A stretch of 41,870 bases of DNA, taken from Chitinivibrionales bacterium. GTDB taxonomy: Bacteria; Fibrobacterota; Chitinivibrionia; Chitinivibrionales; WJKA01. The notes below the pieces were generated by a model that saw only the letters and a program-made list of their open reading frames with translations, did not search any database and had not been told where the DNA came from. Positions 1-41,870 of this stretch are shown piece after piece. Position 1 is the first letter of the stretch; the number at the start of each line of letters is the position of its first letter. Location: the NCBI GenBank assembly GCA_014728215.1, contig WJLZ01000054.1, positions 1-41,870 of the forward strand, given 5' to 3'. A program made the position numbers and the translations under genes.

Positions 1-344
1 CTGGTTGCAATGGCTACTTTGAAATTATCGCTATCCAATGCGGCACTCATAAGCTCCACCACCCCGGGAAACGGGGGAAGTGGCTTTTCTTTGAGCATGG
101 CGAGGAAATTTTCCTGACGGACTTGTGTGGATCGGGCAACCTGTTCATCAGTCAAATCCAGCCCATGAACCCGTCCCGCGGCTTTCATATACTCTTCGGC
201 CCCGCGGCCCAGACCGGCTTCGAAATCCTCCCGTTTTACATCATGAATGCCGAACAGGTCGGCAAACACTCTAATTGATGCTGCGGCATTGACCGCTTCG
301 GTGTCGGCAATGACACCATCGACATCGAAAATGAGACCGTACAT
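1..344 (-). CDS. HAD-superfamily phosphatase, beta-phosphoglucomutase-like (partial, 3' end outside window)
   Basis: The reverse strand encodes a protein starting MYGLIFDVDGVIADTE. This is motif I of the HAD superfamily, with the aspartyl nucleophile (D7) and the general acid Asp (D9). An alpha-helical cap resembling those of phosphoglycolate phosphatases and beta-phosphoglucomutases follows, then PPFPGVVELM, the usual region just before motif II. An AAGGAG ribosome binding site lies 5-6 bases ahead of the ATG, which fixes the start. The remaining motifs (Lys and the DD pair) lie beyond the window edge, so the substrate, probably a sugar phosphate, cannot be told. There is no signal peptide, so it should be cytoplasmic. 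It lies downstream of the DUF1593 gene on the same strand with a 180-bp gap, so co-transcription is uncertain. Confidence 0.85.
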   Translation of the reverse strand, partial: MYGLIFDVDGVIADTEAVNAAASIRVFADLFGIHDVKREDFEAGLGRGAEEYMKAAGRVHGLDLTDEQVARSTQVRQENFLAMLKEKPLPPFPGVVELMSAALDSDNFKVAIAT

Positions 345-523
345 ACCGTCTCCTTAGAGTTTTCTGTTGCACATACAACCATGATAAAATAAATACCTAC
401 TTAAAGAAAAATCGTCAAAAATCGCTGATTGTTTTTTTATGTGGTTCGGTATCATCGTTTATGGATCGAATTCGATAAGGGGCATTGTCTGCGGTCCGCC
501 CCGAAGAACCGCATATATCTGCT

Positions 524-2110
524 TCAAGGAACGATTAATTTATACTGACTCACCTTGCCGGTCCTGTCGGTGAAACGAATCACTGCAGTTCTCCCGGAAA
601 CCATCGACAGGTCAACTGCAGTACATATATTCCCGCACCGGATATTCTTCCACAGCACACCCCGACAATCGAAAAGAGAAAGCTCTCCCTCAACCGGGGT
701 ATCGAAATACATTCTTCCGTTCCGCATAGACACATGCACCTGCTGTAATTGTTTTCCGAATAAGTGAGCATTCGCAACCGGCGTCGACTCACCATAATAC
801 AACACGACTCTTTTATACCTTGTCAAAGAAATCGATCCATTATCGGTAATCTCGCAGTATACATGGATTGTATCCCCATCGCCGAAACTGTCCGGTGCGG
901 TAATGATTACAACAGAAGCCGTAGTATCTGATATCGTTGGCGTTCCTCCCGAGCTGATTTCCGGGTAATGGATCCATCGATACGACAGGTCATCGCCATC
1001 CGGGTCGGTCGACGCCGATGCATCGAGCTCAACCACTCCCCCGCCGGTAACGGGAAGGAAAAGCGGTTCTAAACCGGTTTCATCGTTGACAGCCGGCACC
1101 GGGTGATGATTTCCCGAATCATAAGAGGAATGATCACACCACTTTGCCCGTGCTTTGAAATCATTTTCGATAGCGGCCTCGAACCGTCGCATGGTATTGT
1201 CGCGATTTGTCGTGCCGTCCCATGCATCCCGCTGATCGCACCACCACATGTCATAATCACTGTTCCATCCATACCGTCCGGCCCAACTTCCCCAGAATGG
1301 TTTGCCCGGAACATTGATCCCATTGGCGAACAGGTGCAGAAATGTCGGCGTATCGCCTTCTTTGTCGGTGGTATAGTAGTTATCGCAGAGTGTATTTCCG
1401 GCATTGCTGTGAAGCCAGCTTTCTATGCCCACAATATCGTTAAACCGGTGATACCACCTGCCGCCATCCATGTCGGGCCAGAATGTATCCATATAGAATG
1501 CGCAGTTACTTCGATGCGTATTCCCGATATGGTTCTGTTTGTAAACCTCGACATAGTATAATCCGGCCATGGCATCGTTGTACGATAACTCGGGTTCATC
1601 GCCGTTCTGTATGGCATCGAGCGCTTTTTTCAGACTGCTGACACTGCCGTCATTGGCACCCCAGTTAGTGTACCACAGCGGACTGGAATCGCTTTGTTTC
1701 AGCACGTTGACAATAAGGTCTTTGCCCGCCGAACCGTTGTTATCGTGTCCGGAAACAGTGAGCGCTTTCAGGTCGTTTACCGAGGGATACGACGGGTCAT
1801 GCACGCGAAGGTTGGCCAGCACATCACCATAGGCGCCGATATAGTCATGCGCCATTTCCATTGTCATTGTCGCACCCGAGGGGTTATCGGCAGCCCCATC
1901 GGACTGAAATTGACTGTTGGAGCGGCTGAGAATGATTCCTTCAAGGTCGATCTCGTTTGTATACAGAAGAAACCGTACCAGCGATGCCTGATCGTCGGCA
2001 TCACCACCGAGGTCGGTCTCGACAAGGATACGAGGTCGGTCGCTCAATGCAGTGAAATGCAGCCCGATTATCAGAATAAGCATAAGAATCGATGATATTT
2101 TTCCGGACAT
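524..2110 (-). CDS. Secreted nucleoside-hydrolase-like protein (DUF1593 / Sde182 family)
   Basis: A 528-residue protein with an N-terminal signal peptide (about residues 1-22). The nucleoside-hydrolase-type metal-binding loop ETDLGGDADDQ follows at about residues 31-41. The arrangement of an N-terminal nucleoside-hydrolase-like domain (about 25-345) followed by an Ig-like domain (about 350-440, with DASASTDPDGDDLSYRW) is that of PF07632, known from the cellulose-binding Sde182 protein. The last ~60 residues (SLFDCRGVLW to YKLIVP) look like a Por/T9SS-type sorting domain. The enzyme activity of this family is poorly defined; hydrolysis of a glycoside or nucleoside outside the cell is an inference. 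A G-rich ribosome binding site (GGGGGG) precedes the ATG. A second, shorter nucleoside hydrolase is at 31422. Confidence 0.85.
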   Translation of the reverse strand: MSGKISSILMLILIIGLHFTALSDRPRILVETDLGGDADDQASLVRFLLYTNEIDLEGIILSRSNSQFQSDGAADNPSGATMTMEMAHDYIGAYGDVLANLRVHDPSYPSVNDLKALTVSGHDNNGSAGKDLIVNVLKQSDSSPLWYTNWGANDGSVSSLKKALDAIQNGDEPELSYNDAMAGLYYVEVYKQNHIGNTHRSNCAFYMDTFWPDMDGGRWYHRFNDIVGIESWLHSNAGNTLCDNYYTTDKEGDTPTFLHLFANGINVPGKPFWGSWAGRYGWNSDYDMWWCDQRDAWDGTTNRDNTMRRFEAAIENDFKARAKWCDHSSYDSGNHHPVPAVNDETGLEPLFLPVTGGGVVELDASASTDPDGDDLSYRWIHYPEISSGGTPTISDTTASVVIITAPDSFGDGDTIHVYCEITDNGSISLTRYKRVVLYYGESTPVANAHLFGKQLQQVHVSMRNGRMYFDTPVEGELSLFDCRGVLWKNIRCGNICTAVDLSMVSGRTAVIRFTDRTGKVSQYKLIVP

Positions 2111-2306
2111 TGCGGTACCCCCCGGTATTTTTCATGAATGATTTTCGGTTATAAATCGCCTATTAACAATATATATAGCAGCTATCCCAGGCGGCTAACA
2201 ATTATCGATGATTTGTTGCATGGCTTGAATCGATACCACACTGGTATCCGTAAATAAACGGCGGTGCGGCTGAGTATCATGGAATAATTAAATCAATAGC
2301 ATATGC

Positions 2307-2328
2307 AAAGGGGATCTCCATCCCCTTT
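2307..2328. repeat. Perfect 9-bp inverted repeat hairpin
   Basis: AAAGGGGAT, a four-base loop CTCC, then ATCCCCTTT. It is not followed by a T run on either strand, so it is not an obvious rho-independent terminator. It may be part of a REP-like intergenic element together with the palindrome about 30 bases downstream. Confidence 0.55.
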
Positions 2329-2358
2329 AGATCCTTCGTGGAAAATGCTTATTATATT

Positions 2359-2379
2359 CATGCCGGCAATGCCGGCATG
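2359..2379. repeat. GC-rich palindrome
   Basis: CATGCCGGC, AAT, GCCGGCATG: a 9-bp perfect stem around a three-base loop. It sits next to another hairpin (2307-2328) and a tandem duplication (2435-2460). Its function is unknown. Confidence 0.55.
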
Positions 2380-2434
2380 CGTAGGCTGCTTGGTGGGTGA
2401 TAAGCGCTTCTTGCCTGTATACTGAATGCATGTT

Positions 2435-2460
2435 TACACCATTATCGTACACCATTATCG
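2435..2460. repeat. 13-bp exact tandem duplication
   Basis: The unit TACACCATTATCG occurs twice head to tail with no mismatch. This is a typical product of replication slippage or of target-site duplication without the element in between. It lies in non-coding DNA. Confidence 0.6.
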
Positions 2461-2926
2461 TGCTCTATGCCGATCCTTGCGAAAGGCTGATAATTTCCAA
2501 AAAACGCTCAAAACTGTCAAATATCTTTACCTGTATTAAAATTTTGGTCTAAAATTTCCATATCAATCAAAAACATTTGGATATCTGCTTTTAGTAGCGA
2601 GCAGAAGGCACCATCTATTTCGCAAAGCCCGGTGCATTGGACAACTCCGGACTATCCGCCGGCGCGGGTTTAGCCCCCAACCCATTCCTGTTTTCCTGAA
2701 GGGGATATAGCATAAATAGCCCGTATCGCGTACCGAATGCTGTAGCCCGACTGTAAGGAGGGCTTTTTCTGGGGAAAAGGTCGCCCTTGGAGGAAGTCTT
2801 GCAATAGATAGCCCCTTTTCTTAAGAGAAAAACCATTTCCCGGCACTGTTCTTCTTCACTATCAACAAGGAATTGAATGCGGATGGAGCAGTCGCTTCAA
2901 TGCCTGGGAAATGAACGGAAACAAAC

Positions 2927-3252
2927 ATGACGACCTCCAAAGAAGGAGGGAAACGAGAAGAACAGATTATGATGGCTGGATACAGGATTCACGTTGGGTT
3001 CTACCCTCACCCAACCGTCATGGAGCGTTTCGCTTATGACCTGAAAGACTATAAAAAAGAAAAGGCTCCGTTCAATTCCCGGTTGAATCACCATTGCCGA
3101 AGGACCTTATCATACGGATGGTCAAGTATAGAATGAAACTCCTTGGAACATAAATCCGGGTCGGGCCCACGCAACTTTCTTACACTCAGATATGCTGTTC
3201 TCGATACCGATATCATGCTTGAAAAACTCGAAAAAGCCTGGGTTGCCCTGTA
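2927..3252 (+). pseudogene. Possible broken small gene of unknown function
   Basis: One plus-strand frame runs from an ATG at 2927 through about 69 codons (MTTSKEGGK to YGWSSIE), meets a TGA at 3134, and then stays open in the same frame to a TAG at 3250-3252, giving a protein-like tail (RNFLTLRYAVLDTDIMLEKL). The tail looks more like real coding sequence than the first part. I recognise no family. It could be a decayed gene interrupted by a nonsense mutation, or chance open sequence. There is no good ribosome binding site ahead of the ATG. Confidence 0.2.
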
Positions 3253-3293
3253 GTTCTTCTTAAAGAGAACTCCCGAAAGGGCAGTAGAAACAA

Positions 3294-3330
3294 AATCTCC
3301 CCGGTCGCGCCAGGAGCGGCCGGGGAGATT
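3294..3330 (-). terminator. Rho-independent terminator of the sialidase operon
   Basis: A 15-bp stem (AATCTCCCCGG... paired with ...CCGGGGAGATT, with one G-T wobble) closes a 7-base loop. On the reverse strand it is followed by TTGTTTC. It lies about 30 bases after the stop codon of the last sialidase-fold gene (3360) and closes that operon. Confidence 0.85.
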
Positions 3331-3359
3331 AGAAAAATAAATCGAAAATCGAAAAACGG

Positions 3360-4832
3360 TTACAGATTAATAATTTTCGTTATGCACTCTTCACCGTCAA
3401 TTGACAGTTTCGCCATGCAACACCCCTTGATATTAGCTATTTCCGGAACAGCAGCGGTAAACCTGCCATCCGACAACACAGTGATTTCTTTCTGAAACAG
3501 ACATTTCCCGGCAATATCATACAGCGACACTCTAATCGGTGCAGGCCGGTTGAGCCGGCCGGTTATCATGGTTCCGGTTAGGGTGATCGTCATATTATCC
3601 ATCCCGCGTTGGAAAACAGTCCCGATATTCGTTGCATTGGCATCAACATTGCACAATTTATAGGGATCAATAACATAATATTTTATATTGGCAGCACCGT
3701 CCCGTGAAGAGAATGTCAAATGAATATTGCCATCAGGCCCTCTTCGGAATGACGGATCAGACCAGCCTTTAGGATTTGAATTGCTGAGATTGGCGACTCT
3801 GTTCCAGGTTGCTCCCCGATCATTTGAAGCCGAGACAAAAATGCAATTTCTATTAACTCCGCAATCAGCAGCAGCAATAATATGCCATCCGTTGAGGCTT
3901 GACCCCGGATTGTCCCAATCCAGTGATATGCCGCCGACACCTGAACCGCCAACATCGCTAATATTTGTCCAGCTATTGCTCCAGGTCACCCCGCCGTCAT
4001 CCGAACGCTTATAACAGGGACTATGTCGCGATCCGCCCCGGGCTACAATCTGTAAATCCATCATATCGGGTGAATGTACCAGAAACGCACCGCCAATCGG
4101 GCCTTCTCCCGAACAGCCGGTTCCCAGATGAATAACATCCCAGGCATCACCATTAGTTTCATTGCCGGTATAATTATTCGGAGGAATAACTGCGATATGA
4201 GAATCCCATCCACTCGAATTTTCTCGTGAGCCGGCCGCAAGCAAAGCGCCTTTTTCATAAGGATGATTATCGACAACAATCTCAAGGGGATGGTTCTGGT
4301 GCGGCCCCACATGATAGCCGTCATAATTTCCGGAATTAAAGTAGCTGTCGGCAGGTAAACGGTGGCGGGTTCCCCAGCTTTCACCATTATTGGTAGACAC
4401 TTTAATATATCCTGTCCAGTTTGAAGGATCGCCAATGTGATAGTAGCAGAGCAACGGCTTATCCCCCGTTGTTACCTGGTACGGCACTGGATCGAATCCC
4501 GGGCCGCCGGTGTTGCCGTCAACTACCAGCATATCAGGATTCCAGTTGCCGCCGGGATCTTTATAATTATACGCAATTCCTGACCCCTCCCCTTCGCCAA
4601 GAGAGCTGTTTACATAAGCAATCAGGAGACGGTCAGTTGAAGTGAAAGTTATATTTGACGGATGTGAATACCGATCGGTATCGGGAATATTTGATGATGA
4701 TACTATGCAACCGCGATCAACAGCAGGGCCACTGTCTCCTGTCGGGATATCATCTCGAATGGCATAAATCGAACAAAAGAATAATAATGTGCATGCCGCC
4801 GACGCTTTCGCTGCTAAAATCAAGCGTTTCAT
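3360..4832 (-). CDS. Secreted sialidase-fold (BNR/Asp-box) protein, paralogue 3
   Basis: A 490-residue exported protein with a signal peptide ending near residue 24. The body is a six-bladed BNR/sialidase-type propeller (about 40-400) with Asp-box turns such as STNNGESW, SDDGGVTW and SNDRGATW. The C-terminal ~80 residues (RVSLYDIAGKCLF to TKIINL) match the Por/T9SS-like sorting domains of neighbouring proteins. It is the most divergent of three tandem paralogues: where the other two have KNKPVELPDG or KDKPLELPDG it has QNHPLEIVVD. It is the last gene of the operon, 53 bp after the previous stop, with an AAGGAGG ribosome binding site. The classical GH33 arginine (RIP) motif is not evident, so the glycan substrate is open; sialic acid, Kdo-like or uronic residues are all possible. 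Confidence 0.8.
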   Translation of the reverse strand: MKRLILAAKASAACTLLFFCSIYAIRDDIPTGDSGPAVDRGCIVSSSNIPDTDRYSHPSNITFTSTDRLLIAYVNSSLGEGEGSGIAYNYKDPGGNWNPDMLVVDGNTGGPGFDPVPYQVTTGDKPLLCYYHIGDPSNWTGYIKVSTNNGESWGTRHRLPADSYFNSGNYDGYHVGPHQNHPLEIVVDNHPYEKGALLAAGSRENSSGWDSHIAVIPPNNYTGNETNGDAWDVIHLGTGCSGEGPIGGAFLVHSPDMMDLQIVARGGSRHSPCYKRSDDGGVTWSNSWTNISDVGGSGVGGISLDWDNPGSSLNGWHIIAAADCGVNRNCIFVSASNDRGATWNRVANLSNSNPKGWSDPSFRRGPDGNIHLTFSSRDGAANIKYYVIDPYKLCNVDANATNIGTVFQRGMDNMTITLTGTMITGRLNRPAPIRVSLYDIAGKCLFQKEITVLSDGRFTAAVPEIANIKGCCMAKLSIDGEECITKIINL

Positions 4833-4885
4833 GTTTTTCCTCCTTTTTGGTAAATATTGAATAGTGTATGTAATACTGTTTACCT

Positions 4886-6214
4886 TTACTGGATAATCAT
4901 TTTGTTATGAACTGAATGCCCATTTTTCGATGCGACCTTTAACAAATAAACGCCCCCGGAAAGCGATTGCTTTGCAGTATTCAGGGATTTGTTAATATTT
5001 CTGCCGTCAAGTGAATAGATTTCAATCTTTTCACTGCTGAATCCGGAAAAATGCGCTCGATCGAGCCGTTCCTCTTTATTTCGGTGTAAAACGGTCGCGT
5101 CGCCAATACCAAGCACTGAGGGATCCACGACAAAATGGAGTATCTTAGCGCGCTCCAAGGCAGTAAAAGTGGTATGGATCATGCCGTCGGAGGTCTGTAT
5201 CACTGCCGAATAACTTCCCGGATTAATCCGTTCCAGGCCATTGGGCGGGAAATCATCAGGCGTCATGAATTCCACCATTTTGGTCCAGTTCAAGCCATTG
5301 TCACTGGCATAGAGGCTGATCCCCGCCCTTCTGCTGCTGTGGCTGTTGGCGATCAGTACATGTTTGCCGTTTTCAAGTGTGACGCCGTCAAAGCCGGTGC
5401 CCCCGCGAGTCGGGGAATAGATCGCGTCGGGAGAATCGGGAATTACCGACAGACTCGACCAGGTGTTGCCGCTGTTTTCGCTGAAAGCGGAAAAGGGATA
5501 TGCCGGCGATGACGCCCCACCCCGGCAGAGAATCTGGTATTTCCCGTTGCCATGGTTCAAAATGGTCGGCTGAATACAGCCCCATTCCGTATTATTCCCT
5601 TCCACGCTCAGGTCTCCGGTTTTACTCCATCCGGTGCCGCCGTCATACTGGCCTTCCGGCGCTTTTTCCATGTGCACTTTCCAGGTATGGCCGCTCTCGG
5701 TGCTTGACCCCATAAGAAGCGTGCCGTCAGGGAGCTCAACCGGTTTGTTCTTGATCGGGCCCAGATAACCCGAGGGAAGCTGCTTGCTCGATGACCAGGT
5801 GATACCATTGTCGCTTGAGGTTTTCACGTACCCTCTCCATGAACTGATATCATCACCAACATGGTAATAAAGCAGCATCGGGCCGTTTGAGGGCTGGAAA
5901 AGAACGGGATTCCGATTTGTGTTGCCGTCATCACCGACCTTGACCCTGTTACCCCAGCCGCTTGCGGTTTTACGGTTGAGGTAAATTTTTGCGCCCGTTT
6001 CACCACCGCTTGCCTGATACCAGGCAACGACAAGAGAGCCGTCGTTTGCTTCAACCAGAGTGGACGAATGGCTTTCGCTGATAGTGCCGGGCACTTCTTC
6101 GGCGACAGTTACCGATGCATGCTGGTTTTCCGGGATCGAGGGAATTGAATAAGCGAAAAACGAATACAATAGAGCCGTTGCTGCTGCATGAAACAGTAAA
6201 CATCTTATTGACAT
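4886..6214 (-). CDS. Secreted sialidase-fold (BNR_2) protein, paralogue 2
   Basis: A 442-residue exported protein; the signal peptide ends near residue 23 (FAYS). The body fits the PF13088 (BNR_2) sialidase-like family. It has the segments SESHSSTLVE and NPVLFQPSNGPMLLYYHVGD, the conserved GPIKNKPVELPDGTLL loop, and Asp boxes SSDNGITW, SENSGNTW and SDNGLNW. The C-terminus (EIYSLDGRNI to HNKMIIQ) is a short Por/T9SS-like sorting domain. It is the middle gene of a three-gene operon, 34 bp after the upstream paralogue, with an AAGGAG ribosome binding site. It is probably an exo-acting glycoside hydrolase at or outside the cell surface, with undetermined substrate. Similarity to the paralogue at 6249 is clear by eye over the whole propeller. 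Confidence 0.85.
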   Translation of the reverse strand: MSIRCLLFHAAATALLYSFFAYSIPSIPENQHASVTVAEEVPGTISESHSSTLVEANDGSLVVAWYQASGGETGAKIYLNRKTASGWGNRVKVGDDGNTNRNPVLFQPSNGPMLLYYHVGDDISSWRGYVKTSSDNGITWSSSKQLPSGYLGPIKNKPVELPDGTLLMGSSTESGHTWKVHMEKAPEGQYDGGTGWSKTGDLSVEGNNTEWGCIQPTILNHGNGKYQILCRGGASSPAYPFSAFSENSGNTWSSLSVIPDSPDAIYSPTRGGTGFDGVTLENGKHVLIANSHSSRRAGISLYASDNGLNWTKMVEFMTPDDFPPNGLERINPGSYSAVIQTSDGMIHTTFTALERAKILHFVVDPSVLGIGDATVLHRNKEERLDRAHFSGFSSEKIEIYSLDGRNINKSLNTAKQSLSGGVYLLKVASKNGHSVHNKMIIQ

Positions 6215-6248
6215 GGCTTTCTCCTTTTTGTTGATAGTAGATTTCTGT

Positions 6249-7694
6249 TCATTGAATGGTAATCTTTACCAGGGTATTTACGGATGCTTCTCCTTTCTTT
6301 TTCGCCAGATAGAGTCCCCGCGGAAGATATCGTCGTGAAAAGATACCGTTTTCCAACCCGGCACTATTGATACATTGACCGTCGAGTGAGTACAGGAGAA
6401 AATCATTTTTTTGCAAATAAGAAAAGATGTCCTGCCGCCCGGCTGCCGAAAACCAACTCTTGTCTTTATCTGTAAATCCTGATTTTCCTGCCGGCGCCGC
6501 TGAAATGGGTCTTTTCCCTACAGCAACAGCGCTGTAATCGAATTGCTGCCAATCGATTTTCGAGTAAATGATCTTTCCGTTTTTCTCAAATCCGTAGGAG
6601 CAATGAAGCATATTATCCGACCCGGCAATCACCGATGGATAATCGCAGTATCGGGAATCACGATTCCAGTCGACCAGTTCGATTTCAATAACCTCTTCCC
6701 AATGCAAACCGTCACCGCTGATCGCTCCGGCAATTTCACGCCTTCCATGATCGCTGTAGATAGTGAAAAAGTGACCGTTTGGTAATCTGACGCCGTCAAA
6801 GCCCTGATTTGACGGAAAATCCCGCGGATCTTCGTTATTCGGACTGAGGATTAGTGCAGAATCCATCATCGGGGTCCAGGTCTGCCCGCCATCGTAAGAA
6901 AACGATGTATTGGCCCCACGCTTGACAGTCCGGGCTATTATCTGAATCGTCTGACAGTTACCATCATGAGGCAAAAAGAACGGTTGAATACATCCCCAGT
7001 CAACCCAGTCATCGGTGCCGATCTTTTCCGGAGGAACATTATTGTCGATTTCCTGTACAAACACCAGATCATCGATATAATTCGACGTTTTTTCAACGTG
7101 AACAGACCAGCCGACAAACGCATTTTCTTCAGTACTCCCCCCCAGCAGTAATGAACCATCGGGCAGTTCAAGCGGCTTGTCCTTTGCAGGGCCGCCAAAA
7201 TTGCCGTACTGATTACAGAGCGGATAAGGATTGCTGCAATCCGGGAGCAACGTTCGGTCCGACCAGGTAAGGCCGTCGTCGGTTGACGTTCTAACCACAC
7301 CTTTCCAGGTGTTGGGATTTCCACCGTATTTGTAATACAAAAGCAACGGCGCACCATCTTTTTCCGGCTGAAACAAAACCGGATTCCAGCACGATGATCC
7401 ATCCTCACCATTGACATCCACCGCAACGCCGTCGCTCCAGTTTCCCGACGAGTTTTCTTTGCATGATACCCATATCCGGGTCGAACTCGAACCTTCACTT
7501 CTCCCACCATACCATGCAATAACTAAAACGCCGTTTTTCGTTTCCGCTACAGTGGAACCGTGATTGAAATCGGAAAAATTGCCGCCGACATCCTCACGCG
7601 CAATAAGCGCATCCTGACCGATTTGTGCCCAGGCTCCATAGAAAAAAAGCCCCGCCATAATGCATGATTTGGAAAGCTTTTTAAAGCTGAACAT
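6249..7694 (-). CDS. Secreted sialidase-fold (BNR_2) protein, paralogue 1
   Basis: A 481-residue exported protein with a signal peptide ending near residue 23 (YGAWAQ). A BNR_2-type propeller spans about residues 30-380 and has the segments NHGSTVAETKNGVLVIAWYGG, NPVLFQPEKDGAPLLLYYKYG and AKDKPLELPDGSLL. Its Asp boxes are STDDGLTW, SYDGGQTW and SGDGLHW. A less conserved linker leads to a Por/T9SS-like C-terminus (LLYSLDGQCI to LVKITIQ). It is the first gene of the three-gene operon, behind an AGGAGG ribosome binding site and a 230-bp divergent intergenic region shared with the GntR/LacI-type regulator, which probably controls it. The three tandem copies suggest recognition of different linkages of one glycan. 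Confidence 0.85.
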   Translation of the reverse strand: MFSFKKLSKSCIMAGLFFYGAWAQIGQDALIAREDVGGNFSDFNHGSTVAETKNGVLVIAWYGGRSEGSSSTRIWVSCKENSSGNWSDGVAVDVNGEDGSSCWNPVLFQPEKDGAPLLLYYKYGGNPNTWKGVVRTSTDDGLTWSDRTLLPDCSNPYPLCNQYGNFGGPAKDKPLELPDGSLLLGGSTEENAFVGWSVHVEKTSNYIDDLVFVQEIDNNVPPEKIGTDDWVDWGCIQPFFLPHDGNCQTIQIIARTVKRGANTSFSYDGGQTWTPMMDSALILSPNNEDPRDFPSNQGFDGVRLPNGHFFTIYSDHGRREIAGAISGDGLHWEEVIEIELVDWNRDSRYCDYPSVIAGSDNMLHCSYGFEKNGKIIYSKIDWQQFDYSAVAVGKRPISAAPAGKSGFTDKDKSWFSAAGRQDIFSYLQKNDFLLYSLDGQCINSAGLENGIFSRRYLPRGLYLAKKKGEASVNTLVKITIQ

Positions 7695-7719
7695 ACGCTC
7701 CTCCTATTAATGAAAAAAA

Positions 7720-7747
7720 GCGGCAAAATCGGCAAATATTTTGCGGC
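7720..7747. promoter_or_regulatory. Candidate operator in the sialidase/regulator divergent region
   Basis: GCGGCAAAAT, an eight-base spacer and ATTTTGCGGC form an inverted repeat with one mismatch. The core GGCAAA also occurs at 7731-7736, and inverted at about 7758-7763 and 7786-7791, giving four copies in 75 bp. The position, between the first sialidase-fold gene and the regulator gene, fits an operator of that regulator. This is inferred from position and symmetry only. Confidence 0.4.
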
Positions 7748-7925
7748 TGAACTCCCTTTTGCCTGACTACCTCCGATTAATAATTTTTGCCGACTCCACA
7801 TCTACTGTTAATATATCAGAAAGATTTCTTTGTACTAATGCTTATTTTTGATTATTTTGTTATTATCAGCAAAAGGTCAGAATGGTCTCGGGTAATCTTC
7901 CTTACTATCAGGAGAAGTGCAGAAA

Positions 7926-9491
7926 ATGGAGCAAAAAATATCTCAGGCGGTAAGAGAGGCGGCCGAATATGTATGTGCAAAAATCAATTCCGGCTTATAT
8001 CCTGAAGGCTGCAACTTGCCTGGTATCAAAAACTTATCGCGTGCATCGGGTATATCTACCTACAGTATCTGGAAAGCTTTACAGTACTTAAAGGATTTTA
8101 ATGTTGTTGATGGAATTAACGGCAGGAATTTCAAGGTTTTAGTGAATCAGATCGACACCTCTTTGCTTTTAGATCCGGAGCCGGTAAAAAGAAAAAGGCC
8201 TCTGTCCCAGACCTGGCAGCGGGTGTGCGAAGCATTGCGTAGTGACATATTAAATAATGTATATGCAGCCGGACTCCCGTTGCCCTCATTCAAAGAGCTT
8301 CAGTCACGATATAACATTTCTTACCGGACACTGAAAAAGGCGCTTGATTCACTATGTAATGAAAACATAATCGAACCCAGGGGCAGAAACTATGCAGTGC
8401 GAACATTCCGGAAAGGATCCGGGAATGCAAGGATTGTCTTTATTGTCATATCAGACCGAACCGGGCGCTTAAGCCTCGAATTTCTCAATGAAGAATATTT
8501 CCGGATTCTGGAACTGGAATGCACCACATCAAAGATCGGCCTGGATATTTTCACCTATAATCTTGAAGACGATGCAATGAAGGTATTTAATCATCTGGAC
8601 GGGAGTCTTCTTGAGGATAATGATTCGATAATGGGATATATTCTAATTGGAGTTTCTCCCGATGATATCGAGAAAAGAGAAAAAATCCTGAGTCAGGTTG
8701 TCCACTATAACAAGCCTCTGGCGATCCTTGATGTTGCCGGTGGATGGAAACTTCCTGCATACCTCTACCGTCACAATGTCCGTTTTTTCTCTGCTGCCGT
8801 TTCACCAAAGCCGGCACGTGATGTTGCACGATATCTCCTTGAGCACGGCCATAAAAAGATCTGCTATATTTCGCCGTTTCATCGCTCCCTCTGGTCAAAA
8901 AACAGGTATACAGGTCTTTCTGAAATTTATTTTTCGGCAGGTATGCATGATAATGTCAAGCTTTTTGCATTTGATAATCCACCCGTTGTCCATGATTTCT
9001 ATCATGAGCACGTCCAGCGTAAATGCGACCTTACTCCTTTGCATACTGCATACGAAAGCATAAAACCCCGGCTCCTCTCCTATTTCCGGGGTCCTGTTGA
9101 GGACACTCTTTTTTTTCTGCTCCCGTGGCGAATTCTGACCCAGAAAGAGCTGGAGAATCAGTGCGAAAGACTTTATGATGAAGCACTGAAAGACCGGAAG
9201 ATTACTGCCTGGGTATGTGCAAATGACAATATTGCGCTTGCAGCTTTGTCGTATTTGAAATCAAAAAAAATCGATGTCCCCTATGATATCAGTGTTCTGG
9301 GCTTTGATGATTCCTCGCTGGCATTAAGAAATGGGTTATCGAGCTATAATTTCAATATGCGCGCCATGGCGCATACCATTCTTAATTATATGCTCAATAC
9401 CAGAAGCTTGCCTTCAACCCGGAAGCCGATTGAGGTAGATGGGATTATAATAGAGAGGCTTACTACTGCGCAGTCGCCGGTAATTTCATGA
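7926..9491 (+). CDS. Transcriptional regulator: two GntR-type winged helices plus a LacI-type sugar-binding domain
   Basis: A 521-residue regulator counted from the ATG at 7926. An AGGAG lies 11 bases ahead of this ATG; the GTG at 7917 touches the same AGGAG and is too close. Residues about 1-72 and 94-160 each look like a GntR-type winged helix: LPGIKNLSRASGISTYSIWK with KALQYLKDFNVVDG, then LPSFKELQSRYNISYRTLKK with ALDSLCNENIIEPRG. From about 170 to the end there is a LacI/GalR periplasmic-binding-protein fold, with AWVCANDNIALAAL and DISVLGFDDS as its hallmarks. AraR-type proteins have one such helix plus this sensor; two is unusual. It is divergent from the sialidase operon, which suggests it senses a sugar released by those enzymes and represses or activates them. 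Confidence 0.85.
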   Translation: MEQKISQAVREAAEYVCAKINSGLYPEGCNLPGIKNLSRASGISTYSIWKALQYLKDFNVVDGINGRNFKVLVNQIDTSLLLDPEPVKRKRPLSQTWQRVCEALRSDILNNVYAAGLPLPSFKELQSRYNISYRTLKKALDSLCNENIIEPRGRNYAVRTFRKGSGNARIVFIVISDRTGRLSLEFLNEEYFRILELECTTSKIGLDIFTYNLEDDAMKVFNHLDGSLLEDNDSIMGYILIGVSPDDIEKREKILSQVVHYNKPLAILDVAGGWKLPAYLYRHNVRFFSAAVSPKPARDVARYLLEHGHKKICYISPFHRSLWSKNRYTGLSEIYFSAGMHDNVKLFAFDNPPVVHDFYHEHVQRKCDLTPLHTAYESIKPRLLSYFRGPVEDTLFFLLPWRILTQKELENQCERLYDEALKDRKITAWVCANDNIALAALSYLKSKKIDVPYDISVLGFDDSSLALRNGLSSYNFNMRAMAHTILNYMLNTRSLPSTRKPIEVDGIIIERLTTAQSPVIS

Positions 9492-9524
9492 GAGGGCTCC
9501 GGACTTTGAGATTAATTATTATAT

Positions 9525-10898
9525 TCAATTCCGAAAACTGGTCACCGGTGCAGGCACATGCCCGCCATGGGCAATGAACTCTTTGCTTCCCTCCGGGCAA
9601 TGGACCGCAATAATTTTCGATGCCCCGAACAGACCGCCGAAATCCACCATTTCGCCCGCCTTTTTTCCCGGAACCGGAATAATCCGCACCGCGGTCGTCT
9701 TGCCGTTATACACACCGATAGCAGCTTCATCCATAATAAGACCGCAGATCGCATGAACAGGGGTATCGCCCGGAATGCAGACCATATCCAGCCCCACCGA
9801 GCAGACCGCACTCATGGCTTCGAGCTTTTCGATACTCAAATCGCCGTCACCGGCAGCTTTAGCCAAAGCATGGTCTTCCATGAGCGGAATGAATGCGCCC
9901 GAGAGTCCTCCTACCGACCGGGAAGCGAACAGACCGCCTTTTTTAACGGCATCGTTGAGCATGGCAACCGCAGCAGTCGTTCCCGGCGCGCCGATCCGGC
10001 TGATCCCCATGGCCTGATAGATCTCCCCGACCGAATCCCCCACCTTGGGGGTCGGCGCAAGCGAAAGGTCCAGAACACCAAATTTCACCCCGAGCATCTC
10101 GGCAACTTCGCTGCCGATCAATTCGCCGGTCCGGGTCACCCGAAACGCAGTCTGCTTGACTTCTTCGGCAATATCATCGAGCGTGCACCGGGGATTGGCG
10201 GAAACCAAACGCTCGACAGCGCGCTTGACAACACCGGGACCAGACACCCCCACATTGATAACGCACTCAGGCTCCCCCGCGCCCAGATAGGCACCGGCCA
10301 TGAATGGATTGTTTTCGGGGATGTTGACATAGACAACAAACTTTGCACACCCGAAACCGTTTGTCGATTCGGTCGCCCCGGCGATCCGGATAATTTTTTC
10401 TCCCACGAGCTTGACCGCATTCATATTGATGCCCGAGCGGGTGGTGCCTACATTTATCGATGAGCACAGGCGCTGCGTTGATGACAACACTTCGGGAAGC
10501 GAGCGGATCAGAAGCTCTTCACCCTTTGTCATCCCGTTATGCACCAGAGCTGAATAGCCGCCGATCAGATCGACATCCACCTCGGCGGCAGCGGTATCAA
10601 GTGCGCGGGCAATAGTAAGCGCATCAGGCAACGAGCAGCCTTCGAGCAGAAAACTGACCGGCGAAACCGCCAGCCGTTTGTTGATTATAGGGACCCCGTA
10701 CTTAGTGGAGAGCCGATTGCACATGCGAACCAGACTTCCGGCCTTTGCTTTAATCTTTTTTATAATATTAGCAGCAGTATCACCGCTGCCGGTCCGTCTG
10801 CAATCGTTGATATTGATCCCCATAGTCACCGTGCGGACATCCAGATTCTCCTGTTGAAACATTCTGACCGTATCCAGAATGTCATTCTTCCTAAACAT
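9525..10898 (-). CDS. UPF0210 (DUF711, PFL-like) family protein
   Basis: A 457-residue cytoplasmic protein, close to the usual length of the UPF0210/DUF711 family. This family is structurally related to pyruvate formate-lyase-type proteins but has no established reaction. Family-like stretches include VRTVTMGININDC, SINVGTTRSGINMNAVKL and the glycine-rich VGVSGPGVVKRAVE. The start overlaps the end of the ACT-domain gene upstream by 8 bases (the TAG of one lies within ATGTTTAGG of the other). In many bacteria an ACT-domain protein of the UPF0237 type is paired with UPF0210 in this way, so the two probably act together, perhaps with the ACT protein as amino-acid-sensing partner. It converges with the regulator gene ending at 9491. 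Confidence 0.9.
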   Translation of the reverse strand: MFRKNDILDTVRMFQQENLDVRTVTMGININDCRRTGSGDTAANIIKKIKAKAGSLVRMCNRLSTKYGVPIINKRLAVSPVSFLLEGCSLPDALTIARALDTAAAEVDVDLIGGYSALVHNGMTKGEELLIRSLPEVLSSTQRLCSSINVGTTRSGINMNAVKLVGEKIIRIAGATESTNGFGCAKFVVYVNIPENNPFMAGAYLGAGEPECVINVGVSGPGVVKRAVERLVSANPRCTLDDIAEEVKQTAFRVTRTGELIGSEVAEMLGVKFGVLDLSLAPTPKVGDSVGEIYQAMGISRIGAPGTTAAVAMLNDAVKKGGLFASRSVGGLSGAFIPLMEDHALAKAAGDGDLSIEKLEAMSAVCSVGLDMVCIPGDTPVHAICGLIMDEAAIGVYNGKTTAVRIIPVPGKKAGEMVDFGGLFGASKIIAVHCPEGSKEFIAHGGHVPAPVTSFRN

Positions 10899-11475
10899 GT
10901 GCGCCTCCCCTCAGAAGCTGCCGTACCGAGCAGACTTCGTTGGTGGCACGAAACAGATTCTCGTGCTGCAGACTTACCCGGAGGTCCATAGGTTGAAGCA
11001 GCACAGCAAGATCCTGCTGGATATGCTGGATATCGAGCTTGTCGGGAAGCGATATTTCTCCGATATGGGTCACGCTCTCTCCTTTAATCTCGAAGGTGTA
11101 ATCTTCGATATTGATATTCTTCTCAGCCAGGTAGGTGGTCAGTGTCCGGAGAATCCCGGGGGATTCCTTGCCGAACAAGGTGAGAACATACCGGCCGTCA
11201 GCATTGGACTTCATGACCCTGGGTTCAGCTCTATAAGGTTTGACCACAACCGATATGTCTTCGGAGCCGAATTCCGCCTCTATCGCTGCTCTGATTTCTT
11301 TGTCGGTTATGGGCTTGTCAAAAGCGGCAGTGAGTACAACGGTGAAATAATCGTGAACGACAGTCTGACTCATGCCGTCGATATTACCGCCGTTTTCATA
11401 CAGCGCCGATGAGATCTTTTTGACAATACCTATTTCATCGGCGGTAAGAAGTGAAATGACAAACCGGTGTTGCAC
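10891..11475 (-). CDS. ACT-domain protein (GcvR/UPF0237-like), partner of UPF0210
   Basis: A 194-residue protein with two ACT domains in tandem: about 1-85 (HRFVISLLTADEIGIVKKIS) and about 92-175 (RYVLTLFGKESPGILRTLTT). The arrangement is that of GcvR-type regulators. I place the start at a GTG (11475), because AAGGAG lies exactly 6 bases upstream. The longer reading frame to 11592 has no ribosome binding site and adds an unrelated 39-residue leader. It overlaps the following UPF0210 gene by 8 bases, so the two are translationally coupled. ACT domains bind amino acids or related small molecules; which one is not visible here. Confidence 0.85.
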   Translation of the reverse strand: MQHRFVISLLTADEIGIVKKISSALYENGGNIDGMSQTVVHDYFTVVLTAAFDKPITDKEIRAAIEAEFGSEDISVVVKPYRAEPRVMKSNADGRYVLTLFGKESPGILRTLTTYLAEKNINIEDYTFEIKGESVTHIGEISLPDKLDIQHIQQDLAVLLQPMDLRVSLQHENLFRATNEVCSVRQLLRGGAHV

Positions 11476-11864
11476 AGTGAACTCCTTGAAAAATGATTGT
11501 TGCGAGGAGATAAAATACAATGATGACAGCATGCACGATCGGGAGATCTCGCCAACAAAAGTCCGTAGAAGCATGAATGGATTCTCGATCATGGCGATTA
11601 TGAAATATTAATCGCCGCTTCATTGGATGATATCAGATTGCGGGCGATGTGCAGCGTATACTGGCCGGAACAGCCTTTTATGCAGGTACGCAGTCCTTTT
11701 ATCTTTTTCCGCCTCTTTCACGCTCGCTCACAAGTGTGATCGCATTTTCGACCTCAAAACCATAAAATTCTTTAAATTTACCGTTTTTGTGCGTACATTT
11801 AACATAGAGCGCTCACAAATTTGGTGAAATAGTATTGAAATTCTGTATCCGAAGGAGGTATTTT
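11476..11864. other. Divergent intergenic region
   Basis: A 389-bp gap separates the ACT-domain gene (minus) from the secreted protein gene (plus). The plus-strand ORF at 11627-11827 has no ribosome binding site and is taken as non-coding. It contains a possible promoter at 11777-11805 and a short TCACA-AG-TGTGA palindrome at 11728-11739. Nothing else was recognised. Confidence 0.5.
11777..11805 (+). promoter_or_regulatory. Possible sigma-70-type promoter
   Basis: TTTACC and TAACAT are separated by 17 bases, each matching four of six consensus positions. They lie about 60 bases ahead of the ATG at 11865. The match is modest, and Fibrobacterota promoter rules are not known to me. Confidence 0.25.
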
Positions 11865-13034
11865 ATGCGAGTGAAAAAAGGTATTGCAATTTTAGTAGTC
11901 GCTCTTCTCAGCACACTGGTGCATGCGGGCGATTCCACCGGATATCCGCGTGTGGAACTCTACCCCGCTCAGCCTGAAGCAGGTGACTCGTTGATTCTTT
12001 CTTATATTCTCGGCGTTCACCCCACAACATGCGTTCCCGAGTACAGCGCGCAAATCGTTTCCAAGAACGTGGCGGAGAGCTATCCGCCAATTATCATGAT
12101 TACTGTTAACTATGAAGAAATTCGATCTCCGGCAAATGAGCCGGTATGCGGCCAGGCTTTCACTGAATACGGTCCGGTTTTCGATCTGGGCGTTGCAGAG
12201 TTCGGCAATTATTTCGTAAAAACCGCGACGACAACGATCGCCACATTTTCGGTGGCCCCTCCGGAACCTTCGTTTCCATCTTCAGAAATCAGCGGTAGTT
12301 GTTACATAACTCAAAACAATGGATCTCCCGGTTTCATTCAAGATACTACCACCGATGAGCTGATTTATCCGCTTGCGGGATGCACCGTCGCCGTTGCGAT
12401 TCAAATCGAATCTCAACCGAAAACGCTTTATACCTGCGATACGATCGGCATGGATGTTCACTGTACGACACAAGGTGCAGAAAGCAGAGTAACAAATCAA
12501 ATAAGTGAATATATCGCAGTTACCGATACCGATGGGAGGTTTCTCATTTCGGATATCCCGACTGAAATCTTGAACGCCCACGCATATCTTGTGGCTGTTA
12601 ACGGCAACCGTATCGGCTTCGGCGATATCCCCTTCCCGCTTCAGGAACAGATGACCATCGATATGATCCTTTACAGCAGAGATATCGTGATCGACTCGGC
12701 ACTGATAGTGGAAAGCCGGGCAATTGCCGAGCAACTGGCAAAAACACATGTCGAATCATCAGCCTATCCATCAGGCGATCCTTACACAAACGCGGTAATA
12801 CCGGCCATTTCAGTCCGGGATAATGTCTTGATCCTGAACAACCCGCTTCGACAGAAGATCACCATAGATGTCTATTCGCCCGACGGCAAACGTATCAAAA
12901 CAGCGATGCCCGAGCGTATTATTGATGCAGGCATGCACAGCATCGCCGTACCATCTCTGTCACAGGGTATTTTTCTTATTCGTATTAGAGGCGACCGGTT
13001 TCACTTTGCGCAACAGATACGTGTCTGCCGATAG
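11865..13034 (+). CDS. Secreted protein with carboxypeptidase-regulatory-like segment and T9SS-like C-terminus
   Basis: A 389-residue exported protein. The start is the ATG at 11865 behind AAGGAGG with a 5-base spacer; an in-frame TTG at 11835 has no such site. The signal peptide is about residues 1-20 (LLSTLVHAG). Residues about 25-130 are a beta-rich domain with several cysteines, resembling a module seen in other exported proteins. Residues about 140-275 have a carboxypeptidase-regulatory-like fold (TDTDGRFLISDIP). The C-terminus (IDVYSPDGKRI to AQQIRVCR) is a Por/T9SS-like sorting domain. I do not recognise a catalytic motif; a cell-surface or matrix role is inference. A terminator follows at 13041. 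Confidence 0.75.
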   Translation: MRVKKGIAILVVALLSTLVHAGDSTGYPRVELYPAQPEAGDSLILSYILGVHPTTCVPEYSAQIVSKNVAESYPPIIMITVNYEEIRSPANEPVCGQAFTEYGPVFDLGVAEFGNYFVKTATTTIATFSVAPPEPSFPSSEISGSCYITQNNGSPGFIQDTTTDELIYPLAGCTVAVAIQIESQPKTLYTCDTIGMDVHCTTQGAESRVTNQISEYIAVTDTDGRFLISDIPTEILNAHAYLVAVNGNRIGFGDIPFPLQEQMTIDMILYSRDIVIDSALIVESRAIAEQLAKTHVESSAYPSGDPYTNAVIPAISVRDNVLILNNPLRQKITIDVYSPDGKRIKTAMPERIIDAGMHSIAVPSLSQGIFLIRIRGDRFHFAQQIRVCR

Positions 13035-13040
13035 TTATGT

Positions 13041-13075
13041 ATGCGGCAGGCGCAGGATACCTGCCGCATTCGTTT
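13041..13075 (+). terminator. Rho-independent terminator after the secreted protein gene
   Basis: ATGCGGCAGG and CCTGCCGCAT form a perfect 10-bp stem around a 9-base loop, followed by TCGTTTTT. It lies 6 bases after the stop of the upstream gene. It overlaps the longer possible start of the next reading frame, which argues for the internal start at 13104. Confidence 0.85.
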
Positions 13076-13103
13076 TTATATCGAACAGGAAGCATCTTAC
13101 TCC

Positions 13104-13946
13104 ATGAAGCGTCTTCTCGAATATTCTGATTATCGTTCGTATCTTGCGGATGTAATCGCAGATCGCAAACAGAATGGTCTCCCGGCTTCGAATCGATGGT
13201 TTGCCATGAAAATGGGTATAAATTCAAATGCATGGCTGACCTACATCCTGCAGGAAAGCAGGAATTTGAATGCAAAAACAGCGGAAAAATTGTCGGATAT
13301 CCTGAAACATACGCCTGTGGAGAAACGCTTTTTTGAAATACTGGTACGGTATAATCAGGCGAAGTCGCTTGACGATCGCAATCACTGGTTCCGGGAGATG
13401 TCCTCGATTCGTATTGCGCATAATATCAAAACTCTTTCCGGCGATCAATACGATTATTATTCAACCTGGTATCATAGCGTTATTCGCTCATTGATCGATC
13501 TGTATCCGGAGTTTCAGGACTTTACCGACTTGGCACGGCAGCTTTCGCCCCGGATAACTGTAGCCGAAACAAAAAAATCGGTGCAGCTTCTCGAAAAATC
13601 AGGATTGATTCAGAAAGATGAAAAGGGGAGATATCGTATCTCCGACAAGGCCATTACCAGCGGTCCTCACGAAAAAGCATTGCCGATTGCAAATTATCAG
13701 CGTGAGACCATGCGGCTTGCACAAGAGGCGCTCGATCGATATGACAAATCGGCGCGGGATATCACCACAATGACGCTTGGCATATCGAAAAATGGATATT
13801 CCCGGATATGCGAGTTGCTCAAGGAAACCCGACAGAAAATCGTGGAAATCGCGGCAGACGATAATCAGGCGGATCAGGTCTATCAACTCAATATGCAGCT
13901 CTTTCCGTTCTCTAAAACCATATCACACAAGGATCCATCCCTATGA
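13104..13946 (+). CDS. TIGR02147-family putative transcriptional regulator
   Basis: A 280-residue cytoplasmic protein that matches the TIGR02147 (DUF4423) family, best known as a large paralogous family in Fibrobacter. The N-terminal pattern EYSDYRSYLADVIADRK is the family signature. It is followed by a helical region (WFAMKMGINSNAWLTYIL), a middle DYYSTWYHSVIRSLIDL segment, and a winged-helix-like stretch (LEKSGLIQKDEKGRYRISD). I use the ATG at 13104, because an upstream in-frame ATG at 13041 lies inside the preceding terminator and a weak AGGAAG precedes 13104. The stop overlaps the start of the lipoprotein gene by 4 bases (ATGA). In Fibrobacterota such regulators often sit beside a small lipoprotein gene; the partner may be the regulated product or a cell-surface signal. 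Confidence 0.85.
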   Translation: MKRLLEYSDYRSYLADVIADRKQNGLPASNRWFAMKMGINSNAWLTYILQESRNLNAKTAEKLSDILKHTPVEKRFFEILVRYNQAKSLDDRNHWFREMSSIRIAHNIKTLSGDQYDYYSTWYHSVIRSLIDLYPEFQDFTDLARQLSPRITVAETKKSVQLLEKSGLIQKDEKGRYRISDKAITSGPHEKALPIANYQRETMRLAQEALDRYDKSARDITTMTLGISKNGYSRICELLKETRQKIVEIAADDNQADQVYQLNMQLFPFSKTISHKDPSL

Positions 13947-14587
13947 GTACCATGCACCGTTGCCACCTGTGGATAGCACTCCTCCTGTGCACTATGCTGC
14001 TTTCATGTTCGGTTTCAGAACTGGCCGGTAATTCATCGGATACACAGAACGGCGTGACCGTTATTGCTTGCAATGGATCGCTCGAGGGTTCCGCGCCTTC
14101 AGGGACACAACTCGAATTGTATCCGGTCACTCATAACCCGGTAACCGACAGTGCTGCATCGATAACCGGACGAATTGCTGCCGCATCGAATGATTCCTTT
14201 CGATTCGAATCGATCTCAGACGGAAATTACAACCTGCTTTGCACCAAACCGGCCGGCGAAAACATGCTTTTTCTTAAATCTATCACAATCGCACCGGGGA
14301 CAGTCGATACCTTGCACGGCACGCTTGAACCCCCCGGAGACATTCTGGGAATGGAAGGGCAAACCGCAAGCAGCGACTCGGTTACCTGGCATGTGCTCAT
14401 TATGGGCTCACCTTTTCAGGCAGCAGTGAGCAGGGAAGGCAATTTCAATCTTGCCGGGCTTCCAGCAGGCACACACCGTCTCGACCTGCTCGGTGTCTCT
14501 ATGGTAACGGAAAACACCACCAGTCTTGATATCAACCTCGACATAAGAGTTGTACCCGATTCAAGTGTGGTGCTTCAAGAATGGTAA
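13943..14587 (+). CDS. Lipoprotein partner of the TIGR02147 regulator
   Basis: A 214-residue protein with a lipoprotein signal peptide: a hydrophobic stretch and LLSC near residues 19-22, so the mature protein should start at a lipidated Cys. The rest is beta-rich. It resembles carboxypeptidase-regulatory-like (Ig-like) repeats, with GNYNLLCTKPAGE and FNLAGLPAGTHRLDLLG as the repeated GxYxLxxxPxG-type motifs. Translation is coupled to the upstream TIGR02147 gene through a 4-base overlap. The function is unknown; an envelope or surface role is inferred from the signal peptide. A terminator follows at 14705. Confidence 0.8.
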   Translation: MSTMHRCHLWIALLLCTMLLSCSVSELAGNSSDTQNGVTVIACNGSLEGSAPSGTQLELYPVTHNPVTDSAASITGRIAAASNDSFRFESISDGNYNLLCTKPAGENMLFLKSITIAPGTVDTLHGTLEPPGDILGMEGQTASSDSVTWHVLIMGSPFQAAVSREGNFNLAGLPAGTHRLDLLGVSMVTENTTSLDINLDIRVVPDSSVVLQEW

Positions 14588-14704
14588 CCGGTCGTATATA
14601 ATGTCGATGTCGGTTGCATCGCCGGTCCCAAAATGGTATTTTAAATCTTTCGATAGGGGTGCATATTCGGGGTTCTGCACAGCGGAACCAGGGACATGCA
14701 AACT

Positions 14705-14749
14705 AAGCCGGTAGAATAAGGTCGAAAGACAGATCTATCGGCTTTTTTT
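14705..14749 (+). terminator. Terminator hairpin, possibly part of an accC leader
   Basis: AAGCCGGTAGA pairs with TCTATCGGCTT (11 bp, one G-T wobble) and is followed by a run of T. Inside the loop sits a second small hairpin, GTCGAAAGAC, with a GAAA tetraloop. It ends about 30 bases before the accC start and follows a further structured stretch (14650-14700). It could simply end the regulator/lipoprotein transcript, or it could be an attenuator for accC. Confidence 0.7.
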
Positions 14750-14780
14750 GTAGAAGTTTTGTTTGATAAGGAATAATCGC

Positions 14781-16193
14781 GTGTTCAAAAAAATTCTTAT
14801 AGCTAATCGTGGTGAGATCGCTGTCCGGATCATTCGTGCCTGCAAGGAAATGGGTATACAGACCGTTGCGGTCTATTCGGAGATAGATAAGAAGAGCCTC
14901 CATGTCCGCCTGGCTGATGAGTCATATTGTATCGGCAAAGCGATGAGTTCCGAATCCTACCTCCGGTATCATGACATTGTCCTCAGGGCCCTCGAATCAC
15001 ATGCAGAAGCCATCCATCCCGGATATGGATTTCTTTCGGAAAATGCCGAATTTGCCAGACTTTGCAGAACATCAGGTCTTGTATTTATCGGTCCCTCGGC
15101 CAACGCGCTCAGAGAGATGGGCGATAAGGCAATTGCCCGGGACACGATGAGAAGAGCGCATGTTCCCATTGCCGAGGGCTCAAAAGAGCCGGTGCAAAGT
15201 GCGGAAGAAGCTGTGCGGATTGCAAAAAAAATCGATTATCCGATTCTTGTAAAGCCTTCAGCCGGCGGTGGCGGAAAGGGAATGAGAATTGTTCATCGTG
15301 AACAGGATCTGACTGCGGCATTCAGTTCTTCTCAGACAGAAGCCCTAGCGGCATTCGGTTCCGGCGACATCTACCTGGAACAATTCATTCGCAATGCACG
15401 CCATATCGAATTCCAGATACTCGCCGACAACCATGGTAATGTCGTTCACCTTGGTGAAAGAGAGTGCTCGGTTCAACGGCGTCATCAGAAGCTCATTGAA
15501 GAAGCGCCATCACCACAACTCGATCCCAAATTGAGGTCCCGTATGGGACGGGCAGCGATAAAAGCCGCCCATGCTGTCAATTACCAGGGCGCCGGGACCG
15601 TAGAGTTTCTTCTTGGTGAAGATAAGAATTTTCATTTCATCGAAATGAATACCCGGATACAGGTGGAACATCCGGTAACCGAAGCTATCACAGATATCGA
15701 TCTGATAAAATCGCAGATATGTATTGCAGCAGGTGAACCTCTCGGATTCAAACAGAGCGACATCAAAATTAAAGGACACGCAATCGAATGCCGTATCAAT
15801 GCTGAAGACCCTCAACATGATTTCATGCCCTCACCGGGAAAAATCCGGGGACTGGGGCTGCCGGGTGGCCCGGGGATCCGTCTGGACACCCATATCTACA
15901 GCGGCTATGAAGTTCCCCATTATTATGATTCTTTACTGGCAAAACTCATCGTTCATGCACAGAACCGGGATATCGCGATCAAGCGAATGAAACGGGCACT
16001 CGAAGAATTTTCAATAGAAAATGTCAAGACAACCGTCCCCTATCTTGCCAGAATCATGAGTGACAACCGATTTCGGAGTGGAAATTACTGCACCGACCTG
16101 GTGGAACGGTTGAAGGAAGATGACGACCATCATCATCTGAAAGGATTCGTGCAAAAAATCATGGAATCCTTTCATCTCTGGCCCGATGCATAA
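14781..16193 (+). CDS. accC: Biotin carboxylase (acetyl-CoA carboxylase subunit AccC)
   Basis: A 470-residue ATP-grasp enzyme that carboxylates biotin on its carrier protein. The start is the GTG at 14781, behind AAGGA with a suitable spacer. The N-terminus (FKKILIANRGEIAVRIIRACKE) is diagnostic. The glycine-rich ATP loop is KPSAGGGGKGM (about 159-169). The metal and catalytic region includes GTVEFL, HFIEMNTRIQVEHPVTE and the final B/C domain with ECRINAEDP. The protein is slightly longer than E. coli AccC. No biotin carrier gene (accB) lies next to it, which is unusual for AccC, so assignment to a pyruvate carboxylase A subunit cannot be excluded. The downstream MpsC-like gene is 15 bp away. 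Confidence 0.9.
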   Translation: MFKKILIANRGEIAVRIIRACKEMGIQTVAVYSEIDKKSLHVRLADESYCIGKAMSSESYLRYHDIVLRALESHAEAIHPGYGFLSENAEFARLCRTSGLVFIGPSANALREMGDKAIARDTMRRAHVPIAEGSKEPVQSAEEAVRIAKKIDYPILVKPSAGGGGKGMRIVHREQDLTAAFSSSQTEALAAFGSGDIYLEQFIRNARHIEFQILADNHGNVVHLGERECSVQRRHQKLIEEAPSPQLDPKLRSRMGRAAIKAAHAVNYQGAGTVEFLLGEDKNFHFIEMNTRIQVEHPVTEAITDIDLIKSQICIAAGEPLGFKQSDIKIKGHAIECRINAEDPQHDFMPSPGKIRGLGLPGGPGIRLDTHIYSGYEVPHYYDSLLAKLIVHAQNRDIAIKRMKRALEEFSIENVKTTVPYLARIMSDNRFRSGNYCTDLVERLKEDDDHHHLKGFVQKIMESFHLWPDA

Positions 16194-16208
16194 ACAAGAA
16201 TTGTATGT

Positions 16209-16592
16209 ATGAAGATGAATAAAAAAACGCGCGGTGAAGCTGAGGCTGCGATCTCCCATGCAATTATCAAATTTGAGAGAGAGTACATGGGACGGGGGCC
16301 CGAAGACGCCAAGGTATTCATATTCGAAGATATTGTTTTTGTTCGCTTGCGTGGAGTACTCACACCCGCCGAAAAACAGCTGGCAAAGGCCGACAACTCT
16401 ATTGCAGGAAGAAAACTTATTAAGGAAGTCAGGCAGGAGTTGCTGGAAAAAGCCCGCGTATTGCTCGAAGCTATTATCAGTGATGTACTGGGACTTAAAG
16501 CAAAAACCATGCATACAGATATCAGTACAACCACCGGTGAGAGAATTATTGTATTTACCCTTGAAGGCGTTCCCGAATTCCAAAACAGCTAA
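16209..16592 (+). CDS. MpsC-like (DUF2294) protein
   Basis: A 127-residue cytoplasmic protein of the DUF2294/MpsC family (PF10057), close to full length. Characteristic stretches are IKFEREYMGRGP, RLRGVLTPAEKQLA and TDISTTTGERIIVFTLEG. In Gram-positive bacteria MpsC belongs to a system linked to membrane potential and bicarbonate supply; in other bacteria its role is unclear. Here it follows biotin carboxylase, a bicarbonate-using enzyme, by 15 bp, which may not be accidental. No MpsA/MpsB gene is in the window. The ribosome binding site is weak. Confidence 0.85.
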   Translation: MKMNKKTRGEAEAAISHAIIKFEREYMGRGPEDAKVFIFEDIVFVRLRGVLTPAEKQLAKADNSIAGRKLIKEVRQELLEKARVLLEAIISDVLGLKAKTMHTDISTTTGERIIVFTLEGVPEFQNS

Positions 16593-16606
16593 AGAACAGG
16601 CTGCAA

Positions 16607-17149
16607 ATGAAACAGAAGCGAATCAACCGGGCTGTTTTTCTCGACCGTGACGGCACTATTATCGAAGACAGAGGTCATCTCAGTGATAAAGATGATGTTG
16701 CTTTTTTTCCCTTTGCTATCCGGGCTCTCAAAATACTTCAGGAAAAATTTCTTCTCTTTATCGTGACCAACCAGTCGGGGGTTTCGCTTGGTAAAATCAC
16801 AAAAGAATCGGTCGACACGGTTAACACGGCATTGTTGACACAATTGCAACATGAGGGCGTTACCATAGAGCAGCTCTACACATGTTCACATGCACGGCGT
16901 GACAACTGCGAATGCATGAAACCGAAACCCTATTTTATCAATAAAGCGATGAGTGAATTCGATCTTGATATTGCTCATTCCTATACTGTCGGCGATCATC
17001 CGCACGATGTCGAATTCGGAGCGGCATGCGGGGCAACGGGCATTTATGTATTGACCGGCCACGGCCAAAAGCATCTGGAGCAGCTGCCCTCGGGTGCACA
17101 ATGTTTCGAAAATCTGCTTCATGCAGCTCAATGGATTATAAACAAATAG
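16607..17149 (+). CDS. gmhB: HAD-IIIA phosphatase, GmhB-like
   Basis: A 180-residue HAD-type phosphatase with the motif I VFLDRDGTI (Asp13 and Asp15). The VTNQSGV and YTVGDHPHDVEFG motifs follow. It has the Zn-binding loop CSHARRDNCECMKPKP, a hallmark of GmhB D-glycero-D-manno-heptose-1,7-bisphosphate 7-phosphatases, which make ADP-heptose for lipopolysaccharide. The length fits the family. It begins 14 bp after the MpsC-like gene. Related histidinol-phosphatase enzymes share the fold and the Zn loop, so the heptose substrate is likely but not certain. Confidence 0.85.
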   Translation: MKQKRINRAVFLDRDGTIIEDRGHLSDKDDVAFFPFAIRALKILQEKFLLFIVTNQSGVSLGKITKESVDTVNTALLTQLQHEGVTIEQLYTCSHARRDNCECMKPKPYFINKAMSEFDLDIAHSYTVGDHPHDVEFGAACGATGIYVLTGHGQKHLEQLPSGAQCFENLLHAAQWIINK

Positions 17150-17298
17150 CACAGTTGCCGGGCATATGCATCGCCATAGGTCCGGATATTCTTTCTATAA
17201 ATGTGTCGCTTCCGGAAATTCCGCGTATAAGAATAGTATATTGAGGAATGCTGCATTAGTATGGAATTCCCAAAGCTTTATCCCGGAGTTGCTGAGTA

Positions 17299-19137
17299 AT
17301 GCATAAATCGATCGGCCTGCTGAGTATATTCTGTATATCTTCCGGTGCGATGATAAGCTCCGGTCTTTTCGTTCTTCCAGGACTTGCCTATGCCAATGCC
17401 GGACCGGTGGTATTCCTCTCCTATTTTATCGCCGGCTGCGTTGCACTGACAACCGTTTTGAGCCTGTCGGAACTCATCACCGCAATGCCGAAGGGGGGCG
17501 GCGATTATTTCTATGTTTCCCGAACATTCGGTCCGCTTTTCGGAACCGTTTCCGGCCTGCTCAGTTGGCTCGCCTTGTCGCTTAAAAGCGCTTTTGCAAT
17601 AATCGGTCTTGCCGAACTTATTTATCTTTCCTTTGGCATTAATTTCACTCTTTCGGCACTTGCCCTGACAGTTTTTTTCACCATCCTGAACCTTGCAGGT
17701 GTAAAGGAGGCCGTCCGTTTCCAGATAGTGCTTGTTATCGCCCTGTTCGCGATACTGGCTCTGTTTTCCGTTACCGGTTTACAGGATATAGTCATGACCC
17801 GATATGAACCATTTTTATCCCGTGGATTCAGTGCGCTCATTTCAACTGCAGGATTCGTGTTTGTATCATTCGGCGGCGTGCTTACCACAGCGAGTATTGC
17901 CGGTGAAATCAGGAATCCATCAAAGAATGTTCCTGCAGGGCTGATCGGCTCAACGATCGCTGTAACCATTGTCTATTCACTGGTCACCATGATAGTTGTT
18001 GGTGTGGTTCCCGGCGAGACGCTGGAAAAATCGCTTAATCCAGTAGCCACTGCGGGATCGGCGGTCGGCGGCATGCCGATGTATGCGGCAATTACTATCG
18101 CTGCACTGCTTGCCTTTATTACCACTGCAAACGGCGGAATTCTCACGGCATCCCGCTATCCGGTCGCACTGGCCAGAGACCGCATGCTTCCAAAGCTCCT
18201 CCTGAGAACCGGTAGAAAGAAAGGTACTCCGTGGGCGGCGATTACGGCAACCGGCATACTGATTGCCCTTTCTGTGCTGTTGAAACTCGACATCCTGGTT
18301 AAAGCGGCATCGACAGTGGTACTGCTGTCGAATATCTTTGCCCATCTCTCGGTTATCGTTATGCGCGAGAGCAAAGTTTCAAATTATCTCCCCACATTCA
18401 GAGCACCACTCTATCCCTGGGTGCAGGTTTTCGGCATTATTGTTTTTACCCTGCTCATCGTCAATATGGGAATCGAGCCGATTCTGTTCAGCCTGCTGTT
18501 TGTATTCGCAGGCGTAATCCTCTTTTTCATCCGCCGAAGGCAGTCGGAAACAATCTCCCCGGCATTTATACACCTTATCGAACGCATCACCAACAAAAAA
18601 CTTGGTACAAAGCACCTGTCCGATGAACTGCGTGATATAATCAGCGATCGTGATCATATAATCAAAGATGAATTCGATGAAGCTATCGAGTCATCATCCT
18701 TTCTTGACAGTGAAGCGCCCATGGAGCTGAATGAATTTTTTGAGAAAATTTCGACCATGGTGCACAATTCATTACCCTTTCTAAAGAAGCCGGAAATTGA
18801 AGCGCTCCTCAAAGAACGGGAATCGGAGAGTAGCACGGCTATCAGCAATTTTGCGGCAATTCCGCATATAATTGTAAAAGGAGAGTCGGTCTTCTCGGTT
18901 TTCCTTGCCCGATCGAAAAGCGGTATTCGTTTTTCACCCGACAACCAATCGGTGAAAGCGGTGTTCATCCTGATAGGCACCAAAGACACACGTAATCTCC
19001 ACCTCCGCGCACTTGCGGCAATCGCCCAGGTTATCCAGCATCCGGACTTTGAGAAACGATGGCTCTCTGCACGCAATCATACGGAAATCAAAGACCTGTT
19101 TTTGCTCAGTAAAAGGAAACGGAAAGGGGGGCACTAA
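17299..19137 (+). CDS. APC-type amino-acid permease fused to a PTS EIIA domain
   Basis: A 612-residue protein. Residues 1 to about 415 carry about 12 membrane segments of the APC amino-acid/polyamine superfamily, with the family start SSGAMISSGLFVLPG and ELITAMPKGGGDYFY. A cytoplasmic C-terminal part (about 430-612) includes a PTS EIIA type-2 domain (about 455-605). Its phospho-acceptor motif AAIPH (His about 523) is present, and it ends in AVFILIGTKDTRNLHLRALAAIAQVI. This permease-EIIA fusion occurs in scattered bacteria. It suggests transport gated by phosphorylation or by PTS energy state, but no other PTS component is in the window. The substrate is unknown. The start has a weak ribosome binding site (CGGAG). 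Confidence 0.85.
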   Translation: MHKSIGLLSIFCISSGAMISSGLFVLPGLAYANAGPVVFLSYFIAGCVALTTVLSLSELITAMPKGGGDYFYVSRTFGPLFGTVSGLLSWLALSLKSAFAIIGLAELIYLSFGINFTLSALALTVFFTILNLAGVKEAVRFQIVLVIALFAILALFSVTGLQDIVMTRYEPFLSRGFSALISTAGFVFVSFGGVLTTASIAGEIRNPSKNVPAGLIGSTIAVTIVYSLVTMIVVGVVPGETLEKSLNPVATAGSAVGGMPMYAAITIAALLAFITTANGGILTASRYPVALARDRMLPKLLLRTGRKKGTPWAAITATGILIALSVLLKLDILVKAASTVVLLSNIFAHLSVIVMRESKVSNYLPTFRAPLYPWVQVFGIIVFTLLIVNMGIEPILFSLLFVFAGVILFFIRRRQSETISPAFIHLIERITNKKLGTKHLSDELRDIISDRDHIIKDEFDEAIESSSFLDSEAPMELNEFFEKISTMVHNSLPFLKKPEIEALLKERESESSTAISNFAAIPHIIVKGESVFSVFLARSKSGIRFSPDNQSVKAVFILIGTKDTRNLHLRALAAIAQVIQHPDFEKRWLSARNHTEIKDLFLLSKRKRKGGH

Positions 19138-19681
19138 GGGGAGTGCGTGGTCCGATCGAATACTGCGACCGGTGTTGTTGGCACAGGGAGCAGGAAAGGA
19201 ATAAAACCTTGCATCTTAAGAAAAAAGTAATTGAAACACCCCCCTTTTTGTTAAGCTGAACCTGAACTATTTGTTTAATTCGAAAAAATCTAAAGTAAAA
19301 CAAAACGCCCATATCCCATTATACTGGACAAGCTCCTGCTTAATTATTTATTTTCCTACACGCTATTTGTAATATTATGTACCATTGAATGGTTACATTT
19401 TATTACATATTATTGTATAATTACTTCCATAACACTTACTCTAACTAAATTTATTCACAGGACCCCTTGCAGCACCGGTTGGCTCTGCTTTTAACAAATC
19501 CCTTAGAATTGTCCATGTCTCAAATAAGCTTCTATAGTATGGTTTTCTCGGAAATACAATTTATCCAAAATATAGCCGAATTATTTCATATTTGGAAATA
19601 CAGGATAGCTTTCCGGAATCCGGCAGGGAGTTCCTGTCGCCGGAGACATAAAATCATTAGCTGAATAAAAGGAATTTTATA
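19138..19681. other. AT-rich intergenic region
   Basis: About 540 bp lie between the permease and the acetyltransferase gene. It is AT-rich in 19250-19460, where promoters are likely. A bulged hairpin occurs around 19617-19642 (TCCGGC paired with GCCGGA). No ORF with a ribosome binding site, no RNA gene and no clear terminator were found. Confidence 0.5.
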
Positions 19682-20143
19682 ATGAAACATCCTGATGCTT
19701 TTACTATTCATACCTATAATAGAGAACGACAGTTTCCATCGTGGATAACCATTCAAAAACTTACCGATTTTCTTCATGAGCATATGCATCCTTACCATGA
19801 TCCCCCGGAGGATATTGAAAATGGTATTCGATACGCTGTCTCACCCCCGCCTGAAAAGGGAGGATTTATTCTCTGCCTCCAGCACGAGGAAGAGCTTGCC
19901 GGCGTTCTGGTGATGCTTCATACCGGTATGTCGGGATATGTCCCCCCCAATCTTCTTCTTTTCTTTGCCGTCGCAAAGGAGTATCGGTCAAAAGGACTCG
20001 GAAGCCGGCTTATACGGCATGCTGCCGAGATGTGTCCTGGAGATATCAAACTTCACGTGGAATATGATAATCCGGCGAAAAGGCTCTATGAACGATTGGG
20101 ATTTATATCAAAATATGCCGATATGAGGTTCCGCCATGAATAG
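19682..20143 (+). CDS. GNAT-family N-acetyltransferase
   Basis: A 153-residue acetyltransferase of the GNAT fold. It has a beta-strand/loop LLLFFAVAKEYRSKGLGSRLIRHA at about 98-121, in which RSKGLGS is the acetyl-CoA pyrophosphate loop. The C-terminal part, VEYDNPAKRLYERLGF, is the standard motif B with N, A, LYE and GF. The ribosome binding site is AAGGA. It overlaps the racemase gene by 8 bases and is probably the first gene of a four-gene operon ending with a symporter. The substrate is unknown; its neighbours suggest an amine or amino acid. Confidence 0.85.
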   Translation: MKHPDAFTIHTYNRERQFPSWITIQKLTDFLHEHMHPYHDPPEDIENGIRYAVSPPPEKGGFILCLQHEEELAGVLVMLHTGMSGYVPPNLLLFFAVAKEYRSKGLGSRLIRHAAEMCPGDIKLHVEYDNPAKRLYERLGFISKYADMRFRHE

Positions 20144-21353
20144 AATCACGATCAATCTTGAAGCGCTCTATCATAACATCAAATATATCGACAATATGAT
20201 GGCCCGCCGTGGGAGCGTCTGGACCCTTGTTACAAAAGTTTTGTGTGGCGACTCTTCAATTCTTGAGGAGCTGAAAAATCTCGGCATTCATTCCGCCGGA
20301 GACACACGCCTTTACAACCTGAAGGAGCTGAAAAGCGTTCATCCCGATTGTGAACGGTGGTATCTTCGTGTCCCTCACCCATCGATTGTTAAAGATGTCG
20401 CTCATCTCTGCCATGTAAGCCTCAATAGCGAAACTGAAATAATCGAAGCGATAAATAAGGAGGCTCGGGCCCATAATACCAAGCACCGAATTATTATAAT
20501 GATCGAATTGGGAGACCTTCGGGAAGGAATACTGCCCGGAAGCCTTATCAAATTCTATAAACGAGTCTTTACCCTCGATCACATTGAAGTAATCGGTATC
20601 GGTTCCAACCTCGGCTGTCTGTCCGGAACGGTGCCGTCACTCGACCAGCTCATGCAGCTTGTGCTCTACCATGAGCTTTTAGAGCTGAAATTCAAACGGC
20701 AATTGCCCTTTATATCAGCCGGAACCAGTGCAACACTGGCACTTCTGAACATGCAGGATATTCCTTCCAAGATTAATCACTGGCGTATCGGAGAATCGGT
20801 TTTTTTAGGGACCGATCTTATCAATCGGGGTACGTTGAGTGGCTTGCGTGATGATGTATTCACCTTGGAGGCGGAGATTGCCGAAATAAAACACAAGAGC
20901 ATGCAGCCGCTGGGTGAAATTGCCGATGTCGCTCCTTTTGAACCCCATCCAAATGAACATGAAATTTCACCGGGACAGCGTGGCCGACGGGCCCTTATAA
21001 CGGTCGGTGAACTTGATACCGATGTCAGAGGATTAATCCCGACCAATCCATCATGTCGGATTGTCGGAGCAAGTAGCGACATAACTGTTGTTCATTTTGA
21101 CGGAGAGAACGACGCGGACATCGGTGTCGGCTCCCATTTGTCTTTCAAATTGAACTACTCCGCCCTCCTTCGTCTTATGAACACCCGGTATGTAACCAAG
21201 CATATCAAGCCAATGAATTCGTCAAAATTCAGAGATAGACACGATGTACACCATTCACCGCCCAATATAGCCCGGCTGTCCCCGGTGATAAAAAAGGATC
21301 CGGTTCCCCAATCAACACCCGTACATTCGAAAGGATCGAAGAAAAATGGTTGA
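20136..21353 (+). CDS. PLP-dependent amino-acid racemase, ornithine-racemase (Orr)-like
   Basis: A 405-residue fold-type III PLP enzyme of the alanine-racemase N-terminal family. The internal aldimine lysine is in LVTKVLCGD (about Lys34). Orr-type conserved stretches include MIELGDLREGI, GIGSNLGCLSG, FISAGTSATL, NHWRIGESVFLGTD, VGELDTDVRGLIP and SSDITVVHFD. This pattern is closest to the ornithine/lysine racemase group, not to Alr. A tail of about 45 residues after about 355 is rich in Ser, Pro and Lys and looks disordered. Starts and stops overlap those of the GNAT and methyltransferase genes, so translation is coupled. No D-ornithine pathway gene is near, so the role may be production of a D-amino acid. 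Confidence 0.85.
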   Translation: MNRITINLEALYHNIKYIDNMMARRGSVWTLVTKVLCGDSSILEELKNLGIHSAGDTRLYNLKELKSVHPDCERWYLRVPHPSIVKDVAHLCHVSLNSETEIIEAINKEARAHNTKHRIIIMIELGDLREGILPGSLIKFYKRVFTLDHIEVIGIGSNLGCLSGTVPSLDQLMQLVLYHELLELKFKRQLPFISAGTSATLALLNMQDIPSKINHWRIGESVFLGTDLINRGTLSGLRDDVFTLEAEIAEIKHKSMQPLGEIADVAPFEPHPNEHEISPGQRGRRALITVGELDTDVRGLIPTNPSCRIVGASSDITVVHFDGENDADIGVGSHLSFKLNYSALLRLMNTRYVTKHIKPMNSSKFRDRHDVHHSPPNIARLSPVIKKDPVPQSTPVHSKGSKKNG

Positions 21354-22401
21354 ATTGAACGAACTTTATTCACGCGATATGGGTACATGGAATTCATGTG
21401 CCAAGACTTATGAAACGCAAATTGTCAATGGTCATCCCGATGTCACTGCTTATGAGGAATTCGAAGAAGACCTACTGGATCGTCTTCTGGTGACACTCAC
21501 CCGTGACCATGGTCGTCATGCACATATCTATGATTTTGGCTGTGGTTCGGGGCGGTTGCATATAACACTGGGGAGAAAATCCATTCTTGCTAAATCGGGC
21601 AACAAAGACAGCGCCCATTCTACCGGAAATCTGCGTAACGGCGGAAGCATCGTTCATATCGGCGGTATCGACTTTTCCGAAGAAATGATTATCCTCGCCC
21701 GGCAGAAAGCAGCAAAACAGGGGCTGTCCCATCTTATTCCAAAATCGTTGTCCTATGATGTAGGATCAGCATTTGAAGTTCCTTCCTATGAAGGTGAAAA
21801 CACTCCTGTTGCGGTAAGTGTCTGCAACTCGGTCGGGGTAATGCAGGGTCCCGAGGGTGCACAACTCCTTTTTGAAACCATGCGGCGATATGTTGAAAAG
21901 AAAAAGGGAATGGCGATAATCAGTGGCTATAAAAAGGAGGCGCTCAAAGATTTCGGTCTGGGAAATTACGAATCTACCCTCGATGTTTGCGGGCAGCCGG
22001 TCTGGCTGAAGCCCGATACATATTCCAGCCGGGACTATCATTTGATTTCTCATTACTACAAAAGAGCTTTTGACACAAGCGATACAATTGTTGTTGATGT
22101 ATTCGATAAGGATCATAAAAAACTGGAAACCGGATTCACTCTGTACCGGGATCCGGATTCCACAAAAGAAACTCTGGAAACCGGAATAATTAAAACATAT
22201 CAAGACTACAATTCCCGATGGTACGGCAGCGATCAGTTCAAACAATGGGTTTCGGAGCTATGGGGAGATGTTCCATCGTGGTACGTTGACTGCAGCAAAA
22301 TAGACAGTCTTCGTGGAACTCCCGCACAAATGGCAGTGCTCGATTTTACCGGTGCGTTTAAAAATTTTGCGAATCACTGGAATATTGAGCAGATCGGATA
22401 A
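21346..22401 (+). CDS. SAM-dependent methyltransferase of unknown specificity
   Basis: A 351-residue class I methyltransferase. Motif I is IYDFGCGSGRL (about residues 62-72), and the acidic strand 2 end is GIDFSEEMI. Between them lies an insertion of about 40 residues not seen in typical short methyltransferases. Later segments (VSVCNSVGVMQGPEGAQLLFE; AIISGYKKEALKDF) fit the rest of the fold. The C-terminal ~170 residues are not recognised. It starts 8 bases inside the end of the racemase gene. The substrate may be an amino acid, given the operon, but the sequence does not show this. Confidence 0.8.
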   Translation: MVELNELYSRDMGTWNSCAKTYETQIVNGHPDVTAYEEFEEDLLDRLLVTLTRDHGRHAHIYDFGCGSGRLHITLGRKSILAKSGNKDSAHSTGNLRNGGSIVHIGGIDFSEEMIILARQKAAKQGLSHLIPKSLSYDVGSAFEVPSYEGENTPVAVSVCNSVGVMQGPEGAQLLFETMRRYVEKKKGMAIISGYKKEALKDFGLGNYESTLDVCGQPVWLKPDTYSSRDYHLISHYYKRAFDTSDTIVVDVFDKDHKKLETGFTLYRDPDSTKETLETGIIKTYQDYNSRWYGSDQFKQWVSELWGDVPSWYVDCSKIDSLRGTPAQMAVLDFTGAFKNFANHWNIEQIG

Positions 22402-22499
22402 AATGCAGTCGGATAGTCGCCCATCAGACTCAATGCCGCCTGATAATATTCTCCAAAGGAGCCGAAAATTTTAATCAATTACGAAAAGGGGAAGACAGC

Positions 22500-23981
22500 A
22501 TGACTGAAACAATGATAATATGGGTCATTGTTGCCGCCTATATGCTCTTTATCTTTTTCAAAGGTGTTTCAAAACACCGGGAAATTGATACGACTGATGA
22601 TTTCCTTGTTGCCGGACGGACTGTTCCCTGGTTTTTTCTGTTTTGCACCATGGGAGCAACGGTTATCGGTGGAGGAGCATCGATTGGAGCGATCGCCAGG
22701 ACCTATGAATGGGGAATCCTTATGGTCCTGGTTTCAATGGGATGGTATCTCCATTTTATATTCTCCGGCCTTGTTGTTGCACCGCAGTTTCGGGAAGCCA
22801 AACTCTATACGGTCGCCGGTTTTTTCGGTAAGCGATTTGGTGAAGGCCCCCGCTTCCTGGTGATGATTCTCTCTCTTCTGTTCTCGGTATTTATTGTGGC
22901 CGCCCAAATGGCCGCCTTCGGCAGTGTACTCGCCGCCATACTCCCCGATTTCGCCAATGCAACGATGGTCCTTAAGTCGGCAATCCTTATCGGGGGCATG
23001 ATGGTTGTCGTGTATAGTACCGCCGGGGGCCTCAAAGCCGTTATCCATACCGATGTCTATCAATTTGTCATACTCTTTATTGGATTCGTTATCACTCTCT
23101 TCTTCTGCTTTCCCGACATTATCGAATTAAATGTAACCATGAATGAGGAAGTAAGTATGAAATTCTTTTATCCCCACGGCGGCAAGGGATGGGTATTCCT
23201 GATAACGACCTTTCTTGCTTTCCTACTGGGAGAAACATTCGCTCCCGGCTATGCAACGCGATACTGTGTCGGGAAGAATATCAAGGAGACGCGGATCGGC
23301 ATTGCAGGCGTCGGCTTTTTCCTTGCCCTTACCTTTCCGGTTATTCTTTTTGTCATCGCTCTCTATGCCCGTCTCCACTTTCCCGATATCGAACCCCAGC
23401 AGGCGCTTCCCATGGTTATCAGACAACTGAACAACCCTGCGGTTGCAGGCCTGATCATCGGCGCCCTTCTCATGGCAGTCATGTCTTCAGCCGATTCGGC
23501 TCTGAATTCTTCGACGGCAATATTCGTGAAAGACCTCTTCGAACATCAATTAAAATGGAAAGATACCCAAAAGCGTTCACTTCTGAAAACCGCCCGTTTC
23601 TGCACGATCTGCCTTGGCGTTTCAGCAATCATTATTGCCATGCTGTGGTCCGATATTATTCAACTGCTGCTTTTTACCTATCATGTTTGGGCCCCGGCAA
23701 TAATCGTCCCGGTCTGCGTGGGCGCTTTGACTAAAAATCGTTCGATCCGGTACTCCAGACATATCAAGGTCACCATGATAACGGCGACTATCGCAGCGCT
23801 GGCGTATAAGGGGATTCTGATGCTCAACGGTAAGGGAGTTGAATTGCCGTTGCCGGAGAATGTCCTTACCTTCATGGAGATAATCGACACTTCGGTATTC
23901 GGCGTCGCCGTTTCCCTGATCGTATTTCTTATTACCCTTGCCCTCTTTCGCTCTCCGGCGAAAGACGCCACTATGGAATAA
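22500..23981 (+). CDS. Sodium:solute symporter (SSS family)
   Basis: A 493-residue inner-membrane protein with about 13 hydrophobic segments. SSS-family signatures include DDFLVAGRTVPWF, GATVIGGGASIGAI, LLGETFAPGYATRYCVGK and the ALLMAVMSSADSALNSSTAIFVKD region that carries the second Na+-site serines. It belongs to the proline/pantothenate/choline-like branch and uses Na+ to import an organic solute. It is 98 bp after the methyltransferase, behind AAGGGGAA, so it may share the operon transcript. It converges with the fibro-slime gene (24015). The substrate is unknown. Confidence 0.85.
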   Translation: MTETMIIWVIVAAYMLFIFFKGVSKHREIDTTDDFLVAGRTVPWFFLFCTMGATVIGGGASIGAIARTYEWGILMVLVSMGWYLHFIFSGLVVAPQFREAKLYTVAGFFGKRFGEGPRFLVMILSLLFSVFIVAAQMAAFGSVLAAILPDFANATMVLKSAILIGGMMVVVYSTAGGLKAVIHTDVYQFVILFIGFVITLFFCFPDIIELNVTMNEEVSMKFFYPHGGKGWVFLITTFLAFLLGETFAPGYATRYCVGKNIKETRIGIAGVGFFLALTFPVILFVIALYARLHFPDIEPQQALPMVIRQLNNPAVAGLIIGALLMAVMSSADSALNSSTAIFVKDLFEHQLKWKDTQKRSLLKTARFCTICLGVSAIIIAMLWSDIIQLLLFTYHVWAPAIIVPVCVGALTKNRSIRYSRHIKVTMITATIAALAYKGILMLNGKGVELPLPENVLTFMEIIDTSVFGVAVSLIVFLITLALFRSPAKDATME

Positions 23982-24014
23982 CAGGGTTTTATTATTACCG
24001 TTTGAAAGGATACG

Positions 24015-27000
24015 TCACTTTACAACCAGCATCCTCCCTTGTTTTACTATCGACTTTGTTTGCCAGGTATAGAGCACCATCTTGCCAGCAATTTCCGAAG
24101 GTACGGCAAATATACTGTTTTTCTGCAACAGGTTTCTGGTGATTACCCTGCCATCAAGAGAATACAAGGTCAGAATGCCCTTTTCGGGAAGGGTAAAAAA
24201 TGACCCCCCGGCTGTGGTAAGAGCCTGAAATTTCATGATCATTCCCCTCTGAAGTCCACGCATTACCGGAGTTTCCACCCCTTTCAGCCGGCCGAATTCA
24301 ATATCACCGGCCGGCTCCCCGATCGGGTCATATTTGTATTGAAACTGCTCGTCAATCGTAATATCGTATCCTCCGTTATGGGCAACCTTGTCGGAAGCGT
24401 TTCCCCATGCAATCGAACCGTCATACACCCCGGCCGATGTTTCTATCAATGTAACTACTTCCTCTTCACTGCCCATCGTCATGAGTTTTATCGTGACGGT
24501 ATCGATACCGGCGGTCTTATCGTCGTCATACACCCGGATATAGAGTAGATCGCCGGTTTTATAGAAATCGGTCAATTTTGCCTGATCACTGTAATCATCG
24601 GTATTGGCATAGTAGACCTGTCCCAGTGCACCAGAAAGAACGGTGGTGCTTGTTGTGGGATCGGGTTCTCCGATTCCGTTGTAGGTATAGGTGTAGGTTT
24701 CACCAATATCAATTTCCAGGGCGTCGTTGTCTGCGGTTCTCGAATCTGTTGGTGCAAAGGGAATGGAGCCCCGGTAGATTCCCGGTTCGGTCTCGGTAAG
24801 GGTGATCGTTTCCCGCTCACCCGACGGACCTTCAATGGTAATCGTAATCTCATCGGTATCGGGAGTTTTGGAATCGTCGGTCACCTGAATATAGAGGGTG
24901 TCGTTATACCGTCCGTAAGACCCACCGATAATTTCATTGGAGTAATTTCCGGTATTGAAAAACTCGACCTTTGCCGCCTGGCCTTCAAGAGTGGTCGATC
25001 CGGTTTTCTGATCTTCGTTAATGCCGTTATAGGTATATGATAATTCATCGCCTACAGCGACGTTGAGAATATCATTTCCACTTGTCCGGTCTGTAGATTG
25101 GCCGAAGGCGATTACGCCGCGGTAGACGGTTGGCGATGATTCGGTCAGGGTTACCGTTTCGCTTTCGCCGTCGGGACCTGCCAATTCTATGGTAACTTCA
25201 TCCTCCCCCGATGTTTTTGAATCGTCGGTGATCTGGATAAACAACGAATCGGAGCGTTTTCTGAACTCTGATAAAGAAGCAAGGTCCGAATAAGAGCTAC
25301 TGTTGCCGAAAGCTATTTCCGAATCGAAGGCCGTGAGGGTTACCGTCCCGGTAATCGGTCCCTGGTCTTCCTGTCCGATACCGAGGAAAGAGAATGAAAT
25401 ATCATCATCGATACCCACATCAAAAACATCGTTATTCGACACTCTCGCGCCGGGATCGCCGAAATCGATCGAGCCGCGGTAGGTACCGGTACCGGCTTCA
25501 ATAAGCTGAACGGTTTCCCGTTCTCCATCGGGGCCGATGAGTTCGATTTCGGTGGTATCGACTCCTTTAGTTTTGGAGTCATCATATACCTGAATATAGA
25601 ACGTGTTACTTGCCTTTACATACGCCTCGATTGTATCGGCGTCGGTGAAATCTTGAAAATTGGAAAACTGGACCAGTGTTTCAATACCCTCAAACACATA
25701 GGTATCCAGCTGAAAGTTGGTTTTAATTGTGACCCGTGAATCGGGGATATACCGCTCCGCATGGTAGAAATCAAAGGGATAGACGACCCCGTCCACCAGA
25801 AAGCCGTCGGGAAGGCTGTCGAGCCGGATGCTGTCGGAGATTGCCGAATGAACCCCGCCCAGATCCATGACCAGACTGTCGTTAACAAAAGCCCAGACAT
25901 CATCGTCCCCTCTGAAGATAAAAAACTGCCCGGTACCTTCGTTGTAAGTAACCTGGGTGTGAATTTCTGTAGTAAATCCGTAGTTGTGATCGGGATGGTC
26001 GGTTTGAAGGTGCCCGTAGGGGTCGGGTCCCCCGGGATAGGCGGGTGTCCAGTTGGAGTCGTTGTCGATAGGGAAAAACTGGGGAAACGATATACCATAT
26101 ACCCCCGGTTCACCGTCGATTTCATCGAACTGGATATCGATATAAAAGGGCCGATTGACACCGGCAACATCGTTGTACCACTGTCCGAAATTGGAAGTGG
26201 TGGTGGCACAGCCGGCCCCGCTCTTGAGAACAACCTGCCGGTGATCTCCGGGGAACGGGGAATTCTGAACTCCTTCAAAGATGGTATTCTGGACCATGCC
26301 GTAAGTCGGGCCGCAGCTGTAATAATTAAAATCAGGATGCATCCCCGCAGTATCGATCGTATTTTTTTCTTTGAAATCACGGATTTTCGCTTTGACTATT
26401 TTGGTCTTTTTTCGGATATTCAGCTTGATACTGGTGGTAATTCTCACATTCGACTCAACCGTATGCCGCTCGGCATGAAAAAAATCGAAGGTATAGGTCT
26501 TCCCGTCTTCCAGAAAACCGTCGGGCAAATCATTCAATCGCACCGATGCACTTCGTGGAGGATGGACACCTCCCAAATCGATAACCAGGGAGTCGTTGAT
26601 AAACACCCAGACATCATCATCACCGGTAAAAGAAAAAACCTGGTCCTTGTCCTGCAGGTAGGTGAACGTAGCATGGAATTCGGTGGTAAAGGAAAAGTTG
26701 TTTCCATCATAGTAATCATCAAAGGGCTCCAACGCCGGATCATTCAGGGAAACATAGGGCTCCCCGCTATTGAGAGGAAAAAAATTTGAATCGATATAGG
26801 TGACCAGGCCGTTTGCATGAACCAGAAAAGGCAGTTCGATCGCAAATTTCCGGTTTACCCCCGAAACATCGTTATACCATTGCTCGAAATTATCTTCTCC
26901 CGACCATTTTGTTCCAACAGCGGAGGCCAATAACCGGGGCCCCCGTTCATCACCGGCGATTGATGAGGTGTCATCAGTAGTATCGATACTGGTGGCGACT

Positions 27001-27254
27001 GCCCCCGTTCTGGCATCGCTTCCCTGAAAAGTCTCAAAATCCGGATGGTCTTCAGAGTTAAAATCCCGGATAATCACCTGAAACCAGGAGGTATCTACAA
27101 CAGAGTCGGGATCCTGTGCCTGGATCGGCCGAACAAAGCCGGCGAGTATAACCGTCGATATAATTAATAATGCCTGGAATGAAAATTTTGAATAACCTCG
27201 TACAACCCCTGATTTAAGCGAATAAACCGCCATTAAGACACCATCTAAAAACAT
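24015..27254 (-). CDS. Large secreted fibro-slime domain protein
   Basis: A 1079-residue exported protein. The start is the ATG at 27254, behind GGGAG with a 6-base spacer; a codon at 27272 is possible but has no such site. The signal peptide is unusually long (about 1-46, ending PIQAQ). Two fibro-slime domains follow (about 55-280 and 285-530), each with a GDDDVW(V/A)F(I/V)NDSLV(I/M)DLGGVH core. Then come four Ig-like repeats of about 105 residues (about 535-960), each with a (Y/F)IQVTDDSKT- and GPxGExET-like pattern. The last ~60 residues (LYSLDGRVI to GRMLVVK) are T9SS-like. In Fibrobacter such proteins are linked to adhesion and to the cellulose-binding slime. A role in surface adhesion is the likely inference. 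Confidence 0.9.
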   Translation of the reverse strand: MFLDGVLMAVYSLKSGVVRGYSKFSFQALLIISTVILAGFVRPIQAQDPDSVVDTSWFQVIIRDFNSEDHPDFETFQGSDARTGAVATSIDTTDDTSSIAGDERGPRLLASAVGTKWSGEDNFEQWYNDVSGVNRKFAIELPFLVHANGLVTYIDSNFFPLNSGEPYVSLNDPALEPFDDYYDGNNFSFTTEFHATFTYLQDKDQVFSFTGDDDVWVFINDSLVIDLGGVHPPRSASVRLNDLPDGFLEDGKTYTFDFFHAERHTVESNVRITTSIKLNIRKKTKIVKAKIRDFKEKNTIDTAGMHPDFNYYSCGPTYGMVQNTIFEGVQNSPFPGDHRQVVLKSGAGCATTTSNFGQWYNDVAGVNRPFYIDIQFDEIDGEPGVYGISFPQFFPIDNDSNWTPAYPGGPDPYGHLQTDHPDHNYGFTTEIHTQVTYNEGTGQFFIFRGDDDVWAFVNDSLVMDLGGVHSAISDSIRLDSLPDGFLVDGVVYPFDFYHAERYIPDSRVTIKTNFQLDTYVFEGIETLVQFSNFQDFTDADTIEAYVKASNTFYIQVYDDSKTKGVDTTEIELIGPDGERETVQLIEAGTGTYRGSIDFGDPGARVSNNDVFDVGIDDDISFSFLGIGQEDQGPITGTVTLTAFDSEIAFGNSSSYSDLASLSEFRKRSDSLFIQITDDSKTSGEDEVTIELAGPDGESETVTLTESSPTVYRGVIAFGQSTDRTSGNDILNVAVGDELSYTYNGINEDQKTGSTTLEGQAAKVEFFNTGNYSNEIIGGSYGRYNDTLYIQVTDDSKTPDTDEITITIEGPSGERETITLTETEPGIYRGSIPFAPTDSRTADNDALEIDIGETYTYTYNGIGEPDPTTSTTVLSGALGQVYYANTDDYSDQAKLTDFYKTGDLLYIRVYDDDKTAGIDTVTIKLMTMGSEEEVVTLIETSAGVYDGSIAWGNASDKVAHNGGYDITIDEQFQYKYDPIGEPAGDIEFGRLKGVETPVMRGLQRGMIMKFQALTTAGGSFFTLPEKGILTLYSLDGRVITRNLLQKNSIFAVPSEIAGKMVLYTWQTKSIVKQGRMLVVK

Positions 27255-27719
27255 ATTTTGCTCCCATTTCACAACGCTGCGTTGTATCTAATAATAAGTT
27301 TTTTCTTTCTGCCCTACGCCTAATCTATAATATATCAAATTTCCAAAATTTAACTATCATTTTTTTGTAATGATTGCATTTTAAATCCGAACCAATTAAC
27401 TTTGGCAATCATTTTAAGCAGAATATGCACCGACGGTTCCTCGCGCCAAGACTGAATTTGCCTATCAGTTTTTTTGAGGAGTAAATTAAAAAAAGCAAAT
27501 CTCCAACAGCTTCGCCCGGGTTTTAATGCCCTCCACCAAACCGGCTTATAGCGAATGCCGGAAGCCGTCTTATAGATACGAACCCGGGATATCGGTACGC
27601 GACAAGGCCATAAGTGAGGCACGAGACAGGCGCATACCGGGCCTATGCAACGATTAAGCAACAAAGCAGATGGGCTCGTCCAGTCTGATCAGCCGAGGGG
27701 AACATTGGTGAGACGGCTT
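27255..27719. other. Intergenic region with unresolved content
   Basis: About 465 bp between two minus-strand genes. The reverse strand is open from 27664 to 27350 (104 codons), but I recognise no family and see no ribosome binding site or coding-like pattern. A GC-rich patch with small inverted repeats (for example GGCTT and AAGCC near 27550-27575) occurs at 27500-27660. It could be a decayed gene, a structured RNA or chance. Confidence 0.35.
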
Positions 27720-29177
27720 CTAATATCTGGTGATCGACTCAGTCCACACAACAGCAGTACCATTTGAAATATTAACCAGTTTCACTCCCGGTTTGAGGGA
27801 TTTCAATGGAATAATTGTAGTGCTCTCACAGTGGATCCGCCTCTCCATCCTTCCCCGGGCATCAAATATTTCAACCAGATATTTTCCCTTTTGCGGCAAT
27901 TGTATTTTGAGTCCCCTGTTGGATTTTTGGACAACCGCGCCTCTTAAGCCGGCCTGATCATTCGCAGGGTCGAAACGATCGAAGAGGGAAGCCACCTCGA
28001 TATCGGTACCGTCGATTTCATAACTATCACGATTATTATAATCATCGATATATCCCGGCGCAATATCTTCAACCGGCGCGCTGATCCAGAAATCACCATT
28101 CCAGGCTTTCTCAGCATAGCCCTCCGGATTATTAATTGTATCGTACTTGCACGGATGCCTGGTCAGGTTCAATGTTTTTTCCTTTTGCCAGTTCATGGCG
28201 ATAATATTGGAGCCATCCTCGAAATCTCTACCCTGGGGAGACCAACCACAATACATAAGCGCCCAATAATCCGAATTTGTCGACCAGCCGCCGATTGTCA
28301 GGTTGCCGCCGCCGATTGTCTGATAAATGCCGTCACGATACACATGATTCTTGTCGTCATACACCTGGTTTTTCAGAAGCGTATCCACCGACCAGGAGTT
28401 CCACATGATATGATCGATATTACCGTCCTCCCCGACACTTCGGTCCTGCTGCCATGTCCAGGTCACCGTGTCGATTTTACCGACAGCGACCCTGCTGTGA
28501 AAACCGTTATTATTGTGAATGGTGTGAACCCCCGAAGGCGATATTCCCAACCCGCAACCACTCCCATTCTCAAATATCGTATTACCACAGGTAACATTCT
28601 GCACACCGCCGCCGAGTTCGGGAAGCTGAATAATACTCCAGTCCCCTGAACAGAGACTGGTGTTGGCGAGTTTTACATTGCCGGACAATTGTATCTGGTT
28701 CCCCGAGCTGCTGAATTCGACCACTTTTTCGGCGTCACCGGTTTGAACATGCACACGGTAAAGCTCTTCATTGCTCTTACTCGTCGTATAATACACATGC
28801 TCTCCCCGGGGCCATTCCAGAATCATACTCCATATCCGCCCGTCACCAACATCACCGGTGGGAACTTTTGTCAACTTTTTTATCGTTTTATTCACCCCTC
28901 CAAGCCGCATCACGCAAACATACCAGCCGTCACTCTCATTCTTAAAAAATGCTACATGGGTACCATAGGAATTGATCTGCGGAAAACGGGCGTCATTTCT
29001 GTTTTCAACATTCACCAGAAAGGTCGAATCGATCCACCGGTCATTGATAATGGTGTGCATGTCGATCCCATAGCCCAGAGGCCCATGATAAGTAGACACA
29101 CATATACCACTCACGGCAAAAACGGAAAACGATATTGCCACTACAAACAGGCTGGAAAAAAATGCCTTTTTAAGCAT
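27720..29177 (-). CDS. Secreted beta-propeller (TolB-like) protein with T9SS-like C-terminus
   Basis: A 485-residue exported protein. The start is the ATG at 29177 behind AAGGAG with a 5-base spacer; a longer in-frame start adds 12 residues with no site. The signal peptide is about residues 1-21. The body is a WD40-like/TolB-like propeller: repeated segments such as ARFPQINSYGTHVAFF and WALMYCGWSPQG with the LTRHP loop. No catalytic residues are recognised. The C-terminus (EIFDARGRMERRI to TESITRY) is Por/T9SS-like. It shares the segment DRFDP and the overall layout with the propeller fragment at 32386, so the two are likely paralogues. Confidence 0.75.
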   Translation of the reverse strand: MLKKAFFSSLFVVAISFSVFAVSGICVSTYHGPLGYGIDMHTIINDRWIDSTFLVNVENRNDARFPQINSYGTHVAFFKNESDGWYVCVMRLGGVNKTIKKLTKVPTGDVGDGRIWSMILEWPRGEHVYYTTSKSNEELYRVHVQTGDAEKVVEFSSSGNQIQLSGNVKLANTSLCSGDWSIIQLPELGGGVQNVTCGNTIFENGSGCGLGISPSGVHTIHNNNGFHSRVAVGKIDTVTWTWQQDRSVGEDGNIDHIMWNSWSVDTLLKNQVYDDKNHVYRDGIYQTIGGGNLTIGGWSTNSDYWALMYCGWSPQGRDFEDGSNIIAMNWQKEKTLNLTRHPCKYDTINNPEGYAEKAWNGDFWISAPVEDIAPGYIDDYNNRDSYEIDGTDIEVASLFDRFDPANDQAGLRGAVVQKSNRGLKIQLPQKGKYLVEIFDARGRMERRIHCESTTIIPLKSLKPGVKLVNISNGTAVVWTESITRY

Positions 29178-29385
29178 CCCCGCTCCTTTTATATAATTAT
29201 GAAATACAGACACATAGCATTGCCACTGAATGTGCAGATATGCAACAAAGTGGAAGCCCTTTTACTTTTTTATGCTGAATGGTAGGAAAAAATTTAAGTA
29301 TTCACCTTAATTTAATATACTAAATTATTCTTTGCGCCGCTCAAGATTATTTTTGGTATTCACGTGATTGCAGAGGAGGTCAGGA

Positions 29386-29562
29386 ATGCAGATCAGGAAA
29401 GATTATCCCAGCAGTCCATACAGTTTTTTGCACCGATGGTTATTTTTCCCGATCTATTTCATGCCAATCCTTATTTTATTGAACCCTGTTTCGCTGCTGT
29501 TTGCTCAAGACATTGCGTTCGAATTGTCCCCTCCGAAATTACATTACCATAAGGTATATTGA
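29386..29562 (+). CDS. Small exported peptide of unknown function
   Basis: A 58-residue protein (MQIRKDYPSS to HYHKVY) with a strong ribosome binding site (GGAGG). A hydrophobic signal-like stretch is followed by a likely signal-peptidase site after LLFAQ, leaving about 20 residues (DIAFELSPPKLHYHKVY). It may be a genuine small secreted or membrane peptide, or the 5' end of a larger gene lost by mutation. It lies about 100 bp upstream of the metal ABC transporter. The sequence alone does not show which is right. Confidence 0.4.
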   Translation: MQIRKDYPSSPYSFLHRWLFFPIYFMPILILLNPVSLLFAQDIAFELSPPKLHYHKVY

Positions 29563-29595
29563 AAGCAGATATGAGGAGACTCAAATCTAACTACC

Positions 29596-29613
29596 AAAAA
29601 ATAATTATTTTTT
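29596..29613. promoter_or_regulatory. Perfect 18-bp palindrome upstream of the metal ABC transporter
   Basis: AAAAAATAA followed directly by TTATTTTTT, 46 bases before the ATP-binding protein start. It lies where a metal-responsive repressor (Zur/MntR/DtxR-type) could bind, but A/T-rich palindromes also arise by chance. Confidence 0.35.
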
Positions 29614-29659
29614 CCGAATCCTTATCGCATCTGTTGATTTTATTAATATTTGACAAATA

Positions 29660-30466
29660 ATGAACGTTCCTCTTGTCGAATTCACCAAAGTCTGTTTCTC
29701 CTACGGCCGCCATGAAGTGCTTCATAATGTTTCATTTACCATTGAGGCCAACAGCTTTGTTGGTATAGTCGGTCCGAACGGCGGCGGCAAAACGACTCTT
29801 CTCCGGCTGCTTTTAGGACTGATTAAACCTGAGCGAGGAACGATAAGGGTGTTTGGAAAATCACCGCAAAAGGCACGGGCACAAACAGGGTATGTCATGC
29901 AGCACATGGAGTACGACTCTCGATTTCCCGCCACGGTTATGGATATCGTTCTTATGGGTCGGGTACATAATCATTGGGTAGGCCCCTATTCACGAGAAGA
30001 TAAACGCCACGCCGAAAAGGCGCTTGAAGAGGTTGGCATGAAAGGCATGGAGTTGAAGCCCTTTGCCGAACTCTCCGGCGGACAGCAGCAACGAACGCTG
30101 ATCGCTCAGGCCCTGTCCGGAGAACCAAAAATTCTTATCCTCGATGAGCCCACCGCTAACATCGATATCGAAGGAGAACAGGCGATTCATTCAACGCTTT
30201 CATCACTGAAAGAAAAAATGACAATCCTCTCGGTTTCTCATAACGTTAACACGGTCATCAGTACGGTTTCACATGTACTCTGTGTAAACCGGACAGCAGT
30301 AATAAACCCTATCGACGAATTGCATCCGGATACCATTGCCAAGACATATGGAGGAACAATGGCGGTATTGCACCATGCCATGAACTGCCATGTATTCGAC
30401 CATTCTCGCACCCAGACTCTGCCGCACGGTGCGGAATTAACCGACAGGAAATCTGAGGCCGAATGA
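29660..30466 (+). CDS. ABC transporter ATP-binding protein, zinc/manganese type
   Basis: A 268-residue cytoplasmic ATPase of the metal (Zn/Mn/Fe) ABC importer class. Walker A is GPNGGGKTT (about 37-45), the signature is LSGGQQQR (about 142-149), and Walker B is ILILDEPTANID, followed by the H-loop SVSHNVN. The C-terminal ~30 residues contain several His and Cys (LHHAMNCHVFDHS), common in metal transporters. The next gene overlaps by 4 bases and is the matching permease. The periplasmic metal-binding protein (ZnuA/TroA type) is missing from the window. The ribosome binding site is poor. Confidence 0.88.
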   Translation: MNVPLVEFTKVCFSYGRHEVLHNVSFTIEANSFVGIVGPNGGGKTTLLRLLLGLIKPERGTIRVFGKSPQKARAQTGYVMQHMEYDSRFPATVMDIVLMGRVHNHWVGPYSREDKRHAEKALEEVGMKGMELKPFAELSGGQQQRTLIAQALSGEPKILILDEPTANIDIEGEQAIHSTLSSLKEKMTILSVSHNVNTVISTVSHVLCVNRTAVINPIDELHPDTIAKTYGGTMAVLHHAMNCHVFDHSRTQTLPHGAELTDRKSEAE

Positions 30467-31305
30467 TAGATTTTTTTCAGGATCTGCAGCGTTATACATT
30501 TCTTCAATTAGCCCTTGCCGCGGGCCTGCTCACTTCGGTATCTTCGGGGGTCGTTGGAAGCCTGATTGTTGTTCGTCGTTCTACCTATATTGCAGGAGCG
30601 ATTTCTCACTGCATTCTCGGCGGCATGGGAGTGGCCAGATTCTTTCAGACAGTCTATGACATTTCCTGGCTTACCCCGCTTACCGGCGCCGTAATTGCAG
30701 CATTGATTGCTGCGCTGATTATCGGATGGGTCACGGTCTACGGCAAAGAGCGGATCGATTCGATTTTGAGCATTATCTGGGCTCTCGGCATGGCGATCGG
30801 TATTACGTTTATTATGAAAACCCCCGGCTACGGCCAGGATCTGATGAGCTATCTTTTCGGAAGCATTCTCATGGTTTCATCGCAGGATGTTCTTTTGATG
30901 GCAATTCTTGACCTGATTATAATTGCCGCAGTTGTTCTCTTTTATAACCGTATTCTCGCGGTTTGTTTTAATGAAGAAGCCGCTCTTGCCAAGGGGATAC
31001 CGGTAGGATTATATATCATGATTATTCACATACTCACCGCTCTTACCACAGTACTTCTTGTCCAGGTCGTTGGGATTGTGCTTGTTATTGCGCTCCTGAC
31101 TCTTCCTGCCGCCACAGTTTCGCGATTCACTCACCGGTTGTCATCAATGATGCTCTGGTCATCAGTGCTATGCATGATATTAATCGTTTTGGGGCTTATT
31201 ATCAGTTACAGTCCCGAGCTTCCGGTTGGCGCCACCATTATCGAGCTTTCGGGTCTGGTATACCTTGGTGCCCTTGGAATGTCCCGATTACAAAATAAAA
31301 TGTAA
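30463..31305 (+). CDS. Metal ABC transporter permease (ZnuB/TroC type)
   Basis: A 280-residue membrane protein with about 8 hydrophobic segments of the ABC-3 family, the usual length. Family-like motifs are SGVVGSLIVVRRSTYIAGAISH and the late VQVVGIVLVIALLTLPAATVSR. It would form the Zn2+/Mn2+ channel with the ATPase encoded just upstream (4-base overlap, ATGA). The expected solute-binding protein is not adjacent. Confidence 0.88.
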   Translation: MIDFFQDLQRYTFLQLALAAGLLTSVSSGVVGSLIVVRRSTYIAGAISHCILGGMGVARFFQTVYDISWLTPLTGAVIAALIAALIIGWVTVYGKERIDSILSIIWALGMAIGITFIMKTPGYGQDLMSYLFGSILMVSSQDVLLMAILDLIIIAAVVLFYNRILAVCFNEEAALAKGIPVGLYIMIIHILTALTTVLLVQVVGIVLVIALLTLPAATVSRFTHRLSSMMLWSSVLCMILIVLGLIISYSPELPVGATIIELSGLVYLGALGMSRLQNKM

Positions 31306-31421
31306 AAGTGACATTCATTTCCTTTGCTCACGGTATGGTTTCTCATTATTTTTAGTTTCATTAAAAATTCGACCACCATGAAATTACCAATTAAAACCAT
31401 AACAGGGGAATCACAAAACCG

Positions 31422-32375
31422 ATGCTCAAGAAATTAGTTCAAATACTAATCATTGGTACAATAATAATTTTTCCCGGATTTTCACAGAAATCTCCAACAA
31501 CGGTTATTCTCGATACTGATATGGGGCTTGACGATGCCCGGGCGCTGGCATTGCTTTTCTGTTCGCCAAACATTCAGATAAAAGCGGTGGTTACTTCAGA
31601 TGGTTCATCATCACCTGAAGCCGGGTATGAAAATGTCCAACGGATTTTCAGATATATGAACATAACGCCGATTCCAACCGGTATCGGCGGCCCGATCAAT
31701 ACGCCACCCTGGCGTGAGAAATCAAATACTCTGGGATGGACTCAATGGCCTCCGCCCGACCAGCCAAAGAAAAAGCCCCCGAGGGCTATGACTATAATTG
31801 AAAGTGCACTCAATCACGAAAAACAGCCGGTTACCTATATTTGTCTCGGCCCGCTTACCAATCTTGCAGAAGTTATACAAAAAGACAGGAATATCCTCAA
31901 ACATGTTACACGGGTATTATACTTCGGAAACGCTCCGGACTCAAAAAATCCGGCCTGGAATACCCTCCGCGATATAAAAGCTGCCACACTCGTTTTCGAA
32001 TCATCTATCCCAGTCTGGTCCTTCGCTCCATCTGGAGATAATCCTATCCCCTTTGATAAATCTCTCTATGACAGAATCGATAAAATTAACACCCCCGCCG
32101 CATGGCTTATCGCACTCACGCATCGTGATCCAAGGGTGCAAAAGCAATTCGGCACAAAGCATTCGATGATATGGGATGAAACTATCATTCTCTATCTTAA
32201 CAAACCAGAGCTTGTCGCAAGCATGGAACGAACCGATAAAAATCCGATGTTCCGATTCACCGCCTGGGATAAAAAGAAAGCCGTCAAGCTCTATCTTGAC
32301 CTGCTGAAAAATGATCGGCCCTCCATAGTAAAATCGATGGAACCATCCTCCGGACAGGATTTACAACATGACTGA
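31422..32375 (+). CDS. Secreted nucleoside hydrolase
   Basis: A 317-residue protein with an N-terminal signal-like stretch (about 1-21, ending PGFSQ). The Ca2+-binding motif of inosine-uridine nucleoside hydrolases follows as DTDMGLDDA (about 31-39), where the family usually has DTDPGxDDA. TYICLGPLTNLAE and MIWDET are family-like later motifs. The enzyme probably cleaves the N-glycosidic bond of a nucleoside in the periplasm or outside, feeding salvage. The length is near the family norm. It converges with the propeller locus (10-bp gap). The ribosome binding site is weak (GGGGAA). Confidence 0.85.
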   Translation: MLKKLVQILIIGTIIIFPGFSQKSPTTVILDTDMGLDDARALALLFCSPNIQIKAVVTSDGSSSPEAGYENVQRIFRYMNITPIPTGIGGPINTPPWREKSNTLGWTQWPPPDQPKKKPPRAMTIIESALNHEKQPVTYICLGPLTNLAEVIQKDRNILKHVTRVLYFGNAPDSKNPAWNTLRDIKAATLVFESSIPVWSFAPSGDNPIPFDKSLYDRIDKINTPAAWLIALTHRDPRVQKQFGTKHSMIWDETIILYLNKPELVASMERTDKNPMFRFTAWDKKKAVKLYLDLLKNDRPSIVKSMEPSSGQDLQHD

Positions 32376-32385
32376 TCGTTGCGCT

Positions 32386-33885
32386 TTATTCAACAATACG
32401 GAAAAAACCATCGGAATAATCGCCGTATCCCGATGCGGGATCATAATCCTCGATGATAATTAAACAGGAATCGGACAGCGCCGAAATGTGGAGAGTGTCA
32501 AGACTGCCCGTCTGGGAATTGTAGTAATGCTTTACAAAATATTCAGGAACAGTAAAGGTAACTATCGAATCGGTTTGAGGATCAATTGATTTGGTAAATC
32601 CCGGGAGTGCAAACTGACATTTCCCGGCGTCGATTGCAATCTTGAGATTGGCATTGCCCGGTTTTTCGGAGCCGACCTTTACCGAACAGATTTCTCCAAC
32701 AGCATATTCTTCACCACCATTGGGACTGACAACACTGTATACCGGATCAAAACGATCTGATGTACTGTCGCTTGTATCGGAAGGGATTGTATCACGGGGG
32801 TCTTCACTGAAATGAACCCGGCCGAAATACAGGGCGGTTGAACGGGCATCAATCGTGGTATCCTGAGGTGTCAGCAGAATCCATTCATTGCTCTGCCAAT
32901 GCACAATCCAGACTCCCTGCCATTGGGATTCTTTATCGTTTTTCGCGATTAGATAGTCGTTGCTATTACCGAAATACCAGCCCCATGCTTCCATATCCGG
33001 GCGAACCTGAGGTGGTGAAAAATTGTTGGAGACAGCATTGAGATTATAATGCTCGCTATAATAGTTTAGCGGTGGATCTCCTGCTCTCCGGAATTCGGTT
33101 AATGTAACGCCGGCATGTCCGACAGGAACGCACTTACTGATATCAGTAATAAATGAAGGCACTGATGCACATAAGGAGCCGTCATGGCTCATTGTATGCG
33201 AGCAGCCGTCAACACGGCGGTATGTGTCATCTTTCCAAGTATAGATATCATCAACAGTAGCCATGCCGATACCGTTATCAGGAATTGTAATATACTCCGA
33301 CCGGGCACAGCGAGAGCCGGTTACCCAGTTATCCATTCTTCCGAAAACCTGATCCCCGGCAACACCGAAATTAGCCCATGACGCGGCGGCCAATTCCCAG
33401 CGGGGCGATGAGCCGGTGAAATCGACCAGCGTGCGGTGTGCGCCGAAAAACACGGTATCTTCTTCAAAATATACCCGTATCGCCTTCATCACCTGCGAAT
33501 TGTAAAGATAAAATATCTCTTCACCATAAGGACTATTCCTCACAAAACCCACGACCCTGGGGTAATTGGTATTTAATTTATCAACTGGAACTTCGGTTTT
33601 ATGCAACCCGTTGTGGGTAATCAACCAGGGAGTCTGGGTCAATTCATCGAGATAGAGAATCCACTTGCCGTTTTCAGATATGCAGAGACAACTCGCCCTG
33701 GCATCGTCGGTATGCGCCACCAGCCAGGGCTTATAGGGGTGGTAATGCGACTTGTAGACACCGGGAACATCAACATTTGAAAAGACAAAATACCCCTCCG
33801 GCAAACTCGAGGGATCCCCAAGCCATCCATCGTCTTTATGGGTAAAGGATGTAGAGCGGTTCCGGTGTAAACATAGATTTCCCAC
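32386..33885 (-). CDS. Beta-propeller plus Ig-like C-terminal part of a frameshifted lipoprotein locus
   Basis: This is a 499-codon open frame whose only possible start (GTG at 33885) sits inside the reading frame of the next gene upstream. Its first ~10 residues are an out-of-frame reading of WEIYVYTGTA, so the true N-terminus is elsewhere. From about residue 15 (HKDDGWLGDP) it is a TolB/WD40-like propeller (to about 370), then a DRFDP-SPNGGEEY segment like a Kre9/KNH-type Ig domain (about 380-499). It is most simply the C-terminal half of the protein encoded at 33639-35357, separated by a frameshift. The end is DGFFRIVE, without a T9SS-like sorting domain. Its relative is at 27720. Function unknown. 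Confidence 0.6.
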   Translation of the reverse strand: MGNLCLHRNRSTSFTHKDDGWLGDPSSLPEGYFVFSNVDVPGVYKSHYHPYKPWLVAHTDDARASCLCISENGKWILYLDELTQTPWLITHNGLHKTEVPVDKLNTNYPRVVGFVRNSPYGEEIFYLYNSQVMKAIRVYFEEDTVFFGAHRTLVDFTGSSPRWELAAASWANFGVAGDQVFGRMDNWVTGSRCARSEYITIPDNGIGMATVDDIYTWKDDTYRRVDGCSHTMSHDGSLCASVPSFITDISKCVPVGHAGVTLTEFRRAGDPPLNYYSEHYNLNAVSNNFSPPQVRPDMEAWGWYFGNSNDYLIAKNDKESQWQGVWIVHWQSNEWILLTPQDTTIDARSTALYFGRVHFSEDPRDTIPSDTSDSTSDRFDPVYSVVSPNGGEEYAVGEICSVKVGSEKPGNANLKIAIDAGKCQFALPGFTKSIDPQTDSIVTFTVPEYFVKHYYNSQTGSLDTLHISALSDSCLIIIEDYDPASGYGDYSDGFFRIVE

Positions 33886-35357
33886 CTCAGAGTATCGCTC
33901 CCCCCACGACTGTCTGATAGGCCCAGGACAATAAAATGAGACCCCGTATCACTGTCCGATGGATCCCAGGTGATCAGTGAATCGGTAAGGGTCATCCCGG
34001 CCACACTGTCGATAAAGAATAATTCACAGAGATCCTTATCGCTATCATTAACAGTTACAGGCCTCTCATAGAGCGTCGTATGATGAATCAGTGCCGTCAT
34101 TTGCTCTGAAGAGGTAATAAATCGAGGGGCATTATTGAACAACTTCACGCAAAGAGACCACGACAGCGTATCCACGCCACCAAAAGGATCGGCAACGGAA
34201 ACAGTTACAGAGTGAATACCGGTATCGGCCGAATCGGGAATCCATGAAAACAGCGAATCCAGAAGGACCATTCCGTCTGAACTGTCGCCAAAAAAGAACG
34301 CTAAAGAATCACCGTCGGAATCAGTAACACGAATTGTATCACGCATTTCCATAGCCGCGTAAACCGTATCGGGGAGCCCCTCGACAGGCGACAGTATTAC
34401 CGGGGGATGATTTGTATCGCACACGGTTACGTTCCACGAAAGGGTATCGGCCGGCGCCCCGCTGTCGGTAACCGTAACGGTTATCCTGTGCGTCCCCGTG
34501 TCTTCAACTGAAGGCATCCATGAATATACCGAATCAACAAGCTGCACCGAAGGAACGGAATCAACAAGTGCGTAGTAGAGTTTGTCGCCGTCGCTGTCCC
34601 GGGCACGGATGGTATCCGAATACAGGGAACCGACACTGATCGAATCGTGCAGGGAAACAGAATCATAGAGAATATACGCCCAGTGGTTGGTATCCTGTAC
34701 AGTAACAGTCCATTGAAGAGTGTCGCTTTTACCAGAGGGGTCTGCAACGACCATAAAGATTTCATGGAACCCGGTATCTTTTTCATGGGGAAACCAGTTC
34801 ACAAAAGAATCCACCGCCGTAAAACTGTCGGGCATGACCACCAGGTCGAGATTAAGCGTGTCATCCCGGTCCTTGTCATAAACAGCAAGTGTATCCCGGT
34901 AGTGCCGACCGACAAAGACAAAGGATTTCATGTCGCCGGAATCGGTAAGAAAGACCGGAGGGTGATTAGTATCAAGAACGGCAAAAGTCCATTCGGCAAG
35001 GTCACTGAGACCGCGACTGTCGCGTACGGTAAATACAACCTGATGCAATCCGGTATCTTTTTCGATTGGAGAAACGTGAATGACACTGTCGGTAATTCGT
35101 ACACAGGGAGAAATGGTAAAATATTCAATAATTGGTGAATCACCGTCCGGTTCATAAATGTGGAGTGTATCTGTTACAACAATTCCGACCCGGCATGTTT
35201 CGGGGAGCATTAACGAGTCGATAGTGTTTGTTAATATTTGTGGAGCACGGTTCCGGGGCGAAGAAGGGTCGTTGCTGCAGAGAGAAAGCACGGCAAGAAA
35301 AGAAACAGCAAGCAGCCTCCGACTACGTATACGGCACCGGTGAAATATATTGCTCAT
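33639..35357 (-). CDS. Lipoprotein with repeated Ig-like domains, N-terminal part of a frameshifted locus
   Basis: I start at the ATG at 35357 because a lipoprotein signal (RRLLAVSFLAVLSLC, lipobox LSLC) follows. The in-frame stretch upstream to 35465 adds no such feature. The mature part carries about five Ig-like repeats of about 85 residues, each ending DTNHPPV-like and starting with a DSDGDxL motif. The homologous pattern runs correctly to GGSDTLRWEIYVY (about codon 495). After this, the final ~80 codons to 33639 (ending SGFSISMN) are not homologous and are an out-of-frame reading of the propeller. The original protein therefore probably ran 35357-32386, with a one-base loss (or two-base gain) between 33835 and 33885. 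It should be anchored to a membrane by its lipid. Confidence 0.6.
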   Translation of the reverse strand: MSNIFHRCRIRSRRLLAVSFLAVLSLCSNDPSSPRNRAPQILTNTIDSLMLPETCRVGIVVTDTLHIYEPDGDSPIIEYFTISPCVRITDSVIHVSPIEKDTGLHQVVFTVRDSRGLSDLAEWTFAVLDTNHPPVFLTDSGDMKSFVFVGRHYRDTLAVYDKDRDDTLNLDLVVMPDSFTAVDSFVNWFPHEKDTGFHEIFMVVADPSGKSDTLQWTVTVQDTNHWAYILYDSVSLHDSISVGSLYSDTIRARDSDGDKLYYALVDSVPSVQLVDSVYSWMPSVEDTGTHRITVTVTDSGAPADTLSWNVTVCDTNHPPVILSPVEGLPDTVYAAMEMRDTIRVTDSDGDSLAFFFGDSSDGMVLLDSLFSWIPDSADTGIHSVTVSVADPFGGVDTLSWSLCVKLFNNAPRFITSSEQMTALIHHTTLYERPVTVNDSDKDLCELFFIDSVAGMTLTDSLITWDPSDSDTGSHFIVLGLSDSRGGSDTLRWEIYVYTGTALHPLPIKTMDGLGIPRVCRRGILSFQMLMFPVSTSRITTPISPGWWRIPTMPGRVVSAYLKTASGFSISMN

Positions 35358-35522
35358 GTAATAATAATATGCTAGTGTATGTTCTGTTTCAAAAGATTTG
35401 AAAATACACTTAATGCACCGAGCATGTACAAACAGAAAAGAGCGATACAAGGAGCTGTTCGCCAAAAACCGACATGGAAGCGCTTCAAAGAGGGCTGGAG
35501 AACGAACGTCTCGGCTACAGAC

Positions 35523-36167
35523 TCAGGGCCTATCCTGAAACCTCAGTCTTTTTAATCCCCCGATATTTCTATTTCGTATGATGTGCAGGCATGCAGGAAC
35601 CGGGAAAGCATTCCTGCCCGGGAGCGATTGAGACGATGTTACTTTTCGGCCATCGAGGGTAAAGACGGCCCGGGAGCTGTTCGCAGGAATCGCATGTCCG
35701 AATCGGAGTGTTCCCTTTTTGATGCTGTTTGATGAGGGGGCGAGAGTAACAAACCAGGCCGAGGGATTAGGTTCTCCAACCGGAAAAATTTGGTTCCCCT
35801 CATCATTAACCTTGCCGTAGAGTTCATACCAGATTTCAACCGGTTCGCTATAGGGATTCACGAAAGTAGTCTCATAGGGCATTTCGGTAACAACAGCTTC
35901 ACTGACAATTTCATTCCAGTCGGGATCGATCATTCTGAAAATAAAATAGTAATACATGGTATCACTGTCGGTCAGCCCCGATATTTCGGTATCAAACTCA
36001 ACTGTACAAGGGGACGTCGCCTGCATGGGGACATCCTGGACACCGGGATAAACCCATTGAATCCGGACCTGTGCATAAAGAGCACCGACGGCACTTACAA
36101 TAAATAGCGCAATTGCTGGAGAAATGAGGCCCCAAAGGTTTTTTTTCATTATTGTAAAATTTCCCAT
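35523..36167 (-). CDS. Small secreted protein with T9SS-like C-terminus
   Basis: A 214-residue exported protein. The start is the ATG at 36167, behind GGAGG with a 5-base spacer; a GTG four codons upstream overlaps that site. Signal peptide about 1-32 (SAVGALYAQ). The core (VQDVPMQATSPCTVEFDTEI) looks beta-rich and Ig-like. The C-terminus (RAVFTLDGRKV to LKRLRF) is a Por/T9SS-like sorting domain. No catalytic motif or family is recognised. It follows the GH39 enzyme on the same strand (27-bp gap) and is probably co-transcribed, so it may be an accessory carbohydrate-binding protein. Confidence 0.65.
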   Translation of the reverse strand: MGNFTIMKKNLWGLISPAIALFIVSAVGALYAQVRIQWVYPGVQDVPMQATSPCTVEFDTEISGLTDSDTMYYYFIFRMIDPDWNEIVSEAVVTEMPYETTFVNPYSEPVEIWYELYGKVNDEGNQIFPVGEPNPSAWFVTLAPSSNSIKKGTLRFGHAIPANSSRAVFTLDGRKVTSSQSLPGRNAFPVPACLHIIRNRNIGGLKRLRFQDRP

Positions 36168-36194
36168 ATTTCCCTCCACCTTTTCGACCGGTAA

Positions 36195-38282
36195 TCAGTA
36201 AACAAAAACCTTGTATGAACCGACAGAATTGAATTCGGCGCCGGAAATTTTCAGCGTATAAATTCCTGGAGTTAATCCGCCCGTACCGATTGTCATACGT
36301 GCCTTATCATTATCCGTAATCGAGAACATTTTTTTTCCTTGAGCATTATAGAGACTTATATGCACGGGAACAGTTTGTTTTCTAACTAACCGAACAGATT
36401 TTCCATCATAAAATATTGTATTACCGGCATATATCTCTGGTGTGGATTTTACTCGCCAATTTGACAAAACTCCAGTTTCAGCTGTCGCCGGTCCGGTTTG
36501 TCCCCAGTAATCGACCGCCCGAACCCGATAATAGCCCTTTGTGGCCGGTCCGGAATGGAGATAGGCCGCGGAAACGACATCCTGTTCATTAACCCGGGAA
36601 TACTGGCCATCCTCTGTGGCGGAATAAAGAATTTCGTAGGTTTTGATATTCTTTGACGGCACTTCATCCCACTCAACAAGGAACTCCCGTGTCTGATACA
36701 TCCCCCCGTACTGCTTGACATTGACGTTACCGACCGCGGCGGGTGGTGAATCGGGTTGTTGTGTCACTACAAGAAGACTGACGGTGTTATAAGGCAAATC
36801 GATATTTTTCGTAAACGTACCGCCGCCGATATCCACCTGAACCGGCTCTTCAAGATATTCCAGTTCATCATGAAGCCGCATATCCGCAAGACGCTGCGCA
36901 TCCATATTATCGCCGTCATTGGGGTCCACATAGTTGTACGGATTGCTGTGGGTCTCATCGATACGGTAATGGGTATACATGGCCGATGAAAAGGGAATAT
37001 TGTTGATCGTCACCGATATTTCATGGACCGGTCCCTGTTCCGGAGTTTTTACGCTGTCGTGATAGAGAAGAAGCGCGATATCATCCTGCGCCGTTCTGGT
37101 TGCTATCACACCGATATTATCGGTAACCGGTGGCGCCTCAGTGACCGTAATACGTTTTTTTCCCAGCAACGCCATGGCGACAAGGATAGTGTATGAAGGA
37201 AGTTTCACCAGGCTGAATCGGGTTGCGCTGCCGAAGGGTACCATAAGCACCCGCTGACCGAATTCGCCCAGATGAATATTATCACGGGCAAGTCCGCCGT
37301 AATTAACTCCCATACTGTCGATAATACGGACAATGTGCTGATTAACAGAATTCGCGGTAAAGGACGCCATGTTCGGTTTGGCACGCCACCCATAATAATT
37401 TGCCCACCCCCCTTGTGCATCTCCTTCATTATTAATAATTGGAATATCAACAAGGGAAGGGTAATTTGTATGGATCCAATCGATAAATTCGATTTCCTGA
37501 TTGACCTGTTCGGTAGGAGACTCTTTTTTATGATAGGTAATATGATCGAGTCGGACCCCCTGTTCCCCGGTGAAAATATTCGTTCCATTGGCGCAATGGT
37601 CATAAATATTGAACCGGTTGAAAGAGCTGATACCTCGCGCAATGGCGGCCCCCCCGAATTTCAATTCGGTATCCGCGGCTTTCAACCCTTCGGAACAGGC
37701 ATCGTAATAGGCATAAAAATCTTCAGCACCAATAGTCGACATGCCGAAAGCCGAAACATCCGGCTCATTATTGGTCTCAAACATCCAGGTCCGAACTTCC
37801 TCAGCCCCGTATTTTTCAATTACATGGGAAGCAACATCCGTTATGAACTGCTTATACCTGGTACGCTCCCCTTCATCGGTGGCGAAAATATCATAATTCC
37901 ATACATTGTCTTTAGGGCCCATAAGGGGGAACGTAACGCCCAAATCATTATGGACAATAGGATTGAGGACACTATCCAGTTTCGTGAAATCATAAGATGG
38001 ATTATCGCTGTTGATATCACCTTCAACAAGGTCTAAAAGCCAGAGCGGACGGACATAATATCTATCATGAGGTATTGCACCCATAAAATCGAGTTGTTGA
38101 CGCAATCTCGGTTCATAAAATCGTGCGGTATATAAAATGCCGGTCTCATTCCAGAAATGCTTGAGATCACCTGCATTCGGTGCATAATCGACAACGACAC
38201 TTGTTTGTGCAAAGCCGGGACAAAAGACCCAGAAAAACACGACAAATGAAATAGTTGCACTCATCGTTTGATTTCTCCTCAT
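36195..38282 (-). CDS. Secreted GH39 enzyme, alpha-L-iduronidase-like
   Basis: A 695-residue exported glycoside hydrolase. The start has an AAGGAGG ribosome binding site with a 7-base spacer. Signal peptide ends near residue 26 (PGFAQ). The TIM-barrel part (about 30-400) has the GH39 acid/base NNEPD (Glu173) and the nucleophile PIINNEGDAQGGW (Glu286). The second closely resembles the NDEADPLVGW nucleophile site of mammalian alpha-L-iduronidase, so iduronate- or xylose-type substrates fit. A beta-sandwich follows (about 400-520), then a fibronectin-III-like domain (about 525-615) and a T9SS-like C-terminal domain (SLYNAQGKKMF to YKVFVY). With the tandem sialidase-fold enzymes it suggests breakdown of a uronic-acid-rich or sulfated glycan. 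Confidence 0.85.
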   Translation of the reverse strand: MRRNQTMSATISFVVFFWVFCPGFAQTSVVVDYAPNAGDLKHFWNETGILYTARFYEPRLRQQLDFMGAIPHDRYYVRPLWLLDLVEGDINSDNPSYDFTKLDSVLNPIVHNDLGVTFPLMGPKDNVWNYDIFATDEGERTRYKQFITDVASHVIEKYGAEEVRTWMFETNNEPDVSAFGMSTIGAEDFYAYYDACSEGLKAADTELKFGGAAIARGISSFNRFNIYDHCANGTNIFTGEQGVRLDHITYHKKESPTEQVNQEIEFIDWIHTNYPSLVDIPIINNEGDAQGGWANYYGWRAKPNMASFTANSVNQHIVRIIDSMGVNYGGLARDNIHLGEFGQRVLMVPFGSATRFSLVKLPSYTILVAMALLGKKRITVTEAPPVTDNIGVIATRTAQDDIALLLYHDSVKTPEQGPVHEISVTINNIPFSSAMYTHYRIDETHSNPYNYVDPNDGDNMDAQRLADMRLHDELEYLEEPVQVDIGGGTFTKNIDLPYNTVSLLVVTQQPDSPPAAVGNVNVKQYGGMYQTREFLVEWDEVPSKNIKTYEILYSATEDGQYSRVNEQDVVSAAYLHSGPATKGYYRVRAVDYWGQTGPATAETGVLSNWRVKSTPEIYAGNTIFYDGKSVRLVRKQTVPVHISLYNAQGKKMFSITDNDKARMTIGTGGLTPGIYTLKISGAEFNSVGSYKVFVY

Positions 38283-38390
38283 ATATACGCCTCCTTTTAT
38301 AAATATAGCATCTTTGGCTTGTTAAATTATAATATACCATCTATATGAGTGATTTCTTTCGGTTTCATTAACAATTGAACTCTTTTTTTT

Positions 38391-38406
38391 TTTATGTTAA
38401 CATAAA
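38391..38406. promoter_or_regulatory. Perfect 16-bp palindrome in the divergent GH39/hydrogenase region
   Basis: TTTATGTTAACATAAA, self-complementary over all 16 bases. It lies 120 bp before the hydrogenase operon and about 110 bp before the GH39 gene on the other strand. It could bind a dimeric regulator for either. The assignment is by position and symmetry only. Confidence 0.4.
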
Positions 38407-38525
38407 TCTTTAATGCCTACCTGGATTTTAATCCTTTTTTTTGAATTCCGTTATATTATTTTAATTTATTGGAGGATTTGGCGGAGGAAAAGGCGAAAAG
38501 CTGCCAGTTCTTCGAAAGGAGCTGA

Positions 38526-39014
38526 ATGGAGAAAATTCTTATCCTGGGAATCGGCAATCTTTTACAATCGGATGATGGTGTGGGGGTACATGCTGTTAAC
38601 TATATCAAGAACAGATCGGCACCGCTGCCCGATCATATTGAAATTGAAGATGGCGGAACAGCCGGATTCGACCTTCTTCCTTTGTTCGAGGGCAAAAAAA
38701 GAGTTATACTTATCGATGCCATGCTTTCTTCCGCCTCTCCGGGAACAGTACAGCACCTATCGGTAGATGCGATATCATCGGGCAGTACAGATATTTCACT
38801 ACATCAGGCAGGCATAAAAGAAATCATTACGACGCTTACGATGATAGGATTCACTCCCCTACTGGACATAGTTGCCGTAAGTGTAAAAAATATAACGACA
38901 TGTTCTTTATCATTATCCCCCTCAGTGCGCAAGGCTATTCCAAAAGCTGCCGAATTAGCATTGAGGTTGGCTGGTGTAGATAATTATATTTTTGACTTGT
39001 TTATGCAATCGTGA
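38526..39014 (+). CDS. [NiFe]-hydrogenase maturation protease
   Basis: A 162-residue HyaD/HybD/HycI-type endopeptidase that removes the C-terminal extension from the hydrogenase large subunit once nickel is inserted. N-terminal LILGIGNLLQSDDGVG carries the first Ni ligand (Asp16/17), VILIDAM the second (Asp64) and SLHQAG the third (His93), matching HybD. The ribosome binding site is AAAGGAG. It is the first gene of the hydrogenase operon, whereas in many operons it lies after the structural genes. Its target is the large subunit at 40088, which has a short removable tail. Confidence 0.9.
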   Translation: MEKILILGIGNLLQSDDGVGVHAVNYIKNRSAPLPDHIEIEDGGTAGFDLLPLFEGKKRVILIDAMLSSASPGTVQHLSVDAISSGSTDISLHQAGIKEIITTLTMIGFTPLLDIVAVSVKNITTCSLSLSPSVRKAIPKAAELALRLAGVDNYIFDLFMQS

Positions 39015-39052
39015 TAGCATGAGCAAATACAAATAAACCCAGATTTCTGTTT

Positions 39053-39988
39053 GTGAAAGGACGGAGATTCCTGAAACGTCGAGAATTTATTCATCTCATG
39101 GGAGGCTTTGGCGCTGCGCTTGCTTTCCCCAATGTGCTTTTGCAAGGATGTAAAAAGGCATTATATAAGGCGGGAAAGCAGACACCGGTGATATGGCTTC
39201 AAGGACAATCCTGCTCCGGCTGCTCTGTTTCGCTTCTCAATAGTATCGACCCTGATATTGCCAGTGTCATTACAGCCCATATCAGTTTGAATTTTCACCA
39301 GACAATCAGTTTTGCAACAGGTGATACAGCTATTAATATTATCAGGCAGGCTGTGGAGAATAAACGCGACGACTATATTCTGGTTGTTGAAGGGTCTATT
39401 CCTTCAAAGTCCGATCTTTACTGTACTCTTGGTGAAATCGACGGTCATCATAAAGGAATACGGGAATGGGTAGAAGAGCTTGGGTCCCGGGCCAGAGCGG
39501 TGGTAGCTGTTGGAACCTGCGCTACCTATGGCGGTATACCTGCAGCCGAATTGCGCGCAACCGGGGGAAATCCGACCGGAGCGCAATCAGTCGCAGAAAT
39601 ACTTCCTCAAAAAACCGTCATCAATGTTCCGGGCTGCCCTCCCCATCCCGACTGGATGGTTGGTACGCTGGTACAGGTTGTTCTGAAACGAAGGCCCAGA
39701 CTGGATGAATACGGCCGTCCACTGCTCTATTTCAAAGACACGGTTCATGATAATTGCGAACGCCTTCAATACTACAAGCAGGAAGTATTTGCAGAAAAAT
39801 GGGGCGATGAAGGCTGTTTATATAAACTTGGCTGTCTTGGAATAGATACAAACTGCGATATCCCCAAAAGGAAATGGCTTGGCGGTGTCAATTCCTGCAC
39901 CGGATCGGGCTCCGGGTGTATTGGATGTACCGAACCGGCATTCCCGGACACCGGGAAACGGGGATTGTATGAACACAAGAAAGGATAG
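39053..39988 (+). CDS. [NiFe]-hydrogenase small subunit, exported by the Tat system
   Basis: A 311-residue small subunit with the [4Fe-4S] proximal ligand CSGCSVS (about 56-62), GTCATYGG (about 154-161), PGCPPHPDW, and the C-terminal cluster ligands GCLYKLGCLGIDTNC and NSCTGSGSGCIGCTEPAFPD. Its N-terminus has a twin-arginine signal (KRREFIHLMG, residues 9-18). The next stretch ends LLQGC (Cys33), resembling a lipobox, so it could be a Tat lipoprotein. There is no C-terminal membrane anchor. The exact start is uncertain: I use the GTG at 39053, and GGACGGAG a few bases later could serve a start nearer KRREF. It is a periplasmic, group 1-like uptake hydrogenase by general resemblance. Confidence 0.9.
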   Translation: MKGRRFLKRREFIHLMGGFGAALAFPNVLLQGCKKALYKAGKQTPVIWLQGQSCSGCSVSLLNSIDPDIASVITAHISLNFHQTISFATGDTAINIIRQAVENKRDDYILVVEGSIPSKSDLYCTLGEIDGHHKGIREWVEELGSRARAVVAVGTCATYGGIPAAELRATGGNPTGAQSVAEILPQKTVINVPGCPPHPDWMVGTLVQVVLKRRPRLDEYGRPLLYFKDTVHDNCERLQYYKQEVFAEKWGDEGCLYKLGCLGIDTNCDIPKRKWLGGVNSCTGSGSGCIGCTEPAFPDTGKRGLYEHKKG

Positions 39989-39990
39989 AA

Positions 39991-40071
39991 AAGTGATGAA
40001 GTAATGGAATAGTGGAGTTCCGGGCAGGCCCGAAAGCGAGGGCATGGTTTCTTCCCATTACTCCAGTACTT
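39991..40071 (+). repeat. Long inverted repeat between hydrogenase subunit genes
   Basis: AAGTGATGAAGTAATGG (39991-40007) pairs with CCATTACTCCAGTACTT (40055-40071): 14 of 17 positions complementary, 8 of them contiguous (AGTAATGG with CCATTACT). A second, bulged stem (TTCCGGGC ... GCCCGAA) lies inside. It fills most of the 99-bp gap between the small and large subunit genes. It could be a REP-like element or an RNA structure that tunes the ratio of the two subunits. Confidence 0.5.
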
Positions 40072-40087
40072 TACTCCAACTCCGATT

Positions 40088-41626
40088 ATGAAAAAAGTAT
40101 TAATAGATCCGATTACCCGCATTGAGGGCCACCTTTCAGTAGAATTGGAAGTTGAGGGTGGCAAGGTAGCTGCGGCCCACGTACGGGGCGACATGTTTCG
40201 TGGATTCGAAATGATCCTCCGGGGCAGAAATCCCGCGGATGCGATTCAGATTACCCAGCGGATCTGTGGTGTTTGCCCCATATCTCACGGGATTGTCTCC
40301 ACCCGTGCCGTCGATTCGGCGCTGGGAATCACGACCAATTCAAACGGCAGACTTCTGCGTAATCTGGCCCTCTGCGCCAACTATCTTCAGTCGCATATCC
40401 TTCACTTTTATCATCTTGCCGCGCCCGACTATGTCGATATCACCGCCGTACTGAAATACTCGGGCAATGATGAAAAAATCAATTATGTGAAGCAATGGGT
40501 CCAGTCTGAGCTGGAGGCCAAGAAGGGCAGAAAAGATGCGATCACGGCCGCTGCACCCTTTTTGCCCCGGTATGAGGGTAAAGAGTTTTACATCCAGGAT
40601 CTCGATCTCAATATCGCCGCAATTACTCATTATCTCAAAGCACTCGAAATCCGCATGAAAACCCATAAAATGGTTGCCATGTTCGGCGGACGGGTACCAC
40701 ATGCCATTTCCTTTGTCCCCGGCGGCCTTGCTCAGGTCCCGTCGACAGAGCAGGTTAAAGAGTATCGAGCGCTTATTTCGGAAATAGAAGATTTTGTTAA
40801 AAACGCCTATATTCCCGATGTCCTCGCGGTGGCAAATGCCTATTCGGATTATTTTTCCTATGGTAAATTTACCGATTTTCTTACCTATGGAGAATTTGAT
40901 GAACAAGACGGGTCCTTTTTGTTTCCTCAAGGGATTTATGCCGGAGAAACCGGGGAATCCTTTGACGCCTCTCTGATTGCAGAGCATGTTAAACACTCCC
41001 GGTATAAATCGTCAACCGGTTTACACCCTTCAAAGGGCGCTACAGATCCGCAACCGGAGAAGGAAGGCGCTTATTCCTGGATGAAATCCCCACGATACGG
41101 TGGGAAACCTCTGGAAGTCGGTCCCCTTGCCCGAATGGTTGTGGGTTACACCTCAGGAAATCCGGTCATTAAAAACGAGATCGATTCATTGCTGCAATCG
41201 ACCGGACTCGGAGTTGATGCGCTTTTTTCCTCACTGGGAAGGCATGCATCACGGGCTCTGGAATGTAAAATTCTTTGCACAAAAGCTTATCAGTGGCTGG
41301 ATGAAATCCAAATCGGTGCCATGGCCCGGTCTACCTATGAAATACCACAGGAGAGTGAAGGCATGGGGTTGGGTGAAGCCCCCCGTGGTGCGCTGGGACA
41401 CTGGATTGCAATTAAAAACGGCACAATCGATAATTACCAGTGCGTTGTGCCGACAACATGGAACGGCGCTCCCCGTGACGACAACGGGATTGCCGGTCCG
41501 ATGGAGCAATCGCTTATCGGCACTCCGGTTGCCGATCCCGACAACCCGATCGAACCGGCGAGGATCGTGAGATCTTTTGATCCCTGTATCGCCTGTGCGG
41601 TCCATGTTATTGGAAACTCGAAATGA
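40088..41626 (+). CDS. [NiFe]-hydrogenase large subunit
   Basis: A 512-residue large subunit carrying the Ni-Fe active site. N-terminal KVLIDPITRIEGHL is typical. The L1 motif is RICGVCPISHG (about 58-68), with the first Cys pair of the site. The L2 motif is DPCIACAVHVIGNSK at the very end, with the second pair; cleavage after the His would leave a tail of only about six residues, shorter than in most relatives. There is no obvious ribosome binding site before the ATG, so translation may rely on coupling or on the intergenic inverted repeat. With the small subunit and protease it makes a periplasmic H2-oxidising (or H2-producing) enzyme. Confidence 0.93.
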   Translation: MKKVLIDPITRIEGHLSVELEVEGGKVAAAHVRGDMFRGFEMILRGRNPADAIQITQRICGVCPISHGIVSTRAVDSALGITTNSNGRLLRNLALCANYLQSHILHFYHLAAPDYVDITAVLKYSGNDEKINYVKQWVQSELEAKKGRKDAITAAAPFLPRYEGKEFYIQDLDLNIAAITHYLKALEIRMKTHKMVAMFGGRVPHAISFVPGGLAQVPSTEQVKEYRALISEIEDFVKNAYIPDVLAVANAYSDYFSYGKFTDFLTYGEFDEQDGSFLFPQGIYAGETGESFDASLIAEHVKHSRYKSSTGLHPSKGATDPQPEKEGAYSWMKSPRYGGKPLEVGPLARMVVGYTSGNPVIKNEIDSLLQSTGLGVDALFSSLGRHASRALECKILCTKAYQWLDEIQIGAMARSTYEIPQESEGMGLGEAPRGALGHWIAIKNGTIDNYQCVVPTTWNGAPRDDNGIAGPMEQSLIGTPVADPDNPIEPARIVRSFDPCIACAVHVIGNSK

Positions 41627-41870
41627 AAAACAGAACATACCAACGGAATAATACGAGCATGACCAATTATACCATAAAAATTGTATTACCAATAATTATA
41701 TGGTCCTGTACCTTTGCTGCCGAGCTTGATTTTTCCTGGGGTAACTCGCTCTACGGACGAGAGAACCGTATTGATACAACCGTATCAAAGCTGAATGCGT
41801 ATCAGGATGTTCAGCTGAGCGTAAAACGAATCGGCAATAAATTTTCCCTTTTTTCCGATTTTGGTTATAC
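41623..41870 (+). CDS. Exported protein of unknown function (partial, 3' end outside window)
   Basis: The 5' end (82 codons) of a gene overlapping the large subunit stop by 4 bases (ATGA). An in-frame ATG at 41659 is an alternative start. After a polar N-terminus comes a hydrophobic stretch (IKIVLPIIIWSCTFAAE) that reads as a signal peptide or, at IWSC, a possible lipobox. The following LDFSWGNSLYGRENRI is beta-strand-like and might begin an outer-membrane barrel or a cytochrome-binding protein. The coupling suggests a function in hydrogenase electron flow or export. No family was recognised. Confidence 0.55.
   Translation, partial: MKNRTYQRNNTSMTNYTIKIVLPIIIWSCTFAAELDFSWGNSLYGRENRIDTTVSKLNAYQDVQLSVKRIGNKFSLFSDFGY

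Follow-up and report, generated by a model that had tools for sequence, protein, structure and literature searches.

We found that the genes for a GNAT N-acetyltransferase (GNAT), an amino-acid racemase resembling the ornithine racemase Orr (RAC), a class I methyltransferase (MT) and a Na+:solute symporter (SSS) form one real, conserved operon in a contig of a Chitinivibrionales bacterium (41,870 nucleotides, hereafter the window), and that GNAT and RAC are a core common to many phyla. The operon may serve the production of a compatible solute, a reading to which we give roughly even chances: an N-acetylated, racemised (D-) amino acid, which would be methylated in this lineage and recaptured by SSS.

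The layout of the set is given in Table 1. The initial annotation had described 8-base overlaps between GNAT and RAC and between RAC and MT, and both proved to be exactly 8 bp, with the reading frames as described; the first of them suggests translational coupling of GNAT and RAC. MT and SSS are separated by 98 bp. The four families that had been assigned were likewise supported by family models. RAC matched Ala_racemase_N with 65 bits, MT matched Methyltransf_31 with 31 bits together with generic methyltransferase models, and SSS matched the SSF domain with 125.6 bits against a gathering score of 22.8, which places it in the SSS family. On the same strand, 544 bp 5′ of GNAT, lies a gene (17299-19137, +) whose product joins an APC-type amino-acid permease to a PTS EIIA type-2 domain. 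We looked in the relatives for conservation of this permease beside the set and found none, and it was left out of the set.

Table 1. Features of the GNAT-RAC-MT-SSS set in the window.
Feature	Position	Strand	Remarks
GNAT N-acetyltransferase	19682..20143	+	153 aa; PF00583 49 bits; core gene
GNAT stop / RAC start overlap ATGAATAG	20136..20143	+	8 bp
RAC, Orr-like fold-type III PLP amino-acid racemase	20136..21353	+	405 aa; core gene
RAC stop / MT start overlap ATGGTTGA	21346..21353	+	8 bp
MT, class I SAM-dependent methyltransferase	21346..22401	+	351 aa, C-terminal extension; optional gene
SSS, Na+:solute symporter	22500..23981	+	493 aa; SSF domain

Three further MAGs from the same order, all of them Chitinispirillaceae (G026, G027 and G039), contain relatives of RAC with 62-63% identity, and the RAC of the window groups with this family in the RAC tree (100/100). 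The order GNAT-RAC-MT-SSS is complete in G026 and G027, while the contig of G039 stops inside MT. In G027 every junction of the set is a 4-bp overlap, including that between MT and SSS, and the GNAT/RAC overlap is 4 bp in the loci L006, L007 and L008. The symporter of the window is 72-74% identical to those in the relatives' operons. Recurrence of the gene order in three other MAGs, together with the same-strand GNAT seen in 71 of the 80 RAC relatives described below, indicates that the set is more than a chance arrangement. Loss of the adjacency among close relatives, which had been named as the observation that would speak against a functional set, was thus not the case; yet the set is sporadic rather than universal, being present in only 4 of 61 relatives. 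The four genes make up one conserved unit in these MAGs, but no fixed quartet exists more widely, where GNAT and RAC form the core and MT belongs to a minority.

To define this core, we scanned 84,980 species genomes with a profile built from the RAC alignment and obtained 395 relatives, the best 80 of which, from more than 10 phyla, were analysed; the same scan with the single RAC sequence as query gave no matches. The partner counts that follow refer to these best 80 of 395. A same-strand GNAT of the same family was found in 71 loci, and in 50 it lies within 100 bp of RAC or overlaps it. Where GNAT is more distant, the intervening genes are mostly an M20 amidohydrolase (M20), a second, classical alanine racemase (ALR) or SSS. 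As for the nine loci without GNAT, RAC lies within 3.3 kb of the contig end in six, and the other three are from Sunxiuqinia. Other partners are less constant: SSS occurs in 32 loci, ALR in about 24, M20 in about 19 and a MarR regulator in 15. The M20 gene of the window's own genome, which has no second racemase adjoining it, was excluded from the M20 partner counts. The symporters of the window-like tier and those of Bacteroidota, which are PutP-like, belong to different subfamilies, and their occurrence in the same place indicates that symporters joined such loci on more than one occasion. Of the 15 RAC loci inspected in Bacteroidales with scores above 400 bits, 12 had a GNAT nearby, as against none of the five Orr-like loci that scored about 290 bits, so that the presence of GNAT sets this clade apart from the remaining Orr-like racemases. 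One Orr-like racemase (L204, 1911-3650, +) lies in a frame of roughly 580 aa, which suggests an extra C-terminal domain or a fusion.

The catalytic features of the enzymes are preserved in the alignments. The PLP lysine of RAC, K34 (VTKVLCG), is kept in every relative that reaches this position; GNAT has kept its acetyl-CoA loop (R102-x-x-G105-x-G107) and MT its SAM motif (DFGCGSG, 63-69). The AlphaFold model of GNAT (pLDDT 93) showed an ordinary GNAT fold, and a structure search with it returned generic GNATs only, from which the acetylated atom cannot be read. For MT (pLDDT 84), the best PDB folds were mostly small-molecule methyltransferases, among them CypM, glycine N-methyltransferase and the glycine sarcosine N-methyltransferase of a halophilic methanogen; given their low TM scores of about 0.4-0.5, N-methylation by MT is a lead only. 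PDB sequence searches with RAC and MT gave no useful match, and no close solved relative of GNAT or MT was found.

We propose the following route to the osmolyte. GNAT would acetylate an amino acid and RAC would interconvert its L- and D-forms. Racemisation by a PLP enzyme requires that the alpha-amino group be free. Acetylation would therefore fall on the side-chain nitrogen of a diamino acid or, if it takes place at the alpha position, would follow racemisation. The substrate is probably a diamino acid, for which ornithine, lysine or a similar compound are candidates. A hint in the same direction comes from the M20 partner, which matches a general amidohydrolase model and resembles DoeB2, which deacetylates acetyl-diaminobutyrate in the breakdown of ectoine, with 199 bits, under the NCBIfam cut-off of 550. 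The pathway would end in a small N-acetyl amino acid, D- or D/L-configured and metabolically inert, that could be hoarded under salt stress. In the lineage of the window, MT might add methyl groups, most likely on nitrogen, giving a more betaine-like product, and SSS, driven by the Na+ gradient, would retrieve product that has leaked or is present in the environment. In other lineages, the M20 deacetylase and the second alanine racemase could feed the product back into central metabolism, and the MarR regulator may control the operon.

Osmoadaptation classically involves trehalose synthesis and K+ uptake, and genes for both flank the set in one genome of the order. In G027, the genes GlgB-GlgX-TreZ-TreY-GNAT-RAC-MT-SSS-TrkH-TrkA lie on one strand, with an MscS-type channel beyond them on the opposite strand; TreZ scored 698 bits (cut-off 539) and TreY 902 bits (cut-off 499). 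Among Bacteroidota, a gene for a betaine transporter of the BCCT family (BCCT) occurs in RAC loci of Marinifilum and Marinilabiliaceae. MscS was found in two loci (L045 and L096) and cation/H+ antiporters in two others (L031 and L032). Such linkage is strong in G027 and in some Bacteroidota loci and absent from most loci, including the window, where no osmotic gene adjoins the four-gene set. A search of Rfam for an osmotic riboswitch gave tRNAs only. The cultured Chitinispirillum alkaliphilum is reported to have trehalose pathways and to lack ectoine genes (PMC4814513).

We also compared genomes with and without RAC for signs of life in salt. Among 295 Bacteroidales, BCCT was present in 9 of 58 carriers and 5 of 237 non-carriers (p=2e-4), and among 345 Flavobacteriales, an independent sample, in 21 of 69 and 33 of 276 (p=6e-4), both comparisons ignoring kinship and genome size. 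Pooling the two orders gave a CMH p of 2e-7, again with kinship ignored and without a neutral-transporter control. The association in Bacteroidales persisted (p=0.004) once we removed the two genomes in which BCCT lies close to RAC. Moreover, the proteomes of Bacteroidales carriers were more acidic, with a D+E/K+R ratio of 1.11 versus 1.03 (p=0.0075, kinship and genome size ignored), although this value is a second look from an enlarged sample, the smaller, underpowered first sample having given p of about 0.066-0.08. From the 80 loci, 13 named isolates were examined, and all are of marine or saline genera. For Labilibaculum, this habitat is confirmed (PMC5760507). The ectoine synthase EctC was absent from 12 of the 13 named marine carriers, and one gave a marginal match of 27.3 bits. 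An osmolyte role, which the initial annotation had offered as one possibility, thus fits the neighbours of the relatives (trehalose synthesis, Trk K+ uptake, MscS and BCCT), the BCCT statistics and the marine or saline hosts, with the reservation that such neighbours occur in some relatives only.

The same genes could also serve nutrition, defence or the building of an envelope component, readings that account less well for the constant GNAT and the salt associations. If the locus were used for nutrient scavenging, SSS would import amino acids or N-acetyl amino acids, M20 would deacetylate them, and RAC and ALR would turn the D- into the L-form for catabolism, with GNAT and MT as side activities. 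This agrees with the recurrence of SSS, M20 and ALR and with the PutP-like symporters of Bacteroidota. However, the most constant partner is an acetyl-CoA-spending GNAT (71 of the best 80 of 395), while M20 is found in about a quarter of the loci; none of the catabolic enzymes is widely recurrent, an aminotransferase-like cluster appearing in only 3 loci; and neither the osmotic neighbours nor the BCCT association would be predicted. We regard scavenging as unlikely. There are GNATs that render D-amino acids or antibiotics harmless, and the GNAT of the set weakly matches resistance acetyltransferases, as would suit a tolerance system in which GNAT, with MT where present, neutralises a D-amino acid or amino-acid-like toxin, RAC converts the D-form and SSS is incidental. 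These matches are far under their cut-offs, a conserved importer would be an odd companion for a detoxifier, and the marine and BCCT bias would go unexplained, which makes tolerance quite improbable.

D-amino acids are wall components, and an N-acetyl or N-methyl D-amino acid might serve as a building block of the wall, of a lipid or of a small peptide. The envelope component that had been suggested as the alternative product gained no support from the loci: among the recurrent clusters of about 1060 genes in the 80 loci, which are partly annotated so that rare genes would be missed, no ligase-like, NRPS-like or wall gene was prominent, and we hold this reading to be just as improbable as tolerance. 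It is also conceivable that GNAT and RAC alone make up the pathway, MT and SSS being passengers that act elsewhere. Besides the window, MT is present in only 5 of the best 80 of 395 loci, and the RACs accompanied by it, from Fibrobacterota, Armatimonadota and Myxococcota, are so placed on the RAC tree that MT must have been gained or lost 2-3 times. Against this, MT is coupled by overlaps in both the window and G027 and recurs at the same position in MAGs of Armatimonadota and Myxococcota, and symporters of two subfamilies were recruited; we consider mere passengers very improbable.

We also compared the set with known systems. RAC resembles Orr in its full-length match, its fold type III and its kept PLP lysine, but scored 289 bits against the Orr model (NCBIfam NF040742, cut-off 480; 333 bits for the RAC of Marinifilum). 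It differs from Orr in belonging to a separate clade tied to GNAT, and we noticed no gene for a D-ornithine aminomutase nearby. The synthesis and breakdown of ectoine offer parallels for GNAT (EctA), the uptake transporter, the M20 deacetylase (DoeB2) and the MarR regulator, which we presume to be comparable to EctR; here, however, a racemase replaces the cyclase, and no ectoine synthase was seen. EctC (PF06339) gave no match in the genome of the window or in nine relatives, in a search in which the positive control was also silent. Against EctA (TIGR02406, cut-off 120.6), the window GNAT had no match and the Marinifilum GNAT scored 16.7 bits.

The N-epsilon-acetyl-beta-lysine pathway likewise combines a GNAT (AblB) with an enzyme acting at an amino-bearing carbon and yields an osmolyte, but AblA is a radical-SAM aminomutase, whereas its counterpart here is a PLP racemase. 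AblB (TIGR03827) is absent from the window genome (G000) and from G026, G027 and G039, and it was found in two relatives without GNAT-RAC (L202, G002:C90:143841-144638; L203, G025:C6:159390-160184). From these few genomes, the order of the window may use alternative acetylated osmolytes. The apparent mutual exclusion of RAC and AblB among the relatives disappeared in the 295 Bacteroidales, where there was no relation either way. Judged by these comparisons, RAC is not Orr, and the set is neither the ectoine nor the AblAB pathway. MT recalls the GSMT route to betaine through the small-molecule N-methyltransferase fold among its best structural matches, but at about 11% identity, a TM score of about 0.45 and with an extra C-terminal region; as a candidate GSMT/SDMT it had no GSMT family match, only generic methyltransferase models.

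An acetylated diamino-acid solute is also attributed to a cluster of Salinicoccus halodurans that includes an alanine racemase and a hydrolase matched to N-acetyldiaminopimelate deacetylase (PMC4685198). That N-alpha-acetyl-alpha-lysine cluster is a lysine-biosynthesis operon connected with the solute only through transcription, and it has a DapH-type acetyltransferase and no GNAT-RAC pair (PMC4685198). Searches of the open-access literature turned up no account of a GNAT-RAC pathway, in keeping with the initial statement that no pathway with this combination was described; the novelty, judged from these papers, is provisional.

Many marine and sediment bacteria lack ectoine genes, and their salt protectant is often unclear. 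It is possible, though on balance doubtful, that GNAT-racemase pairs make a widespread, undescribed class of osmolytes, D-N-acetyl diamino acids that would be N-methylated in some lineages, in hundreds of marine or anaerobic bacteria, many of them without ectoine; the D-form would then keep the pool from protein synthesis and ordinary catabolism. GNAT-RAC is a specific candidate in culturable isolates of genera such as Marinifilum, Labilibaculum, Mesonia and Sunxiuqinia. If this is true, a D-amino-acid class would join the known osmolytes, and a new metabolite would be named along with the proteins for its import and breakdown; should the osmolyte reading be wrong, an uncharacterised two-gene pathway in more than 10 phyla remains.

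Other genes of the window were noted in passing. The gene at 24015-27272 (-) encodes a large protein that is probably secreted and has a PA14 domain along with repeats that look fibro-slime-like by eye. Judged by eye from the translations, a row of genes at 524-7694 (-) encodes three secreted proteins of sialidase/BNR-like type and one protein resembling a nucleoside hydrolase. At 9525-11592 (-), the gene for a DUF711-family protein overlaps one resembling an ACT-domain regulator, and the small and large subunits of a NiFe hydrogenase are encoded at 39053-41626 (+).
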